Assembly: GCF_004297185.1 (NCBI RefSeq)
Contig: NZ_PGCL01000001.1
Location: forward strand, 699,691-763,690
Length of the DNA stretch: 64,000 nucleotides
Reading direction: 5' to 3'
From: Methanofollis fontis
Lineage (GTDB): Archaea > Halobacteriota > Methanomicrobia > Methanomicrobiales > Methanofollaceae
Part shown: in pieces, positions 1 to 64,000 of the stretch
How positions within the stretch are numbered: the stretch's first letter is position 1
How the letters are laid out: the number at the start of each line of letters is the position of its first letter
Notes under the pieces: model-generated
Database searches by the model: none
Told to the model about the DNA's origin: nothing
The model's input: the letters and a program-made list of their open reading frames with translations, nothing else
Position numbers and translations under genes: made by a program

Positions 1-49
1 CGAGTCCTTCGATCCCGAACTGCACCCGTTCATCCAGATCACCTGTCAT
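1..49 (-). CDS. KaiC/FlaH-like RecA-superfamily ATPase, N-terminal fragment
   Basis: Only the first 16 codons are inside the window; the gene continues past base 1. The ATG at 49-47 overlaps the TGA (48-46) of the preceding minus-strand gene in an ATGA arrangement, so the two are probably translationally coupled. The visible peptide begins MTGDLDERVQFGIEGL. The FGIEGL part matches the (T/F)GIxGLD signature found at the N-terminus of KaiC, FlaH and GvpD-type RecA-fold ATPases, just before the P-loop. The neighbouring gene has the same signature (TGIASLD), so this would be a tandem KaiC-like pair. Family assignment rests on one short motif and on context, so it is tentative. Confidence 0.5.
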   Translation of the reverse strand, partial: MTGDLDERVQFGIEGL

Positions 50-864
50 ATGACCACCCTGATATTGGAGACCTCAAATCCGCCTCCGGACGTGATCTTC
101 ACGGCAAACTTCACGAGATCGCGCTCTTCAAGGTTGGGCATCACTCCCCTGAACTTCTGGAAGTACATCGTCCGCTGACGGCGCATCCCCTGTGTTTCCT
201 CCCACCGGAAGAGCACCACGGCATCGGTAATGTCCTGGATCTCGAGTTCACGGTTCGGAGGGAGGACACCGCGGGTGAGGGGGAGGTAGACCACCGAGCC
301 CCAGACCTTGGAGACGCGCTGGATGCCGCGGAGCAGGGCGGTGAGTTCCCGCCATTCCTCCGGTGTGTTGGCCTGAGCTGCCAGATCGGTGAGAGAATCG
401 ACATATATGATGCTTGCCGGCGTCGTTCTGGAGAGGAGGGCAGCGAACTCTCCCAGGAGGTCCTCCCTGCGGGCGCTGTTCTGCATCCTGGACAGAATGT
501 CGGTGGTCGAATACCATTCCACCGGGACCACGCTTGCATCGAAGTAGAGTTCGGAGAGGTCCTCGAACCGCACGCCGGTCTCCATGGCGGTGTAGAGATC
601 GGCGCTCACCGATTTTGCCGCCTCATCCAGGATGTCGTCCCGGATCCTGGTGATGGTGATATAGAGGATCTCACCTTCCTGCTCTGTTTCGCTCTCTCTC
701 TTCTTTTTTGCCGCGAATATTGCTGAACTCCGGACGAAATCGGTGTTTCCGGCCCCGATATCGCCGAGTAGAAGAATCACCGATCCCGGGGGGACGCCGC
801 CGTCCAGCACCGGGTCAAGGGAGGCGATGCCGGTCGGTATTCTTCTGTCTGGTGTGTCCTCCAT
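46..864 (-). CDS. KaiC/FlaH-like RecA-superfamily protein with degenerate P-loop
   Basis: 272 residues. The fold is recognisable: TGIASLD followed by DGGVPPGSVILLLGD is the standard entry to the KaiC/FlaH/RadA-type RecA core. The Walker A position reads GDIGAGNTD, where the invariant lysine of GxxxxGK(T/S) is replaced by asparagine. The Walker B-like strand is ASIIYVDSLTDLA, about residue 150, and keeps its aspartate. I infer reduced or no ATP hydrolysis and possibly a nucleotide-sensing or structural role, as proposed for inactivated KaiC-like archaeal proteins. It lies divergent from a FlaI/FlaJ-like motor pair, which recalls the FlaH-FlaI-FlaJ set of the archaellum. It is followed on the minus strand by a second KaiC-like gene with an ATGA overlap. 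The start ATG at 864 sits about 30 nt from a TATA-like element, so the transcript may be leaderless. Confidence 0.75.
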   Translation of the reverse strand: MEDTPDRRIPTGIASLDPVLDGGVPPGSVILLLGDIGAGNTDFVRSSAIFAAKKKRESETEQEGEILYITITRIRDDILDEAAKSVSADLYTAMETGVRFEDLSELYFDASVVPVEWYSTTDILSRMQNSARREDLLGEFAALLSRTTPASIIYVDSLTDLAAQANTPEEWRELTALLRGIQRVSKVWGSVVYLPLTRGVLPPNRELEIQDITDAVVLFRWEETQGMRRQRTMYFQKFRGVMPNLEERDLVKFAVKITSGGGFEVSNIRVVI

Positions 865-884
865 GCTGTAACCTGATAGATCGT

Positions 885-904
885 TACCCTTCTATAAAAG
901 GGTA
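885..904 (-). promoter_or_regulatory. TATA box inside a perfect inverted repeat (candidate operator)
   Basis: The sequence TACCCTT-CTATAA-AAGGGTA is a perfect 7-bp inverted repeat around a 6-nt centre that contains the TATA-like element. It is 21 to 40 nt upstream of the minus-strand start at 864, the right distance for a TATA box giving a leaderless or nearly leaderless transcript. Symmetry around the TATA element suggests a repressor that would occlude TBP. Operator function is inference. Confidence 0.45.
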
Positions 905-1067
905 GCAGATCGGGGTTGTGCCTGTATGGGGATAAACCGGAGAATGGACGATATTTCTGGGTAAGGGCGGCAGATGGCGTGGATCATGCCTGCTCCTCTT
1001 CCACTGCACAGGAACATAATCATTAAAGACCATACCAGATCCATCCTTGATCAGGAGATCTCCCCCC

Positions 1068-2645
1068 ATGAACCTGCCTTTTCCCGGGAAGAAAACAGAG
1101 CAACACAGGGTTTTCGAGGAGTATAATCCCGAAACCGAGCCCTCTCTCGTCGATGCCGAGATTCCTGATGATTTTGATCTGATCGATGAGTACTGGGTGG
1201 AACAGGGGCGTTCACTGGTGCGTATTCTCCGTGACCGGCGGACCGGTCAGAACGAATATCACCTGATCGAACCCGCCCTCTCGGCCTTTGAGTACGAACT
1301 CCTGGAACGGATGTACGAGGACCTCAGGGATACCCTGATCCTCTCAGATGACGAGATGAAGCAGCAGAGGCGATCGGTCCTGCTCGACCGGATGGACGCA
1401 CAGATCCGGGAATACGGCATCGTGCTCGATACCATGGCCCGCCGAAAGGTCGAATACTACATCCTCCGCAACTTCCTCGGCTGGTCCCGTCTGCATGGGC
1501 TGATGAAAGACACCAATATCGAGGATATCTCCTGTGATGGGAGTGATATCCCCATTTTTCTGTATCACCGGTATCACAAAAATATCCGGACGAACATCCG
1601 CTTTTCAGAGGAGGAGCTGAACTCCCTCGGCATCTCCCTCGCCCAGCGCTCGGGAAAACATGTCTCGATCGGGACGCCGGTCGTGGATGCCACTCTCCCG
1701 GACGGTTCGCGCCTGCAGCTGACCTTCGGCAAGGAGGTCTCGACACGCGGCACCTCTTTTACCATCCGGAAGTTCCGCGCCGAACCCTTCACGCCTGTGG
1801 AGCTGCTGGACCTGGGCACCTTTTCTTCAGAGGAACTCGCCTATTTCTGGATGGCGATCGAGAACAACAAGAGCCTCCTCTTCATCGGGGGGACGGCAAG
1901 CGGAAAGACCACCTCGCTCAATGCCGTCTCGCTCTTCATCCCGCCCCTGGCCAAGGTCGTCTCCATCGAGGACACCAGAGAGATTACCCTCTTCCATGAG
2001 AACTGGGTGGCCTCGGTGACCCGTGATACGGTTGCCGGCGAGACGAGCACCTCGATATCGATGTTCGACCTCCTGAAGGCGGCGATGCGTCAGCGGCCCG
2101 AGTTCATCCTTGTGGGTGAGGTGAGGGGAGAGGAGGCCCAGACCCTGTTCCAGGCAATGAATACGGGCCATACCACCTTTTCGACGATGCACGCCGGCAG
2201 TGTCGATGCCGCTATTCACCGTCTTGAGAACGAACCCCTGAATGTGCCGAGAAACATGGTGCAGGCCCTCGATATCGTCAGCATTCAGGCCCTCACCTAC
2301 CGCGGCACCGAACGGGTCCGCCGCTGCCAGGAGATTGTCGAGATCGTCGGGGTCGACCCCGGCACCGGCAACCTTCAGGTCAACACCGTCTTCAGCTATG
2401 ACCCGGTCAGCGACGAGATGCGATATTCGGGACGCTCCCTCGTCTATGGACGGATCATGGAGTTGCGGGGATGGACGGCGGCACAGCTTGCCGACGAGAT
2501 CCAGGAACGGATACGGATCCTTGAGGCGATGAAGGCGCAGGGGATCACCGATTACCGGGATGTATCGCGGATCTTCCATGCCTATGCAATCAACCGCGAC
2601 TCCGTGATGGACGCCCTTGAGAGTCTCTCAGGACTGTTTCTATGA
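1068..2645 (+). CDS. Archaeal type II/IV secretion-type ATPase (FlaI/GspE family)
   Basis: 525 residues from ATG 1068, preceded by GGAG at 1054-1057; a TTG at 1047 is an upstream alternative. The protein powers assembly of type IV pilus-like or archaellum-like filaments at the cytoplasmic face of the membrane. Walker A is GGTASGKT at residues 274-281. Further on come the family's acidic region (VSIEDTREI), the Walker B block FILVGEVRGEEAQ and the His box TTFSTMHAGSVDAAIHRLE, all typical of archaeal GspE/FlaI proteins. The N-terminal domain of about 230 residues is acidic and fits the archaeal T2SSE N-domain. The stop overlaps the ATG of the FlaJ-like gene (ATGA). No prepilin or prepilin-peptidase gene is near, so whether it serves a pilus, an adhesin or the archaellum cannot be decided here. 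Confidence 0.9.
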   Translation: MNLPFPGKKTEQHRVFEEYNPETEPSLVDAEIPDDFDLIDEYWVEQGRSLVRILRDRRTGQNEYHLIEPALSAFEYELLERMYEDLRDTLILSDDEMKQQRRSVLLDRMDAQIREYGIVLDTMARRKVEYYILRNFLGWSRLHGLMKDTNIEDISCDGSDIPIFLYHRYHKNIRTNIRFSEEELNSLGISLAQRSGKHVSIGTPVVDATLPDGSRLQLTFGKEVSTRGTSFTIRKFRAEPFTPVELLDLGTFSSEELAYFWMAIENNKSLLFIGGTASGKTTSLNAVSLFIPPLAKVVSIEDTREITLFHENWVASVTRDTVAGETSTSISMFDLLKAAMRQRPEFILVGEVRGEEAQTLFQAMNTGHTTFSTMHAGSVDAAIHRLENEPLNVPRNMVQALDIVSIQALTYRGTERVRRCQEIVEIVGVDPGTGNLQVNTVFSYDPVSDEMRYSGRSLVYGRIMELRGWTAAQLADEIQERIRILEAMKAQGITDYRDVSRIFHAYAINRDSVMDALESLSGLFL

Positions 2646-4585
2646 TCGAGCGCGGGAAGAAAGGGGCATACAGGCGTTTTGTGGAGTGGATCGTCGGCCG
2701 CGATCCCATCCAGTACAGCAACCTCCGTCAGGACCTCATCTCGGCGCGCCTTGGCATGACGGCCGAGGCCTATGTGGCCAGGGCCGTTCTGATATCGGTT
2801 TTATTTGCCCTTTTCTTCGGCGTCCTGGGGTACCTCATCTCGGGATTGATCCGGATCGAACCCGGCAGCATCCATATCGTCAACCTGCTCCCGGTGACGA
2901 TTCCCGTTCCCGAAGGGGGCACTCCCCTCTGGTACGCCGTCCGCCTTCTCTCCTTTATGATTCCGGCGCTGCTCGCCGGTCTCATCTCCTACGCCCTGAC
3001 CCTGAAGTATCCGGCGATCGAGAAGGGCAACCGGGCGACGAAGATCAACCTCTCCATCCACAATGCCGTCTCCTACATCTATGCGATGCGACGGGGTGGG
3101 GCGGAGGTCATCGAGATCTTCCGGTCACTCTCAGACAATGCCGGGATATATGGGGAATCGGCCCTTGAATTCCGGCAGGTGGTGCGGGACGCCGATTATT
3201 TCGGCTACGATGTGATCTCTGCCATCAAACACCTTTCCGAGACCACGCCCTCGGCAAAGCTGAAGGAGTTCCTTGAAGACCTGCTTTCGATCATCGAGAG
3301 CGGTGGGAACATGTCCGAGTTTCTGGCAAACCGCGTCAGACTCTTCCAGGACGAGGCGAGGTTTGAACAGAAACAGTTCATCAGCACGCTGGAGTTTGTC
3401 GGTGAGGCCTATGTGACGGTTTTTGTCGCCGGACCGCTCTTTCTGGTCATCGTGATGGTGGTGATGGGCCTCCTGGGCACCGGGGCGGTATTCCAGCTCT
3501 CGGTGCTCGCCTATGCCCTGATCCCGATCGGATCGATGATCATGATCCTGTTCATCGACCTCATCTCGATCAAGGAGGAGGGTGCCGAGCGCTATACCCG
3601 CACAAAGGTGCTCGAGACCTTCCAGGAGGTGCCGCTCCTCCGGCGGGAGGGTGAGGACGCCCTCTTCAAGCAGCTCGCCCACTATGACCGGATCCGGGGG
3701 ACGCGGGCCTTTATCAGGAACCCCCTCCGGGCATTCATCATCGACGCACGCCGCACCTTCTTCATCACGGTGCCGGTGGCCCTGCTCTACCTGCTGATGG
3801 TCTCCCTGAACGTGCCCTATTACACATCGGTGGAGACGACGATCGCCACCGTGGACGACCATGTGATCATCGCCGCCCTCATCATCCTCATCCCATACGC
3901 CGTCTTTTTTGAGGTCTGGCGGCGGAAGGTCCGCAACATGGAGGAGGTGATCCCGGAGTTTCTCTCCAGGATGGCCGGAATCAACCAGGTCGGCCTCACC
4001 ATCGCCCAGGCGATCGGTATCCTGGTCAAGACGAACCTGGGTGTGCTCTCCTATGAGATCAAGCGCGTCAGCCGGGACATCAGCTGGGGTGCCAATGTGC
4101 AGGACGCCCTGATCCGGTTTGAGCACCGCGTGCGCACGCCGACCGTCTCCCGTTCGGTCACCCTGATCACCACCGCCACCCGGATGAGCGGCAACATCTC
4201 CGAGATCCTGACGATCGCCGCAAAAGATGCCGATATGTCACAAATACTGCGGCAGGAACGGAATTCGGCGATGGCGCTCTATCTGGTGGTGATATACCTC
4301 GCCTACTTCGTGTTCATCTTTGTCGTCGTCGTCATCACCTCTCAGTTCCTGCCGGTGCTCCAGGAGGTGGGGACGACCTCGGGGGATATTTCGGGGTCGT
4401 TCGGTGATATCGGGGCGACTTCGCTGCTTAGCTTCACCCGTCTCCTCTATCACACCTGCGTGATCCAGGGCCTGCTTTCAGGATTTGTTGCCGGGAAGAT
4501 GGGCGAGGGGTCGGTCCGGGCCGGTGCGAAACACGCGGCCATCCTGCTGATCGTGGCGCTTGTGGCATTCAACACCCTGATCTGA
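2642..4585 (+). CDS. Archaeal type IV pilus/archaellum platform protein (FlaJ/GspF-like, TadC family)
   Basis: 647 residues; start overlaps the stop of the ATPase gene. It is the polytopic membrane platform on which the partner ATPase acts. About nine hydrophobic segments are visible, near residues 40-65, 97-120, 257-308 (two), 378-397, 405-425, 540-562, 590-610 and 628-647. Between them lie two soluble helical T2SSF-type domains; the first contains AVSYIYAMRRGGAEVIEIF and ESGGNMSEFLANRV, the second EFLSRMAGINQVGLTIAQA and MSGNISEILTIAAKDA. The duplicated T2SSF arrangement and size agree with archaeal FlaJ/TadB-C-type proteins. It is the second gene of a clear two-gene operon; 43 nt separate its stop from the next gene, which appears to have its own promoter. 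Confidence 0.9.
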   Translation: MIERGKKGAYRRFVEWIVGRDPIQYSNLRQDLISARLGMTAEAYVARAVLISVLFALFFGVLGYLISGLIRIEPGSIHIVNLLPVTIPVPEGGTPLWYAVRLLSFMIPALLAGLISYALTLKYPAIEKGNRATKINLSIHNAVSYIYAMRRGGAEVIEIFRSLSDNAGIYGESALEFRQVVRDADYFGYDVISAIKHLSETTPSAKLKEFLEDLLSIIESGGNMSEFLANRVRLFQDEARFEQKQFISTLEFVGEAYVTVFVAGPLFLVIVMVVMGLLGTGAVFQLSVLAYALIPIGSMIMILFIDLISIKEEGAERYTRTKVLETFQEVPLLRREGEDALFKQLAHYDRIRGTRAFIRNPLRAFIIDARRTFFITVPVALLYLLMVSLNVPYYTSVETTIATVDDHVIIAALIILIPYAVFFEVWRRKVRNMEEVIPEFLSRMAGINQVGLTIAQAIGILVKTNLGVLSYEIKRVSRDISWGANVQDALIRFEHRVRTPTVSRSVTLITTATRMSGNISEILTIAAKDADMSQILRQERNSAMALYLVVIYLAYFVFIFVVVVITSQFLPVLQEVGTTSGDISGSFGDIGATSLLSFTRLLYHTCVIQGLLSGFVAGKMGEGSVRAGAKHAAILLIVALVAFNTLI

Positions 4586-4597
4586 GGGGTGCATAAC

Positions 4598-4608
4598 CCT
4601 TTTATCCC
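4598..4608 (+). promoter_or_regulatory. Probable TATA box for the zinc-ribbon gene
   Basis: CCCTTTTATCC lies just after the FlaJ-like stop codon, with its centre about 26 nt upstream of the ATG at 4629. That spacing predicts a leaderless transcript, and no Shine-Dalgarno sequence precedes that ATG. Confidence 0.4.
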
Positions 4609-4628
4609 ATCCCCGACCATTGTCGCGT

Positions 4629-4790
4629 ATGTGTTCCACAGGCGGCGGACCGGACGTTGAGATCGAGGAAAAGGTGAAGGAAGGCGAAGGGCGGGCCTAC
4701 CGATGCAGTGAATGCGGATACCGCTTCTCCTCCATGAGCCGGCACCCGATCTGCCCGTCCTGCCAGTCCGAAGAGATCGATCAGGTATGA
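4629..4790 (+). CDS. Small zinc-ribbon protein (53 aa)
   Basis: 53 residues, ATG 4629 to TGA 4790. After an acidic N-terminus the chain reads YRCSECGYRF, then about 12 residues, then ICPSCQSEE: two CxxC knuckles making a rubredoxin/zinc-ribbon fold that binds one Zn. Such mini-proteins in archaea are often nucleic-acid or protein adaptors, but nothing here gives a specific role. The next gene starts inside its stop codon (ATGA, 4787-4790), so the two are almost certainly co-expressed. No Shine-Dalgarno is seen, consistent with leaderless transcription from the TATA-like element at 4598. Confidence 0.75.
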   Translation: MCSTGGGPDVEIEEKVKEGEGRAYRCSECGYRFSSMSRHPICPSCQSEEIDQV

Positions 4791-5263
4791 TCGCAACGCC
4801 CGGTGAAGAGGACCTCCTTCTCATCCAGGGCTCTTCCTCTTTTCTTCTTGTCGGAATTGTGCAGGAACGCTTTGCCCTGCCCGTCAATGCCTCGGACAAC
4901 GTCTATTTTGAACCGGTCAGGCCCGGCGATCTCGTCTGCGTTTCGGCGCCGGAGGGGGGTTCGGTGCGGGCGGCGGCGATGCTCCTCCTGCTCGTCCGGG
5001 ATCATCATTATCCGGTGTTTGCCCTGCCAAAGGACCATCCCGGTTCGGCATGGACACCGATGGTCCTGTCCACGGCCCCGGCGCTCACCCTCTCCTGCGA
5101 GATACGGCGGGGCACCCACCCTGACCAGCACCTCATCTGTTCATCCGCAGAATTTTCGGGCGTCATGCTCCGCGGTGGCGGAGATGGCGTGATCTGTGAT
5201 GGGCTTCCTGCGGAGTGCACAATCTCCTATATATGTATTGACCGGGCGCTCACCGGAGAATAA
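4787..5263 (+). CDS. Uncharacterised protein coupled to the zinc ribbon
   Basis: 158 residues from the ATG that overlaps the zinc-ribbon stop; the longer frame opening at 4712 would run through that gene and is rejected. I do not recognise a family. There is no signal peptide or clear membrane helix. The chain alternates short beta-rich stretches (FLLVGIVQERFALPV, AAAMLLLLVRDHHYPVFALP) and has several cysteines (LVCVSAP, TLSCEIR, LICSSAE, VICDGLPAECT, YICIDRA). It is probably cytoplasmic. Its only contextual clue is translational coupling to the zinc ribbon; 56 nt separate it from the ATP synthase operon, which has its own promoter. Confidence 0.65.
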   Translation: MIATPGEEDLLLIQGSSSFLLVGIVQERFALPVNASDNVYFEPVRPGDLVCVSAPEGGSVRAAAMLLLLVRDHHYPVFALPKDHPGSAWTPMVLSTAPALTLSCEIRRGTHPDQHLICSSAEFSGVMLRGGGDGVICDGLPAECTISYICIDRALTGE

Positions 5264-5266
5264 CAA

Positions 5267-5279
5267 CAAATATAAAGGT
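5267..5279 (+). promoter_or_regulatory. Probable TATA box of the ATP synthase operon
   Basis: AAATATAAAGG lies about 45 nt before the ahaH start at 5320. With archaeal spacing, transcription would begin near 5300 and leave a short leader containing the ribosome binding site GAGGAGGG just before the ATG. Confidence 0.5.
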
Positions 5280-5319
5280 AATTTTCATCAAATATTGTAA
5301 GCCGTGAGAGGAGGGTTGG

Positions 5320-5649
5320 ATGAAGAGTGAGGTTTTAAAGAGCATCAAGCAGGCAGAAGAGGAGTATAAATCCATGGTCAGCACCGCAACTGCCGAAAAA
5401 AAGCAGAAAATTGCGGATGCAAGGGTGGAAGCCGAACGGATCATCGAGAAGGCAACCGCCGATGCAGAGGCCTATAAACAGCAGCGACTGGCAGATGCCG
5501 CATCCGAGGCTGCGAAAAAGCGTGCCGACATCTTGAAAGAAGGCGAGCAGCGGGCGGCAACCCTGAGATCGAACAGCCTTGCAAATCTTGACAGGGCAGT
5601 CGACCTGCTCGTCAGGCGTTTCAAGGAGCAGCTGCATGTTTCAGCCTGA
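5320..5649 (+). CDS. ahaH: A-type ATP synthase subunit H (peripheral stalk)
   Basis: 109 residues. Subunit H pairs with subunit E to form the peripheral stalks that hold A3B3 against rotation. The whole protein is a charged, alanine-rich heptad-like helix (EEYKSMVSTATAEKKQKIAD, EAAKKRADILKEGEQRAATL), as expected for a right-handed coiled coil. A strong GAGGAGGG precedes the ATG. It is the first gene of the operon; its last 14 nt overlap ahaI. Confidence 0.9.
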   Translation: MKSEVLKSIKQAEEEYKSMVSTATAEKKQKIADARVEAERIIEKATADAEAYKQQRLADAASEAAKKRADILKEGEQRAATLRSNSLANLDRAVDLLVRRFKEQLHVSA

Positions 5650-7612
5650 GCGGATGAGCCGTATCCTGATCGCAGGGTCTAAGGACCAGATGGATACGAT
5701 CATTCGCGAGCTGTATCACCAGAACGCATTCCACATCGAAGATTTTGTCGAGAAGGAAGACGAGGCCTACGAAGGCTTCAGGATCGGGATGCCGCTTGCA
5801 GGTGCGAGTGAGGCGTCCTCAGAGCTGATCAAGATCCGTTCGATGGAGTCGATGTTCGGGATTTCGCCCGACACAGTCTCTCCGTCAGGAAAGAGATCGG
5901 CTCCTGAGCTGAAGGCCGATGTCGACCGGAAACTTTCCGCTCTCGTTAAAGACGTCGAGGAAATCACTGCAAAACGGTCAAAACTCGAGGCACAGGTGAA
6001 GGCACTCGAGACCCGGGCAACCGCCCTCGGTCCCTTTGCCAACGTCCCCCTTGATATGGACCTTTATCACGGCTATGAAGGAATCGCCGTTTTTGCAGGC
6101 TATGTCGAGAGCGACGTCGAAATCCCGGTCCCCCATGAGAAGCACTATATGCCGGGGGGCAAGGGCAGACAGAATTTCATTGTGGTCTTTGTACCTGCAC
6201 CCGATGCAGAGGACGCCGAGCGCGCCCTGCTCGAAGCACGGTTCCAGTCGGTCCCCGTCCCTCAGGGGAACGGTCCTGTCAGGGATCTGATCTATGACGT
6301 CAACGGCCAGATTGGCCAGCTTAACGAAGAGATCGAGAGGGCCAACAGGAGCCTTGAAGAAAAGAAGAACGAATACGGCGAACTCCTGGTTGCCTACGAC
6401 GAGTACTTCACGACCGTCGTGGAGCGGGCTGAGGCCCCACTCCGGTTTGCAACCACAGAGGACGCATTTGTGGCAGAAGGCTGGCTTCCGTCCGACCAGG
6501 TGGAGAAGGTCATCGGTGCCCTCACCCATGTGACGGGGGGCAAGGTCTATGTCACCGAACTGGAGATCGGAGAGGATGCAACGGACGTTCCGGTTGAATA
6601 TAACAACCCGGACTTCTCGCGCCCGACCGAACTCTTTATGGACATCTACTCGCGCCCGCGCTACGATGAATTCGACCCGACGCTGCTCGTCTCGATCGTT
6701 TTCCCGATCTTTTTCGGTATGATCCTCGGCGATGTCGGTTACGGTCTCGTTCTGCTTGTGCTGTCATTTGGTTTGAGACGTTTCCTGTCTGGAGATGCCG
6801 GGAACCAGCTCCTTGACACCCTGCGGAACGCATCGCTGATGAGCATCGTCTTTGGCGTGTTATATTCCGAGTTATTCGGGATGAAACTCCCGTGGGAACC
6901 GATCTTCTACACCAGACACCTGAACATCGGCGGACATGCGGTCCACCACCCGATGGTGGCCGAACTCCTGATTGTCTCGGTCTGGATCGGTCTGTTGCAC
7001 ATCACGCTGGGGCGCCTGCTCCATGTGAGAAACATCAGCCGAGCAATGCACAAGAGTCACCACGCCACCAAGGAGATCTTCGCCCAGCTTGGCTGGCTCT
7101 CCACGATGTGGGGTATCGTCATCGTTATCTGGTCTATGTTCCCCATCCCCCTAATGCTGGACCTTACCGGGTTCCCGCCGGTGGCGATGGGTCTGAACGT
7201 GGCCGGTGCCGTCGGTGCCGTCCTTCTGGTGCTCGGCATCGTGCTGATAGGTCGGGAATCACCGCTTGAACTGGTCGAAATTCCGACAATTATCAGTCAC
7301 GTGCTCTCGTACACCCGTCTTGTTGCCGTCGGTCTATCGTCGGTCGCCATTGCGATGGTTACGAACTTCATCGCTCTGGACCTGATCATCGCCCCACAGC
7401 TGGCGTCGCCCTCCATTGTCGGCGTCGTCATCGTCCTGATGGGCATTGTCGTTCTCGTGATCGGCCATGTGATGAACACGGCGCTTGGCATCCTGGGTGG
7501 CGGCCTGCACTCGATCAGGTTACACTATGTTGAGTTCTTCACCAAGTTCTACAATGGTGGAGGAAAGAAGTACAATCCATTTGGTATGAAAAGGAAATTT
7601 ACAGAGGATTAA
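5636..7612 (+). CDS. ahaI: A-type ATP synthase subunit I (a-like membrane subunit)
   Basis: 658 residues from ATG 5636 (MFQPERMSRIL), preceded by AAGGAG at 5623-5628. The frame is open from 5579, but those extra codons lie inside ahaH. The N-terminal half is soluble with coiled-coil stretches (residues about 95-125 and 220-250) and contacts the peripheral stalks. The C-terminal half, from about residue 345, has seven or eight membrane helices and forms the ion half-channels next to the K-ring. The conserved VLSYTRLVAVGLSSVAIA segment carries the essential arginine of the a/I family. GDVGYGLVLL after the first helix is also family-typical. Confidence 0.95.
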   Translation: MFQPERMSRILIAGSKDQMDTIIRELYHQNAFHIEDFVEKEDEAYEGFRIGMPLAGASEASSELIKIRSMESMFGISPDTVSPSGKRSAPELKADVDRKLSALVKDVEEITAKRSKLEAQVKALETRATALGPFANVPLDMDLYHGYEGIAVFAGYVESDVEIPVPHEKHYMPGGKGRQNFIVVFVPAPDAEDAERALLEARFQSVPVPQGNGPVRDLIYDVNGQIGQLNEEIERANRSLEEKKNEYGELLVAYDEYFTTVVERAEAPLRFATTEDAFVAEGWLPSDQVEKVIGALTHVTGGKVYVTELEIGEDATDVPVEYNNPDFSRPTELFMDIYSRPRYDEFDPTLLVSIVFPIFFGMILGDVGYGLVLLVLSFGLRRFLSGDAGNQLLDTLRNASLMSIVFGVLYSELFGMKLPWEPIFYTRHLNIGGHAVHHPMVAELLIVSVWIGLLHITLGRLLHVRNISRAMHKSHHATKEIFAQLGWLSTMWGIVIVIWSMFPIPLMLDLTGFPPVAMGLNVAGAVGAVLLVLGIVLIGRESPLELVEIPTIISHVLSYTRLVAVGLSSVAIAMVTNFIALDLIIAPQLASPSIVGVVIVLMGIVVLVIGHVMNTALGILGGGLHSIRLHYVEFFTKFYNGGGKKYNPFGMKRKFTED

Positions 7613-7614
7613 TT

Positions 7615-7872
7615 ATGGCAGATCCAGTAGTTGCAGAAATGACTCTTGAAATGGTTCAGGCATCGCAGTTCGGACTTAAGGCAGTTGGCGCAGGTCTGGC
7701 TGTCGGGCTTACCGGCATAGGCAGTGGTATTGCCGAGATGGGTATCGGCGCCGCCGCAGTGGGTGCGACCGCAGAGAACAAGGACATGTTCGGTCTTGCA
7801 CTGCTCTTCACCGTTATTCCAGAAACAATCGTCATCTTCGGTCTTGTGGTCGCTCTGCTGGCGCTCTTCTAA
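7615..7872 (+). CDS. ahaK: A-type ATP synthase subunit K (proteolipid, rotor ring)
   Basis: 85 residues forming one helical hairpin: a glycine-rich first helix (GAGLAVGLTGIGSGIAEMGIG) and a second helix containing IPETIVIFGLVVALLALF. The glutamate in IPETIVIF is at the position of the ion-binding carboxylate. A single-hairpin K subunit is normal for many methanogens. Whether the ring carries H+ or Na+ cannot be settled by eye; Q and E positions in helices 1 and 2 (IAEMG, PET) would need comparison with Na+-specific rings. The gene starts 2 nt after the ahaI stop. Confidence 0.95.
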   Translation: MADPVVAEMTLEMVQASQFGLKAVGAGLAVGLTGIGSGIAEMGIGAAAVGATAENKDMFGLALLFTVIPETIVIFGLVVALLALF

Positions 7873-7886
7873 GCACGGAGTGGACG

Positions 7887-8465
7887 ATGGGACTGGAAGC
7901 TGTCGTTGGAGATATCAAGGAGAAGGGGCGAAAAGAGGTCGCCGCAATCCAGGCAGAAACCCAGGCCGGAGTGAAGCGCATCCTCGAAGAGGCGCAGGAG
8001 CAAGCAGCGGAGATCAAGCAGAAGGCCAATGAGGAAGCGGAACGGGACGTCCAGAGGATTGTCAACCAGGAAGTCTCTGCCGCCAACCTTGCGGTCAGGC
8101 GCGAGATGCTCAATGCCGAGAAGGACACACTGTCCAGAGTGCATGACGACACCCTCGCCGCAATTGCCGGTCTCCCCGCCGAAATCCATGCACAGGCTCT
8201 TCGCACCCTCCTTCCGGAGGCGGCTGCAGCCATAAAAGGCGGCGTCGTGTACTGCAACGCCCGTGATATCCCCACCGTAAAGGAGATCCTTGCAGAGAAC
8301 AAGGATCTGACAGAATTCTCGATCGGTGCCCCCATCGATATCGATGGCGGCGCCGTTGTCGAGAGTGCCGACGGCAGGATGAAGATCGACCAGAGTTACC
8401 GTACGTTCCTGGAGACGGTATGGGAGTCAGGGCTCAAAGATGCGTCTGATATCCTGTTTCCCTGA
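7887..8465 (+). CDS. ahaE: A-type ATP synthase subunit E (peripheral stalk)
   Basis: 192 residues. The N-terminal 100 residues are a long charged helix (KRILEEAQEQAAEIKQKANE) that pairs with subunit H. The C-terminal half is the globular E domain that binds the top of A3B3 (VVYCNARDIPTVKEIL, GGAVVESADGRMKIDQSYRT). The motif DGRMKIDQSYRTFLE is characteristic of archaeal and V-type E subunits. It starts 14 nt after ahaK. Confidence 0.95.
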   Translation: MGLEAVVGDIKEKGRKEVAAIQAETQAGVKRILEEAQEQAAEIKQKANEEAERDVQRIVNQEVSAANLAVRREMLNAEKDTLSRVHDDTLAAIAGLPAEIHAQALRTLLPEAAAAIKGGVVYCNARDIPTVKEILAENKDLTEFSIGAPIDIDGGAVVESADGRMKIDQSYRTFLETVWESGLKDASDILFP

Positions 8466-8477
8466 GGAGGAATAGGC

Positions 8478-9533
8478 ATGGCTGACGTAGGGGGCCCGGC
8501 CCCATACATTTACGTCTCCACGCGCATGCGTGTGCGCAAAGCAAAGTTGATCCCGCGGGAGGAATACCTGCGGATGCTCAACATGAGCCTGCCTGAGATC
8601 ACCCGCATCATCGGCGAGACCGAATACAAAAAGGAGATCGACGAACTCGCCTCCTCGTTCACCGGGATCAACCTCATCGAGGTCGCCATTTCCTGGAACC
8701 TTGCAAAGGAGTATCAGGAGATCCTGAAGATCACCCCTGCTGGGCTGATGCGCTTTGTGCAGATTTATCTGCGTCACTGGGACATCCAGAACGTCCTCAC
8801 CATCCTCCGCGGGAAGGTGCAGGGCATGAAGCCCGAAAAGATCAAGGAAGTGCTCATCCCGGCGGGCGAACTCGATAAAAACATTCTTGACCGTCTCTTG
8901 GTCGAGGATTCCCCTGAGCGTATCGTCGAATCGCTCAAGGACCGGTCGATCGGGGCAGTGCTTGCCGCAGGGATCAATGAGTCTCTGGAAACCGGTTCGT
9001 TCGCAAACCTTGAGAACGAGCTCTACAAGCAGCTCTATGCCAGGATGATCGCCGAAGCCAAGGAAGGGATCAAGGGAGGCTACGAATTCCTTGGTTACAT
9101 CCAGATGGCGATAGACCTGAAGAACCTCATCACCCTCTTCCGCTTCCGTGCACAGAAGGCCGGCGAGGATATCAGGGACCAGCTCATTCCGGGTGGCAAG
9201 GCCTTCACGGTCGACGAACTCCAGCGGATGAGTGCACTCGAGAGTCTCGACGAGTTCATCGATGCTGCCAGGAAGAAGACGCGTGACCCCGAATTGAACG
9301 CCCTCTTTGAGGAGCTCGGTCAGAAACGCCCGGTTCATGAGGTCGAGGTGCTGGTGACAAAGTACCAGTTGAAGCAGATGGAAAGGCTTTCCAAACTCCA
9401 TGTCTTCTCGGTCTTCCCGATCATCACCTACCTCGAGCTGAAGAAGTACGAGGTGGCAAACCTCCGCGCCCTTGCACGGGGCAAGGAGTACGGCCTGCCG
9501 AATGAACGCATTCAGGGATACCTGGTGATGTAG
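8478..9533 (+). CDS. ahaC: A-type ATP synthase subunit C (d-like, central stalk to ring)
   Basis: 351 residues, mainly helical, homologous to V-ATPase subunit d and bacterial V-type subunit C. It forms the funnel-shaped connector between the D/F rotor shaft and the K ring. Recognisable stretches are YIYVSTRMRVRKAKL at the N-terminus and LRGKVQGMKPEKIKEVLIPAG. GAGGAGG lies 6 nt before the ATG. The stop codon directly abuts the ahaF start. Confidence 0.93.
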   Translation: MADVGGPAPYIYVSTRMRVRKAKLIPREEYLRMLNMSLPEITRIIGETEYKKEIDELASSFTGINLIEVAISWNLAKEYQEILKITPAGLMRFVQIYLRHWDIQNVLTILRGKVQGMKPEKIKEVLIPAGELDKNILDRLLVEDSPERIVESLKDRSIGAVLAAGINESLETGSFANLENELYKQLYARMIAEAKEGIKGGYEFLGYIQMAIDLKNLITLFRFRAQKAGEDIRDQLIPGGKAFTVDELQRMSALESLDEFIDAARKKTRDPELNALFEELGQKRPVHEVEVLVTKYQLKQMERLSKLHVFSVFPIITYLELKKYEVANLRALARGKEYGLPNERIQGYLVM

Positions 9534-9839
9534 ATGGTGGAGATTGCAGTTATCGGAAGCGGCGATTTCGTCATCGGGTTTCGCCTTGCCGGTATCCAGA
9601 AGACGATTGCCGTTGAGGGCGAGGACAACCTCAGAGAGGCTGTCCACAAGGTCCTTGAGGACACCTCGGTCGGCATTCTGGTGCTCAGCAGCAGCGATAT
9701 GAACACGCTCCCCCTTCGGCTGCGGACCCGGCTCGAGGAGTCCGTTCGGCCGACGGTGATCGCGGTTGGCGAGGAGGAGGGAGGACTCTCCATGCGGGAG
9801 AGAATTAAGAGATCGGTCGGTGTTGATCTGTGGAAGTAA
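9534..9839 (+). CDS. ahaF: A-type ATP synthase subunit F
   Basis: 101 residues, small Rossmann-like rotor-shaft subunit that binds subunit D. The opening [19 protein letters not shown] and the later [16 protein letters not shown] are family hallmarks. It begins immediately after the ahaC stop and its end overlaps ahaA by 10 nt. Confidence 0.95.
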
Positions 9840-11602
9840 AAGGAGAATCGATAGAAGGCACTTCAAACGGAGTGCTGAAGAGGATTGCAGGTCCGGTGGT
9901 CACGGCCGTCAACCTCAACGCCCACATGTACGATGTGGTCAAGGTGGGCGATGAGGAGCTGATGGGTGAGGTCATCAAGATCGATGGTGAGAACGTCATC
10001 ATCCAGGTCTATGAGGCCACCGACGGCATCCGCCCCGGCGAACCGGTGGTGAACACCGGCATGTCGCTGGCGGTGGAGCTCGGCCCCGGTCTGCTGAAGA
10101 GCATCTACGACGGTATTCAGCGTCCGCTCGAGGTGCTTGTGGAGAAGATGGGCAGCTTCATCGAGCGCGGTGTCACGGCTCCGGGCCTTGACCGCTCGAC
10201 GAAGTGGGAATTTGTGCCGGTTGTCAAGACGGGCGACAATGTCGAGCCCGGTACGATCATCGGTACGGTGCAGGAGACCGATTCGATCCTGCACAAGATC
10301 ATGGTCCCGCCCAACCAGAAGGGCGGCGTGGTCAAGAGCATCAAGGGCGGTTCGTTCACCGTCGAGGATACGGTCTGTGTCCTCGAGGACGGGACTGAAC
10401 TCTCGCTGATGCAGAAGTGGCCGGTGCGGGTGCCCCGCCCGGTGAAGGAGAAGATGAACCCGGACATCCCGCTGGTCACGGGCCAGCGGATTCTGGACGG
10501 GCTCTTCCCGGTTGCAAAGGGCGGCACCGCTGCTATTCCGGGGCCGTTCGGCTCCGGCAAGACGGTCACGCAGCAGGCGCTGGCAAAGTGGTCTGATGCA
10601 CAGATCGTGGTCTATATCGGCTGCGGCGAGCGCGGCAACGAGATGACCGAGGTGCTGACCGAGTTCCCCGAACTCGAGGACCCCAAGACCGGCAGGCCGC
10701 TGATGGAGCGGACGGTGCTCATTGCGAACACCTCGAACATGCCTGTGGCGGCCCGTGAGGCATCGGTGTACACCGGTATCACGATCGCCGAGTACTTCCG
10801 TGACCAGGGCTATGACGTCTCCCTGATGGCCGACTCCACCTCCCGGTGGGCAGAGGCGATGCGTGAGATCTCCTCCCGTCTTGAGGAGATGCCCGGTGAG
10901 GAAGGTTATCCGGCATATCTTTCGGCGCGTCTGTCTGAGTTCTACGAGCGTGCGGGTCGTGTCTCCGCTCTCTGCGGCGATCTCGGCTCGGTCACCGTTA
11001 TCGGTGCGGTTTCCCCGCCGGGCGGCGACTTCTCAGAGCCCGTTACCCAGAACACCCTCCGTATCGTGAAGGTCTTCTGGGCACTGGACGCAAAGCTCTC
11101 GCAGCGCCGTCACTTCCCGGCGATCAACTGGCTGAACTCCTACTCCCTCTACCTGGGTGTGCTGAACGAGTGGTACGACAAAAACATCTCCCCGGAGTGG
11201 AACGTGCTCCGCAACTGGGCGATGGCCGTTCTCCAGAAGGAGGCCGAACTCCAGGAGATCGTGCAGCTCGTCGGTTCCGATGCCCTGCCCGAGGAGGAGC
11301 AGATCACCATCGAGGTCGCACGGATGCTCCGTGAGGTCTTCCTGCAGCAGAACGCCTTCGACCCGGTGGACACCTACTGTTCGCTGGAGAAGCAGTTCGA
11401 TATCATGAAGGCAATCCGCGCCTACTCTGACCTTGCGAAACAGGCGCATGCCGGCGGTGTGCTGCCGTCCCAGATCCTTGCCGTGAAGGCGAAGAACGAT
11501 CTGCCGCAGATCAAGTTCATCAAGGACTACAAGCCCGACCTCGAGAAGGTGCTTGACCAGATGAAGAGCGAATTTGCCGGACTGAAGGCGGGTGCAGCAT
11601 GA
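9830..11602 (+). CDS. ahaA: A-type ATP synthase catalytic subunit A
   Basis: 590 residues, the normal length for the catalytic subunit. The GTG at 9830 is chosen because it gives the usual MEVKxES start before LKRIAGPVV; it overlaps ahaF by 10 nt. Order of parts: beta-barrel (residues 1-75), bulge domain typical of A subunits (about 115-190), P-loop GPFGSGKT at 238-245, catalytic [11 protein letters not shown], the Walker B region [17 protein letters not shown], and a helical C-terminus. ATP forms at the A/B interface as the shaft turns. Confidence 0.97.
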
Positions 11603-12993
11603 AGGAATACCGAACTGTCAAGCAGATTGCGGGCCCGCTCGTATTTGTCGAGAAGACCGAGCCGGTCGGCTACAACGAGCTCGTGAACATCGCCCTTGCA
11701 GACGGCACGATCAAGCGCGGTCAGGTGCTCGACACGAGCGATGACCTGGTGGTCGTGCAGTGCTTCGAGACCACGGCCGGTATCGGGCGTGACTCGGGGA
11801 TCCGCTTCCTGGGCGAGACGATCAAGATGCCGGTGTCAAAGGAGATGCTCGGCCGGATTCTCTCCGGTGGCGGTGCTCCGATCGACGGCGGCCCCGAGAT
11901 CGTTCCGGACAAGAGGCTGGACATCATGGGCGCTGCAATCAATCCCTATGCACGCGCCTCGCCGGCCGATTTCATCCAGACCGGTATCTCGACCATTGAC
12001 GGCACGAACACCCTTGTGCGTGGACAGAAGCTGCCGATCTTCTCGGCATCCGGTCTGCCGCACAACGATATCGCCCTGCAGATCGCCCGTCAGGCAAAGG
12101 TGCCGGGCTCCACCGAGGAGTTCGCTGTGGTCTTTGCCGCCATGGGTATCACGAAGGAGGAAGCGAACCAGTTCATGGCCGATTTCGAGCGCACCGGTGC
12201 GCTCGAGAGCGCTGTCGTCTTCCTGAACCTGGCAGACGACCCGGCGGTCGAGCGGATCATCACCCCGCGTCTGGCCCTGACGACGGCTGAGTACCTTGCG
12301 TACGAACTCGGCTACCACGTGCTTGTCATCCTGACGGATATGACCAACTACTGTGAGGCCCTCCGTCAGATCGGCGCTGCCCGTGAGGAAGTGCCGGGCC
12401 GTCGTGGGTATCCGGGTTACATGTACACCGACCTTGCCTGCATCTATGAGCGTGCGGGTATCGTCAAGGGCCAGCGCGGCTCGGTGACGCAGATCCCGAT
12501 CCTGACGATGCCGGGTGACGATATCACCCACCCGATCCCTGACCTGACCGGCTACATCACCGAGGGCCAGATCGTGGTTTCCCGTGAACTGCACCGGAAG
12601 GGTATCTACCCGCCGATCAACGTTCTTCCGTCGCTGTCCCGGTTGATGAACCTGGGTATCGGCGAGGGGCGCACCCGCGAGGACCACAAGAAGGTCTCCG
12701 ACCAGCTCTATGCGGGCTATGCGGAGGGCAACGATCTCCGCGGCCTTGTGGCCATCGTCGGTAAGGATGCCCTTTCCGAGCGTGACCGCGGCTTCCTGGA
12801 GTTCGCAGACCTCTTTGAGGGGCGGTTCGTTACCCAGGGGATCGACGAGAACCGGACGATCGAGGACACCCTCGAGGTCGGATGGCAGCTCCTCTCGAGC
12901 CTGCCGGTCGAGCAGCTCGTGCGTATCGACCGCGACCTGATCCAGAAGTTCCACCCGCTCTACCGCAAGGGCGCAAAGAAGGCAGAGGTGTAA
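11599..12993 (+). CDS. ahaB: A-type ATP synthase regulatory subunit B
   Basis: 464 residues. It is the non-catalytic partner of subunit A in the A3B3 hexamer. The P-loop position reads [11 protein letters not shown] rather than a Walker A, which is the expected B-subunit state. [12 protein letters not shown] and [20 protein letters not shown] are conserved landmarks. The ATG overlaps the ahaA stop by 4 nt (ATGA), indicating coupled translation of A and B. Confidence 0.97.
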
Positions 12994-12999
12994 CCTCCC

Positions 13000-13635
13000 A
13001 TGGCGCTCAGTGATGTCAAGCCGACCCGGTCCGAACTGATCAACATCAAAAAGAAGATCAAGCTCTCGGAGCGTGGCTACAACATCCTCAAGATGAAGCG
13101 CGACGGGCTGATCCTTGAGTTCTTCAAGGTGCTGAAGGAGGCGAAGGACACCCGGGGTGGCATGCTCATGAAGTACGAGCACGCCCAGGAGATGATCGCC
13201 CTTGCGAACACGGTCGAAGGAACGATCGGGGTGAAGGCTGCGGCGTTCTCCGTCCAGGAGAACCCGGAGATCACCCTCAAGTCCAAGAACATCATGGGCG
13301 TTGTCGTTCCCGAGATCGAGGCGTCAAAGGTGAAAAAGAGCCTGGTCGAGCGTGGATATGGTGTTCTCGGCTCGAAGTCCGTCATCGACGAGACGGCCGA
13401 GGCCTATGAGGAGCTCGTCGAGGCGATCATCGAGAGTGCCGAGATCGAGACGACGATGAAGCGTCTGCTCGACGAGATTGACCGGACAAAGCGGCGTGTG
13501 AACGCCCTTGAGTTCAAGGTGATCCCGGAACTGAAGGCGGCGGCCGCCTTCATCAAGATGCGCCTCGACGAGATGGAGCGCGACGAGCTCTCCCGTCTCA
13601 AGAGGATCAAGGCGAAGAACGCGGCTGAGGCCTGA
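13000..13635 (+). CDS. ahaD: A-type ATP synthase subunit D (central rotor shaft)
   Basis: 211 residues. Subunit D forms the long antiparallel coiled-coil axle in A3B3. The N-terminal helix (KPTRSELINIKKKIKLSERGYN) and C-terminal helix (IDRTKRRVNALEFKVIPELK) are family signatures. It is the last gene of the operon, 6 nt after ahaB, and is followed by a T-rich stretch. Its last codons (AEA-stop) lie at the edge of a 23-nt sequence that recurs at 14793. Confidence 0.95.
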   Translation: MALSDVKPTRSELINIKKKIKLSERGYNILKMKRDGLILEFFKVLKEAKDTRGGMLMKYEHAQEMIALANTVEGTIGVKAAAFSVQENPEITLKSKNIMGVVVPEIEASKVKKSLVERGYGVLGSKSVIDETAEAYEELVEAIIESAEIETTMKRLLDEIDRTKRRVNALEFKVIPELKAAAAFIKMRLDEMERDELSRLKRIKAKNAAEA

Positions 13636-13652
13636 TTCTTCTCCTCTTTTTT
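13630..13652 (+). repeat. 23-nt direct repeat, copy 1 (end of ahaD)
   Basis: This 23-nt string, running from GCCTGATTC to the run of six T, contains the ahaD stop codon. An exact second copy is at 14793-14815. The two copies flank the TPR gene and its spacers, about 1.16 kb apart. Confidence 0.7.
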
Positions 13653-13662
13653 GTGTATTTTG
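13641..13662 (+). terminator. Pyrimidine-rich tract after ahaD, probable archaeal terminator
   Basis: CTCCTCTTTTTTGTGTATTTT follows the ahaD stop by a few bases. Archaeal RNA polymerase terminates at oligo-T tracts without needing a stem. The same pyrimidine string recurs at 14801-14815. Confidence 0.5.
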
Positions 13663-13785
13663 CCTGACTGTTGTGACCCCTCCGGGTGAGGGGATCGTCG
13701 ACGGTGTGTTCGATGGTGATGGATGCCTGGATGAAGGTCTGAGTCCTTTGTATTGCGGCAGTGTTGATGCGTTCTGAGCATCTCC

Positions 13786-14643
13786 TCAACTGATCTTTCT
13801 CAATGCAATCTCTTTGTTTTTCCTTGCATCGGCATCATTCGGGTCGATCTGGAGTGCCCGGTTGAAGCACACGAGCGCCTCGTCGTGGCGGCCGAGGTTT
13901 CCAAGCGCGACACCTTTTATGTTCCATGCGGCATTATTGTTCGGGTTGATCTCGAGCGCTCTGTCACAGCAGGTGATCGCCTCGTTGTGGCGGCCGAGGT
14001 CTCCAAGCGAACTACCTTTAGTGCTCCATGCGGTATGATCGTTCGGGTTGATCTCGAGCGCTCTGTCACAGCATACGATTGCCTCGTCGTAGCGGCCGAG
14101 AATTTTAAACGCGAGACCTTTGATCCCCCATGCGTATTCCATATTCGGGTCAATTTCAAATGCTCGTTCGGCGAGTTCGATCGCTTTATGGGGGTGATCC
14201 GGTATGCAACCGAGAGCTTCTTCAAGACATTGTACAGCATTTAATGTTCGCTTCTTCTCATTTTGTTTTGCGATCCATTGCAATACCTGGTCTCTGCCTT
14301 CTTTTGCTTCTGCATCATTCGGGTCGATCTGGAGTGCCCGGTCGAAGCAGGCGAGCGCATCGTCATGGCGACCTAACTTGATGAACGAAAGGCCTTTCAT
14401 ACTCCACAGTGGAATCTGCGGATCGATCGCGATCCCCCGGTCACAACATTGTATCGCCTCGTCGTAGCGGCCGAGTCTGGCGAGCAAGATGCCCTTTTTT
14501 CCCCACACAATTGCATCATTCGGGTCGATCTGGAGTGCCCGGTCAAAGCAGACGACCGCATCGTCGAAGCGGCCCATTTTATTAAACACGACACCCTCAT
14601 TATACCAGTCTACAGCGGTTTTCCCTTCATTTTTTCCTGGCAT
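13786..14643 (-). CDS. Tetratricopeptide-repeat protein
   Basis: 285 residues made almost entirely of 34-residue TPR units, about seven or eight. The consensus is (A)WGxKGxxLxxLGRYDEAIxCxDRALEIDPN, for example ALQIDPNDAIVWGKKGILLA, EIDPNMEYAWGIKGLAFK and EINPNNNAAWNIKGVALGNL. A charged non-repeat linker (LQWIAKQNEKKRTLNAVQCL) sits between two TPR blocks. There is no signal peptide, so it is probably a cytoplasmic protein-interaction scaffold. The near-identity of several units indicates recent internal duplication. It is transcribed alone, converging on ahaD and diverging from the tubulin-like cluster. It is bracketed by 23-nt direct repeats, so it may be a later insertion. GGGAG precedes the start. 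Confidence 0.88.
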   Translation of the reverse strand: MPGKNEGKTAVDWYNEGVVFNKMGRFDDAVVCFDRALQIDPNDAIVWGKKGILLARLGRYDEAIQCCDRGIAIDPQIPLWSMKGLSFIKLGRHDDALACFDRALQIDPNDAEAKEGRDQVLQWIAKQNEKKRTLNAVQCLEEALGCIPDHPHKAIELAERAFEIDPNMEYAWGIKGLAFKILGRYDEAIVCCDRALEINPNDHTAWSTKGSSLGDLGRHNEAITCCDRALEINPNNNAAWNIKGVALGNLGRHDEALVCFNRALQIDPNDADARKNKEIALRKIS

Positions 14644-14792
14644 GAATACATTCTCTCCCTTTCATGTATCCGCTACGATGAACAGCGGTTACGTCAACCG
14701 AAACCTCCATTGCGCCTATCGCTGCATGAAAATCCGATATTCTCGTATTGCCGTTCGGTTATTATAGTCCTATTCATTTGAAGTCGCCTGAT

Positions 14793-14815
14793 GCCTGATT
14801 CTTCTCCTCTTTTTT
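14793..14815 (+). repeat. 23-nt direct repeat, copy 2
   Basis: Exact copy of 13630-13652, including what is the ahaD stop codon in copy 1 and the run of six T. Here it is not attached to a gene end on the same strand. Confidence 0.7.
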
Positions 14816-15169
14816 CTCGAAGTCGCCTTTTATGTCGCGCCCTCTTGATGAGGTGAACGATGTGGTGGAATGCCGGACCGCCCGGTCGTTTGATGGATTG
14901 TTCCGGGGAGATTTAGATGGTCAGGATTCGATAAATGTTCACTGCATAAATTTAACCTGATTCTTTCCGTATCAGCCATGGATCGAGAGTGGTGATGCGA
15001 ATCCCATCCTGAAAGGGGGTTTTTCAGAGGAGAAAAAATAAAAATTTTCCCTAATACGCCATCTTTTCCTGAGCAGAAAAGGAGAGCAACGCATGCGATG
15101 AGAGGAAGTACGATGGATCAGTGCCGGAGACAGAGATCATCCGGGGTCTGGTGATTATGTAAATTATTT

Positions 15170-15215
15170 TCGATAAAAAAAACAAGATAGTATTCTTGAA
15201 TATTTTTTATATCGA
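15170..15215. repeat. Long imperfect inverted repeat upstream of the tubulin-like cluster
   Basis: Outer arms TCGATA / TATCGA, then A-rich / T-rich segments, then inner arms CAAGA / TCTTG around TAGTAT. The whole 46-nt element folds on itself. It ends about 40 nt upstream of the TATA-like element at 15255, a position suited to an operator or to termination of a minus-strand transcript. Confidence 0.5.
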
Positions 15216-15254
15216 CATTATAGTGTTCGATTTCACCGAAGGCAAATAATAATG

Positions 15255-15265
15255 CTTATATTTCC
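15255..15265 (+). promoter_or_regulatory. Probable TATA box of the tubulin-like cluster
   Basis: GCTTATATTTC is centred about 25 nt before the ATG at 15284, and no ribosome binding site precedes that ATG, so the first gene is probably translated from a leaderless mRNA. Confidence 0.45.
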
Positions 15266-15283
15266 ATGTGCGTATGATCTCTC

Positions 15284-16060
15284 ATGATTAAGGGAGATAT
15301 ACGTGGACTGAGGGCGTTTGGTATATTATTTTCCTTTCTTGTTCTGATTCTGGTTGGAAACGCAGCTGCGATGGATGTTGTTGTTCTTGACAGCACGATT
15401 GATGAAATCCATCCAGAAGGTGACATAGTTGAGTATACGCTCAAGATCAGTGGAGTTCAACCGCAGGTTTCAGTGATAGAACTTGAAACGGATCTACGAC
15501 CGTATGGTCAATCATTTTTATGGAACGTTACCGATCCTGGATTTCTGGAACTTCAGGATGGTCAACATCAATTTCAGGACCAATCGATCCAATTTGAGGT
15601 GAATAAGAGCGTCAACACTCCTGCTCTGATTCACGTCACGGGTCAGGTGCCACAGATTACCGAAATTGTTCAGTCCGAGGGACTTGTTATAACAAAAACC
15701 GATGCGCAGACGACCGGGTATACCCATTACAGGGTTCAATTTTTTGATGAAGACGGATTTGTCGTCGGAAATGCTTTCACTGAAGTATTTGATATCGAAA
15801 TTCCGGATGAAACGGACTTTTTCGATCGTTTGAGTTCTGTTCAGGATCCCATGCTGCGCAATCTTGTCATCGATCTGCATGACAAGGGGTTGAAATATGA
15901 GGCCAATACGCTGCTGGATTATTCGGATAAGAAACCACTGGGTGTTTCATTGCCCCTGGTTATCGTGATCCTCGTTGTTATCGGTGGAATTGCGCTGTTT
16001 GCTGGATACAGGATCGGGTATGCTCGCGGATACAATGCCAGCATCAATGATAATGATTGA
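15284..16060 (+). CDS. Membrane-anchored extracellular protein, first gene of tubulin-like cluster
   Basis: 258 residues, family not recognised. Signal peptide or anchor at residues 10-30 (FGILFSFLVLILVGNAAA). An extracellular beta-rich part follows (about 32-190), with the pattern of an immunoglobulin-like domain (IVEYTLKISGVQPQVSVIEL, YTHYRVQFFDEDGFVVG). Next is a short helical stalk (LSSVQDPMLRNLVIDLHDKG) and a C-terminal membrane helix at about 222-243 (SLPLVIVILVVIGGIALFAG). A short cytoplasmic tail ends the chain. The topology puts the main domain outside with only a tail inside. Twenty nt separate its stop from the first tubulin-like gene, which has its own strong GGAGG, so they are probably one operon. 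Base composition is visibly AT-richer than the ATP synthase genes. Confidence 0.8.
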   Translation: MIKGDIRGLRAFGILFSFLVLILVGNAAAMDVVVLDSTIDEIHPEGDIVEYTLKISGVQPQVSVIELETDLRPYGQSFLWNVTDPGFLELQDGQHQFQDQSIQFEVNKSVNTPALIHVTGQVPQITEIVQSEGLVITKTDAQTTGYTHYRVQFFDEDGFVVGNAFTEVFDIEIPDETDFFDRLSSVQDPMLRNLVIDLHDKGLKYEANTLLDYSDKKPLGVSLPLVIVILVVIGGIALFAGYRIGYARGYNASINDND

Positions 16061-16079
16061 ATTTTGACGGAGGTAAATA

Positions 16080-19000
16080 ATGGTTTCACAGGCATTTAAT
16101 TCCGAAAAAAAAGAGTTTCAGATGCCAAAGGATCTTTCGATCATTGCGGTCGGAGGGTGTGGAAAGAAACTCGTGTATCACCTTTGTGAACATGAGTGGT
16201 TTCTGAGAGATTATCTGAGTGAAAACCGGACATTGAGGATTTGTGTCCTTGATACTGATTCAAATCAGAGAAAAAATGACATTGAACGTGCAGATCATGT
16301 CAACAAGACCACTGAAGAAATGATGCGCCAGATGGGGGGGATGGGTGGCAACATTAATATGGAGTATTATTATCTCCCTGATCTGGCAAATGTCGGACGA
16401 ATATCCGGTCTTACCGGAAAATCCGTCATCGAGCAGGTGAAGAGCTGGAAAGGGGAACCCCATGCAGATGTCTGGTGGATGAATGATCCTGAGAGGGGAT
16501 TCGAGTTTTCGGATCTCAAATCCATCGATAGTAATATTATTGATGATTTTGGCGGCGGTGTCCATCGGAGACGTGCGATTTCCAAGGCAGTTTTTTATAA
16601 GGCGATCTCTCAGAGTGGGGATACGAATTTCCCCTCGTTCCCTGGTCAGGGCGATATCGCACTGGTCGTCGGTCTGGGCGGCGGCACCGGGTCGGGAATG
16701 TTCATCGATCTGGCCAGATACATCAAGGGGCTCTCCGGACCCACCCGGAAGATCTGGCTGTTCGGTGTGATGCCGGCGATTGTTGAAGGGGAAAAAGAAC
16801 AGTTGAATGCGGGGATTGCACTTTCTGAGATTGAATATCTCAATTTGAAAGGAGAGAAACTCTTTCATTATTGCATCCTCTCTTCTCTTGGACCGACGGG
16901 ATACAGGGATGGTGCAGACCGGAAAAAGGAGGTCCTGGACTACGACCATGCCTTCCCCTATCTTTTGATGAATGCATTCTATCTGCCGACTGCTGACATA
17001 TATGATATAATCGATGCACGAAAGGATTACTCGGGCTTTATTTTTGCAGATTCTCACGTCATCGAGTATCCTGTTGAAGAACTAAGGAATTTGAAGGCCG
17101 AATTTGAGAATGTGGTCCGGGAAATTACTGAACTTGGGAAAAACAGGAAACAGATCAATGAGAAAGTGCTGGAGATCCTGAATCAGATAGAGCACAAATA
17201 CCCTGATCAACTCATCGATGAGGTTGAAATCGTTACAACCGGTGAGGACCTGACGTTTGTGAAAGGGGAGATAGAAAAACTCGAGAAAGTCTGGAGCAAT
17301 GATATCCCGAAATTATTGAATTATCAGACATCTGTGGAGATTGATTATTATCTGAACAACAATCTGCCTGAAGATATCAGGAATCTCGATGAAATCAAAA
17401 CGTACGATAAATTGATCGAGTTTGTTGCACGATTGAAAAAGTCGATGGATACGGGCAGCAAACCTCTTGAAAACGAAGATGATAAGATTCTTTATTCAAG
17501 TATTACCGAGTATCTGGCCCAGATCGAACAACTGGCATTGCTGCAAAAGAGAATTCTTCGCATCAAAGAGCATGAACTGCGTGTTGTCCTGAAGAAAATT
17601 CTCTGGGGTGAAGAAGATCTGACCCATGTCATGAGCCAGGTTACATCAAAGTTCGAATCCCTGAAGAATGATGCCCTTACAAATGAAAGCAAAAAATCTT
17701 CCGCAATAGAAAAACGCGAACGATTGCAGCAAAAAGAGGCAGGTATCAGGGAGAGGATCAAATCCGCCTGTAATGATGCAGGGCGGCAGATTGATGAATA
17801 TGAGGGCCAATGCGATAAAATTCGATCGACCCGGAGCAGGGAAGAAGAACTGGCCAATGAATTTGAGAAGATGCACCTGAACCTGCAGGAACAGGTCACC
17901 GATCTGCTCTCGAAAAAACAGGCCGGGATCAATAAAAAAGCATGGTGTGTCAAGGCCGATTATGTAAAGATACAGGCATTGATCGATTCTTTCTCCCAGG
18001 AAATCGGGCAACCGGGAAAACTTGATTATCTGAAGGAATTTGCTGAAGCACTGGTCCTTTACTACTACTATGAGTACAGGAAGGAATCTGCTGAAAATAT
18101 CGGGCTGTTCGATAAGATACTTGGGAAGAAGCCTGATATGGCGATGATTGAAGCCAACATGACTTCAAAATTGAATAAAATGAAGGCGATCGCCGATCAG
18201 GAAAACGATAAATTACGTCTGAGAGAACCCCTTGATTTTGAGATTCTGGACAGGTTCGTATCGGACGAGATGACAGATGATCTCGAGTCTGAAAGAAAAA
18301 GGATTATTGAGACAATCCTCTCTGATCTCAACCTTGGTTCCGGAGATTATTCTGCTCTCCGCGATGCATTTGAGTGTGAAGGTACGCAGGAAATTATTGA
18401 TTTCCTGAAAGGGAGATTACTGGATCTGATAAATGAGAAGGAGCGGTTTGGAGAGGAAATTAATCAGACCTCCCGGGAAATCGATGCAGCCGAATCCACT
18501 ATCAACGCCCTTCAGAACACTCTGGCAACATTCTCTTTAATTGAGAATATCATTGAAGACACCCTGAAAGAGCGCAGATTGTACAATCTCCATGATTCGG
18601 GTCTGGAGACCAGCTTCGAAACCATCGATAAAAAGCGGCAGACCGGCGATACAACGATCCGGGATAAGTACCACACCCGGTATGGCGGTATCAATCCCGC
18701 CGTGTTGTCGTTGATTGCCGATGACTCGACCATGGGGGTGCTGGACTCAAAGGATGAAGGAAGGGAGGAACTCGATCGCGTTCTTGGCCTGGTCAAGGGA
18801 ACCTATCGGAACCTTGTGAATGAAGGGTTGCTGGGTGTCAAGAACTTTAATATCAGCTATGGCGCCTCGCATACCGATTCATGGAATTTTGAGAGGGCTG
18901 CCCTTGTGCTGTCGTCTCCTTCACAGTATATGACCGACAACATCTCGAATATCAACGAGGACATCTGCAGGACGATTTCAGGCGACCTCTCTCTCCAGCA

Positions 19001-19337
19001 GATGCATTATGCAAAGGTGGCGGCACATAATTACAGCAAACCCTGGGAAATCGGTCTCACGTTCTTTGCTGCTGCAAGCTTTTTCGACAATATCTCTCCA
19101 CTGATGACCGGTGGCGGCTACTGGACGAAATATGCGGATAACAGAAACAATATTCTTCATCATGTACTGTTTTTGCAGAACGGGCAGTATGTCGTCAGAA
19201 AGGACCTGTTGAGGCTGACTGACGCGGCTGAAATCGCCGATATGGAAAGAAATGAAGATGATCAGAGCAAAGGGGGAGCAAAAAGCCGTATTCTGGAGTT
19301 GTACGAGGAAAAAGATATCCGTGAGGCGGTTCGCTGA
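16080..19337 (+). CDS. Tubulin/FtsZ-superfamily protein with coiled-coil insertion (copy 1)
   Basis: 1085 residues; GGAGG 6 nt before the ATG. The N-terminal domain is a tubulin/FtsZ-type nucleotide-binding fold: DLSIIAVGGCGKKLVYHLCE (glycine loop at 25-30), then the tubulin signature GGGTGSGMFIDLA at 200-212 on the strand GDIALVVGL. Residues about 335-850 are largely charged helix with strong coiled-coil character. A hydrophobic aromatic block interrupts it (EALVLYYYYEYRKE, about 655). The C-terminal 220 residues are globular and contain SWNFERAALVLSSPSQY, KPWEIGLTFFAAASFFDN and NILHHVLFLQNGQYVVR (LHH at 1026-1028). All of these recur in the paralog at 24380. It has no signal peptide and is cytoplasmic. 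It resembles the Tubulin_2/FtsZ-like-1 group that Makarova and Koonin linked to a predicted membrane-remodelling system; that link is recalled, not searched. GTP binding and polymerisation are inference. Confidence 0.82.
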   Translation: MVSQAFNSEKKEFQMPKDLSIIAVGGCGKKLVYHLCEHEWFLRDYLSENRTLRICVLDTDSNQRKNDIERADHVNKTTEEMMRQMGGMGGNINMEYYYLPDLANVGRISGLTGKSVIEQVKSWKGEPHADVWWMNDPERGFEFSDLKSIDSNIIDDFGGGVHRRRAISKAVFYKAISQSGDTNFPSFPGQGDIALVVGLGGGTGSGMFIDLARYIKGLSGPTRKIWLFGVMPAIVEGEKEQLNAGIALSEIEYLNLKGEKLFHYCILSSLGPTGYRDGADRKKEVLDYDHAFPYLLMNAFYLPTADIYDIIDARKDYSGFIFADSHVIEYPVEELRNLKAEFENVVREITELGKNRKQINEKVLEILNQIEHKYPDQLIDEVEIVTTGEDLTFVKGEIEKLEKVWSNDIPKLLNYQTSVEIDYYLNNNLPEDIRNLDEIKTYDKLIEFVARLKKSMDTGSKPLENEDDKILYSSITEYLAQIEQLALLQKRILRIKEHELRVVLKKILWGEEDLTHVMSQVTSKFESLKNDALTNESKKSSAIEKRERLQQKEAGIRERIKSACNDAGRQIDEYEGQCDKIRSTRSREEELANEFEKMHLNLQEQVTDLLSKKQAGINKKAWCVKADYVKIQALIDSFSQEIGQPGKLDYLKEFAEALVLYYYYEYRKESAENIGLFDKILGKKPDMAMIEANMTSKLNKMKAIADQENDKLRLREPLDFEILDRFVSDEMTDDLESERKRIIETILSDLNLGSGDYSALRDAFECEGTQEIIDFLKGRLLDLINEKERFGEEINQTSREIDAAESTINALQNTLATFSLIENIIEDTLKERRLYNLHDSGLETSFETIDKKRQTGDTTIRDKYHTRYGGINPAVLSLIADDSTMGVLDSKDEGREELDRVLGLVKGTYRNLVNEGLLGVKNFNISYGASHTDSWNFERAALVLSSPSQYMTDNISNINEDICRTISGDLSLQQMHYAKVAAHNYSKPWEIGLTFFAAASFFDNISPLMTGGGYWTKYADNRNNILHHVLFLQNGQYVVRKDLLRLTDAAEIADMERNEDDQSKGGAKSRILELYEEKDIREAVR

Positions 19338-20881
19338 TGATTATCAACAACCGGAAAAGGCTGTTTGTCATGGTGGGGGCGATCATACTTGCCGTCATCG
19401 TGGCCCTCCTTTTTATCAATCTGTTCCAGATCTACTGGTTTATCGGTGCACCCTATGAGGTGAAACTTGCCATCGATCTACTCTGCGGGTTGTTCCTCGC
19501 CGTCTCTATCGGGATGCTATTTTCCTCTGATTCCCGTTTTAACGGTTTGTTATTTGGAATATTGTTCGGTTATGTTATCTGGCATTTCTTCCCGTATGGA
19601 TGTATCGTGCCTGAGGCCCTCGGGATGGGTTTTTTTCTCGGGATTGTTCTGGTGATTTTTGTTCTTCTCAGGAACCGGTTTGATATCCTGGCAACCAGTG
19701 CGAAGGTATTCCTGACGATTGCCTTTGCGGTGATTGTTGGGTATCTGCTCTCCAGTTTCAGTACCAAATCAGCGACCATGGTGCCGGATGCGACGGTTGC
19801 AATCGGAAAAATCACCGCTCAAAACGCCTTTTTTTATGGGAGCGGCATTCTTGTTGCGACAGTGTTTTTCATCGTCCTGATGTACTCCATTGTGGGTGTT
19901 AAGGGCTCGAACGTGTTTGTATTCGGTCCGAGGGGGGCCGGAAAGACATTTTTCCTCCTTGGTCTCTGGGGTCAGATGGCGAATATGGCACGAACCTTCC
20001 CTTCGCAGGTGATCATTTCTTCTGATCCAGAGGACCGGAAAAATCTCAGGCTCACCGATCTCTATGCAATGGTCAATGGTGGAAGAGGAGAGTGGAGGAG
20101 GACCGAATATTATAAACTCAGCATGTATGAGATCTTTTCGAAAAAATTCTTTATTTCCCCTGTTGTCTGGACGATTGTTGATTATGCGGGGGAATATTAT
20201 GACAAGGTCAATGAGAGAAATTATCAGGACTCGATCGAAGCCCTCAGCGAGGCCTTCGAGATGCCGGTGGATGAACTCGAAAAGAGGTCGGGCACCCTCG
20301 AATTTCTCAAAGAGATCGTGGATCACCACCTGGATAAGCTCTACGGGACCGGTCTTGCCCGGGCACTGAATATTTCGACGATGTTCAGTCATCTGGGACG
20401 CTCCGGAAAGGTGATATTTCTCATCGACGGTGAGAAACTCCTCACGCGTGAGGGGATGGCGGACCTTTCCCGTGAATTTGGCGACTATATCCAGACCCTG
20501 ATGGACCTGGAGGGGAGTGCCTGGTTCAAAATATTTGGCGGCAAGAAAAAGTATGCCCTTGTGGTGACGAAAACAGACATGCTTGTACAGAAACACCCCG
20601 AACTGCATGCTTTGATCAGCAAAAACGGTGATTTTTACTCTCTCTCTGATATCCCTGACCAATCTCCAGAAGCAGAACTCATTGAAGATACGATCTTCAA
20701 GATCCTGGAAAAAAACCTCTCGTTTAAGAGTCTTGTCAGTATGATGAACGACATTTCTGTCTCGTTTATCGCGGTGAGCGTGGACCCGACTGCAGAAGCG
20801 AATATTGCATCCGACGGAGAGCAGGCGCCCGGTCAGATTGTGCCGTGGAGATTCAATGAGGTGATTGGATTTGGCTCCTGA
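19337..20881 (+). CDS. Polytopic membrane protein with C-terminal GTPase-like P-loop domain
   Basis: 514 residues; the ATG shares one base with the stop of the tubulin-like gene (TGATG), so translation is coupled. Residues 1-190 hold six membrane helices (for example LFVMVGAIILAVIVALLFI, GMGFFLGIVLVIFVLL, GILVATVFFIVLMYSIVG). The cytoplasmic domain follows directly: G1/Walker A GPRGAGKT at 197-204, a G3-like VDYAGEYYD on the strand VVWTIVDYAG, the strand KVIFLIDGEKLL, and G4-like TKTD at 411-414 on the strand YALVVTKTD. A G5-like SFIAVSVDP precedes the end. TKxD argues for guanine specificity. It may correspond to the distinct GTPase reported next to FtsZ-like-1 genes. Tight coupling suggests it is the membrane anchor or regulator of the tubulin-like polymer. 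Confidence 0.8.
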   Translation: MIINNRKRLFVMVGAIILAVIVALLFINLFQIYWFIGAPYEVKLAIDLLCGLFLAVSIGMLFSSDSRFNGLLFGILFGYVIWHFFPYGCIVPEALGMGFFLGIVLVIFVLLRNRFDILATSAKVFLTIAFAVIVGYLLSSFSTKSATMVPDATVAIGKITAQNAFFYGSGILVATVFFIVLMYSIVGVKGSNVFVFGPRGAGKTFFLLGLWGQMANMARTFPSQVIISSDPEDRKNLRLTDLYAMVNGGRGEWRRTEYYKLSMYEIFSKKFFISPVVWTIVDYAGEYYDKVNERNYQDSIEALSEAFEMPVDELEKRSGTLEFLKEIVDHHLDKLYGTGLARALNISTMFSHLGRSGKVIFLIDGEKLLTREGMADLSREFGDYIQTLMDLEGSAWFKIFGGKKKYALVVTKTDMLVQKHPELHALISKNGDFYSLSDIPDQSPEAELIEDTIFKILEKNLSFKSLVSMMNDISVSFIAVSVDPTAEANIASDGEQAPGQIVPWRFNEVIGFGS

Positions 20882-20909
20882 GTGTGCTGTGAGGAATGGG
20901 GGTATCTGA

Positions 20910-22616
20910 ATGACCGTGAAATATGGATTATATGAACCGGACGGCAAGCATTATTCGGGTGAACTGAATCGCTACCATGATCGTGCCGTACTTCTGGCCG
21001 CAGGGAGGGTCGGCTTTTATTTCGAGTCGGATCGGGACAGGATCATTCTCGGTTCCGCAATCGATGTCCAGAAAAAAGGCAAGCGGCAGGATTTACACAT
21101 CTATTTCATGGAATGCCAGATTGAGTCATTTCAGGTGAGTGTTATCCGTGATTTTTATCTGAATGCCGTTGCATCTCTCCGGGACGCCGGATATGAAGTC
21201 CTCAATATCTGGGGAGATGAAAGGTTTGTTTCATCGCTCGACACCCTCACTCTGGGATATTCCGGTCAGTCCGGACCGGTGCTATCCTACCTTTCAGGCA
21301 AGATTGTTGCCCAGAAACCCTCGTACGCCTTCACAAAGGACTTTAAACGGGCGATGAGTCTGGTTTCCGGGGTCCTTGAAGTGATGCAACCGATTCTCTT
21401 TCTGGGGTATCGGTGTGCCGTCGGCAGGGATGCGATCGACCGGGAGAATCCCCCTGATCTCTCGGTCCTCCCGATGAAACCCTACAATCAGCATGCCGCC
21501 AATCTGGATTCCGGCCAGATCGATGATACGGATGCATCGACCTATCAACGATTCGGGAAGGTGTTGATCGATAATAGATCTTCTCTTTTTGGAAAAGAAC
21601 AGCGGATCGGGACAAAACAAAAATTGCTCAATGCTATTGAAGATACCATTAGAAGGGGATTAACTCCTTCAAAGAGACTTGATCATTATTCACGACTGGA
21701 TGAATTGAATATCCCCAGAACCTCCTCAAATACGATTGAAGATGCAGTAACAGCTGTGATTGAAAAGAACAATACAGCCTATCTGGAGCGCTATCTCTCC
21801 GGTAATTTCAATCAACGCGATTTTCAGAAGTATGTCTATGAACTGCCTGCACTGCAGTTCCTGGATTTCTTTACAAAGGCAAAAGAGACATTGCTGAAAA
21901 TGAAGACTGCAGATGGGAAAAAAATCTCAAACAATCTCTCGAACCATGCCAGACAACTCCAGACGGTCGCAAACCAGTTGAAAGAGAAACATGATCCCGA
22001 GATCGCTCCCCGGAAACCGGATAAAGACTCTCTCATGGATGAGAAATCCAATAGAAGGGGAGGTTTTGCGGGTGAGTTCAATCTAAAAAAGATCCTTTTA
22101 ATTGGCGGTATCATCGGACTGATTATTGCGATAGGAGTTGCCGTCACAATGTTCGCTCCCGGGATTTTTGGTGGTGACGGTCCGACCGATGGCACAGTCC
22201 CGGGGTTGAAGTCGGAAGCAGGGCCTGAAGAGCCAATAACGGTCCCATCCGATGACGGCAGGGTCAGACTGATATACTCAAATGATTCTGTCTCAATAAA
22301 CGGGGCCGGCCCGCTAAAAATTGTTCACACAGAGGGTGTACCGAAAATCGGAAATGGTGAATGGTTTAATTATGACGATTCGTACTACACCATCGAACCT
22401 GATGTCCGGTTTGATCCTCCAGCGGAGTTGATCTTTACCGTTGATGATAGAAATCCCGATCAGATCTATATTGGTCATAAGTCTTGTTCTGCCCTCAACT
22501 GGACCCGTGAAGACCCATCCATCGATGGTCAGGACCTCACTCTGACCATCCATGAATCAGGAATGTATGCATTATTTCTCGAGAATGTCACTGATGCACC
22601 TTCAGGGGGAGTATAA
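20910..22616 (+). CDS. Single-pass protein of the tubulin-like cluster, large cytoplasmic part and small ectodomain
   Basis: 568 residues, family not recognised. There is no signal peptide. Residues 1-390 appear cytoplasmic: a beta-rich start (VKYGLYEPDGKHYSGELNRY), a globular domain with conserved-looking SLDTLTLGYSGQSGPVLSY, then a helical region (SNHARQLQTVANQLKEKHDP). One membrane helix lies at about 395-418 (KILLIGGIIGLIIAIGVAV). About 150 residues follow outside, beta-rich, ending in LTLTIHESGMYALFLENVT. That end resembles the last strands of Ig-like surface domains such as PGF-pre-PGF (SGFSYFAI). It lies 28 nt after the GTPase gene. Its topology could transmit a signal between the cytoplasmic NTPases and the cell surface. 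A link to the GTPase-associated protein families is possible but untested. Confidence 0.75.
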   Translation: MTVKYGLYEPDGKHYSGELNRYHDRAVLLAAGRVGFYFESDRDRIILGSAIDVQKKGKRQDLHIYFMECQIESFQVSVIRDFYLNAVASLRDAGYEVLNIWGDERFVSSLDTLTLGYSGQSGPVLSYLSGKIVAQKPSYAFTKDFKRAMSLVSGVLEVMQPILFLGYRCAVGRDAIDRENPPDLSVLPMKPYNQHAANLDSGQIDDTDASTYQRFGKVLIDNRSSLFGKEQRIGTKQKLLNAIEDTIRRGLTPSKRLDHYSRLDELNIPRTSSNTIEDAVTAVIEKNNTAYLERYLSGNFNQRDFQKYVYELPALQFLDFFTKAKETLLKMKTADGKKISNNLSNHARQLQTVANQLKEKHDPEIAPRKPDKDSLMDEKSNRRGGFAGEFNLKKILLIGGIIGLIIAIGVAVTMFAPGIFGGDGPTDGTVPGLKSEAGPEEPITVPSDDGRVRLIYSNDSVSINGAGPLKIVHTEGVPKIGNGEWFNYDDSYYTIEPDVRFDPPAELIFTVDDRNPDQIYIGHKSCSALNWTREDPSIDGQDLTLTIHESGMYALFLENVTDAPSGGV

Positions 22617-22639
22617 CTCAATTTTTTGAGGTCGATGGT

Positions 22640-24160
22640 ATGGGCTCTGAATGGCGTTTTCTGAGGGGTGCACTCTGTCTTCTTCTTGTATTGTCCTGTG
22701 CGTATTCTGTGTCTGCAGAAGAAGACGAACAGTTGAAATTTGGTGAGATTGCCGTTTCTTCAACCCCTGAAGGCGCGGCTATCTATGTGGACGGTAAAGA
22801 TACGGGTTATGTGACCAATCGCCGCATTATGGATCTGATGCCGGGAGTGCATACGGTACAGGTGACCTATCCAGGATACCGCGATGATGAGAAGATAGTG
22901 GACGTGATCGGCGGCGAGCGGGTTTTTGTCAATTTTGAACTCAAACGAAAGATCGGTTCCCTGACGGTGTCAACAGAACCCGAGGGAGCTAAGATCTATG
23001 TTGACGGTTACTGTAAGGGTACATCGGATACGCTTGTTTCGAGTATTCCGGAGGGAACCCATACGGTCATGCTCTCACTTGATGGCTACAGATCATATTC
23101 AAAACAGCTGCAGGTGGAAGACGGCGACACCCTCCATATGTCGCACACCTTCGAACCCCTGCCGACAACAGGCACTGTCGTCGTCAACTGCACGCCGGAT
23201 GGGGCGTGGGTGTATATTGACGATGTCTGTTATGGTGTTTCCAGGACAACGATTTCCGATCTCGATCCCGGCAGCCATGAGATCAGATTAAAAAAATATG
23301 GATATTATAACTGGTCTTCCCCGTTTGATATCAGAGCAGGGGAAATTTTAGAATTTAACAATACCATGGAGGCGAAGAACGGCACTGTCGCCATATTCTC
23401 GTTCCCGGTTCGGGGAGAGATCTTTATTGACGGTGTTTTTTTCGGATCCGGACCATATGAAGGGGGATGCCCGCAGGGTGAACACCTGCTGGAAGTGAAG
23501 GCCCCGGGATTTGAGGAGTACGCGGATCGGATTCAGGTACCATACGACCCGATCAGTGTTCCCGTCACTCTGAACCCCCTGGCGCCGGCCGCCATCGTGG
23601 AGGCCGAAGAAAAAATTGAGGTAAACCGAGTTTTCAACCCGAAAAATGCTGAAATGGAACTTGATAGCGCCAGAGGACTCTTATTGGAGGAGAAATATCA
23701 TGAGGCATATCTCAGCGCACTGAATGCGTCGAGATGGGCGGAGGATGTCGACGGGGACGGTGTTCCCAATAGTTTTGATTTCTGGACGGCCATCACAAAT
23801 GAGGCCGTCTATGCGGCACCTTTTGTATTGTTTGTCATGATTGGAGGTATGGTTGGATTTGACTGGAGGCGATGCAGGATCAGACCGGATGTGGATCTCT
23901 GGCTCGATGAAATGGGACCTGACGGTACCTGGATTGTTCATGTGACTCCTTCAGTGAACCGTGGGTATTATCTCACCATGCTCTGCACCGTCTACCTTGA
24001 TGATGACATAAAAGAGAGAATTGTAGCTCCCGGCAAACGGGAGGTGAATCTCGGACATATCCCGCCAGGCGTCCATCGTATCCGTGCGGTGGTAGACGTC
24101 AAGCAGCATCGGTACGGGCGCTCGGAGGTATCGAAGTCGATTGAGGTTGAGGTCTCATAA
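22640..24160 (+). CDS. PEGA-repeat surface protein with membrane anchor
   Basis: 506 residues. A signal peptide (about 1-26, GALCLLLVLSCAYSVSA) precedes four PEGA repeats at about 35-102, 105-173, 177-244 and 247-313; each has the form VxSxPEGAxIYVDGxxxG...PGxHTVxVxxxGY. Next come a charged helix with an aspartate-rich calcium-binding-type loop (DVDGDGVPNSFDF, about 362-374) and a membrane helix at about 390-410. The C-terminal domain of about 95 residues (WIVHVTPSVNRGYYLTMLC) should be cytoplasmic. PEGA domains are common in archaeal surface proteins and probably bind cell-envelope components. GAGGT lies 7 nt before the ATG and 23 nt separate it from the previous gene. It supplies an extracellular contact for the tubulin-like system. 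Confidence 0.88.
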   Translation: MGSEWRFLRGALCLLLVLSCAYSVSAEEDEQLKFGEIAVSSTPEGAAIYVDGKDTGYVTNRRIMDLMPGVHTVQVTYPGYRDDEKIVDVIGGERVFVNFELKRKIGSLTVSTEPEGAKIYVDGYCKGTSDTLVSSIPEGTHTVMLSLDGYRSYSKQLQVEDGDTLHMSHTFEPLPTTGTVVVNCTPDGAWVYIDDVCYGVSRTTISDLDPGSHEIRLKKYGYYNWSSPFDIRAGEILEFNNTMEAKNGTVAIFSFPVRGEIFIDGVFFGSGPYEGGCPQGEHLLEVKAPGFEEYADRIQVPYDPISVPVTLNPLAPAAIVEAEEKIEVNRVFNPKNAEMELDSARGLLLEEKYHEAYLSALNASRWAEDVDGDGVPNSFDFWTAITNEAVYAAPFVLFVMIGGMVGFDWRRCRIRPDVDLWLDEMGPDGTWIVHVTPSVNRGYYLTMLCTVYLDDDIKERIVAPGKREVNLGHIPPGVHRIRAVVDVKQHRYGRSEVSKSIEVEVS

Positions 24161-24379
24161 TCACCAGTACCTTCCTTTTTTCCACCCTCCCCGTGTCCGG
24201 TCAATCTCTCCCTGAGGAAACTCTATGGATTGTCTGCCCGGGCAATTATAATTCTTCATTTTTTAATCGATCGATAATACTATCATTGTTATGATCATAT
24301 GTGGATATATGCTGGAAGAAAGGATTATCAGAACGTTTTTGACTCCCTGTTTAGAAGGAGGTCCCCGGAAACTGTCTGA
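24161..24379 (+). promoter_or_regulatory. 219-nt spacer with candidate promoter for the second tubulin-like gene
   Basis: AT-rich spacer holding a T-tract, the palindrome ATCGATCGAT (about 24266), an inverted repeat ATCAT-TGTT-ATGAT (about 24283-24296) and a TATA-like GGATATATGC (about 24303). A strong GAAGGAGG at 24354-24361 is 18 nt from the GTG at 24380, too far for a normal ribosome binding site, so the true start may differ. Confidence 0.35.
24170..24188 (+). terminator. T-rich tract after the PEGA gene, possible terminator
   Basis: CCTTCCTTTTTTCCACCC follows the stop at 24160. With TATA-like elements further on (24304-24311), it suggests that the second tubulin-like gene can be transcribed separately. 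Confidence 0.35.
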
Positions 24380-27300
24380 GTGGCGGTGGTATGTGTGACA
24401 GACCATAATGACCCGTCCATGGTGATGGCGAGGGTTCCTGATAATCTGACCATTGTCGGACTGGGTGGATTTGGAAAAAATGTTGTATTTTCCCTTTCTG
24501 AGCAGGAGTGGTTGCTGGATCATTTTCTGGGAAAAGGGAGATCGTTACGGCTCATTGGTATTGATACCGATATTCAGGAAAAGCAGCGTGATTTCAATAG
24601 ACTAAATTCATATATCGATTCAATTTCGAAAATGAAATCCCTAAAAGGGTCAGATGGTGGCGATATATCCGTTCATTATTACTGTCTGCCTGATAATCCT
24701 GTTTTCAGAACGAAATCCACTATCATTGATGGAAGTAGCGATTTGTCGGAGAGCATTGACCGGGACAATGACCATTCAGTGAACAATCCTTCAGATCCGG
24801 ATCCCGTGAACGCCTATCATTCAGTCGTTAATGACGTGTGCGAAGGAAAATATGATTTTTCCGGCGGAGTGTCCAGACAAAGGGCAATCGGAAAATTGAC
24901 CCTCTCCGGTGTTCTGGAATCTGATCCCGATTTCACCACGGCGATCTTCGCCGGGTACGGACCGGTTGCGATCGTTGCAGCACTCGGCGGGGGGACGGGT
25001 TCGGGGATGTTCATCGACATTGCGCGGGAGATTGGATCTGCAACCGGTCGAAAAATCTGGTTCTTTGGCATCGTCCCCTCTCAGGAAGAAGGTGAGATAG
25101 AACAGTTCAATGCCATCGTTGCCCTCACCGAACTTGAATATTCCAATGTCCTCGGTGAACCGATCTTTGATCATACTGTCCTTGCCGATATTACGCCTAC
25201 GAAATATGCAAACGAATATGATCCGAGTGATAGAATTATCCGGAATTTTGATGCATCATTCAGTTATCTGTTACTCAATGCTCTTGCTCTTCCTGAAGAA
25301 GTAATAGGTCCTGGTGTCCATACTCTGACTGAATATTCTTCAATTATTTCTGCAGATGCGCATGTTTTACGCTATCCCATAGGGTCATACCTCGAATTGA
25401 ACAGGAGGGCGGAAGAACTGCTGAAATCGTTTGAAGCATTGTTTCGGGAGTATGCGCGCCAATTTGAAGCAAACAACGAATGTTACACGTCATTGTCCTC
25501 GAATATGGAGCGCATGGAGACGATGTACCGTGAATTTTTTGTGGAGGGAGAAAACACTGAAGATTCTGAGGGGGCCTCCAGATATGTGCTCCATATGGTG
25601 GAGGGTGTTTTCAATCTTCTTGATTGTGAATGTGTTCGGCATCACCGGTACACCGTACTGGACGCGATTTCTCTGTCGTTCAGACAAATGATTTCCGTCG
25701 AGGGCAATGAAGAGAACGGGTCTGATCGGTATCAGAAGCTCCTTGATACCTTATTATCAATAGAGGAAATCTTGAGCGCGTATGAAGATACGATAATTTC
25801 TCCTGGTGAAAAAAAGATCCTGGACCTCATTGTGGATATATTCACGCACCTGAAATTATTGGCCGACATTCAGGGTAAAATTCTACGTATACGAGATACT
25901 GATGTCCGTAATCTTCTCCTGAATGGGCTACGTGGAGTAACAGGCGGGAAAGAATCAGTTGCTTCTCTGAAGGAAAATATCTTCATCCTTCAGGCCCGGC
26001 TGGAAGAATATGAAAAAGCAATCCGGGAATATACGTCCAGACAGGCTGAATTTGAAAAACAACGCTCCGATGATCTTTCAGATGTTGAATTGCATTGCAG
26101 GGAATTGAAAGAGAGTGTACAGGCCTATGTTTCACGTCGTGAGGTCCTCCTGGAGGCTGCGAGGAAAGAGAAGGACATTTCACTGCGTTTTAATGAACTG
26201 ATGGCACGGCTACAGAACAGATGTAATCGTGCGGAAGAAAAGAATGCCCCCTGGATCGGTATTGATCGATGGATCGAAGACGCCGATATCGACTCTCTCC
26301 ATTCAGAAATTGAATCGCTCTCCAATTTGACGGGAACCGATCTGAAATATCTGGAAAAAGTGGCTGAAATGGCCGTTCATTATTATTATGATGAATATGG
26401 GGTCCGTTTTGTCCGCAATGCAGGGATTTTCAGCAAGATGCTGGGGCACCTTCCCCATCCGGAGGTACTGTCCAGGGAACGTGATGAGAACCTGAATACG
26501 ATTCGTGCAATTGTCAGTGTGGAAGAGGATGTGTTCCAGGTAACTGAGGATCCATTCGGGCTGGTCCTCTCCCCTCAATTGGTGACGGAGCGATTGCACC
26601 ATGAACTTGACTCTGCCGGCCAGGAAATTTTGAATTCACTTGTTTTCGAGTATCATCTCAATGATGAAGAGCGAGAAAAGGTATACGATACCCTGAATCA
26701 GGGGAGCAGCATGGCCATTCTCGTCTCAATCCGGGCACTTCTCGACGATATCATGGAACAAAGAAAAGGGTATGCGTCGGAAATTGATTCATGTACACGT
26801 GAAATACGTGAAAAAACTGAAATTTATGATGGTCTGCGATCTCAACTGGCATTTTATCGGGATGCCGCCGATCTGATCCATTTAACCGGTAATATTCTTC
26901 CAATTTCTAAACCGGATACAGCACATTATGATGAGAGTGCGGAACGGTATAATGAATCATACAGGAATGTATCTGCAACTCAGGTCGATCCCTATTATTC
27001 ATGTTGCGGTGCGGACAATCACTCCGTTCTTCCAGATCTGACGGAAAGATCTGATCTCGGGGGATTTGATCTGACGGAAGAAGGAAGGGAAGAAGTGTTG
27101 AGTATCGTTGATGCGGTAAGCATGAAGTATCCGGACCTGATCGACGAGAAAATTCTCGGCATCAATGGTTTTTCATATAAATACGCAATGAACCTCACCG
27201 ACAACTGGCATATGGATCGCCGACTCTGGCATTATGACCGTGCGACTCTTGTTGTTTCGTCTCCCTCTGCCTATCTCCTGAACAATGTCGGTGAAAAGGG

Positions 27301-27670
27301 TCGTGATTTCAGTAAAAATATGACGATGAAGCTGCTTCTCGAACGGATACATGATGCATGTGTCGTCGGGCAGAATCTGTCACACCCATGGGAGACTGCT
27401 ATCTGTTTCTATGCTGCATCCGGTTTTCTTGATAATCTCAGATTGTTTGATCGGGAGGGGTCTCCCTGGAAATTCTACCAGCAAAACCAGGATATGATCC
27501 TGCATCATGCGGCATTCCTTCACGCCGGTCGATATATTGTCAGGGATAGGGTTCTGGACCCCACTCTTGCTGCCTCTATTGCGGACTCCGGTGGATCAGG
27601 TGAACAATCAGGGGATAATGATCGGAAAAATCCGGTTCTTGATCTCTACACGGAAAAGGTTCTCAATTAA
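24380..27670 (+). CDS. Tubulin/FtsZ-superfamily protein with coiled-coil insertion (copy 2)
   Basis: 1096 residues from GTG 24380; ATGs at 24419 or 24425 (MARVPDNLTIVGL) align better with the paralog and may be the real start. Domain order matches the protein at 16080: nucleotide fold with IVGLGGFGKNVVFSL and the signature GGGTGSGMFIDIA (GGGTGSG at 203-209), a long charged coiled-coil middle, the aromatic block AVHYYYDEYGVRF, and the C-terminal globular domain. That domain carries YDRATLVVSSPSAY, HPWETAICFYAASGFLDN and MILHHAAFLHAGRYIVR (LHH at 1041-1043). The signature and the last 200 residues are much better conserved between the two than the coiled coil. Two paralogs in one locus suggest a hetero-polymer or two specialised filaments. 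It is the last gene of the cluster on this strand. Confidence 0.8.
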   Translation: MAVVCVTDHNDPSMVMARVPDNLTIVGLGGFGKNVVFSLSEQEWLLDHFLGKGRSLRLIGIDTDIQEKQRDFNRLNSYIDSISKMKSLKGSDGGDISVHYYCLPDNPVFRTKSTIIDGSSDLSESIDRDNDHSVNNPSDPDPVNAYHSVVNDVCEGKYDFSGGVSRQRAIGKLTLSGVLESDPDFTTAIFAGYGPVAIVAALGGGTGSGMFIDIAREIGSATGRKIWFFGIVPSQEEGEIEQFNAIVALTELEYSNVLGEPIFDHTVLADITPTKYANEYDPSDRIIRNFDASFSYLLLNALALPEEVIGPGVHTLTEYSSIISADAHVLRYPIGSYLELNRRAEELLKSFEALFREYARQFEANNECYTSLSSNMERMETMYREFFVEGENTEDSEGASRYVLHMVEGVFNLLDCECVRHHRYTVLDAISLSFRQMISVEGNEENGSDRYQKLLDTLLSIEEILSAYEDTIISPGEKKILDLIVDIFTHLKLLADIQGKILRIRDTDVRNLLLNGLRGVTGGKESVASLKENIFILQARLEEYEKAIREYTSRQAEFEKQRSDDLSDVELHCRELKESVQAYVSRREVLLEAARKEKDISLRFNELMARLQNRCNRAEEKNAPWIGIDRWIEDADIDSLHSEIESLSNLTGTDLKYLEKVAEMAVHYYYDEYGVRFVRNAGIFSKMLGHLPHPEVLSRERDENLNTIRAIVSVEEDVFQVTEDPFGLVLSPQLVTERLHHELDSAGQEILNSLVFEYHLNDEEREKVYDTLNQGSSMAILVSIRALLDDIMEQRKGYASEIDSCTREIREKTEIYDGLRSQLAFYRDAADLIHLTGNILPISKPDTAHYDESAERYNESYRNVSATQVDPYYSCCGADNHSVLPDLTERSDLGGFDLTEEGREEVLSIVDAVSMKYPDLIDEKILGINGFSYKYAMNLTDNWHMDRRLWHYDRATLVVSSPSAYLLNNVGEKGRDFSKNMTMKLLLERIHDACVVGQNLSHPWETAICFYAASGFLDNLRLFDREGSPWKFYQQNQDMILHHAAFLHAGRYIVRDRVLDPTLAASIADSGGSGEQSGDNDRKNPVLDLYTEKVLN

Positions 27671-27871
27671 TGTATAAACCGAATTGGGGTGGATGATACA
27701 GGATTATTCGGGCGTTTCGGAAATGTGTCCCGGGATTCGAGCAACCCTCGACACTTCATTATTTGCGACCTGAGCAGTGCCTGATGCTCCCCCTCCTCTG
27801 TTCTGCCATGATTGTGGTGTATTCAGGTCTTCTGGCAGGCACCGGTCCGGAAATATGGGAGATCCGGATTA

Positions 27872-28936
27872 TTATAGCATTTTGCCCAGATAGATCTTGA
27901 GGACGATGAGCGTGACAGGGAACAATATCGACATGATCAGTTTCATTGCAATATCGATCTTAAATGGATACAATCTCAAATTTCTATATTCATTGTAGGT
28001 GTTCTTGATTTTTGACAGCTCATTGAAGGATATGAGTTTTTGAATGGGATCAGAGTGATTCTCTCCTATCTCCGCTGATTTTTGCTTAAACTGGTTTCCC
28101 AGTGTCTCTAACTTCTCCCATCGAATTCTATGGGCCGTCCTGTTCACCTGTGCAGTGGGGTAAATAAATGATATCGCAATCAGGATCGGATAGATTGAAA
28201 CGAAACAGTATATTGCGAGTGCAATGGGCGGGATCGATTTTGCAATCTGAAACAACCACGGGAAGAAGAGTGCCGCTGTCGCTGCCAAGATAGTCGTTCC
28301 TATGGCGAATTTGCCGATACAGAACATTCCCCCAACTTCATCCGGGTGGAGGGGGTCGATGTTGATTTCTTTATGCGATATTTCATATACGATCTGTTGT
28401 GTTTCTATTACGTCAGTTACACCGGAGGAGATCAGGTAGGCAATCCATCCGATTGCACATGTATATATGATGAAAAATGGATCGAAGAGAGTGGTTATGC
28501 CACTTCCCACCAGATATTGGTCTGTGCAGAACAGTGAACCTGTAAGATATATGCTATAATCAACTATGAGAAAAAAAGTGAAAACCAAATAAAAATTCTT
28601 CTGATACCGTTTGATCGATCTTTCCTTCAGATCGTTGATAAAATTGTGCTCCGCTACGATATGTTCGCAGTTCTTGAAAAATTGTATCAGATGTTTCCGC
28701 TCATAGTACCATAAAATCCACGGCCCAATATTTATCCACACAATCGCTAGGATGTACCCAATTAGATAGTCGTTCGAGATCTGATCCGCCCGCAACGCCC
28801 AGAAGAGGATGAATAGCATATCCGGGATCAGACCGAATTTCACGATGCTGGAGAGCAGTGGGTTATGAATTCTGATCGGGACGTCAGATTCGATCACTCT
28901 GCTGATGAATGAACATTTATCCTTTGATTCTTCCAT
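27872..28936 (-). CDS. Polytopic membrane protein of unknown function
   Basis: 354 residues from ATG 28936, chosen because AGGAGAGG lies 6 nt upstream; the frame is open further (to 29008) but that part lies inside the preceding gene. About eight hydrophobic segments are visible (for example FGLIPDMLFILFWAL, IGYILAIVWINIGPWILWYY, IGTTILAATAALFFPWLF, LALAIYCFVSIYPILIAIS). A soluble helical part of about 70 residues (LETLGNQFKQKSAEIGENHS) comes before the last helix. I recognise no family. Its start overlaps the stop of the FAD-enzyme gene by 20 nt, so they form an operon. Composition is AT-rich like the tubulin-like cluster. Confidence 0.7.
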   Translation of the reverse strand: MEESKDKCSFISRVIESDVPIRIHNPLLSSIVKFGLIPDMLFILFWALRADQISNDYLIGYILAIVWINIGPWILWYYERKHLIQFFKNCEHIVAEHNFINDLKERSIKRYQKNFYLVFTFFLIVDYSIYLTGSLFCTDQYLVGSGITTLFDPFFIIYTCAIGWIAYLISSGVTDVIETQQIVYEISHKEINIDPLHPDEVGGMFCIGKFAIGTTILAATAALFFPWLFQIAKSIPPIALAIYCFVSIYPILIAISFIYPTAQVNRTAHRIRWEKLETLGNQFKQKSAEIGENHSDPIQKLISFNELSKIKNTYNEYRNLRLYPFKIDIAMKLIMSILFPVTLIVLKIYLGKML

Positions 28937-30135
28937 AATAATCCTCTCCTGATTGAAACGGGTTGAACCTCCTTCTTCCATGTACGATTTCGATGAGTCT
29001 CTCTCCAAATAGGGAAATAAAAAATGAAATCGGTTGATCTATATGATGATCAAGGCAGGAGTAGATCAGATCGCGAAGCACTTTTGCATGCTTCATTTCT
29101 GGGACGATATAGCGCTGGATCAGGTCAAGATAGACCCCTTCAGCACAATTGCCCTCTCGTATACTCACATCGATTGCATGTGCAGCGAGTTCCGCGGTTC
29201 TGTGAGCATAAAAAATTCCTTCTCCAAGAATCGGTTCTGCAAAACCGCCGGCGTCCCCCACAAGGAGTGTATTGTTATGGGCGGGTTTCTCGATGAAATT
29301 TCCATAGGGCAACGGGTAACCTGAAACAGATGTCTTCTCAATGACATCCTGGATGCCGACCTCTTCAAGAAATTTTTCGAATTTTTGTACGATTTTTTTA
29401 TGACTCTTACTCTGGAGGCCGCAAATTCCTATAACCGCCATGTCTTGATTTGGAAAAATCCATCCATATCCCCAGTCTGCAACGCCAAGGAACAGCATGG
29501 GCTGTGAGAATTTTTTCTGTACCTCGGATATGGAGTTCACGTCCAGATGGTGCATCAACTCTTCGTATTTTATCTTTAGTTCAAGGGCGATTGCAAGGTT
29601 TTCATCCCATTGCTCTTTATTTTCGGTCGAATCCGGGAGACCTCTCCGCACAATGCTATGTGCCCCATCCGCTCCAACAATATATTTCGAAGAGATGGTC
29701 TTTCCAGAGGCGGTTTTCACACGCCCCTGCATCTGATCAATCTCGATGACCTCGTCGCCCTCGAGAACATCAACGCCGACATCTCTGGCTTTATCGAGTA
29801 AATATTTGTCATATACAAGTCGATTTACGAAAAAAAATGGAGGTTTCAGTTTTCCCTGCAATACTGACTTGTTCTTCAGATATATTGTATATTGTTCTGC
29901 CTGAATGTCGCAGAATATTTTTTTCGAGCAGGGATTGCACGGTTTCTCCGTACGTCTTCTCTAAAAATCGAATTGTTTTATCGCTTAAACAACCCCCACA
30001 TAACTTCTGGCGTGGAAAGGTTTTTTTATCAATTATGAGTGCCCTGTGTCCTTTCCTGGCGAGGAGGTATCCCGCCGATGCACCCGCGGGTCCTCCACCA
30101 ATGATGACTGCATCATATGGTTTACTGAACGGCAT
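28917..30135 (-). pseudogene. Geranylgeranyl reductase-family FAD oxidoreductase, frameshifted
   Basis: Two overlapping minus-strand frames together make one protein of about 405 residues, the family's normal size. Frame 1 (30135 to about 29830) carries the FAD dinucleotide motif YDAVIIGGGPAGASAGYLLA and KLCGGCLSD. Frame 2 (about 29837 to 28917) carries FFVNRLVYDKYLLDKARDVG and the second FAD motif VGDAGGFAEPILGEGI. The break falls in a run of eight T (minus strand, 29837-29830); removing one T joins ...TETSIFF to VNRLVYDKY seamlessly. Intact members reduce geranylgeranyl chains of archaeal lipids or related isoprenoids. The break may be a sequencing error, phase variation, slippage during expression or true inactivation. 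A TATA-like ACATATATCA 28 nt upstream suggests a leaderless start. Confidence 0.8.
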
Positions 30136-30467
30136 ATCTAAGATGAAGATAATTGGTTATGATATATGTGTCTTGTTATTTTTTCATTTTATCAGGGCGG
30201 TTAAAAATAAATTGTACCGTTAATTTTCTCTTATTATGTCGTATTGGCTGATATTATGGATTTTATGGAATCTGGGTGGCGAGCACGGGCGTTCCTCATC
30301 TGTATTTAGATCCTGAATTCCCTATTTCATAATCGATTATCGATTCGGTCTCATGTCTTGAGAGCAATCTATGAAAATAAGGGGTGATATGTACCCAGGA
30401 GTTACTCATCTGGAAAGAATGCTCCACAAACGAATGAAACGCCATGATTTGAATATTGATTGGGGGT
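30136..30467. other. 332-nt AT-rich intergenic region
   Basis: It contains the TATA-like element for the FAD-enzyme gene (about 30162-30171, minus strand) and a palindrome ATCGATTATCGAT near 30331. A 31-codon frame from ATG 30391 has no support. I see nothing else. Confidence 0.5.
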
Positions 30468-31199
30468 TCACTCTTTTCCCCTGATGATATATGCCACCAG
30501 CAGCACAATCACCGCCCCCATCACCAGGATCACCCCATAGAGGGGGGAGAAGGTGGAGGAGGAATCGGTGAACCGGACCGCGGGTGCGGTGGGGGTGGCC
30601 ATCTCCCCCGTTGCGACAGTTGTTGGTGGGTTTGTGTCTCCCGGTTCGGGTGTTGATACACCTGTTGTGGCGGGTGATTCGACACCCCCTGCGGTCGCAG
30701 GTACAGTTGTGGGGGGAATTGTATCATCCGGCCCCGTGGTTGGCGGGGCGGCAGTGGTGGTGGTCGTTGGGAGGGCACTGCCGGTGGCGGTGAGGTCGAG
30801 TTCGATCGTCTCGCCCGGGCGGTAGACCGCCGTTTCCCCGGTCTCCACCCCGTTGATCGTGAAGGTGATCACAAGACCGCTCTCTTCCTCCGTCCCCCTG
30901 ACCACCAGTCGTTGATCGAAGGTCCCGGGCCCGCCATAGGTGCCGCTTGATGTTGTCGTCACGCTCCCCCGTTCGACCCCCCCGATAAAGGCGGTGATCA
31001 GCGTTCCTGCTGGCGCCGGTTCGCCCCCGATGTGGACCGTCCCGTAGAACTCAGACGGGAACGCCGGTATCGCTGTCGCTGCCGGCGGACCACAGAGCAC
31101 CAGCAGAATTACTATCAGGCTGATCCCTCGCTTCCATGACACGTCTTTCCATCCCCCTTCTCGCTCCTCTCGATGCCGGTAGGTATATAGTTTGTTCAT
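30468..31199 (-). CDS. Secreted Thr/Pro-linker protein with C-terminal membrane anchor
   Basis: Up to 243 residues; a GTG at 31142 (VSWKRGISLIV) could be the real start, because the signal peptide begins there (GISLIVILLVLCGPPAATA). Residues about 48-135 form a beta-rich domain (FYGTVHIGGEPAPAGTLITA, FTINGVETGETAVYRPGE) resembling the Ig/carboxypeptidase-regulatory-like modules that occur in Methanomicrobiales surface proteins. A Thr/Pro-rich, probably glycosylated linker spans about 140-210 (PTTTTTAAPPTTGPDDT). A membrane helix closes the protein (GVILVMGAVIVLLVAYII plus RGKE). Topology: outside domain on a stalk. Its partner is unknown; it is the most distal of four secreted-protein genes on this strand. 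Confidence 0.75.
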   Translation of the reverse strand: MNKLYTYRHREEREGGWKDVSWKRGISLIVILLVLCGPPAATAIPAFPSEFYGTVHIGGEPAPAGTLITAFIGGVERGSVTTTSSGTYGGPGTFDQRLVVRGTEEESGLVITFTINGVETGETAVYRPGETIELDLTATGSALPTTTTTAAPPTTGPDDTIPPTTVPATAGGVESPATTGVSTPEPGDTNPPTTVATGEMATPTAPAVRFTDSSSTFSPLYGVILVMGAVIVLLVAYIIRGKE

Positions 31200-31353
31200 A
31201 CGTCGGACGCACCGTGGACCATATCGGTATCACTGGAATTTCCGTGCTTTTATGGCCATACCGCCAATTTATGAGATTTCATTGAATGGTGGTGGCGATG
31301 GATGCCGATACCGCTTTTTCTGGGCCGTGTCAACCAACCATTGGAGCCAGAGT

Positions 31354-32118
31354 TCAGGTATTTTCAGCTCTGATCACCTCTATTGCCTTCATCCGGTGCC
31401 TGTTCATCTCCCCCCCTTCGGGGATGGTCAGGGTGGTCGTCGTCGGGTATCCGGTGATCACCACTGGCACCCCCTCGCCGAGGGCAATCGCCCCCTCTGC
31501 CCCCGCCCCCTGGAGGAGATAGATTTCTCCGTCGTCTCCCCATACCACCCATGCGGCCGTCGAACCAAATGAGATCTGGCTTATACGCCCTTTCATTGAG
31601 ATAATTCGCGATTCTATTGTCATATCCGCCCCGCTCAGATTTCCCGGATCCTGGAGCATCTCACCCGCCGCCCGCACCCCCCAGGCATCGCTCCCTGTCA
31701 CGACGAGCGTTAGGTTGGCCGGGTTCCACGGATTTTCGAGCAGGATGAGGCGCCCCTCTCCTTCGTCACCGCCGACCACGCCCGCCACCTCCCCGACGAG
31801 CGGGTTTGTCCCGGGCGTCCCGATGACGATGAGGTGGTATCTCTGGAGGTCTGTTCTGTTCAGGACGGAGACGGCGACGATATCCAGGTGGATCTCGCCG
31901 GTCCCGTTGAGATAGGCGGCGAGTTCATCCACCGCTGTCGCCTCGACCTCGGAAAAATCGTCTCCGGTGATGATGAGGACGTCCCCGGCCATAACCTTCG
32001 GCATATCGGAGAGGTCAGGGGGTTTTCCCGTCCCCTCTTCGATGCATCCGCAGAGCAGGATCAGGCACAGGACCCCTCCCGCGATGATCACTGTTTGTAT
32101 CGCCTCCCTTTGCTTCAT
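31354..32118 (-). CDS. Putative surface lipoprotein
   Basis: 254 residues. The N-terminal hydrophobic segment ends in a lipobox-like LILLCGC followed by acidic residues, so the mature protein probably starts with a lipid-modified cysteine at about residue 25. The mature part has alternating strands and helices (VLIITGDDFSEVEATAVDEL, YHLIVIGTPGTNPLVGEV). The YHLIVIGTPGTNPLVGEVAG segment is typical of the S-layer/COG1361-associated domain seen in archaeal surface proteins, which often sits next to S-layer proteins. The C-terminal half is beta-rich (GRISQISFGSTAAWVVWGDD). It starts 8 nt after the stop of the metallopeptidase gene, so the two are co-transcribed. Confidence 0.72.
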   Translation of the reverse strand: MKQREAIQTVIIAGGVLCLILLCGCIEEGTGKPPDLSDMPKVMAGDVLIITGDDFSEVEATAVDELAAYLNGTGEIHLDIVAVSVLNRTDLQRYHLIVIGTPGTNPLVGEVAGVVGGDEGEGRLILLENPWNPANLTLVVTGSDAWGVRAAGEMLQDPGNLSGADMTIESRIISMKGRISQISFGSTAAWVVWGDDGEIYLLQGAGAEGAIALGEGVPVVITGYPTTTTLTIPEGGEMNRHRMKAIEVIRAENT

Positions 32119-32126
32119 GTGTTCAC

Positions 32127-34331
32127 CTACTGGCCAATGACTGCAACCGTGCAGTTTTCGGTCACAAATATCCAGTAACCTCCGCCGGGAGCGAGCGCTC
32201 GATGCTCGTCATAGGTCTCTCTCCCGCCGTTGATGATGGGCATCTCGTAGGACTGCACTGTGGCGTTATACCCTATAATCTCGGCCCATTCCTCGCGGAT
32301 CGAGTAGAGTGCCCTGTTTGCCGGCGTCAGGCTGATGGCAGGTGAACCGATGGCGTTCCAGCCTGCAGAAAGTGCCTTTGACGCCGGGGTTCGGAGGGGA
32401 TCGCTCTCGAAGACGAGCGGGAGGGTTGTGGACGTGTTGGCGTACACCCATACAGCGTCAAGGGGGTCGATCGGTTCATCTGGCCCCATCGGGACGAACC
32501 CGAGGTCGGGGTCATAGGTGAAGATGGTGTGGCCCGCAGTGTCGACATTCCTGAACACAACTCCCACGGTGTCTGATCCATTCGAGAGTCGCTTCGGGGC
32601 CGAAACAAAGTTCCATCCCGGTGCAAGCGTGATTGTTGCATTCATTTCTGATATCACGGAAATATAGCCGCGTTTCACCCGGTTGCAGGTTACGCCCATC
32701 GCATCGGTGACGGTCAGGCTGACCGTATAGGTGCCGATATCGGTGTAGGTATGGGTTGGGTTCTGGTTATCTGAGGTTTTTGCGTCCCCGAAATCCCATG
32801 CCCATGTGGTGATGCCCTTGACGGTGCTCAGATCGGTGAAACCCACAGTCAGCGGAGGGGCGCCTGTGGTGACGTTCGCCTCGAAGTCTGCGGATGGTTC
32901 CCCGCCTATCTCTGCAGAGAGTGAGAAGGTGCCGTTCTTCTCGAGCGGGGAAACGACGACGCCCACGGTGGTTTCACACGGCATCTGCTCTTTCCAGAAG
33001 CCCTGATCGGTGCCCGTGGTGAGGAGGTCGGGATTTCCGGTGGTGATGGTGTAGTAGGCGGCAGACCAGCGCGGCAGGTACTTCGCCGGGAAGGTGTGGG
33101 ACCCGTTGTTCAGCATACAATTGCCTGATATCGCCGGTGTGACGAGATTGATACTGCTGTAGCCATGGAGCGGGTCCTTCCCGGTATCGTCGAGATAGTT
33201 GGCGATCACCCATGTCCTGAAGATGTCATCGAAGCGTTCCTCGTAGCCGTGGGCTGCGAGGGTTGCGTTGACGCCGTCGGTGCTGTTTGCAGGGGATGCG
33301 ACGAGGTCTTTGATGAAGTGTTCATGCGCCGGATCGCCGGAGAGGTCACCGTAGTGCTCGGAGAGGTAGAGGGTCCAGAGATAACTCGCCCCGTAATGGG
33401 CGATTGTGCGCCATCCTTCACTTGCCCCCCATTCCGAATCGGTCGGGGTGAGGCAGGTGTCGGGGAATAAAAGAAAAGCATGCATGTGGGATGCGGGGCT
33501 TGCCCCTCCATAGCAGAGGAACATGGCATAATCAGCACACCCTTCGTCCACCCACGTATTTTCATTCGGGTCCTGGAAGCGGTGGATCAGGTGCTGGAAC
33601 TCGTGGGCGGTTGTGCCTATTCGGCCACTATGGGCGGCGGGGTTGATATCGATGTGTATCATGTCCTTGTAGTTGGCGAACTCCCAGCCTTGCGAAGCAG
33701 GTATCGTGTCCATACCCCAGAAATAGCCCCCGATGTATCCGCCAGTTGTCCGGTCGTAATAATTCTCGTCCCTGATGTCGTGGAGCAGCAGCAGAATCTT
33801 GCCGTCACCGTCTACATCGGAGGGTTCACCGAAGGTCCCGGTGTCCTTCGGGAAGATTGTCTCTTCAAACTCGTTTTTGAGGTCTTCGATCTCCTCGAGA
33901 GGGATGTCCTGCCCCTCCTCAAGGAAGATGACGGAGGTTGGGCCTGTCGCCTGGCAGGTGGCATTGATCCGGTACATGAACTCGTCTACATCCAGCCAAT
34001 CAATGATGCCGTCGTTGTCATTGTCGACACCGTCCGAAGCGTACCAATTATCACAGCACCAGAAGGTCTCGATGTCGCCGACTGCATAGGTCTTTGCAGG
34101 GCCATCTGTGACCTGTAGCCTGGCGATGTCCGCTTTACTGGTGATATTATGTTGCCGTGCATATTCCATCCACACCCAGTGGATTTCGGGTGTTCCGCAC
34201 TCCCATGAAGGGTCCTCTTCCTGCAGCAGGAGTGCCGTATCCGACTCTTCTGCCGGGAAGGCGGCAGCATGCGAGAGCACTGCGATGAAAATGATGCAGG
34301 TAAAAAAAAATTGTCGTAGAGATGGTCTCAT
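32127..34331 (-). CDS. Secreted HExxH metallopeptidase-like protein with PKD domain
   Basis: 734 residues. Signal peptide at 1-24 (FFFTCIIFIAVLSHAAAFP). The catalytic region holds HEFQH (H243, E244, H247) followed by WVDEGCADYAMFLCYG, where the glutamate would be the third zinc ligand; this layout resembles hyicolysin-type (M30) peptidases. Aspartate-rich loops (DGVDNDNDGIIDWLD, DVDGDGKILLLLHD) look like Ca2+ sites. A PKD domain lies at about 480-560 (APPLTVGFTDLS, WAWDFGDAKTSDNQNPTHTY). The last 155 residues (LAPGWNFVSAPKRL to GGGYWIFVTENCTVAVIGQ) form a domain shared with the protein encoded at 34540. It has no membrane anchor, so it is secreted or bound through its C-terminal domain. The substrate is unknown. 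Confidence 0.82.
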   Translation of the reverse strand: MRPSLRQFFFTCIIFIAVLSHAAAFPAEESDTALLLQEEDPSWECGTPEIHWVWMEYARQHNITSKADIARLQVTDGPAKTYAVGDIETFWCCDNWYASDGVDNDNDGIIDWLDVDEFMYRINATCQATGPTSVIFLEEGQDIPLEEIEDLKNEFEETIFPKDTGTFGEPSDVDGDGKILLLLHDIRDENYYDRTTGGYIGGYFWGMDTIPASQGWEFANYKDMIHIDINPAAHSGRIGTTAHEFQHLIHRFQDPNENTWVDEGCADYAMFLCYGGASPASHMHAFLLFPDTCLTPTDSEWGASEGWRTIAHYGASYLWTLYLSEHYGDLSGDPAHEHFIKDLVASPANSTDGVNATLAAHGYEERFDDIFRTWVIANYLDDTGKDPLHGYSSINLVTPAISGNCMLNNGSHTFPAKYLPRWSAAYYTITTGNPDLLTTGTDQGFWKEQMPCETTVGVVVSPLEKNGTFSLSAEIGGEPSADFEANVTTGAPPLTVGFTDLSTVKGITTWAWDFGDAKTSDNQNPTHTYTDIGTYTVSLTVTDAMGVTCNRVKRGYISVISEMNATITLAPGWNFVSAPKRLSNGSDTVGVVFRNVDTAGHTIFTYDPDLGFVPMGPDEPIDPLDAVWVYANTSTTLPLVFESDPLRTPASKALSAGWNAIGSPAISLTPANRALYSIREEWAEIIGYNATVQSYEMPIINGGRETYDEHRALAPGGGYWIFVTENCTVAVIGQ

Positions 34332-34375
34332 GTAATATTTCCCCCAAATATCCCTCCCCGAAATCCGACCGGGCG

Positions 34376-34389
34376 GGGATTATATTTCC
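34376..34389 (-). promoter_or_regulatory. Probable TATA box for the metallopeptidase gene
   Basis: On the minus strand GGAAATATAATCC lies about 50 nt upstream of the start at 34331, giving a predicted short leader. Confidence 0.35.
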
Positions 34390-34440
34390 TTCTGTCTGGA
34401 CCGATACGTGTTCGGAGATGGCGTCTTTCTGCCCTCCGGT

Positions 34441-34521
34441 GCGCCAGCAGGCGCCGGGATCTATCCCGGCGTCCAGCATCTCCGGGTGTCCGGAAAGCAC
34501 CGATCTGTCGGTGCTCTCCGG
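34441..34521 (-). repeat. Three consecutive stem-loops between two secreted-protein genes
   Basis: Three inverted repeats follow each other: GCGCC-AGCA-GGCGC (34441-34454), CCGGGAT-CT-ATCCCGG (34454-34469) and CCGGAAAGCACCGA-TCTG-TCGGTGCTCTCCGG (34490-34521, one mismatch). They begin about 18 nt after the stop of the gene at 34540 (minus strand) and may act as transcription terminator, mRNA 3'-end stabiliser or part of a structured RNA. Confidence 0.5.
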
Positions 34522-34539
34522 TGGGTAATAGTCTTAGAT

Positions 34540-35703
34540 TCAGGCGCTGGTGGCGGCAAGTGTGCCGTCCTCGGTCATGAACACCCAGTAACCCCGGGTC
34601 GGGTGGATCGTACCGTCACCCTCGTCGTTGAAGATCGCCGTCTCGTAGGTCTGTCCGGCGGCGTCGAACCCGATGAGGTGCGACCAGCAGTTCCGGATCG
34701 AGATCAGCCCGGCAGATGCCTTGATGTCCTCTGAACCGGTGCATCCGATGGCGTTCCAGCCCGTAGAAAGTAATTTGGCCGGCGGTGCCTGCATGGGATC
34801 GGAATCGTAGGTCAGCGGCACCTCTGCCGAATCACTCGAGTACACCCAGATGCCGTCGAGAGGTCTGATCAGATCGGTTTCCTCAAGCGGGACGAATCCT
34901 CCGGCAGGATCATAGGAATAGATTGAGTGCCCGTCGGTGTCAACCCCTGAGAAGATGGCGGCGGTGTCGGATCCGTCGGCGAGGTATTTCGGTGTGGAGA
35001 CGAAGTTCCAGCCCTGCGCGAGAGTGATCTTTTCTTCTGGTATGGGCCCGGTTGTTGGTGTTGGAGTGGGTTGGGTTGTAGGTATGGGTTCGGTCGTTGG
35101 TGTTGGAGTGGGTTCGGCTCCTTCTGAGACATGAATGATAATCGAGTGAATCTTTTCGTCCAGTGAGGAATCACCCGTTGCAGGATCCTCTACCACCTTA
35201 AAATAATCAACATAGACGGTGTCGCCGTCTTGTACATTCTGATCCGTAAAGTGGAAGTTTCTATAGTTACGATTCACCCCGATGAACCAGCTATAATATG
35301 AGTTATCGTCGATTTTCTCATTCAGGATGCCATTCACTTCAACAAGTGTGACGCCATCGACCGTTCCGTCATATTCATACAGCCCATAGGTGATCTCTGC
35401 ATTATCACCTGCTGCCGCATCAAGTGCGCCGAGACCGGTCATCCTGTTGAAGGTGAAACTTTCTGTGTTGCCGGTCGGGTACGTCGGCGTGACCGTGAAG
35501 GTCTCCCCCGCAGTCAGGTTGACGTTCCCCTCCCAGATTATGTCTTCGGCATTGACCGTACTGATATCTGCTGCCGCATCCAGCTCCAGCATGAGCGGTA
35601 TAATGTTCCAATCGGCGCTCTCCTCGCTGGAGAGTGCCGTGGTGACCCCCATGATCACCATGATTCCAAGGATCAAAAGTCCTGTGGTCTTTACAAAATT
35701 CAT
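34540..35703 (-). CDS. Secreted protein with DUF4430-like domain and shared C-terminal domain
   Basis: 387 residues. Signal peptide at 1-24 (TTGLLILGIMVIMGVTTALS). Residues about 60-190 resemble DUF4430/transcobalamin-like modules (YYSWFIGVNRNYRNFHFTD, VQDGDTVYVDYFKV). A Pro/Thr linker with two near-repeats of PTPTTEPIPTTQ type covers about 205-225. The last 160 residues (LAQGWNFVSTPKYL to TRGYWVFMTEDGTLAATSA) align along their length with the C-terminus of the metallopeptidase at 32127. A surface-attachment or substrate-binding role is inferred. The gene is first in the block of minus-strand secreted proteins and is followed by three stem-loops. Confidence 0.75.
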   Translation of the reverse strand: MNFVKTTGLLILGIMVIMGVTTALSSEESADWNIIPLMLELDAAADISTVNAEDIIWEGNVNLTAGETFTVTPTYPTGNTESFTFNRMTGLGALDAAAGDNAEITYGLYEYDGTVDGVTLVEVNGILNEKIDDNSYYSWFIGVNRNYRNFHFTDQNVQDGDTVYVDYFKVVEDPATGDSSLDEKIHSIIIHVSEGAEPTPTPTTEPIPTTQPTPTPTTGPIPEEKITLAQGWNFVSTPKYLADGSDTAAIFSGVDTDGHSIYSYDPAGGFVPLEETDLIRPLDGIWVYSSDSAEVPLTYDSDPMQAPPAKLLSTGWNAIGCTGSEDIKASAGLISIRNCWSHLIGFDAAGQTYETAIFNDEGDGTIHPTRGYWVFMTEDGTLAATSA

Positions 35704-36387
35704 ATTCCCCCCACAATGTCATTGATATGGTTCGCTTATTTTCCCCGATCAACATAGCACCAATCGCATCTCAATTTCCCTTCTGGCATGAGAAATCCTG
35801 GAAAGGATTATTATTGATAGTTGCTCTCTCCCGTATCCTCCCGGATATGCCGTTCGAACGAAAATCTCTGTCTGTCTCCTTTCACGTCCTCCTTTTTCCT
35901 CTTATGCCCTCCCGGTTGTGCGTCATTGATATTTTTCGATATTTATTATTTCCGACATCTCTGGAATGTGCTGAATGTGTGCTTATGGTGTGAAAATTGC
36001 GCAATAATGGGTTTATTTTGAGGATGGGTAAATATTGGTCATTATGTTGGGGGTTTTGTGGTTTCAATGTGGATATTATGGGGGATGGATGGTTTTTTAT
36101 GGGGGGAAAAAATTGTGTGTGTCCTGTGTTGTGGATCTCCGCCCTCCGCTTCTGCCAGGATCAGATCACAGCACGTCACCGAAGGGAAGATCCGCCATCG
36201 ATGCCTCGAGCATCCTCTCATGTCCCCCGAAGGAGGGCATCACATTCATCCGCCCACAATGGGAGGGTGAGCATGGGGCGATTTATGCTGTTGTGCCCGA
36301 TTGAATCCTCATGCCGACAAAAACCAATATTATTTTATCCTCCCAACGGTGTACGGGGAATCAATACCCACGGCGGCAGGTAATCTC
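35704..36387. other. 684-nt region without a supported gene
   Basis: Frames here are short and of odd composition. About 36040-36135 is a strikingly G/T-rich tract on the plus strand (long runs such as ATGGGGGATGGATGG and TTTTTTATGGGGGG). The only site I can support is the pgk promoter near 36328. The rest shows no recognisable element. Confidence 0.5.
36328..36345 (+). promoter_or_regulatory. Probable TATA box of pgk
   Basis: AATATTATTTTATCCTCC lies about 50 nt before the pgk ATG at 36388 and would give a leader of roughly 25 nt. Confidence 0.45.
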
Positions 36388-37602
36388 ATGACGATTGGAA
36401 CACTCACAGATCTCGACCTCACCGGAAAAACCGTACTCCTGCGTGTTGACTTCAACTCTCCGATCGACCCGGCATCCGGAGAGATCCTGGATGATAAACG
36501 GTTCCGGGAGCATCTCCCGACCGTCCGTGCTCTTGAGGACGCAAAGGTCGTCGTGCTGGCGCATCAGAGCCGGCCCGGCAAGAAGGACTTCACCCCCCTC
36601 AGGGGGCATGCGGAGAGGCTGGAGCACCTCCTCGGCCGCCCGGTCTCCTATATCGACGACATCTTCGGGCGTGCAGCCCGGAATGCAGTCTCTTCCATGC
36701 GGCCCGGAGAGGTTCTGATGCTCGAGAATGTGCGCTTCAATGCGGAAGAAAACCTGACCCTCAATCCTGAGGCGGCAAAAAGCACCCATATCTGCCGGAT
36801 GCTCTCCTCTATGGGCGATATCTTCGTCAACGATGCCTTTGGCACCGCCCACCGTTCGCAGCCCACGGTTGTAGGTCTCCCGATGCTGATGCGTTCTGCT
36901 GCCGGTCTGTTGATGGAGCGGGAGGTTTCCACCCTCTCACGGGTCTTCACCGGAGCGCCGCGTCCCGTGACCTTTGTGCTCGGCGGGACGAAGGTGGACG
37001 ACTCGGTGGCGGTGGCCGAGAACGTGCTTGAGAAAGGGATCGCAGACCGGGTCATCGTTATCGGTGTGGTTGCAAATGTGTTCCTGATGGCGGAGGGCCA
37101 CGACATCGGCAGGCCCTCCACCGACCTGATCGGGCAGTTGAAATATACGGGCGAGATTGAGCGGGCGAAGTCCCTCCTCTCCCGATTTGAGGGCCGGGTG
37201 GTGCTCCCTGATCAGGTGGCCGTCCGGGAGGGTGATGGGCGCATGGAGTATGCCGTCGATAGCATCCCCGCCGAGTTCCCGGTGATGGACATCGGTTCAG
37301 AGGCGCTGCGGCGGGTGAACGAGGCGATCCGATCGTCCGGTACGGTTGTCCTCAACGGTCCGGCCGGTGTGTTCGAGGATCCCGCCTTTGCCATGGGCAC
37401 CCATGAAATCCTCAGGGCTTCATCGAAGGTGCCCTTCTCGGTGGTCGGTGGCGGGCACACGGCGGCCGTGATAGAGAAGATGGGGCTTGAATCGGCGTTC
37501 ACCCATATCTCGACGGGTGGCGGGGCATGTATTGAGTTCCTGACCGGAAAGAAACTGCCAGCTGTCGCCGCACTGGAGCGTTCAAAAGAGATCTATGGAT
37601 AA
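36388..37602 (+). CDS. pgk: 3-phosphoglycerate kinase
   Basis: 404 residues from ATG 36388; the frame is open 29 codons further upstream but archaeal Pgk starts here (TLTDLDLTGKTVLLRVDFNSP). The enzyme interconverts 1,3-bisphosphoglycerate and 3-phosphoglycerate in gluconeogenesis and glycolysis. Landmarks are RVDFNSP (substrate), VVVLAHQSRPG, MLENVRFNAEE, FVNDAFGTAHRSQPT, FVLGGTKVDDSVAV (basic patch and nucleotide) and VGGGHTAAVIEKMG followed by FTHISTGGGACIEFL near the C-terminus. Length and motifs are complete. It is monocistronic, with a TATA-like element upstream and a converging small gene 9 nt after its stop. Confidence 0.97.
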   Translation: MTIGTLTDLDLTGKTVLLRVDFNSPIDPASGEILDDKRFREHLPTVRALEDAKVVVLAHQSRPGKKDFTPLRGHAERLEHLLGRPVSYIDDIFGRAARNAVSSMRPGEVLMLENVRFNAEENLTLNPEAAKSTHICRMLSSMGDIFVNDAFGTAHRSQPTVVGLPMLMRSAAGLLMEREVSTLSRVFTGAPRPVTFVLGGTKVDDSVAVAENVLEKGIADRVIVIGVVANVFLMAEGHDIGRPSTDLIGQLKYTGEIERAKSLLSRFEGRVVLPDQVAVREGDGRMEYAVDSIPAEFPVMDIGSEALRRVNEAIRSSGTVVLNGPAGVFEDPAFAMGTHEILRASSKVPFSVVGGGHTAAVIEKMGLESAFTHISTGGGACIEFLTGKKLPAVAALERSKEIYG

Positions 37603-37611
37603 TAAAATCAT

Positions 37612-37809
37612 TCACTCTTTTTCTTTTATCTCTGCATGTTTCAGGCGTTTCAATATCTCAAGTGCCTCGGTTTTCTGGTTTGTTCCAAGGCGCCTGAACA
37701 TCTCCCTGACATCGTGGTCTGAGGAATTGAGGAGGGTGCACACCTCATCTGGCTCCGGACTCACTTCGAGGCGCCCTCGTATCCCCCCGAATCCATCAGA
37801 TCCGCTCAT
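37612..37809 (-). CDS. Small hypothetical protein (65 aa)
   Basis: 65 residues, family not recognised. The N-terminal third is acidic and probably flexible; residues 30-62 read as an amphipathic helix (DVREMFRRLGTNQKTEALEILKRLKHAEIKE). A TATA-like ACTATATATAATAG sits about 25 nt before the ATG, which supports a leaderless gene. It converges on pgk. Confidence 0.5.
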   Translation of the reverse strand: MSGSDGFGGIRGRLEVSPEPDEVCTLLNSSDHDVREMFRRLGTNQKTEALEILKRLKHAEIKEKE

Positions 37810-37828
37810 AAATGGGATCGTGACATTC

Positions 37829-37843
37829 TATTATATATAGTTA
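37829..37843 (-). promoter_or_regulatory. TATA box for the 65-aa gene
   Basis: Minus-strand AACTATATATAATAG is centred about 27 nt upstream of the ATG at 37809, the spacing expected for a leaderless archaeal transcript. Confidence 0.5.
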
Positions 37844-37845
37844 CC

Positions 37846-38013
37846 TTAATCGGTCCTTTCAACACGCTCCTTCAGGTTGATATCCCCCTCCATTGTTGAA
37901 TTGTTATCCCGCCTCTCGATCATCGCCGTGATGCTCTCCATAGAATGCTCCCTGTCTCTGCGATGGAACCGCGGTGCTCTGAGAGAAAGACCCGTCGGTT
38001 GTTTCCCTGTCAT
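37846..38013 (-). CDS. Possible very small gene (up to 55 aa)
   Basis: An open frame of 55 codons with a highly charged product (EHSMESITAMIERRDNNSTM, then EGDINLKERVERTD). A start at the internal ATG near 37941 has a better ribosome binding site (GGGAG, 6 nt before) and would give 31 residues. No homology is recognised; coding status is uncertain. Confidence 0.25.
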   Translation of the reverse strand: MTGKQPTGLSLRAPRFHRRDREHSMESITAMIERRDNNSTMEGDINLKERVERTD

Positions 38014-38255
38014 TCGTCCCCCCCGGACTGTTGACGTGAACGATTGATGCCGGTATCACTACATAATACTTTCTGCAGGTTCCGGAGCGGGAGTGCGATA
38101 GTTGATGTGAATTACTATCTGATCCGATTGCGCCTCCAACCTGAGTAATTTTATCATGGGGCGGGCATCCGTCCCTGTACGGGCATCAAATGATCACCCA
38201 CATATATCATGGATTTCCTTCTCCTATTCACGCGGGGGGAGGAAGGTGAACCTCT

Positions 38256-41200
38256 ATGAATATACCCCTGCGATCCCTGTTATTGGCGGCGTGCCTCCTG
38301 TTCATCGCCGCATGTGCGCCGGTTTCTGCTGATGTGATGAATGGATCTGTGATCCATGTGCCCGGTGATTATCCAACGGTCGGAGCGGCGATCGACGCCG
38401 CCGCCGACGGCGACACGATCCTCATCGCCTCTGGAACCTATACCGAGAACGTGAACGTGACAAAACGCCTCGGCATTGCCGGCGACGGGATGCCGGTGAT
38501 CGATGCCGGCAGTGCGGGCAGCGCCGTCACGGTGAGCGCCGACGGGGTGTCTATCACCGGTATCGCCGCCACCGGTTCGGGTGACGTTTGCAGCGGCGAC
38601 CCAGAACCCGCCGATGCCGGGTTCATGGTCTGCTCCGATGACGTCCGTCTCCTGAACTGTTCTGCCGTCGACAATGGCGGTCACGGGATCTATGTCCTCG
38701 GGGCGTCGAACTTCACGGTCGAATCCACCACCTCATCGGGGAATGGATATCATGGACTCCGCATGGAGGAGAGCGATCTCCTGGCGGTGAGCGGGTGCGA
38801 GGTCGACGGCAACGGCAACCATGGTCTGCTGATCCGGGGATGCAGCGACGTAACGGTGACTGAGTGCGCCGTCACCGATAACGGTGTCCATGGTCTCCGT
38901 CTCTATGACTGCGAAAACCTCTCCCTCACCGGCAACCTGATATCGGGCAGCGGTGTCCATGGCATAAACGCGGAAGAGATGGATGCGTGCGTCTTCGGCG
39001 CGAATACCATCACCGGCAACGGCAACCATGGTCTGATCATACAGTCCTGGAATGGGTATTGTACCGGGATCACCGTCTCCGACAACACCCTGACGGATAA
39101 TGGGGGGATGGGGCTCTTCCTCTACCTGGTCGATGACGCCGATGTGATCGGCAACACCGCCACCGAGAACGGCAAACTCGGTCTCAGGCTCTGGAGTGTC
39201 ACCAACACCACGCTCTCGGGCAATGTGATGGCGGAGAACACCCGCGACTTCGGCTACCGGAGCGCCGATCCCTCCCCCGGCAACCGGATCGACACCACCA
39301 ACACCGCCGGCGGCAGACCGGTCTATTATCTGGAGGGCGAATCGGGTCGCACCATCGACGCCTCGACCGATGCCGCCGTCGTCTGCTGTGTCGGGTGCAG
39401 CGATATCACGGTGGAGGGGTTGGCGTTTGTCGATAACCTGAACGGTGTCAATTTCATCCACACCGACGACTCCACCGTCAGGGACTGCACCTTTACCAAT
39501 ATCGGCAGGAGCATCGAGATCTTCTCCGGGACCAACCTCGCCGTCGAGGATAATGCCGTTTCGACCTCAGGAACCAGCTGTTATGCCCTGATCCTGGACC
39601 AGGTCTCGGCGTCCTCGATCGCCTCCAATGCCTTCGACCTGGTGGACGGCCGCATCGTTGTCAATGGTTCATCCGCCCTTTCGATGCAGCAGAACACGAT
39701 TCTCTCGGACGGTGGCAATGCCTACTTCATGCATGTCGACGAGTCCCTCCTCTCCCGAAATGTGCTGAACTTCTCGGACGCCGGTGTGTATTATGAGAAC
39801 TTCTCCAACAACACCGTCTATGAGAATGATTTCTGTATCAAGCCGCCCGCTCTTCCAGCCATGCTCCCCGCAGAGGCGGAATGCCAGGATAAAGGGCAGA
39901 AAGGGTGCGGCAGCGGTGAAGGCTGCAGTCTGAGATCCGCTGACGATGCAGAGATTCCGATCCCCGAAGCCTCTCTCCGCCTTCTGAACGCCGACGATCA
40001 GGGCGAGTCGGGGAATGTCTGGAACTCCACCGAACCGGTCGCCTACCGCTATGACGGCACCCTCCACGACTCCCATCTCGGGAACCACTGGAGCACCTAC
40101 AATGGCAGTGATCTGGACAATGACGGTATCGGAGACACACCTGTTGACCTCGGATCACTTGGAGAGGACGACCGCCCGCTGATGCACTCGTTCACCGAAT
40201 ACATCGGACCGGTGACCATCCATGTGCCGGAAGAGGCGGCGAGCATCCAGCAGGCGATCACGATGGCGAAGGACGGTGATTCAATCGTGGTTGCAGCCGG
40301 CACCTACAACGAATCGGTCGTGATCAACCGGAGCGTCACGCTCACCGGTGTCGGGATGCCTGTCATTTCATCGGACGATGGCGTCTATCTCTCCACGGAC
40401 GGCGCCGTCTTCGAGGGTTTCACTGTCACCGGCAATGCCACAGAAACCGTCGGGATTGATATCGAAGCCGCCGACAGTGTTGTACGGGACACCGTGGTGA
40501 CCGGCACCCTGATCGGCATCGGGGTTGGGGATTCCGGCAACCTCACCCTCTCGAACAACACGATGACGAACAACACCTATAACTTCGGATATCTCGACAC
40601 CGATCCCTCCCCCGGCAACAGCATCGATACCTCCAACACCGTCGACGGGCGCCCGGTCGTCTACCTTGAGGGCGCCTCAGATGTCGAGATCGGTCCCGAC
40701 GCCGGCGCCGTCGTCTGTGTGGGCTGTACCGATGTGCTGGTGGACGGACTGGCGCTGTCGGATTCCTATGTCGGGTGTGCGTTCTTCTCCTGCACCGATG
40801 TGGCCGTGATCAACACCACGGCTGAGACCTGCTGCTATGGGGCGGTCGCTATTGGATCAGAGAATGTGGCGATCGTCGATTCCCTGATTTCAGCCGGATT
40901 TGCTGGTCTGATCGCTATCGATTCAGAGGGTGTTCTTGTGGATGCTCTCTCCATCGAGGCTCTGGAAGCAGGACTGATGCTTTCAGGCTGTGACGGGTGC
41001 GTTGTCGTGGACAGCGCCGTCACTGCAGAGTTGATTGGGATGGAAATGGCAGACAGCGCCTGCCTGAGCGTATTTGGTTCCACAGTTGGGGGCTATGTGG
41101 GTGTTTTAGGCGTAGAGATTGAGAATTGCAGCCTGACCGGGAACACGGTCTCCGGATATATTGTTGGAGGGGCGTTACTTGGCATGGATAACTCCTCGGT

Positions 41201-42500
41201 GACTAAAAACACCTTCTCCGGGTATCTCCCGCTGTCGGGTTCGGGAACGGACACCGCTGTCTACCTGAACAGCATGCTCTTCTCCGAACCGATGGAACCC
41301 GAAATGACGGAGTCCGTCTGTTCGCAGGCCGATATGCCGGCCTGGAGCGGATGTGAATGGCTGGATGGGTATTACCAGGAGCAATCTCCCTTCTTCACCG
41401 GACAGGCGGCGTTCCCCCGCCAGGAAGCGGTCGAGGATTCAGGCCTCCTCTGGAACTCTCCTGAGGAGCGGACCTATCGCTACAACGGCAGTGTCCACAC
41501 CAATTTCACCGGCAACTACTGGAGCACCTACAATGGCACCGACTCAAACGGCGACGGCATCGGGGATGAGGGCTTTGAGATCGTGGAGAACCTCACCGAC
41601 TCCTACCCGCTGATGGAGCGTTTTGAGGGATATGCGGCCCCTCTGGCCCTGTTTGAGGCGGTGCCGACCACCGGCGCCGCCCCGCTGACCGTGCGGTTCA
41701 CCGACACCTCGGCAAACGAGCCCGACACCTGGTCCTGGGCGTTCGGAGACGGCGCCGTCTCCGCAGAAGAGGACCCGGTGCACACCTATACACAGACCGG
41801 CACCTATACCGTTCTCCTGAACGTCTCCAATGCCTACGGCGCCGACACCATCACCGGCACCGTCACGGTGACGGCGGCATCAGGCGGGGGCGGGAGTTCC
41901 TCGTCCTCCTCGGCGGGGTCGGCGAGCAGTCTCTCTGCCGGCACGCCTGCGGTGATCCCCTTCAGGTCAGGGACCACCCCGGTTTCTGCGGTGGAGATCA
42001 CCCCCGCCGGGAGCATCCCGTCGGTGCTGGTGACGGCCGATTCGGTCTCCCTCCCCTCAGATGTCCCGGTTCCCTCGGGTGAGGTCTATGACTGCCTCCA
42101 GATCCAGGTCTATCATGCCACCGACGACGAGATCGCCTCCGGCGTGATCGATTTCTCGGTCTCAAAGGCATGGCTGGATGAGCGCAACCTCTCCCCTGAG
42201 GACATCGCGGTCTGGCGCTATCATGACGGCGTATGGGAGCGCCTCAAAGTGGAAGTGACCGGCGAGAGCGGTGACGCCTTTACCTTCCGGGCCGAAACAC
42301 CGGGCTTCTCGTATTTCGCCATCACCGCCCTGCCGGAGAAGGCCCCGGTCGTAGCAGAGAATGTGACGCCGGCGGCGACGCTGGCGCCTGCAGAACCGGT
42401 GGAGACGGCAGAAACCCTGCCCCCGGCGACACAGAAGAGCCCGCTTGTCTTTGCTCCCATAGCGGCGCTCGGCGCCCTGCTGGTGCTCAGGCGGAGATAA
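38256..42500 (+). CDS. Giant beta-helix/PKD/PGF-pre-PGF surface protein (copy 1)
   Basis: 1414 residues; GGAAGGTG precedes the ATG. Signal peptide at 1-25. Two right-handed beta-helix (NosD/CASH-type) sectors follow, each opening with an IHVP...(D/E)xxAI...DGDxI(V/L)(I/V)AxGTY(T/N)E block: residues about 31-620 and 650-1010. Inside are many 22-24-residue coils such as GNGNHGLLIRGCSDVTVTEC and DNGVHGLRLYDCENLSLTGN. A PKD domain spans about 1130-1205 (APLTVRFTDTSANEPDTWSW). A Gly/Ser linker and a PGF-pre-PGF domain (VSAVEITPAGSI to ETPGFSYFAI) come next. The C-terminus is hydrophobic with three arginines (PIAALGALLVLRRR), consistent with an archaeosortase-type sorting tail. It is an extracellular adhesin or envelope protein. 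A near copy lies at 60116. Confidence 0.88.
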   Translation: MNIPLRSLLLAACLLFIAACAPVSADVMNGSVIHVPGDYPTVGAAIDAAADGDTILIASGTYTENVNVTKRLGIAGDGMPVIDAGSAGSAVTVSADGVSITGIAATGSGDVCSGDPEPADAGFMVCSDDVRLLNCSAVDNGGHGIYVLGASNFTVESTTSSGNGYHGLRMEESDLLAVSGCEVDGNGNHGLLIRGCSDVTVTECAVTDNGVHGLRLYDCENLSLTGNLISGSGVHGINAEEMDACVFGANTITGNGNHGLIIQSWNGYCTGITVSDNTLTDNGGMGLFLYLVDDADVIGNTATENGKLGLRLWSVTNTTLSGNVMAENTRDFGYRSADPSPGNRIDTTNTAGGRPVYYLEGESGRTIDASTDAAVVCCVGCSDITVEGLAFVDNLNGVNFIHTDDSTVRDCTFTNIGRSIEIFSGTNLAVEDNAVSTSGTSCYALILDQVSASSIASNAFDLVDGRIVVNGSSALSMQQNTILSDGGNAYFMHVDESLLSRNVLNFSDAGVYYENFSNNTVYENDFCIKPPALPAMLPAEAECQDKGQKGCGSGEGCSLRSADDAEIPIPEASLRLLNADDQGESGNVWNSTEPVAYRYDGTLHDSHLGNHWSTYNGSDLDNDGIGDTPVDLGSLGEDDRPLMHSFTEYIGPVTIHVPEEAASIQQAITMAKDGDSIVVAAGTYNESVVINRSVTLTGVGMPVISSDDGVYLSTDGAVFEGFTVTGNATETVGIDIEAADSVVRDTVVTGTLIGIGVGDSGNLTLSNNTMTNNTYNFGYLDTDPSPGNSIDTSNTVDGRPVVYLEGASDVEIGPDAGAVVCVGCTDVLVDGLALSDSYVGCAFFSCTDVAVINTTAETCCYGAVAIGSENVAIVDSLISAGFAGLIAIDSEGVLVDALSIEALEAGLMLSGCDGCVVVDSAVTAELIGMEMADSACLSVFGSTVGGYVGVLGVEIENCSLTGNTVSGYIVGGALLGMDNSSVTKNTFSGYLPLSGSGTDTAVYLNSMLFSEPMEPEMTESVCSQADMPAWSGCEWLDGYYQEQSPFFTGQAAFPRQEAVEDSGLLWNSPEERTYRYNGSVHTNFTGNYWSTYNGTDSNGDGIGDEGFEIVENLTDSYPLMERFEGYAAPLALFEAVPTTGAAPLTVRFTDTSANEPDTWSWAFGDGAVSAEEDPVHTYTQTGTYTVLLNVSNAYGADTITGTVTVTAASGGGGSSSSSSAGSASSLSAGTPAVIPFRSGTTPVSAVEITPAGSIPSVLVTADSVSLPSDVPVPSGEVYDCLQIQVYHATDDEIASGVIDFSVSKAWLDERNLSPEDIAVWRYHDGVWERLKVEVTGESGDAFTFRAETPGFSYFAITALPEKAPVVAENVTPAATLAPAEPVETAETLPPATQKSPLVFAPIAALGALLVLRRR
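41493..42362 (+). repeat. 870-nt direct repeat, copy 1
   Basis: By visual comparison this segment is identical to 63131-64000, at a constant offset of 21638 nt. It encodes the linker, PKD and PGF-pre-PGF domains. The last difference before it is a T/C at 41492 versus 63130. The repeat may continue beyond the window. Confidence 0.85.
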
Positions 42501-42511
42501 CCCCTCTTTTT

Positions 42512-43711
42512 TTATTCGTAATGCAGCGCCTCGATCGGGTCGAGGTGCGCTGCCTTCCATGCCGGATAGACCCCGGAGAGGAGGCTTGTGGCGGTGCCGA
42601 ACCCCATGCCGATCAGGATCGCTCTGACCCCTTCCGCCCCGATCCCCTCCGGTATGGTGCCGTATCCGGCGAAGATGCTCTCCGCCACCGATGCGGTGAT
42701 CACGAGGCCCGCCCCTGCGGAGAGGGCGCCGCCGAGAAGGCTGCCGGCAATGCCCAGGATAAGGGCCTCGTAGAGGAACATCAGCAGGATCTCCCGGCGC
42801 AGGGCGCCCAGGGAACGCATGATCCCGATCTCGTGCGTCCGCTGGGTGACCGAGATGATCATCACGTTCAGGATCGATACCCCGGCCACCAGCAGCGCCA
42901 CCCCCCCGATTCCCAGGAGAAAGATGGAGATGGCGTCATAGGTCTGGTAGTAGAGCTCCAGGATCTCGCGGGAGTCCATGACGTCCACCACCTCCTTGCG
43001 GCGGTTCATCTGCTCCTTCACCGCCGCCTTCACCGCCGGGATATCGTCGAGATCGCCGACCTTGATCACCACCCGGTCGTAGGCCTCCTCGCCGTGGCGA
43101 TCGAAGTACCAGTCCTCGGTCACCACCACCGCATAATCGGGGTTGATGTCGATGGCGAGCCCCCGCTCCTCCAGCACGCCGGCGATCCGCACCTCCTCGT
43201 CCCCGATGGTGACCCGTGCGCCCGCCCGCACCTCGAACTCCTCGGCAAGGTTGCTGCCGAGCAGGATCCCGGAACCGCCGGGCCATCCACCCGCGGCGAC
43301 GGTGAGCAGGAGCGGCATGTCCTCCCGCGGCAGCACGATCACCGGCACAAATCCGCCTTCACTCCCTTTTTTCATCATCTCGGCAGTCTGGATGAGGGGG
43401 ATGGCGGTGTTCGCCCCTGCTGCACGGGCGATGCGGTTATAATCCGCCTCGGAAATCCCGGTGGCAAGCGCTGAACGGGGATCGAAGGGATCGCCCGATG
43501 CGGCGGCGAGGTGGGGGGTGACGACCACCGTGTCCGAGACGTCGGCCACAAGACCGGAGAAGAGCGTGATCAGGTTCGCCCCCAGGATGCCGAGCGCCCC
43601 GATGGCGAGCACCCCGATGACGATCCCGAGCACGGCAAGCCCGGAGCGCACGCTGTGGCGGCGCAGGTTGCGCACCGCGGAGATCAGAAAGAACTGCCCG
43701 ACCGACCCCAC
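42512..43711 (-). CDS. MacB/FtsX-type ABC transporter permease (distal copy)
   Basis: 399 residues from GTG 43711, 7 nt after the upstream permease stop. Layout is that of MacB/LolC-E permeases: an N-terminal helix after the conserved NLRRHSVRSGLAVLGIVIGV, a periplasm-like extracellular domain (about 45-270), and three C-terminal helices with VSILNVMIISVTQRTHEIGIMRSLGALRREIL and the closing VYPAWKAAHLDPIEALHYE. It would act with the ATPase encoded upstream. Such transporters export peptides or lipoproteins or act as mechanotransmitters; the substrate here is unknown. It is strongly similar to the next gene. Confidence 0.9.
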   Translation of the reverse strand: MGSVGQFFLISAVRNLRRHSVRSGLAVLGIVIGVLAIGALGILGANLITLFSGLVADVSDTVVVTPHLAAASGDPFDPRSALATGISEADYNRIARAAGANTAIPLIQTAEMMKKGSEGGFVPVIVLPREDMPLLLTVAAGGWPGGSGILLGSNLAEEFEVRAGARVTIGDEEVRIAGVLEERGLAIDINPDYAVVVTEDWYFDRHGEEAYDRVVIKVGDLDDIPAVKAAVKEQMNRRKEVVDVMDSREILELYYQTYDAISIFLLGIGGVALLVAGVSILNVMIISVTQRTHEIGIMRSLGALRREILLMFLYEALILGIAGSLLGGALSAGAGLVITASVAESIFAGYGTIPEGIGAEGVRAILIGMGFGTATSLLSGVYPAWKAAHLDPIEALHYE

Positions 43712-43718
43712 TCTCTCT

Positions 43719-44921
43719 TCACCCCCGCAGCGCCTCGATCGGCGTCATCCTGGACGCCTGCCATGCCGGGTAGAGCCCGGAGGCCATGCTCACCGCCACC
43801 CCGAAGAGCATCGCAAACACGATGTAGGCGACCGAGACGGGATCGAAGATCGTCGCCCCCTCCCCGAAGGTGGTGCCGGCGGTGAACACCTGCAGGGCGG
43901 CCACACTGATCAGGTATCCGCCGGCAAAACTGAACACCCCGCCGATGATGCTGCCGGCGATCCCGAGGATAAGGGCCTCGTAGAGGAACATCAGCAGGAT
44001 CTCATTTCTTCTCGCCCCGATCGAGCGCATCACCCCGATCTCGCGGATCCGTTCGGTGACCGAGATGATCATCACGTTCAGGATTGAAACGCCGGCGATC
44101 ACCAGCGATATCGCCCCGATCGCAAGGAGAAACAGCCCCATGGCATCATAGATCTCGTTCACCTGCTGCAGCGCCTGGCGGGAATCGGTGATGTCCACCG
44201 TCTCGTCCCGGCGGTTGAGGGCGGTGTCGATCGCCGTCTTCACCCCGTCGATGTCATCCGGATCGGTGACCCGGACGATGATATAGTCATACCCGCCCTC
44301 CCGGTCAGGGAACATCTCGAAGAACCGCTCTTTTGTGACGACGATCGCATAGTCCGGGTTGATGTCGAAGGCAAACCCCCGCTCCTCCAGCACGCCCGCC
44401 ACCGGCATGCTCTCGCCGCCGACCGTCACCCGACTCCCTGCCCGCAGATCATATTCCCGGGCAAGATAGACGCCGACAAGGCAGGAACGAGAGCCCGCAC
44501 GGAGATAATTCCCCTCGGAGAGGTCGAGAAGATGGGATATATCCTCGTAGGGCAACCCCATCACCAGGGCATACCCGCCCTCGTTCCCGCTGAGCAGTTC
44601 TGCTGCCCCCTCGAGCACCGGCACCGTCCGGTATCCGCCCGCCGCCCGGCTGATTCGTTCGAAGTCGGCCTCCGTTATCGTGGCCGCCACCGTAGTCCGG
44701 GGATCACCGACAAATCCGGCATCGCCGAGGGCGGTGTGGGGCGTGATCACCACCGTATCCCCCACATCGGCGATGAGGGCAGCGGCCAGCAGGTTGATGG
44801 AGTTGCCCATCACTCCCAGGGAGGCGATCGCAAACACCCCGATGACGATGCCGAGCGTGGCCAGAAGGGACCGCACGGAATGCCGCCTGACATTCCTGAG
44901 GGCAAACGAGAAAAAGATCAT
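43719..44921 (-). CDS. MacB/FtsX-type ABC transporter permease (middle copy)
   Basis: 400 residues, with the same layout as its neighbours: [20 protein letters not shown], extracellular domain, then VSILNVMIISVTERIREIGVMRSIGARRNEIL and YPAWQASRMTPIEALRG. Its ATG overlaps the ATPase stop by 4 nt (ATGA). The extracellular domains of the three permeases share a pattern (VVITPH, DINPDYAIVVT, VLEERGFAFDI), so they arose by tandem duplication. Confidence 0.9.
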   Translation of the reverse strand: MIFFSFALRNVRRHSVRSLLATLGIVIGVFAIASLGVMGNSINLLAAALIADVGDTVVITPHTALGDAGFVGDPRTTVAATITEADFERISRAAGGYRTVPVLEGAAELLSGNEGGYALVMGLPYEDISHLLDLSEGNYLRAGSRSCLVGVYLAREYDLRAGSRVTVGGESMPVAGVLEERGFAFDINPDYAIVVTKERFFEMFPDREGGYDYIIVRVTDPDDIDGVKTAIDTALNRRDETVDITDSRQALQQVNEIYDAMGLFLLAIGAISLVIAGVSILNVMIISVTERIREIGVMRSIGARRNEILLMFLYEALILGIAGSIIGGVFSFAGGYLISVAALQVFTAGTTFGEGATIFDPVSVAYIVFAMLFGVAVSMASGLYPAWQASRMTPIEALRG

Positions 44922-45595
44922 ATGATCCGTCCGTCGACGATCTCGATCCGCCGCCGTGCATAGTCCGCCACATGCTGGTCATGGGTGACCATGATGATCG
45001 TCTTCCCCTCCCGGTTCATGCTGCTGAGGAGGTCCATGATCCCGGTCCCGGTCTTTGTATCCAGGTTGCCGGTGGGTTCGTCGGCGAGAAGGATCTCGGG
45101 ATCGTTGATCAGGGCGCGGGCGATCGCCACCCGCTGCTGCTGACCTCCAGAGAGCTCTGCCGGGGTGTGGGTGAGCAGCTCGCGTTCAAGCCCGACCGAA
45201 CTGAGGATCTCCAGGCAGCGCTCGGTGCACCCGCCCCGCCGCTCCTTGAGGAGGCGGGGAAACTCCACGTTCTCGACGACGTTGAGGAGGGGGATGAGGT
45301 TGAACTGCTGGAAGATGAAGCCGATGTGGTCCCGGCGGAGGGCGGTGAGTTCATCGTCCGAAAGACTGCCGATATCCTTTCCCTTGATATAGAGTTTCCC
45401 TGCCGTCGGGGTGTCCAGGCAGCCCATGAGGTTGAGGAGGGTGGACTTGCCCGACCCCGACGGCCCCATGATCGCAAGGAACTCTCCGGCCTCGACATCG
45501 AGGGAGACATTGTCGAGGGCCACCACATCGCCTGCCGGGAGGGGGTAGACCTTTGAAACCCCCACAAATCTGATGATCGGTTCCTGTTCATTCAT
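44918..45595 (-). CDS. MacB/LolD-type ABC transporter ATPase
   Basis: 225 residues, typical of LolD/MacB nucleotide-binding subunits. Walker [11 protein letters not shown]-loop [21 protein letters not shown], signature [15 protein letters not shown], Walker [13 protein letters not shown] and switch His in IIMVTHDQH are all intact. The protein drives export or conformational transmission by its MacB-like permeases. The start overlaps the upstream permease stop by 8 nt. It is the only ATPase in the operon and must serve all three permease genes. Confidence 0.95.
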
Positions 45596-46748
45596 GTCGC
45601 AATGCCTCGATTGGGTTCAGATGCGATGCCTTCCATGCCGGATAGAAACCGGAGAGGATGCTCGTGCCGATACCGAATGCCATTCCGTAGATAATGTACA
45701 CGAGGCTTGAAGGCACAAAAAGATAGGTGGTGTCCCCGAGCATGACGATGAGGGCGAGATAGCCGCCGAGAAAACTGAACAGACCGCCGATGGCGCTCCC
45801 GATGAAACCGAGAATAAAGGCCTCGTAGACGAACATCCGCAGCACCTCGCTCTGCATCGTGCCGATGGAGCGGATCACCCCGATCTCCTTTGTGCGCTCG
45901 GTCACCGACATCATCATCACATTGAAGATGGAGACTCCGGCCACGATGAGGGAGATCCCGCCGATGGCGACGGTGAAGGTCGAGATCCGGTTGAAGGTGT
46001 CGAGGAGGGTCTCCAGGATCGCACGGGTGTCGAGCACGTTCACCTCCTGCTCCCGCCGGTTCAGCTGCTCCTCGATGGCGTCCTTGACGGCGTCGATCTC
46101 GTCCAGGTCGCGCACCTTGACGATCACCTGGTCCCAGTCGTCCGCACCATAGTAATCCTGAAAAAAATCGTCGGAGACGACGAGGGCATAATCGGGGTTG
46201 ATGTCGAAACCGACCCCCCGCTCCTCCAGGATGCCGACGATCCTGAGTCTTTGCTCGTCTTCGCCGATCCCGACGCGGCTCCCGACAACCAGATCGAACT
46301 CGTCGGCCACCATCTTTCCGGCCATTGCGGTGGTCGAGCCCCGCACATAGACCCCTTCCTCCAGGTCGAGGAGTTCGGGGATATCTGCAGGTTTCATGCC
46401 ATAGATGGAGGCGGCGCCGACATCCCCGCTGACGACGATCCGGTCGCCGCCCACATAGAGGGGTATAACGACATTTGAACCGACAGCACGCTTGATCTCG
46501 TCCACCTGCCGGTCGGTGATCCCGCGGGAGGTCGTCCCCGTCGGACCGCCCCCGCCGCCGGTATGGGGAGTGACCACGATGGTGTCGCCGACATCGGTCA
46601 GCGATTCCGAGATCGAGAGGACCAGACTGTTGCCCAGGATGCCCATCGAGGAGATGGCGACGACACCGATGATGATCCCGATGACTGCAAGCAGCGATCG
46701 CAACCAGTGGAGCCTGATATTCCTCCTGGCGAACTCAAAAAAGATCAT
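45588..46748 (-). CDS. MacB/FtsX-type ABC transporter permease (proximal copy)
   Basis: 386 residues from ATG 46748 (MIFFEFARRN), chosen because the middle paralog starts with the same MIFF; a GTG two codons upstream is possible. Same architecture as the other two: LLAVIGIIIGVVAISSMGIL helix, extracellular domain with a glycine-rich loop (TGGGGGPTGTTSRG), then VSIFNVMMMSVTERTKEIGVIRSIGTMQSEVL and [18 protein letters not shown]. It is the first gene of the operon. A TATA-like TTTTTATAGAGG lies on the minus strand about 35 nt upstream (46780-46792). Confidence 0.9.
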   Translation of the reverse strand: MIFFEFARRNIRLHWLRSLLAVIGIIIGVVAISSMGILGNSLVLSISESLTDVGDTIVVTPHTGGGGGPTGTTSRGITDRQVDEIKRAVGSNVVIPLYVGGDRIVVSGDVGAASIYGMKPADIPELLDLEEGVYVRGSTTAMAGKMVADEFDLVVGSRVGIGEDEQRLRIVGILEERGVGFDINPDYALVVSDDFFQDYYGADDWDQVIVKVRDLDEIDAVKDAIEEQLNRREQEVNVLDTRAILETLLDTFNRISTFTVAIGGISLIVAGVSIFNVMMMSVTERTKEIGVIRSIGTMQSEVLRMFVYEAFILGFIGSAIGGLFSFLGGYLALIVMLGDTTYLFVPSSLVYIIYGMAFGIGTSILSGFYPAWKASHLNPIEALRHE

Positions 46749-46779
46749 GCCCACGTGGTATCTGTGCAGGAGCGCCTCT

Positions 46780-46792
46780 ATAAAAATGATAT
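46780..46792 (-). promoter_or_regulatory. Probable TATA box of the ABC transporter operon
   Basis: Minus-strand CATTTTTATAGAGG is about 35-45 nt upstream of the first permease start and is the only AT-rich element in this GC-rich stretch. Confidence 0.4.
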
Positions 46793-46852
46793 CCCCCGCC
46801 TGCCGGTGGATACGGCGGTGCGGATGATGGGGGGATTCGCCCCTCCTCTCCC

Positions 46853-48181
46853 CTACTTCTGCTGCTCCCGCAGGTGGGAGGCCGCATACCCGATCAGCCC
46901 GTGGACGCCGTCCGGGATCGGGTGCACCTCCAGGAGACCGTCGAGTTCGAAGACCGTCCGCCGGTGCCTGATGGCGTCGGCCAGATAGGTGGCGATGATG
47001 CCGGCACCCGGTGATGCCGCCCAGACCCCGCCAAGCCTCCCGTCCTCTCTGCCGACCAGGATCTTTGCCATGCCGGTATCCCCGGAGGGCACCGACCAGA
47101 AGGTGCCGGGCCCCGCAGGTCCGGGTATGGAGAGTTCAAGCCCTTCCGTCTCTCCATCCGCGCAGAATGCCAGATGGGTTCTGAGTGCGATACTCTGCGG
47201 CACCCCTTCGGGGTGGTAGCGGCGCTCGATCCCCAGTATGTTCTCGGCCGCCACGACCCCCTGCAGGCGGGCGACTGGCGTCAGGTAGGGGCCCCCGGTG
47301 ACGTCGCCGGCGGCATAGACGCTCTTAACTGACGTCTCCATGCGGTCATTGACGATGATCCGCCCGTCCGCCCCCTTCTCCACACCGTCGACCATCCTTG
47401 AGTTCGGGACGAGTCCGGCGGCAAGCAGCACGGTGTCGGCACCGATCTCGCCGGGACGATCCCCGCCGAACCTCGCCCCGGTGACACGTGATGTGCCGCT
47501 GATCCCGGTGAGGGGGGCGTGCTCCCTGATCTCAACACCCTCGAGCTCCTTCAGGGCGATGCGGCGGAGGCGCGGATCGAGGTGATGGAGAAACCCGCTC
47601 CGCGCCAGCACGGTGACGCTGCATCCGAGACGGGAGAAGATATAGGCGAACTCCGCCGCCTGGATGCCGCCGCCGGCGATCACCAGATCCCCGGGCAGTG
47701 CCGCCATCTGCGGGAGGGTATGGGCGGTGTGGACGCCGTCAAGCCCGGTGCCGGGAATATCGGGGATGAGGGGGGACGAACCGGTGGCGACGACCACCGC
47801 CTCCGCCTCGACCTCCTCGTCGTCGATGAACACCCGCCGCCCCTCGAGGTGCGCCTGACTCCCGTACCTGATGGTGACGCCGGAACCGCTCGTTTCTCGA
47901 TCGAGCACTCCTCTGATGCGTCCCTGCACGCCTTCCATTCCTGCAAGAAGTGCCGAAAAATCGACCATCTGCTCGCCGTGCATGATCCCGGCACCGGCGA
48001 ATCTCCTGCACTCTTCAAGATGCCGGGCGGCGTCGTTGAGGGCGCAGACCATCATGCACCCGTAGTTGAGGCACTGCCCCCCGATCGAACCGCGTTCGAC
48101 AAGGAGCACCTCCCTTCCGGCATGACCGAGTCTCAGTGCGGCATATCGCCCTGCCGGTCCACCGCCGATAACCACGATCAT
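46853..48181 (-). CDS. FAD-dependent pyridine nucleotide-disulfide oxidoreductase (dihydrolipoamide dehydrogenase-like)
   Basis: 442 residues from ATG 48181 (MIVVIGGGPAGRYAAL), 16 nt after the stop of the preceding gene. FAD motif at 5-12. The redox-active pair is in GGQCLNYGCMMVCAL, keeping the CxxxxC spacing of dihydrolipoamide dehydrogenase and mercuric reductase, although the usual IPSK after it is replaced by MMVC. An NAD(P) motif (VIAGGGIQAAEFAYIFSRLG) and a second FAD motif (VYAAGDVTGGPYLTPVA) are present. The C-terminal dimer domain has HPIPDG where the family has HPTLSE, so the His is kept but the glutamate partner is changed. No 2-oxoacid dehydrogenase genes are near. The substrate is unknown. 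Confidence 0.85.
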   Translation of the reverse strand: MIVVIGGGPAGRYAALRLGHAGREVLLVERGSIGGQCLNYGCMMVCALNDAARHLEECRRFAGAGIMHGEQMVDFSALLAGMEGVQGRIRGVLDRETSGSGVTIRYGSQAHLEGRRVFIDDEEVEAEAVVVATGSSPLIPDIPGTGLDGVHTAHTLPQMAALPGDLVIAGGGIQAAEFAYIFSRLGCSVTVLARSGFLHHLDPRLRRIALKELEGVEIREHAPLTGISGTSRVTGARFGGDRPGEIGADTVLLAAGLVPNSRMVDGVEKGADGRIIVNDRMETSVKSVYAAGDVTGGPYLTPVARLQGVVAAENILGIERRYHPEGVPQSIALRTHLAFCADGETEGLELSIPGPAGPGTFWSVPSGDTGMAKILVGREDGRLGGVWAASPGAGIIATYLADAIRHRRTVFELDGLLEVHPIPDGVHGLIGYAASHLREQQK

Positions 48182-48197
48182 GCTCTCTTGGCCCCGC

Positions 48198-49151
48198 CTA
48201 AAATATCTCCACGCCCTCATCCATCGGCATGGCCAGGATCTCGCCGGTGAAGGCGTTCACCTCGACGATCTTGTCGCGGCTTTCGATCTCCCAGACCGGG
48301 ACGTACACAAGGTTGAGGTCGATCGTAATGTTGGCCGGGTCCGGTTTGAGGGTCTCCACCTGATAGTAGACGGTGTCCCCCTCCTCTCTCTTGATCCTGA
48401 CGCGCTGGGTGAGTGTTTCGATCATCTCGTTGAGCAGCGACGCCGATGCCTTCTCCTTTGTGGTCTTCGGGGTGAGCACCCCGGCATCCTCGGGCATGGG
48501 GATATCGGTGGCGTCCGATAGCTGCATCTCCATCGTCGAGCCATTGATTGCGTTCAGCCCGCCGGAGATGTCCGCTTCAAAGGAGACGCGATGGTTCCCA
48601 ACGGTCTCGCTGCCGGTGCTCGTGCAGTGGTAGCACCAGTAGGGCACGAACCTGCAGCGGACCGTCCCCCGTTTTCCCGCGATGATCTGGGCGTTATTAT
48701 CGGTGATCTGGATCGGCAGGTGGAGGATGGGGATGCCGCCCCTGCTCATTGGTGCCGCTCCTCTGGTCCCCCTTCCTTCAACGGTTATGGTGGGTGAGGC
48801 TGTGGCTTCGAGGGCCATGCGGTGCCCGAAGATCCGGGCGAGTGCCGCTTGACCTGCAAATCGGGCGATATCCTCCCTGCCCCAGAGCATGGAAGAGAGA
48901 CCGGAAACCCGCCTGAAAGTGACCACGATCTTCCCGCAGACCTCGCTCTCATCACCCCGCCTCAGGCGGAAGGTTCGACCATCGAACCGCCGTATCTCGT
49001 CCTCATCATCAGAAATCAACACGATATAGCTGTCGTCATCCCCGATTGCCGAGAGATCAAAGGATTCGTCGGTACACTCGACGTCATATCCCGCGGCCTC
49101 CAGTATGTCTGAAACAATATCCTGCGTCCGCTCCCTCAGATCACATTCCAT
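48198..49151 (-). CDS. Conserved-looking archaeal protein of unknown function
   Basis: 317 residues, family not recognised. The N-terminal 60 residues (RERTQDIVSDILEAAGYDVE, then IVLISDDEDEIRRF) have the helix-strand pattern of restriction-endonuclease-like folds, but I see no complete active site. A central part contains RCRFVPYWCYHCTST, a possible metal-binding CxxC. The C-terminal part has VPVWEIESRDKIVEVNAFTGEIL, a PepSY-like ending. There is no signal peptide or membrane helix. It is the first gene of a two-gene unit with the disulfide oxidoreductase, so a redox or thiol connection is possible. Confidence 0.65.
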   Translation of the reverse strand: MECDLRERTQDIVSDILEAAGYDVECTDESFDLSAIGDDDSYIVLISDDEDEIRRFDGRTFRLRRGDESEVCGKIVVTFRRVSGLSSMLWGREDIARFAGQAALARIFGHRMALEATASPTITVEGRGTRGAAPMSRGGIPILHLPIQITDNNAQIIAGKRGTVRCRFVPYWCYHCTSTGSETVGNHRVSFEADISGGLNAINGSTMEMQLSDATDIPMPEDAGVLTPKTTKEKASASLLNEMIETLTQRVRIKREEGDTVYYQVETLKPDPANITIDLNLVYVPVWEIESRDKIVEVNAFTGEILAMPMDEGVEIF

Positions 49152-49337
49152 CTCATCTCATATCTCTAGAAACATAGAACAATCTTTCCATCTGACTGCC
49201 GCCATGGATGCCGGATGGGATTATTTCCGTCTGGATCTGCCTCCAGGGACTATGCAATAATTTTTCTCTATCCCCGGCGAGAATATGGTGTGAATCACCC
49301 CCTCAAATTCATCAACCACCTGATTCAGGAGGAGGCC

Positions 49338-50036
49338 ATGCAGGTGACCTATGATCCTTCTGAAGATGAAGGACTGGTGATCTACAACCTCTCGCTTATC
49401 GGTGCCGACGATTTCGAACCCGTCCTTTCGATCATGAAGGACACTTTCCGGGCCGGTATCAGCCCCAGTGGTCTCGTTCAGTTCTTTCATGCCGGTGAGC
49501 GGGCCGGCGCCTACACCGTTCCGGAGGGGAAGATCGGTATATGCACCGTCTGCTCGATCACCATTGACGGCGTGATGATCCGTCGGGGCGCCCCCCTTCA
49601 CCCGATCGGCGGGGGTGTCGTCGAGATCGAGGACGGCACCCCCAGGCGGTTCACCGATATGGTCCTCTACGACGCCACGACGATCGATCCCCTCCAGATG
49701 CTTGTATCGCAGGAGATCAGCGATATATCCGGTGTCATCAGGTATGGGAAGGGGAGCGTGCTCGCCAACCTGCGGGAGTGCCACATGGAGGCCGAACCCG
49801 CGGTGGCGACCATCATCGAGGATCTTGAGCGGAGCATGATCTCAGGCATACTCGAGGTCGGGCCGCCGAACGCCCCCATCCTGGGCTACACCTGTTCACC
49901 GCAGTATTTCGGTATCGCCATCCTCGGCGGCACGAATGTCATGGCCGCCGTGCTTGAGGGTGGTTTTCGGGTTGAGATCAACTCGCTCAAGGGGCTGATC
50001 GACGTGGGCAGACTCGAACCGATCCATCACTTCTGA
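49338..50036 (+). CDS. Stand-alone NrpR effector domain (DUF128) protein
   Basis: 232 residues from ATG 49338, which has GGAGGAGG a few bases upstream; the frame is open to 49215 without support. The sequence matches the NrpR/DUF128 ligand-binding domain: KIGICTVCSITIDGVMIRRG, the glycine block PIGGGVVEIEDGTPRRFT, YDATTIDPLQMLVSQEI, then IILE-type PPNAPILGYTCSPQYFGIAILGGTN and FRVEINSLKGLID. NrpR represses nitrogen-fixation and assimilation genes and is released by 2-oxoglutarate. This protein lacks the N-terminal winged helix, so it cannot bind DNA by itself and may act like the NrpRII partner subunit of some methanogens. It converges on and overlaps the TrmB-type regulator gene by 10 nt. 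Confidence 0.82.
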   Translation: MQVTYDPSEDEGLVIYNLSLIGADDFEPVLSIMKDTFRAGISPSGLVQFFHAGERAGAYTVPEGKIGICTVCSITIDGVMIRRGAPLHPIGGGVVEIEDGTPRRFTDMVLYDATTIDPLQMLVSQEISDISGVIRYGKGSVLANLRECHMEAEPAVATIIEDLERSMISGILEVGPPNAPILGYTCSPQYFGIAILGGTNVMAAVLEGGFRVEINSLKGLIDVGRLEPIHHF

Positions 50037-50800
50037 GACCGGGCGGTGACATAGGAGCGGACCAGGTCCCAGTAGCGGGAAAAAAACCTGATGAACCCGT
50101 CCGACTCCGAATAAAGCGCGGTCGATCCCTCATCGTCCCCCGCCATCACCACCAGCACGCGCCGACCGTCGACAAACAGCACCCCGCCCTTCGTGTTTTT
50201 CTGTTCTCTGGTGTCCCAGACAGGGGGCATTTTTGTGTGTATCATCATCCCGGCCGGAACCTCTCCGTCCCAGTGATCGGTGATCACCTCGATCGGGATT
50301 TCGCCGGCCCTCATTCTCAGAGCGTCCTGCACCCCCCCGATCAGCACCGCGCTCCCCAGCACGTCCACTCTCTCGTTTGCGTTGATGATGAGGTCCCTGA
50401 TCCGGTTCGTGATATTTACCTCCCCGACCACATTCCAGATCAGCTCGCGCCCCTCCTCAACGCTCTCGGTCCGCTCTTCATAGAGCGAACCGAGCACGTC
50501 CTTTGCATATTCGGCCCTGGCGCCGATCTCCCTCATGAGGGTATCAATCGCTTCTGCGGGTGGGAATGCGGCGAACCGCTTTGGTGTGGTGTGTGATACG
50601 GTGACCAGGCTCCTGCCGCTGAGGCGGTCGAGCACGGGGTATACCGAGGCCCTGGGGACGCCGGATATCTCGTGGATCTCTGTAGCCGTCGCGTTTTTGA
50701 CCTGAAGGAGGGCAACATAGACGAGAGCCTCATATTTTGTGAGTCCGAGGCTTTTGAGGGCTTCTGTAACACTCTGGATTGTGTCGGGGGACGGAGGCAT
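50027..50800 (-). CDS. TrmB-family transcriptional regulator
   Basis: 257 residues. The N-terminal winged helix-turn-helix covers about 10-75 (LKSLGLTKYEALVYVALLQV, ATEIHEISGVPRASVYPVLDRL), followed by a dimerisation helix (REIGARAEYAKDVLGSLYEE) and a C-terminal effector domain (NITNRIRDLIINANERVDVL, GGVLFVDGRRVLVVMAGDDE). TrmB proteins usually respond to sugars or other metabolites. It is divergent from the surface-protein/glucose-6-phosphate isomerase operon, with an inverted repeat in the shared promoter region, so it may regulate that operon and itself. Its 3' end overlaps the NrpR-domain gene. Confidence 0.87.
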   Translation of the reverse strand: MPPSPDTIQSVTEALKSLGLTKYEALVYVALLQVKNATATEIHEISGVPRASVYPVLDRLSGRSLVTVSHTTPKRFAAFPPAEAIDTLMREIGARAEYAKDVLGSLYEERTESVEEGRELIWNVVGEVNITNRIRDLIINANERVDVLGSAVLIGGVQDALRMRAGEIPIEVITDHWDGEVPAGMMIHTKMPPVWDTREQKNTKGGVLFVDGRRVLVVMAGDDEGSTALYSESDGFIRFFSRYWDLVRSYVTARSQK

Positions 50801-50807
50801 TGCATAG

Positions 50808-50819
50808 ATATTTATACAG
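50808..50819 (+). promoter_or_regulatory. Probable TATA box of the surface-protein/pgiA operon
   Basis: ATATTTATACAG lies about 50 nt before the ATG at 50866. Transcription would begin near 50840, inside the inverted repeat 50832-50853. Confidence 0.45.
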
Positions 50820-50831
50820 TCTACGGAAAAA

Positions 50832-50853
50832 TGTTGTTACTGCACGAACAACA
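50832..50853. promoter_or_regulatory. Inverted repeat, candidate TrmB-type operator
   Basis: TGTTGTT-ACTGCACG-AACAACA: perfect 7-bp arms with an 8-nt spacer. It lies 32 nt from the TrmB-type start and 12 nt from the start of the divergent gene, overlapping that gene's predicted transcription start. Confidence 0.5.
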
Positions 50854-50865
50854 CGGTGGATATAC

Positions 50866-52155
50866 ATGGATTCAAGGACCCTCCTTATCACAGGGCTGCT
50901 GGTGGCCGCACTCACCATGCCGGCCATGGCGGGGGTGGAGTACCTCTTCGGCAACCCCTCCCTCTCGGCAGCGATTTCAGGCACCAATGAGTTTTCCCCG
51001 GGTGATGAGGTGACCCTCACGGTGATTATCTCAAATGAGGGGATCAACCCCGTCATCCAGATCGATTCTGCCCCTCTCTCTCCGCCCGACGCCCCGAACC
51101 TCGCCAAACTGGTCGAGGCTGGCCTCGGCGCTGGCGATGCCCCGGTGACGGTGAAATCCGGTGCACAGCAGATCGGCGACATTGCGGGCGGTGTCAGCAA
51201 ACCTGTCTCATTTGTCGTGAAATTCGACAAAAACGCCCCTGCCGGCACCTATGATCTGCCGCTCACCATCTCCTACACCTATGCGGACTGGACCGACGAC
51301 GAGGGCGGCAACCTGATCAGGACCGGCTACCTCACGAAGACCGAGACGCTCTCCCTGCCGGTGACGGTGAAGTCAGACGTGAACCTTGAGGTCGACGATG
51401 TCTCCACCGGCTACCTCAATGTCGGCACCGAGGGCTACCTCACTGTGCGGATCACCAACATCGGCTATGAGCATGCCACAAAGGCGGTTGCCAAACTGGT
51501 GCAGGACGCCTCGAGCCCCCTGATCCCGACCGACGGTTCGGCCTATATCGGGGACTTCGGGCCAGGCGCCTCTGCCGAGGTCCAGTTCAAGGTTTCTGCA
51601 TCCAACGATGCCGATGCCAAGACTTATCCGGTAGGGATCTTGGTGGAGTACCAGAAAGAGAATGGTGAGACCGCAAACTCGGACACCGAGACGATCGGCG
51701 TCCCTGTAGGCGGCAAGATCGACTTCAGCGTCGTCTCTTCCAGCACATCCGTGAGACCGGGTGAGAAGGCCACTCTTGAGGTCACCTATGAGAACACCGG
51801 TGCCGCCACGGCCTACAATGCCCAGGCCCGGATCAGTGCCGTCGACCCCTTCACCTCAAACGATGACACCGCCTATCTCGGCGATCTCGCTCCCGGGGAG
51901 ACGGCGGTCGCCCGCTACTATGTGACGGTCGACAGTGAGGCGACGATCAAGGAGTACGGGCTGGACACCGAGATCCGCTACCGTGACGCCCTGGACAACA
52001 GCCAGATCTCCGACACCATGAAGGTGACGGTGTCGGTGGTGAGTCGCGATGGTGCCGCCGACATCTTCTCGAACCCGGTTGTGATTGTGGTCATCGCCGC
52101 CGTCCTGATCGGGGCCGGGTATTATATATACAGACGGCGCACCAACGGACAATGA
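50866..52155 (+). CDS. S-layer-like surface protein with CARDB/NEW3-type repeats
   Basis: 429 residues from ATG 50866, preceded by GGTGGA. Signal peptide at about 1-22 (LLITGLLVAALTMPAMAG). Three Ig-like CARDB/NEW3-type domains follow (for example FSPGDEVTLTVIISNEGINP, LNVGTEGYLTVRITNIGYEH and VRPGEKATLEVTYENTGAAT), the COG1361 pattern common in methanogen envelopes. A C-terminal membrane helix (FSNPVVIVVIAAVLIGAGYYI) with a YRRRTNGQ tail anchors it. The stop overlaps the start of the isomerase gene (ATGA), an odd pairing of envelope and sugar-phosphate genes. The TrmB-type regulator is divergent. Confidence 0.82.
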   Translation: MDSRTLLITGLLVAALTMPAMAGVEYLFGNPSLSAAISGTNEFSPGDEVTLTVIISNEGINPVIQIDSAPLSPPDAPNLAKLVEAGLGAGDAPVTVKSGAQQIGDIAGGVSKPVSFVVKFDKNAPAGTYDLPLTISYTYADWTDDEGGNLIRTGYLTKTETLSLPVTVKSDVNLEVDDVSTGYLNVGTEGYLTVRITNIGYEHATKAVAKLVQDASSPLIPTDGSAYIGDFGPGASAEVQFKVSASNDADAKTYPVGILVEYQKENGETANSDTETIGVPVGGKIDFSVVSSSTSVRPGEKATLEVTYENTGAATAYNAQARISAVDPFTSNDDTAYLGDLAPGETAVARYYVTVDSEATIKEYGLDTEIRYRDALDNSQISDTMKVTVSVVSRDGAADIFSNPVVIVVIAAVLIGAGYYIYRRRTNGQ

Positions 52156-52898
52156 TCCCGTGGGAAGGACCACTGCCGGAGCCGGGCGCCCGTCGGCTTG
52201 CCGATATGGCTGATGTGCTGGCAGCACCTGAATATGCGGACCGGGACCCCTCCCGTCCCCTCTATTATATGTATCGTGATTGCGCCAGGAGCGATGAGGA
52301 CCGACGCTGGCTTGCCGATCATGACGTCCGTTACGACATCACCGTCATCATGCCCGGCGTGATCGGGCCCGAACTGGTGAAGACGAAGGGGCATTATCAT
52401 CCCGAAAATCCGGCGGGCGTTGGATTTCCTGAGGTGTATGAGGTGATGAGCGGGCGCGCCCATTTCCTGCTCCAGAATAGGGAGGCATCCTCCGTGCTGT
52501 TTGTCGAGGCCACCGCCGGAGAAGTCGTGGTGATCCCGCCGGGCTACGGGCATGTGACGATCAATCCCGGGGATGAGGATCTGGTGATGGCAAATCTGGT
52601 TTCGACCGCCTTTGCCAGCGAGTATGCTCCCTATGCACGTCTCGGCGGTGCGGCCTATTATGAGATGGAGGACGGGAGCATCGTGAAAAATAACAGATAT
52701 CCTGACGCCGGTCCCGTGCGGCGGGCGGTGGCCCTGCCGGTGCCAGCGTTCGGGACGGGACCGGGGGTCCCGCTCTACACCCTCCTCGGCAGGGAGGAGT
52801 CGGTGCGGTTCCTGAACCATCCGGAGGACTACGCCGACGCCTTCAGCGGCTGCCTCAGAGATGCGGGGGAGGTGTCCGTTTGTGCCCAGATGCCCTGA
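52152..52898 (+). CDS. pgiA: Cupin-type glucose-6-phosphate isomerase
   Basis: 248 residues. Archaeal cPGI interconverts glucose 6-phosphate and fructose 6-phosphate with a metal bound in a cupin barrel. The family motif is present as TKGHYHPENPAG (H81, H83) followed by PEVYEVMSGRAHFLLQ with the conserved Glu, and the third histidine is in VIPPGYGHVTINPGDE. Length is slightly above the usual 190 residues because of a C-terminal extension of about 50 residues. Start and stop overlap the surface-protein gene (ATGA). Its last 44 nt overlap the convergent NAD synthetase gene. Confidence 0.9.
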   Translation: MIPWEGPLPEPGARRLADMADVLAAPEYADRDPSRPLYYMYRDCARSDEDRRWLADHDVRYDITVIMPGVIGPELVKTKGHYHPENPAGVGFPEVYEVMSGRAHFLLQNREASSVLFVEATAGEVVVIPPGYGHVTINPGDEDLVMANLVSTAFASEYAPYARLGGAAYYEMEDGSIVKNNRYPDAGPVRRAVALPVPAFGTGPGVPLYTLLGREESVRFLNHPEDYADAFSGCLRDAGEVSVCAQMP

Positions 52899-53589
52899 CG
52901 CGGGCGAGCACACGCTCCTGGACCGCGGTCTCCGCCTTCCACTCGTTTTTTTCCAGAGCCTGAAGGGCACTGTCGATCTCTGGATAGGAATGCCCCAGTT
53001 CGGCCTCGTCGGTCTGACCGGCCCAGAGCCCTGCTGAGGGTGCCCTGGTGAGGATCCGTTCCGGGAGCCCCATTTCCCGCCCCACCTCAAACACCTCCGT
53101 TTTATAGAGGTGGAGGATGGGCTGGATGTCGGCGGCGGCGTCACCGTGTTTTGTGCAGTAACCGAGCAGATATTCGGTCCTGTTCGATGTGCCGCAGACC
53201 AGGCGCCCCTCGCGGTTCGCCACGGCATAGAGGATCGCCATCCTGGTCCTGGCCATCAGGTTGCCGGTGAGGTAGGGGGTCTCGGTCAGCCCCGGGTAGC
53301 CGCGGTATGCCTCCATCACCGGTTCGATCGAGAGGTTCCTGTACTCGATCCCGATGGCCCGGCAGAGGTTTTCGGCGTCCTCGATATCCTCCTGCCGGGT
53401 TACGGCGCTCGGAAGGGTGAGTCCGACCACCCGTTCGGGGCCGATTGCACGGGCGGCAAAGGCGGCGGCGACTGCAGAATCAATACCTCCACTGACGCCG
53501 ACAACGATGCCCGCAGCCCCGGCGCTCCAGACGGCGTGGCGTATCATGCCGTCCACCGCCTCCATAACACATCCAATCCTCTCTATCAT
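52855..53589 (-). CDS. nadE: NH3-dependent NAD+ synthetase
   Basis: 244 residues, single-domain ammonia-dependent type. The PP-loop GVSGGIDSAVAAA near residue 32 binds ATP; GTSNRTEYLLGYCTKHGDAAADIQPI and LYKTEVFEVGREMGLPERI are the standard NadE blocks. The enzyme amidates deamido-NAD in the last step of NAD synthesis. There is no glutaminase domain. Its 3' end overlaps the pgiA gene, and it appears to be transcribed alone. Confidence 0.95.
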   Translation of the reverse strand: MIERIGCVMEAVDGMIRHAVWSAGAAGIVVGVSGGIDSAVAAAFAARAIGPERVVGLTLPSAVTRQEDIEDAENLCRAIGIEYRNLSIEPVMEAYRGYPGLTETPYLTGNLMARTRMAILYAVANREGRLVCGTSNRTEYLLGYCTKHGDAAADIQPILHLYKTEVFEVGREMGLPERILTRAPSAGLWAGQTDEAELGHSYPEIDSALQALEKNEWKAETAVQERVLARVRASGHKRTPPPHL

Positions 53590-53673
53590 AGCAGGAGCTG
53601 CATCCCAGGGGGGAAGCGCCTCTTCACCTCTGCGTACAGAGATGCGTTCGGTGTGTAATAGATTATTGGGGAT

Positions 53674-55362
53674 TCAGATGAACCTGATAAAACGGCGGAT
53701 GGCCGCAGGGTCGCCGACGGCGATGACGGCGTCGCCCTGCATCACTGTCTCGTCCGGTGCCGGACCGACGAGCGCCCGTCCCTCCCCTTCGATGCCGGCG
53801 ATCCTGACGCCGCACCGCCGTTCGACCGTTTTCACCCTCACCTCGCTTCTCTTCAGTGCCCGCCGCATCACCACCCGTCCTCCGTCAGGGAGGTCGAGGA
53901 GCACCCGCACGATCCCGGCGAGGATGATGTCGGCGATGCTCTGACCGCCGATCGTCGGCAGCAGGGAGACGTAGTCGGCGCCTGCAAGGTAGAGTTTGTC
54001 GACGGCGGCATGGGAGTTTGCCCGTGCCAGGATCCGCAGGTCCGGGTTCAGGTTGCGGGCCATCAGGGTGGTGAAGACGGTGGCGTTGTCATCGTTCAGT
54101 GCCACGATGCAGGTCGTCGCCTCCTCGATGCGGGCGGCACGGAGGGCCTCCTCGTCCTCCGCCTCGCCGATGACATTGACGCGGTGGTCCTGCCGGTCGA
54201 TGACCGTGCACTCCACACCGGCGTTGCGGAGTTCCCGGTATGCCGCCCGTCCCACATCCCCGTAACCCGCGATGACGGCGATCTCGTTCTCCTGTGCCTC
54301 GCCTGCGATCTCTTCCCTGAAGGCGCGGTTGATGTCCTCCTCCCGCCCCAGCAGGAAGAGCATCGTCGAGGCGTCGATCCGGTCCTCCCCGCGGGGGAAC
54401 CGGTCAAACGATCCGCCCTTCCAGAAAAAGAGTACCGATATCCCGTAGCGTTCCGGAAGCGCCAGATCGGCGAAGGTGCGTCCGACGGCGCGGGAACCGG
54501 CCATCACGGGGACGCTCACCAGGGAGAGCAGGGAAAGACCGCTTTCCGTCTCGGCCGCTGTCCGGGATATGCCGAGAATGGTCTCGCCCGGACTGCCGGT
54601 GATGGCATGTCTGCCCAGGATCCGCCCTGCAACGGTCTTCGGGGAGAGGACGTACTCGGCGCCCGCATACCGGAGGTAGCGGTCATAGCCCAGGTTGTCC
54701 ACCACGGCGATGATCCGGGCCTTTGTCATCCCCCTGACCCCCAGGATCACCGAGGCGGCGACCCCTTCGCGGGCACAGACCACCACGCTCCCGGCATCCG
54801 CAATCGATGCATTCCGCCAGGTTTCGGCGTCGGAAAAGTCCCCCCAGATGATTGCGGCCTGTTTTCTGTATCTCTGGAGGAGGTCTTCTGCCCTGCTGCG
54901 GTCCTCCTCCACGATCACCAGCGGCAGGTCGGCGATCTCCAGACTCTCGATCAGGGCCCTGATCCCCTCCCCTGACCCGACGATCACCACATGGTTCTCC
55001 ATGGGTGCGGGCAGGCGGCGGGGCGGGGATGCGCGGATGTGTTCGGAGAGAGCGGGGGCGAGGAGGAGGGGAATGAACATGAAGATCAGGAACACCCCAC
55101 TGATGATCATCACGATGGTGAACAGGATGGTGTATTCGCTCTCGAAAGGAAGGAGATCGCCATAGCCCACGGTGGTCACGGTCTCCACCACAAAGAGCAC
55201 CGCCTCCTCCCAGGAGATCGCCTCCCCTTCCCAGACCGGATAGACCATATGCAGAATGACGGTGAAGACGAGGAGATATGCGGTGAACAACCCGAGGAAA
55301 AACAGGATGCGTGTTCTGGAGGATGATGTGAACCGTTTCCAGAGCGGGATTACCCTGCTCAT
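53674..55362 (-). CDS. Potassium channel with two RCK (TrkA) domains
   Basis: 562 residues from ATG 55362, which overlaps the upstream stop (ATGA); the frame is open further but runs into that gene. Two membrane helices (ILFFLGLFTAYLLVFTVILH and LFTIVMIISGVFLIFMFIPL) flank a pore loop with the K+ selectivity filter TVGYGD. Two TrkA-N/TrkA-C units follow: the first with HVVIVGSGEGIRALIESLE, the second with IAVIAGYGDVGRAAYRELR, which keeps the GxGxxG NAD-binding motif. Such channels are gated by ligands bound to the RCK ring (Ca2+ in MthK, nucleotides in others). Tandem RCK domains in one chain give the octameric ring from four subunits, as in BK-like and GsuK-type channels. Confidence 0.9.
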   Translation of the reverse strand: MSRVIPLWKRFTSSSRTRILFFLGLFTAYLLVFTVILHMVYPVWEGEAISWEEAVLFVVETVTTVGYGDLLPFESEYTILFTIVMIISGVFLIFMFIPLLLAPALSEHIRASPPRRLPAPMENHVVIVGSGEGIRALIESLEIADLPLVIVEEDRSRAEDLLQRYRKQAAIIWGDFSDAETWRNASIADAGSVVVCAREGVAASVILGVRGMTKARIIAVVDNLGYDRYLRYAGAEYVLSPKTVAGRILGRHAITGSPGETILGISRTAAETESGLSLLSLVSVPVMAGSRAVGRTFADLALPERYGISVLFFWKGGSFDRFPRGEDRIDASTMLFLLGREEDINRAFREEIAGEAQENEIAVIAGYGDVGRAAYRELRNAGVECTVIDRQDHRVNVIGEAEDEEALRAARIEEATTCIVALNDDNATVFTTLMARNLNPDLRILARANSHAAVDKLYLAGADYVSLLPTIGGQSIADIILAGIVRVLLDLPDGGRVVMRRALKRSEVRVKTVERRCGVRIAGIEGEGRALVGPAPDETVMQGDAVIAVGDPAAIRRFIRFI

Positions 55363-56270
55363 CCTCCCCTCGCCTCCCGGATCAACTGGCAGGATCGGCA
55401 GACGCCGCTGAAGGGTTCGCCGCACTCCGGGCAGACCTGCAGGTCTGCCTCACCGGCATTGCAGATCTCGGGCACCTGATCGCCGAGGTTCTTCAGTGCA
55501 TATTTCGTGGCCGGATGCCGCCATGCGTATTCGTTCAGGATAGCCCGGACATCTGAACGCAGGGCATTGTGGGCATAGGGGCATGACGCCTCCTCGAATC
55601 GCCCGATAGTGAGGTGGGCGTAGAGCGCCACCTCGCGCTCCGGGACGCCGGCAAAGGGTTTGATCCGCCGCACCACCCCTGGCAGCGGCGCCGGTCGGCG
55701 GATCAATCGTTCCGCATCGCCGCGCAGCACGTTCATCAGCACCGACTGCGCCTCGTCGTCCAGGTTCATTCCCATCGCCAGTTTCGTGGCGCCCAGGTCG
55801 CGGGCTGCCGTGTTCAGGCAGTGGCGGCGGATCACCCCACAGTAGGTGCAGGAGAGGGCGTCGCCTCGCATCTCGACGATCCGGTCGGTGGTGGTGCCGG
55901 CGATCTCCTGGAAGGTGACGCAGTGCCAGGGCACCCCGCAGGCCTCGGCGATCTGGTGCGCCTGTTCCGGGTGGCGGTATCCGGCGATCCCCTCGTCCAC
56001 CGTCAGGGCCAGGATGGAGACGTCGCGGCGCTCCCCGAAGGTGCGGGTGAGAAAACGGAGCAGGGCGGATGAGTCCTTTCCGCCGGAGAGGGCGACGGCG
56101 ATCACGTCGCCGGAGACGATCATCCGCTTCTGGCGGATCTCCCGTTTCGCCTTCGCCTCAAGGTCGGCGATGAAGTGGTCGCGGCAGAGGTGGAGACCTG
56201 AATAGCGCTGCAAGACTACGGCTTCCCGTCTGCACTTTGAGCACTGCATTGCCCCGACCCAGTCAAACAT
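55359..56270 (-). CDS. PP-loop tRNA 2-thiolation enzyme (NcsA/TtuA/Ctu1 family)
   Basis: 303 residues; GGAGG 5 nt before ATG 56270, although an internal ATG (MQCSKC) is where many family members begin. A zinc finger (CSKCRREAVVLQ plus LHLCRDHF) is followed by the PP-loop VALSGGKDSSALLRF, then LSCTYCGVIRRHCLN and EASCPYA. The CxxC plus distal Cys are the usual [4Fe-4S] ligands of TtuA/NcsA enzymes. A second zinc ribbon closes the chain (CPECGEPFSGVCRSCQ). It thiolates a uridine in tRNA, probably U34 (NcsA/Ctu1) or U54 (TtuA). The start is only 33 nt from the divergent RIO2 gene. Confidence 0.9.
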   Translation of the reverse strand: MFDWVGAMQCSKCRREAVVLQRYSGLHLCRDHFIADLEAKAKREIRQKRMIVSGDVIAVALSGGKDSSALLRFLTRTFGERRDVSILALTVDEGIAGYRHPEQAHQIAEACGVPWHCVTFQEIAGTTTDRIVEMRGDALSCTYCGVIRRHCLNTAARDLGATKLAMGMNLDDEAQSVLMNVLRGDAERLIRRPAPLPGVVRRIKPFAGVPEREVALYAHLTIGRFEEASCPYAHNALRSDVRAILNEYAWRHPATKYALKNLGDQVPEICNAGEADLQVCPECGEPFSGVCRSCQLIREARGG

Positions 56271-56303
56271 TTATCCTCCTGTCAGATATAACCTGAGGTA
56301 CTC

Positions 56304-57161
56304 ATGCCGCTTTCTCCAGAATATGTCAGACGACTGCACAAATACGACCTTCGTGTTCTTCTCGCCCTTGAACGATTGATGCAGCGCTACGAATGGGTGC
56401 CGGACGATGTGCTCAGGGCAGCGGCGCGGCTCTCGGAGAAGGAGCTCGCCTTCCGTCTGGCGCGCCTGATCGAGTGGGATATGGTCAGGCACGCCACCGT
56501 CCCCTATGCCGGATATGCCCTGATCTTTCCGGGCTATGATGCGATCGCCCTGCATACCCTCTCGCAGCGCGGCTCGGTCTCGGCCCTTGGCTCCCTGATC
56601 GGTGTCGGAAAGGAGTCGGAGGTCTTTTCAGGTCTCGGCCTTGGCCCCGTGGTGCTGAAGTTCCATCACGTGGGGCAGCAGTCGTTCCAGGCGGCCAGAA
56701 AGGAGCGGGGATATATGCCGGAAGGTGCTCACTGCCCCTGGATCTTCGCCTCGGCCCGTTCCGCCGAGCAGGAGTATGCCGCCCTCCAGCGGCTTTCTCC
56801 CGATGTGGCGGTCCCCCTGCCGATCGACCGCTCCCGCCATGTGATCGTGATGTCCGAGATCCCGGGCGCCACCCTGAACCGCTGCACCCTGGAGGCACCG
56901 GAGGAGGTGCTCGACGAGGTCCTGGAGAATGTCAGGATCGCCTACCGGAAGGGGGTGATCCACGGCGATCTCTCGGAGTTCAATATCATGGCCGGTGACG
57001 ACGGCGTCTGGCTCATCGACTGGCCGCAGTGGATCGCCACCGATCACCCGAACGCGGAGGCGCTCCTCCGCCGCGACCTTGAGAACGTGCTCAGGTATTT
57101 TAACCGGAAATACCGGATAGAGTATCCCACCGAGGAGGCGGTGGGAGTGGTGATCGGGTGA
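56304..57161 (+). CDS. rio2: RIO2-type serine protein kinase/ATPase
   Basis: 285 residues. RIO2 acts in maturation of the small ribosomal subunit. The N-terminal winged helix (about 1-85, YVRRLHKYDLRVLLALERLM) is diagnostic of RIO2. The kinase domain follows: P-loop LIGVGKESEVFSG, catalytic Lys in VVLKFHH, catalytic loop GVIHGDLSEFNIM and metal-binding LIDWPQW with the D of the IDxPQ motif. The C-terminus DLENVLRYFNRKYRI is typical. TGAGGT precedes the ATG. Its stop overlaps the next start (GTGA), so it is coupled to DUF460. Confidence 0.95.
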   Translation: MPLSPEYVRRLHKYDLRVLLALERLMQRYEWVPDDVLRAAARLSEKELAFRLARLIEWDMVRHATVPYAGYALIFPGYDAIALHTLSQRGSVSALGSLIGVGKESEVFSGLGLGPVVLKFHHVGQQSFQAARKERGYMPEGAHCPWIFASARSAEQEYAALQRLSPDVAVPLPIDRSRHVIVMSEIPGATLNRCTLEAPEEVLDEVLENVRIAYRKGVIHGDLSEFNIMAGDDGVWLIDWPQWIATDHPNAEALLRRDLENVLRYFNRKYRIEYPTEEAVGVVIG

Positions 57162-59128
57162 AGGTCTTCGGGATCGACATCATCAGGGGGTCGGTGCGGT
57201 CGCGGACACAGCGCCCCGTCTATGCCCTTGTCGTGATCGAGGACGGCGAGGTGGTCGAGAGCACACAGGTGACGGCGTTCCGCCTCTCCCGCCTGGTCCG
57301 TACAGGGGAGCCCGATATCCTTGCCACTGATTCTGTGCAGGAGATCGCCCCCGACCAGCACGCCCTCGTCGCCTTCATGCAGACGCTCCCGCCCAGGACG
57401 GTGCTGGTGCAGGTGACGGGAGGCGAGCGCAAGGAGACCCTCCAGAAAGTGGCCGGGCGCTACAACATCCAGGTTGAACGCACCGATCCCTTTGCCGAGG
57501 CGGGTGCGGCGGCCAGGATCGCCTATCTCGGCGGCGGAGCGGCGGTGGTGGCCTTTGAGGACCAGACGGTGATCACGGTCTCCCGCCACCGCTCGCCGGG
57601 CAGGGGGGGATGGAGCCAGAACCGCTATGTGCGCAAGATGCATGGGGCGGTGCGCGATCGGGCGCGTGAGGTGGAGGCCCATCTGGTCGCCGCCGGTCTG
57701 CGCTATGACAAAACCGAACGCCTCGCCTTCGGTGGTTTTTCACGCGTGGACTTCACGGTCTATGCCCGTCGGGAGGCGCTGCCGGTGCGGACGTATTCGG
57801 GCGCTGATGTGCAGGTGCGGATCGAGGGGTGCCGCCTGGACCGCATCCGCTATGAACCGCTGACCGGGAAGCGGCGCTACCTGATCGTGGGGATCGACCC
57901 CGGGACGACGACCGGCATCGGTGCGGTGAACCTGGACGGCGAGGTGGTGGCGATCCATTCGTCCCGCGGCTACGGGACGGCGGAGATCATCGAGTATATC
58001 ACCGGGATCGGAAAACCCCTGATAATTGCAAGCGATGTCCAGCCGATGCCCGATGCGGTGGAAAAGGTGCGTCGTGCATTTAATGCCATCCCGTATGCCC
58101 CCCCTTCCGACCGTCCGGTCAGCGAGAAGACCGAACTGACGGCCGGGACGGGGTATGCCAACCCCCATGAACGCGATGCCCTCTCCGCCGCCCTGGACGC
58201 ATACCGTTCCCTGAAAAACAAGTTCCAACATATCGCCCGGAGGGTGCCGCCCGGAATCGACCTCGATGAGGTGCGGGCCGGGGTGCTGCGGGGCAGATCC
58301 ATCGAGGCGGTTCTCGCCGACCTCTCCGGAAAAGAGGCGCCTCCCCCCCGGGAAGCGGAGGCGGCAGAGATAAAGGGGGAGGCTCCCCCGACGGACGAAC
58401 GGGACGAGCGGATACTCCAGCTGGAGCGTCAGGTGCGCCGCCTCCGCGAGTTTGTGCAGGAACTCGAGGAAGGGATCGTGGAGAAGGACCGGGAGATCGC
58501 TCGGCAGAAGCAACAGATCCGGCGGGAACGCTCCGATCGTTCGAAGAACCTCCAGCGTGATACGGAGATCACGAAACGCGAGGAGATCATTAAAAATCTG
58601 AAAAAACGGCTTCGAAAAGAGGAAAAACGCAACAAAAGTCTGCTGAAACGGATCGAGCGGATGAAACGCCTTGAAGAACTGCAGGTGGGGGAGGGGCAGG
58701 TGCCGGTGAAGGTGATCCCCTCCCTCACCCATGACGCCGTGCGCGGACTCGTGGCAGACCTGGGGATCGATGCCGGGGATGTGATCTCGGTCGGGACGAC
58801 GGGCGGGTGGGGGCGGAGCGTGGTGCGGGAGATCGCCGATGCACGGGTGGCGGCGGTGATCGTGCCGGGTGATGACCTGGATGCCCTCGATCCGCACCTG
58901 ATCGCTGCGACGCTCGCCGCCTCCCTCCCCCTGGTGGCGGGGGGTGCGGTGGGTCTCCGCCTCGCCGGGAAGATCGGGACCGCCGATGAGGAACGGTTTG
59001 CCGCCGCCATCTCTGCATGGGAGGAGCGGGTGGAAAGGAATGAACGGGACAAGAAGGCGGCGATGCTGAACCAGGTCTTCAAGGAGTACAGGAGCGAGCG
59101 GGAGAAGGAGGTGCGGCGGCATGGATGA
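57158..59128 (+). CDS. DUF460 protein: RNase H-like (RuvC-type) domain plus coiled coil
   Basis: 656 residues from GTG 57158. This archaeal DUF460 family is conserved but its function is not known. Order: an N-terminal domain of about 230 residues, itself with a degenerate RNase H-like start (MKVFGIDIIRGS). Next is an RNase H-fold domain opening with IVGIDPGTTTGIGAVNLDGE (D247), with later acidic positions in LIIASDVQPMP and HERDALSAALDAYR. A Lys/Arg/Glu-rich coiled coil covers about 415-515 (LERQVRRLREFVQELEEGIV). A C-terminal alpha/beta domain follows (VISVGTTGGWGRSVVREIAD). A nuclease or nucleic-acid remodelling role linked to ribosome or tRNA maturation is inferred from the RIO2 neighbour. 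Confidence 0.88.
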   Translation: MKVFGIDIIRGSVRSRTQRPVYALVVIEDGEVVESTQVTAFRLSRLVRTGEPDILATDSVQEIAPDQHALVAFMQTLPPRTVLVQVTGGERKETLQKVAGRYNIQVERTDPFAEAGAAARIAYLGGGAAVVAFEDQTVITVSRHRSPGRGGWSQNRYVRKMHGAVRDRAREVEAHLVAAGLRYDKTERLAFGGFSRVDFTVYARREALPVRTYSGADVQVRIEGCRLDRIRYEPLTGKRRYLIVGIDPGTTTGIGAVNLDGEVVAIHSSRGYGTAEIIEYITGIGKPLIIASDVQPMPDAVEKVRRAFNAIPYAPPSDRPVSEKTELTAGTGYANPHERDALSAALDAYRSLKNKFQHIARRVPPGIDLDEVRAGVLRGRSIEAVLADLSGKEAPPPREAEAAEIKGEAPPTDERDERILQLERQVRRLREFVQELEEGIVEKDREIARQKQQIRRERSDRSKNLQRDTEITKREEIIKNLKKRLRKEEKRNKSLLKRIERMKRLEELQVGEGQVPVKVIPSLTHDAVRGLVADLGIDAGDVISVGTTGGWGRSVVREIADARVAAVIVPGDDLDALDPHLIAATLAASLPLVAGGAVGLRLAGKIGTADEERFAAAISAWEERVERNERDKKAAMLNQVFKEYRSEREKEVRRHG

Positions 59129-60008
59129 ACGCGGCCTGATCCGATCTCTTGTCCCCCTTCTGGGATCGGCGGCGACGGCCGACGACTGTGCGGCGGTCAG
59201 GCACGGGGGGGAATGGCTCCTCCTCTCCACCGATATGCTCCACGAGACGACCGACTTCCCGATCGGGATGACGGACGTAGAGATCGGGTGGATGGCGGCG
59301 GCGGTGACCCTCTCCGACATTGCGGCGATGGGGGCGCGGCCCCTCACCCTGCTGCTGGCGACCGGTCTTGACCGTCCCGAACGCCTCGCCGGGATCACGG
59401 AGGGGGCGCTCGCCTGCTGCCGCGCCCATGGCGCCGATCTCGCCGGCGGCGACACCGACGCCCATACCGAACTGACGATCGTCTCCACCGGTCTCGGGAC
59501 CGCTGCCTCTCCGGTCCGGCGGAGCGGGGCCCGTCCCGGGGACCTCATCTGCGTCACCGGGTATCTGGGCGGGGCGCAGGCGGCGCTCTCGGGCCATGAT
59601 CAATACTGGCGACGCCTGATCGAACCGGTGCCGCGGGTGGCGGAGGGTCTCGCCCTCAATGCCGCCGGGGTGACGGCGATGATGGACATCTCGGACGGTC
59701 TTGCCCTCTCCCTCCACGACATGCTGGCGGTGAACGAATGCGGGTTTGCTGTGGATTCGGCCCGTCTCCCGCGGCCGGGCGGCGTCCCTGAGGACGAGGG
59801 GCGGGAGTTCGCCCTCTATGGCGGCGGGGACTTCGAACTCCTGTTCACGATCCCTGCTGAACATTTCCCGGTGGTCGGGGTGGATGCGACGGTGATCGGG
59901 GCGGTGGTGGCGGAACGGAGCGTCACGGTGGACGGGGCGCCCCTGCCCGGGCGGGGGTATATGCACTGCTGGGGGAGTTCGCCTGACCAGAATCCGGATT
60001 TTAGGTGA
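59121..60008 (+). CDS. thiL: Thiamine-monophosphate kinase
   Basis: 295 residues. ThiL phosphorylates thiamine monophosphate to the diphosphate, the last step of cofactor synthesis. Family blocks: TADDCAAVRHGGEWLLLSTDMLHETTDFP (metal-binding Asp residues), WMAAAVTLSDIAAMGARPL, LAGGDTDAH, DLICVTGYLGGAQAAL and MMDISDGLALSLHDM. The ATG lies 8 nt inside DUF460, so the RIO2-DUF460-ThiL genes form one operon. No other thiamine gene is nearby. Confidence 0.95.
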   Translation: MDERGLIRSLVPLLGSAATADDCAAVRHGGEWLLLSTDMLHETTDFPIGMTDVEIGWMAAAVTLSDIAAMGARPLTLLLATGLDRPERLAGITEGALACCRAHGADLAGGDTDAHTELTIVSTGLGTAASPVRRSGARPGDLICVTGYLGGAQAALSGHDQYWRRLIEPVPRVAEGLALNAAGVTAMMDISDGLALSLHDMLAVNECGFAVDSARLPRPGGVPEDEGREFALYGGGDFELLFTIPAEHFPVVGVDATVIGAVVAERSVTVDGAPLPGRGYMHCWGSSPDQNPDFR

Positions 60009-60038
60009 TATTTCCTGAATCTCGCGGTGGCGGAATCT

Positions 60039-60052
60039 CAAATATTAAAAAG
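60039..60052 (+). promoter_or_regulatory. Probable TATA box of the second giant surface protein
   Basis: AAATATTAAAAAGG lies about 70 nt before the start at 60116, in the only AT-rich stretch of the spacer after thiL. Confidence 0.4.
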
Positions 60053-60115
60053 GTTTATTCTCCGGGGTATCGATTCAAGATAGACCATATGGGGGGTGGT
60101 GCGAGGTGAGATCTG

Positions 60116-63100
60116 ATGAGACATGGCAGCGAGGTGCTGATCGGCACCCTCATTCTTCTGGCGCTCTGCCTTGCCCCGGCGGCATCGGGCAGTGCGGCTG
60201 ACGGCTTCAACGGCACTTTCATTCACGTGCCCGCCGACTACCCGTCGATACAGGCGGCGATCGACGCCGCCTCCGACGGCGACAGGATCGTCGTGGAGAA
60301 TGGAACCTATAACGAACACCTGGACGTCACGGCGTCGGTGATGATCGCCGGCGTCGGCATGCCGGTCGTGAACGCCAGCGGCACCGGGACGGCGATCACG
60401 GTCTCCGCAGACGGGGTATGCCTCTCCGGCATCGCCGCCACGGCTTCGGGTTCGGTCTGGAACAGCACCGTCTGGGATGCTGGCATCCGGGTCCTGGGGG
60501 ACGACGCCCTCATCGAAAACTGCTCCTCGATCCGGAACGCCGGGTTCGGCATCTATGTCTCTGATGTTGCGGGTGTGTCGGTGGTCAATGCCACCTCCCT
60601 GATGAACGGCAGGACAGGATATTATGCCATCGATGCACTCTCCCCGTCGCTCACCGGCAGCCTGATCGCCGGAGGGGAGGCCTCGGGCGTGTACATTTCG
60701 TCCTGCTCCGGCGCCTTCGTTCAGGACAACGAGATCTCCGATAACGATGGCTACGGTGTGGCCGTACGCTACTCTACCGGTGCCACCGTTGCCGCCAACA
60801 CGGTCCATGCCAACAGGAATACAGGTATCGAGACGGATAAGATCAACGATGCCGTGCTGGAGGGCAACGCCGTCTCCGACAACGGGAGGTTCGGGATCGC
60901 TCTCTGGGATGCCGCCGGTCTTTTGATGCAGGGCAATGTGATGAACGGGAATGCCTGGAATTTCGATTATGCTGGTGATGACCCGGCGCCGAAGAACAGC
61001 ATCGACACCTCCAACACCGTCGACGGTCTCCCGGTTGTCTACCTCGAGGGGGAGTCTGGGATGACGATCGACTCCTCCGTCAATGCCGGTCTGGTCTGCT
61101 GCGTCGGCTGCGACAATATGAGCGTTGAGGGCCTGACGTTCCAGGGCGACGGGTATGGTGTCGGTCTCTTCTCGACACGGGACAGTGGCATCGAGGGGTG
61201 CACCATCACCGATACCTATGAAGGCATCTGTCTCTCCAATGTCAGCGGGACCCATATCGAGGGCTGCTCGATCACCTCCTCGGGGATGAACCAGTGGCTG
61301 CTCGATATCGACGGGGCGTCAAACTGCAGCCTCGTCGGCAACACGCTGGAAGGCTTCGGCAATTCCAGCATGGGGCTGTTCGGTGCATCGGGAATCGCGT
61401 TCACCGAAAACACCTTCCGGTTCACCGGTTCTGGTGATGATCCGGTGTATATGTACGTCATCGGTCTTACCAACAGCAGCATAACAGAAAATCTACTGGA
61501 TTTCTCCGGGGTGGACCCCTATCTGGGCACCTTCCAGAACAACGAGATCTACCTGAATGACATCACCTTCCCGGCACCGGCGGCACTTCCGGCATCTGAA
61601 TGTTCTATCGAGGAAATACCTGCCGCTCACGCCCGCGCCCTGTCCATGCCTGACGTCTCCAGACCGGATGCGGCGGCGACTGACGTCTATAGCACGTCGG
61701 TAGAGGAGGTCTCGACCGGGAACATCTGGCACTCTCCCGACCCGGTCTACTACCGGTATGACGGCGTCCTCTTCCGGAACCTCACCGGTAACCACTGGAA
61801 CCTCTACGACGGCACCGACGCCAACGACGACGGCATCGGGGACTCGCCTTATATCATCGGCATCGAGGAACAGGACGACTACCCCCTGATGACGTCGTTT
61901 GCCGCCTACACCGCCCCCCTGACGATCTACGTCCCGCAGGACGTCCCGACCATCGGGGAGGCGCTCACAATCGCACAGGACGGTGATTCCATCGTGGTTG
62001 CGGCCGGCACCTACAACGAATCGGTCGTGATCAACCGGAGCGTCACGCTCAGCGGTGAGGGAATGGCGGTGATCGCCTCGGACGTGGGCGTCTCTCTCTA
62101 TGCAGACGGCGCCGTCTTCGAGGGTTTCACTGTCACCGGTAATGCCACAGAAACCGTTGGCATTGATATCGCCGCCGCCGATGTCGTTGTGCGGGACACC
62201 GTCGTGACCGGCACCTGGCTCGGCATTGGGGTTGCTGAATCCGGCAACCTCACCCTCTCGAATAACACGATGGCGAACAACACCTTCAATTTCGCCTACG
62301 TCGACACCGATCCCTCCCCCGGCAACAGCATCGATACCTCCAACACCGTCGACGGGCGCCCGGTCGTCTACCTTGAGGGCGCCTCCGATGTCGAGATCGG
62401 TCCCGACGCCGGCGCCGTCGTCTGTGTGGGCTGCACCGATGTGCTGGTGGACGGACTGGCGCTGTCGGATTCCTATGTCGGGTGTGCGTTCTTCTCCTGC
62501 ACCGATGTGGCCGTGATCAACATCACGGCTGAGGCCTGCTGCTATGGGGTGGTCGCTCTTGATTCAGAGGGCGTTCTTCTGGATGCTCTCTCCATCGACG
62601 CTCTGGATGCAGGATTGATGCTTTCAGGTTGTGATGGGTGTACCGTCGCGGACAGCGTAGTCAGTGCCGGCATAGGGGTTGAAATGGCAGAAAGCACCAG
62701 CCTGGCTGTATTTGGTTCCACAGTGGCAGGCTATTATGGTGTTTTCGGCTTTGGTGTTGAGAACTGCAGTCTGACCGGGAACACGGTCTCAGGAGAGATT
62801 TTCGGAGGGGCATGTATTGGCATGGATAACTCCTCGGTGACTAAAAACACCTTCTCCGGGTATCTCCCCCTGTTGGCTTCAGGAACGGACACCGCTGTCT
62901 ACCTGAACAGCATGCTCTTCCCCGAACCGATGGAACCCGAAATGATGGAGTCTGTCTGTCAGCAGACCGGGGTGCCGGCCTGGAGCGGAAGTACGCGGCT
63001 GGATGGGTATTTCCAGGAGCAATCTCCCTTCTTCACCGGACAGGCGGCGTTCCCCCGCCAGGAAGCGGTCGAGGATTCAGGCCTCCTCTGGAACTCTCCT

Positions 63101-64000
63101 GAGGAGCGGACCTACCGCTACAACGGCAGCGTCCACACCAATTTCACCGGCAACTACTGGAGCACCTACAATGGCACCGACTCAAACGGCGACGGCATCG
63201 GGGATGAGGGCTTTGAGATCGTGGAGAACCTCACCGACTCCTACCCGCTGATGGAGCGTTTTGAGGGATATGCGGCCCCTCTGGCCCTGTTTGAGGCGGT
63301 GCCGACCACCGGCGCCGCCCCGCTGACCGTGCGGTTCACCGACACCTCGGCAAACGAGCCCGACACCTGGTCCTGGGCGTTCGGAGACGGCGCCGTCTCC
63401 GCAGAAGAGGACCCGGTGCACACCTATACACAGACCGGCACCTATACCGTTCTCCTGAACGTCTCCAATGCCTACGGCGCCGACACCATCACCGGCACCG
63501 TCACGGTGACGGCGGCATCAGGCGGGGGCGGGAGTTCCTCGTCCTCCTCGGCGGGGTCGGCGAGCAGTCTCTCTGCCGGCACGCCTGCGGTGATCCCCTT
63601 CAGGTCAGGGACCACCCCGGTTTCTGCGGTGGAGATCACCCCCGCCGGGAGCATCCCGTCGGTGCTGGTGACGGCCGATTCGGTCTCCCTCCCCTCAGAT
63701 GTCCCGGTTCCCTCGGGTGAGGTCTATGACTGCCTCCAGATCCAGGTCTATCATGCCACCGACGACGAGATCGCCTCCGGCGTGATCGATTTCTCGGTCT
63801 CAAAGGCATGGCTGGATGAGCGCAACCTCTCCCCTGAGGACATCGCGGTCTGGCGCTATCATGACGGCGTATGGGAGCGCCTCAAAGTGGAAGTGACCGG
63901 CGAGAGCGGTGACGCCTTTACCTTCCGGGCCGAAACACCGGGCTTCTCGTATTTCGCCATCACCGCCCTGCCGGAGAAGGCCCCGGTCGTAGCAGAGAAT
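60116..64000 (+). CDS. Giant beta-helix/PKD/PGF-pre-PGF surface protein (copy 2), 3' end outside window
   Basis: 1295 codons from ATG 60116 (GAGGTGA upstream), open to the last base of the window, so the sorting tail is not seen. Signal peptide at 1-26. Two beta-helix sectors start with IHVPADYPSIQAAIDAASDGD and, about residue 605, IYVPQDVPTIGEALTIAQDGD. The first sector is only distantly similar to the protein at 38256. The second shares long nearly identical stretches with it. From 63131 to the end (linker, PKD and most of PGF-pre-PGF) the two genes are identical. One 69-nt length difference (23 codons, about one beta-helix coil) separates the copies inside the second sector. It is an extracellular envelope or adhesin protein. 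Confidence 0.88.
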   Translation, partial: MRHGSEVLIGTLILLALCLAPAASGSAADGFNGTFIHVPADYPSIQAAIDAASDGDRIVVENGTYNEHLDVTASVMIAGVGMPVVNASGTGTAITVSADGVCLSGIAATASGSVWNSTVWDAGIRVLGDDALIENCSSIRNAGFGIYVSDVAGVSVVNATSLMNGRTGYYAIDALSPSLTGSLIAGGEASGVYISSCSGAFVQDNEISDNDGYGVAVRYSTGATVAANTVHANRNTGIETDKINDAVLEGNAVSDNGRFGIALWDAAGLLMQGNVMNGNAWNFDYAGDDPAPKNSIDTSNTVDGLPVVYLEGESGMTIDSSVNAGLVCCVGCDNMSVEGLTFQGDGYGVGLFSTRDSGIEGCTITDTYEGICLSNVSGTHIEGCSITSSGMNQWLLDIDGASNCSLVGNTLEGFGNSSMGLFGASGIAFTENTFRFTGSGDDPVYMYVIGLTNSSITENLLDFSGVDPYLGTFQNNEIYLNDITFPAPAALPASECSIEEIPAAHARALSMPDVSRPDAAATDVYSTSVEEVSTGNIWHSPDPVYYRYDGVLFRNLTGNHWNLYDGTDANDDGIGDSPYIIGIEEQDDYPLMTSFAAYTAPLTIYVPQDVPTIGEALTIAQDGDSIVVAAGTYNESVVINRSVTLSGEGMAVIASDVGVSLYADGAVFEGFTVTGNATETVGIDIAAADVVVRDTVVTGTWLGIGVAESGNLTLSNNTMANNTFNFAYVDTDPSPGNSIDTSNTVDGRPVVYLEGASDVEIGPDAGAVVCVGCTDVLVDGLALSDSYVGCAFFSCTDVAVINITAEACCYGVVALDSEGVLLDALSIDALDAGLMLSGCDGCTVADSVVSAGIGVEMAESTSLAVFGSTVAGYYGVFGFGVENCSLTGNTVSGEIFGGACIGMDNSSVTKNTFSGYLPLLASGTDTAVYLNSMLFPEPMEPEMMESVCQQTGVPAWSGSTRLDGYFQEQSPFFTGQAAFPRQEAVEDSGLLWNSPEERTYRYNGSVHTNFTGNYWSTYNGTDSNGDGIGDEGFEIVENLTDSYPLMERFEGYAAPLALFEAVPTTGAAPLTVRFTDTSANEPDTWSWAFGDGAVSAEEDPVHTYTQTGTYTVLLNVSNAYGADTITGTVTVTAASGGGGSSSSSSAGSASSLSAGTPAVIPFRSGTTPVSAVEITPAGSIPSVLVTADSVSLPSDVPVPSGEVYDCLQIQVYHATDDEIASGVIDFSVSKAWLDERNLSPEDIAVWRYHDGVWERLKVEVTGESGDAFTFRAETPGFSYFAITALPEKAPVVAEN
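63131..64000 (+). repeat. 870-nt direct repeat, copy 2
   Basis: By visual comparison identical to 41493-42362. It runs to the window edge and so may be longer. Confidence 0.85.

Follow-up and report, generated by a model that had tools for sequence, protein, structure and literature searches.

Background

Two predictions lie closest to the locus described here. Makarova and Koonin (2010) proposed FtsZ-like 1 (FtsZl1) as a membrane-remodelling system. In that paper (PMC2875224) archaeal members are already included, their GTPases are implied to be membrane-associated, the T6-H7 elements could not be placed and the option of a tubulin-like protein that does not polymerise is raised. Kaur (2020) located DO-GTPases close to the membrane, together with tubulins and ectodomains of PEGA type, and described tubulin, vWA, PEGA and two-tubulin themes among the DO-GTPase systems (PMC7159879). 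Tubulin_2 proteins have elsewhere been set aside as having a separate history (PMC9871819). No experimental test of related predicted systems was found in the literature searched.

Results

Layout of the locus

The window (the whole 64,000-nt stretch of Methanofollis fontis DNA that was analysed) carries, in its ORF list, six + strand genes within 15284-27670, as the initial annotation had claimed. The features referred to below are as follows.

15256..15263, + strand: candidate TATA-like sequence ttatattt, 20 nt ahead of the gene 1 start codon, read by eye
15284..16060, + strand: gene 1, 258 aa, surface-type protein (16-member family alignment)
16080..19337, + strand: gene 2, 1085 aa, FtsZ-like-1 protein (Tubulin_2; 66-row alignment)
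16548..16589, + strand: residues 157-170 of gene 2, the FGGGVHRRRAISKA block (66-row alignment)
16677..16697, + strand: residues 200-206 of gene 2, the T4-type motif GGGTGSG
19337..20881, + strand: gene 3, 514 aa, with P-loop at residues 197-204, DYAGEYY from 282 and TKTD from 411
20910..22616, + strand: gene 4, 568 aa, with one helix at 395-413
22640..24160, + strand: gene 5, 506 aa, PEGA protein (Pfam and hydropathy scan)
24303..24311, + strand: candidate TATA-like sequence within the 219-nt gap upstream of gene 6, read by eye
24353-24362, + strand: AGAAGGAGGT, downstream of that TATA-like sequence and ahead of gene 6, read by eye
24380..27670, + strand: gene 6, 1096 aa, GTG start, second and diverged FtsZ-like-1 protein

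Genes 1 and 2 are 19 nt apart, genes 2 and 3 overlap by 1 nt, and gaps of 28 nt and 23 nt follow genes 3 and 4, respectively. Gene 6 is preceded by 219 nt, and the tight coupling first described for the set (overlaps or spacings under 30 nt) is therefore confined to genes 1-5. A leaderless transcript would be in keeping with the TATA-like sequence that precedes gene 1. No RNA family exceeded threshold in a scan of 13600-28000. A Pfam scan of eight proteins at the locus gave no match to vWA or OmpA, whose absence had been remarked on earlier, and no GASH or fibronectin-III repeat protein was matched among the six genes. A secretion machine had also been suggested, but nothing seen at the locus points to secretion in particular.

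Conservation and co-occurrence

The order and strand of genes 1-5 were retained in all seven other loci of the same type. Of 41 relatives, the 15 that had the GTPase were also those with a Tubulin_2 protein over cut-off, and the linked GTPase is membrane-associated in gene 3 and in 15 of 15 relatives. Among 294 genomes of the phylum, strong matches to gene 1 and to gene 3 fell in an identical set of 19, every one with Tubulin_2; 15 of these also had strong gene 4 matches. Of the 19 genomes, 11 had contributed rows to the alignments of genes 1 and 3. The eight of family f8 supplied none and are independent finds. The parts, order, conservation and co-occurrence of genes 1-5 are established at the level of sequence comparison. 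The conserved unit is five genes, and three in the wider group; its core is a triad of predicted surface-type protein, tubulin-like protein and membrane GTPase. The GTPase of L059 and of L061, like gene 1 of L092, escaped the greedy ORF picking; all three lie next to the tubulin according to whole-genome searches.

Conservation of all six genes as neighbours had been put forward as decisive for the original proposal. The five-gene unit is so conserved and the six-gene unit is not, gene 6 having no close match: identity does not exceed 37% in the 40 other relatives or the remaining 11 genomes of the genus, nor 32% in the genome whose five-gene locus is closest. One metagenome protein (P0103) is 75% identical. 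Gene 6 may be merely a neighbour of the cluster.

Four distant loci (L095-L098) yielded no relative of gene 1, and in G060, G113, G256 and G283 Tubulin_2 occurs in frames of 1083-1191 aa with gene 3 unmatched at E 1e-5. Surface-type parts recur beside the tubulin/GTPase pair in different forms: L087 has PKD, and L095 and L096 have repeats of carboxypeptidase-regulatory or PEGA-like type. The gene 4 profile had no match in G003, G005, G006 and G008, nor did the ORFs of 180 aa (L058) and 173 aa (L060) that follow the GTPase in three-gene loci of the genus match gene 4. Judged by its sequence, gene 4 is homologous to the gene downstream of the GTPase in family f8 loci. The haloarchaeal-type gene downstream of the GTPase is like gene 4 in position, and profile comparison of the two was weak (best E 0.0052, probabilities 0.5-7%). 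The control genome, Methanosarcina acetivorans, matches Tubulin_2; this organism is genetically modifiable, so the role of the large tubulin is open to experiment.

The tubulin-like proteins, genes 2 and 6

Both large proteins had been assigned to the tubulin/FtsZ superfamily, and with the profile proposed for checking this, Tubulin_2 (PF13809), gene 2 scored 43.3 bits and gene 6 42.3 bits against a Pfam cut-off of 27. The assignment therefore holds for that family. Neither reached the cut-off of 33 for PF00091 (Tubulin), gene 2 scoring 26.3 bits and gene 6 27.6 bits; with the NCBI ftsZ model gene 6 scored 14.3 of 295.2 bits and gene 2 had no match. GGGTGSG is present in both. This loop varies in a few relatives, to GGGTGGG (L057) and GGGTGAG (L088, L090), and the tubulins of these three loci were left out of the 31-row tree by its filter, GGG(T/S)G(S/T)G.

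Gene 2 comprises an N-terminal tubulin-like domain, a long charged middle and a conserved C-terminal block. Its FGGGVHRRRAISKA block is near-invariant and specific to the alignment of the gene 2 family, which holds 66 rows (63 of 112 candidates after removal of near-identical sequences, plus three sequences of this genome). Gene 6 is 28% identical to gene 2 and retains the T1 and T4 glycines. The nucleotide-site residues are retained in both, in a comparison of 63 listed conserved positions that omitted two further entries, M1 and P16, and GTP binding by the locus proteins would be expected. When related tubulins are aligned, N243 falls in their H7 start region and, like the nucleotide-site residues, is kept in most of the 66 sequences.

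Residues 330-870 of the two large proteins contain 35% and 31% DEKR and 8 and 9 prolines, and across this region the family profile matches many known coiled-coil chains in a search of PDB sequences; both observations would suit a putative extended coiled coil. In the same kind of search gene 2 gave weak FtsZ matches only (E 0.015 alone, 0.0011 as a profile). The evidence for the fold outside the T4 region is weak, E being 0.0025 with T4 masked.

The membrane GTPase, gene 3

Gene 3 carries the motifs GPRGAGKT, DYAGEYY, VIFLIDG and TKTD, all C-terminal to its membrane helices. It had been described as a six-helix protein with a GTPase-like domain; the motifs bear out the domain, and the hydropathy scan called five separate helices, not six. 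We infer a weak sixth helix, because an N-in start and a cytoplasmic GTPase domain require an even number. The DO-GTPase motif pattern (P-loop, DxxGE with its conserved Glu, (N/T)KxD) is present, and in the three-gene form of the genus the Glu is replaced by Ser, Lys or Arg. Gene 3 scored 15.2 of the 27 bits required by the Pfam DO-GTPase2 model, and 14 of 14 family members matched that model at E up to 1 (best 1.7e-5). A search of PDB sequences matched no GTPase. Motifs and weak profile similarity together make distant kinship with the DO-GTPases the likelier home for gene 3. The PADLOC matches were short and weak: mads_8 across the gene 3 P-loop region (E 3.3e-4), and 36 residues of gene 2 (E 9.2e-4).

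The predicted single-pass proteins, genes 1, 4 and 5

Gene 1 matched no Pfam family over cut-off. Its hydrophobic stretches, 12-30 (signal-like) and 221-239, suggest a signal-like N-terminus, an ectodomain of about residues 31-220, a membrane helix at 221-239 and a short tail. Gene 4 has a single hydrophobic stretch, 395-413. Since KK stands immediately N-terminal to it, the protein is likely to lie N-in/C-out, that is, with a cytoplasmic N-terminal domain, a helix and an ectodomain. Gene 5 contains a DVDGDGVPN motif and four PEGA stretches (Pfam, E 2.1e-56), the number originally counted. Its hydrophobic stretches are 7-25 (signal-like) and 389-407, and as the latter is followed by DWRRCRIRP a cytoplasmic C-terminal tail is likely. 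By the hydropathy scan each of the three is therefore single-pass, as had been stated for two proteins with ectodomains, here genes 1 and 4; the topology of the locus products is predicted in this way throughout.

Gene 4, which we took to resemble GAP1, was tried as a candidate for that protein and dropped. Pfam was negative on eight relatives and ten further proteins, eight of which follow a GTPase gene, and profile comparison with two true GAP1s, a weak test in that these were the only GAP1 sequences compared, gave a probability of 0.1%. GAP1-M (PF20014) was not found at tubulin/GTPase loci in 294 genomes at E 0.05, and further GAP1 sequences sought on plasmids gave no match.

Discussion

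The reading that we favour, short of calling it probable, is that genes 1-5 form a conserved cluster built on the triad, in which the tubulin-like protein would assemble at the inner face of the membrane under the control of a membrane GTPase switched by extracellular parts. Gene 1 and the PEGA protein would touch the cell envelope or something outside it. Their helices and tails would relay this state to the gene 3 switch as well as the gene 4 cytoplasmic domain, and the switch, in one nucleotide state, would recruit or nucleate gene 2, whose long middle and C-terminal block would tether the assembly to the membrane. Gene 6 would likely be a second assembly subunit in this lineage. Contact among the locus products is implied by such a scheme, and candidate outputs are membrane bending or stiffening, damage sealing, vesicle formation and cell killing.

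Such a receptor-gated scaffold is supported by the conservation of genes 1-5, the co-occurrence of the triad, the recurrence of surface-type parts in other forms beside the tubulin/GTPase pair, the DO-GTPase motifs and the retained nucleotide-site residues. It is weakened by the poor fold evidence outside T4, by PDB sequence searches that returned no GTPase for gene 3 and weak FtsZ matches for gene 2, and by the failure to find a GAP1. It is also weakened by the distant loci without a gene 1 relative, by the four genomes with Tubulin_2 and no gene 3 match, and by the separate history given to Tubulin_2 proteins (PMC9871819). A fuller version, in which surface receptors (some of them PEGA) act through a DO-GTPase-like membrane switch on a giant coiled-coil tubulin polymer that the diverged second tubulin makes two-subunit, is doubtful.

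As has been proposed for DO-GTPase systems, the locus might instead serve in biological conflict, as immunity or self-killing: the ectodomains or gene 4 would sense an invader or rival cell, and the GTPase would set off assembly of the tubulin, by which the invader is contained or the cell killed. The DO-GTPase-like motifs of gene 3 fit this, as do the shared themes of the DO-GTPase systems (PMC7159879), the Hsp70 and vWA genes close by in two of the three plasmid loci read, and a scattered presence (23 of 294 genomes). We consider it unlikely, however, with GAP1 not found at the locus, only short and weak matches to defence models, and none of the six genes carrying a killing domain (nuclease, protease or other) above a Pfam cut-off. 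Moreover, A-type ATPase genes adjoin the window copy and likewise two of the seven other loci, which looks like vertical descent and not mobility.

Constitutive membrane remodelling or vesicle formation, with tubulin polymerisation itself bending the membrane and the surface parts merely anchoring it, would accord with the several membrane-spanning partners and is what Makarova and Koonin predicted (PMC2875224). It appears improbable here: the constant extra GTPase suggests regulation over simple anchoring, no membrane-bending domain was matched by Pfam in the six genes, and the system is dispensable in 3 of 12 genomes of the genus, which are without Tubulin_2 over cut-off (G002, G004 and G007, the last 88% complete). 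That the tubulin-like proteins do not polymerise, and are GTP-binding scaffolds or coiled-coil spacers linking membrane proteins, is very unlikely given the nucleotide-site residues and N243, although the T6-H7 elements left unplaced in PMC2875224, the lack of a match to an FtsZ or tubulin C-terminal domain (Pfam and NCBI models, genes 2 and 6) and the divergent middle (median identity 24%, against 49% for the N-terminal domain, in the 66-row alignment) would suit it.

Comparison with known systems

CetZ and FtsZ share GGGTGSG and the neighbouring strand and helix with the locus proteins, but are about 390 aa and without the long middle, and the locus proteins fall below the Pfam Tubulin and NCBI ftsZ cut-offs. 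An authentic DO-GTPase/GAP1/Hsp70 cluster in the same genus (L113, G006) has related GTPase motifs. Its GTPase, in contrast, has no membrane helices; the cluster also holds GAP1 and a pair of Hsp70 genes, with a large protein between, and no tubulin gene was recognised in that stretch. The DO-GTPase/GAP1-N2 systems (PMC7159879) resemble the locus in GTPase motifs that include DxAGE, in a GTPase with transmembrane helices, in ectodomains of PEGA or beta-sandwich type and in a tubulin with a coiled coil (putative at the locus), of which firmicutes have two copies; they differ in that no GAP1 or fibronectin-III protein was found at the locus, where DO-GTPase2 is below cut-off.

With FtsZ-like 1, as described in PMC2875224, the locus shares the tubulin family, a linked GTPase that is membrane-associated in archaea and further adjoining membrane proteins. 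The initial annotation had drawn this parallel, and Tubulin_2 and a membrane GTPase are indeed linked here with surface-type parts beside them. A vWA or OmpA gene is frequent there, not constant, and none was matched among the eight proteins scanned at the locus, whose constant partners are gene 1, gene 4 and the PEGA protein and which has a second tubulin; genes 1 or 4 may correspond to families A1-A2 of that paper. The proposal of an uncharacterised archaeal variant does not hold for the core, since archaeal members with membrane-associated GTPases were already implied, and the triad is largely the 2010 prediction. Because the partner GTPase of FtsZ-like-1 resembles a distant cousin of the DO-GTPases, the remodelling prediction of 2010 and the conflict prediction of 2020 seem to converge at this archaeal locus. 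If so, both predicted systems would be one class, with the compact three-gene archaeal form as a small test version. The diverged second tubulin offers a natural example of how a single tubulin gene turns into two. What is new relative to the 2010 prediction is the constant surface-type partner, the gene-4/PEGA extension, the diverged second tubulin and the distant kinship of the GTPase to the DO-GTPases.

Layout and conservation of the locus

15284-27670, + strand: the six genes of the locus
16548-16589 (gene 2): arginine-rich, nearly invariant block FGGGVHRRRAISKA, a short way ahead of the glycine motif

The locus is a real, conserved module of a predicted kind. Its genes encode a surface-type protein (gene 1), an FtsZ-like-1 protein (Tubulin_2, PF13809; gene 2), a membrane protein with GTPase motifs (gene 3), a one-helix protein with an ectodomain (gene 4), a PEGA protein (gene 5) and a diverged Tubulin_2 protein (gene 6). 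The initial annotation treated all six as one machine; the neighbourhood survey unites five of them into one group by conservation and sets gene 6 apart as a rare second tubulin. Successive spacings between genes 1 to 5 are 19, -1, 28 and 23 nt. Gene 6 starts 219 nt after gene 5, and TATA-like and ribosome-site-like sequences are visible by eye in the gap. Downstream of gene 6, on the opposite strand (27872-29008, -), lies a hydrophobic 378-aa protein lacking any Pfam match at E 1 or below. Elsewhere in the window are a likely surface protein of 1414 aa (38256-42500), which carries a PKD domain and NosD/beta-helix repeats, and a membrane protein of the T2SSF type (type II secretion F-like; 2642-4585), possibly belonging to a pilus system.

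The GTPase was found in 15 of 41 relatives, own genome counted, and Tubulin_2 scored above cut-off in those same 15. The five-gene order is kept in all seven other loci of that type (L006, L052-L057). The host genome (2.36 Mb, 98.5% complete) carries a second copy in a three-gene form, ie gene 1, tubulin and GTPase (L005, contig C2, 9008-14360; 255, 1057 and 472 aa), which resembles the form found elsewhere in the genus more closely than it does the window copy. Within the genus, seven further loci of this form were read (L058-L064). All eight three-gene loci, L005 included, contain gene 1 and the tubulin; the GTPase is present in six by ORF pick and in the other two by coordinates.

The phylum was surveyed in a sample of 294 genomes. 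The GTPase profile matched 23 (19 strongly, 4 distantly); 11 of the 19 match genes 1 and 3 by construction, because they gave alignment rows, and the eight genomes of family f8 are independent finds as regards genes 1 and 3 only, since the gene 4 alignment includes them. The gene 1 profile matched 21, ie the same 19 strongly and two weakly, and that of gene 4 matched 17 (strongly in 15 of the 19, plus two weak). Tubulin_2 is more widespread, at 68 genomes including all 19; many of those outside the 19 belong to family f10, with frames of about 900 aa. Four genomes (G060, G113, G256 and G283) have Tubulin_2 frames of 1083-1191 aa and no GTPase match at E 1e-5. In f8, all eight loci have tubulin, GTPase and TM-protein genes side by side, with gene 1 in seven by ORF pick and eight by profile. 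Four remoter loci (L095-L098) retain the same three; the TM proteins of L095, L096 and L097 were scanned, and carboxypeptidase-regulatory repeats were found in the first two.

Upstream of the window locus, beyond one TPR gene, are genes assigned to the A, B and D subunits of an A-type ATPase. The same genes, at about 55%, 61% and 35-36% identity, lie upstream of two of the seven other five-gene loci (L055, L056), which suggests that the window copy is vertically descended; the flanks fetched for the remaining five gave no ATPase match. Tubulin relatives occur on four archaeal plasmids, three of which were read. Two, from haloarchaea (L100, L101), have Hsp70 and vWA genes close to the tubulin-like genes, one also GrpE; the third has a gene with a pilin domain upstream and one with an S-layer domain downstream.

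The tubulin-like proteins

The two large tubulin/FtsZ-superfamily proteins originally proposed were borne out, genes 2 and 6 scoring 43.3 and 42.3 bits against Tubulin_2 (cut-off 27); PF00091 matches both, yet below its cut-off. In a 66-row alignment, 108 positions are conserved (the same residue in 85% or more of letter-carrying rows), most of them in the N-terminal domain (G25, G26, G28, K29, D58, a GGVxRRRAxSKA block, the nucleotide-site loop T4, D210, N243, E250, E252 and Y253) and a C-terminal block (W989, H1027, H1028 and R1040). Residues 1-345 of the gene 2-family profile align at E 4.6e-10 to 16 short, presumably CetZ-like tubulins from related genomes. With residues 190-216 masked, the value is 0.0025 over 30 columns, compared to 0.27-0.86 for five control profiles. 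On these two values, the superfamily assignment is sound and the evidence for kinship outside T4 modest. N243 is set against the asparagine opening the NAARSL stretch of the short tubulins, a region we read as H7; PMC2875224 could not place this part. Searches of PDB sequences reached FtsZ at E 0.015 with gene 2 alone, and FtsZ (E 0.0011) and an Asgard tubulin (E 0.0061) with the family profile, together with numerous coiled-coil matches, of which some scored better.

As a second tubulin, gene 6 is both rare and deeply diverged, sharing 28% identity with gene 2. It retains 53 of 63 conserved positions checked; the T1 and T4 glycines, K29, D58, D210, N243, E250 and E252 are kept, and W132 and W133 are absent. 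No match above 37% identity was found in 40 other relatives or 11 other genus members, some of these genomes being incomplete, and nothing above 32% in the genome carrying L006. One metagenome protein, P0103, is 75% identical to gene 6, and probably shares a contig with a gene 4 relative (P0123), the longest contig recorded for each being 66,263 bases. In the tree, gene 2 clusters with L006 and the three-gene form of the genus with f8. Gene 6 and P0103 sit together on a branch that leaves an unresolved base and measures 2.17 changes per column; their placement is unsure because the branches are long.

The membrane GTPase and surface proteins

Gene 3 had been described as a six-helix membrane protein with a GTPase-like domain. 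The GTPase motifs stand (GPRGAGKT, DYAGEYY, VIFLIDG and TKTD, in that order, C-terminal to the helices); five hydrophobic helices are called, all within residues 9-194, and a weak sixth may exist. In the genus's three-gene form another residue takes the place of the Glu in DxAGE. All 14 proteins of the alignment, the window copy among them, match PF19993 (DO-GTPase2) with E no greater than 1, the lowest being 1.7e-5; the window's own protein scores 15.2 of 27 bits. Against three authentic DO-GTPases (clusters L112, L113) the profile gave E 1.7e-4 and 50% probability (seven other profiles: E 0.067-0.69), and E 2e-4 and 46% at full length. From these matches and comparisons we read the kinship to DO-GTPases as real but distant. 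No GTPase was matched among PDB sequences. L113 (160-11006), in the same-genus genome G006, is an authentic cluster of the DO-GTPase/GAP1 kind; it also contains a large 1018-aa protein and two Hsp70-like genes, one of which has by eye a vWA-like tail.

Gene 1 has an ectodomain and a single membrane helix, and no Pfam family above cut-off. Gene 4 consists of an N-terminal domain, a helix and an ectodomain, and its family, as represented in this taxonomic order, matches the protein following the GTPase in f8 loci at a profile E of 7.3e-21. In gene 5, besides the four PEGA domains expected of it, there are a DVDGDGVPN motif, one helix and a tail. A gating mechanism is possible, if slightly on the doubtful side: surface parts would switch the membrane GTPase, which would recruit or nucleate tubulin at the inner face of the membrane.

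Comparison with known systems

Among the open-licence literature matches listed, no title described experiments on a Tubulin_2 protein. Tubulin_2 proteins are described as divergent, with their own separate history (PMC9871819), and are listed in Borgs (PMC9879509); DO-GTPases are tied to membrane stress (PMC11237479). FtsZl1 is defined in PMC2875224, where the partners named are vWA, GTPase, kinase and OmpA, and the bacterial GTPases are typically not membrane-associated, unlike archaeal ones. DO-GTPase/GAP1 systems combine tubulin, Hsp70 and kinase themes with PEGA ectodomains, and occur in a few archaea (PMC7159879).
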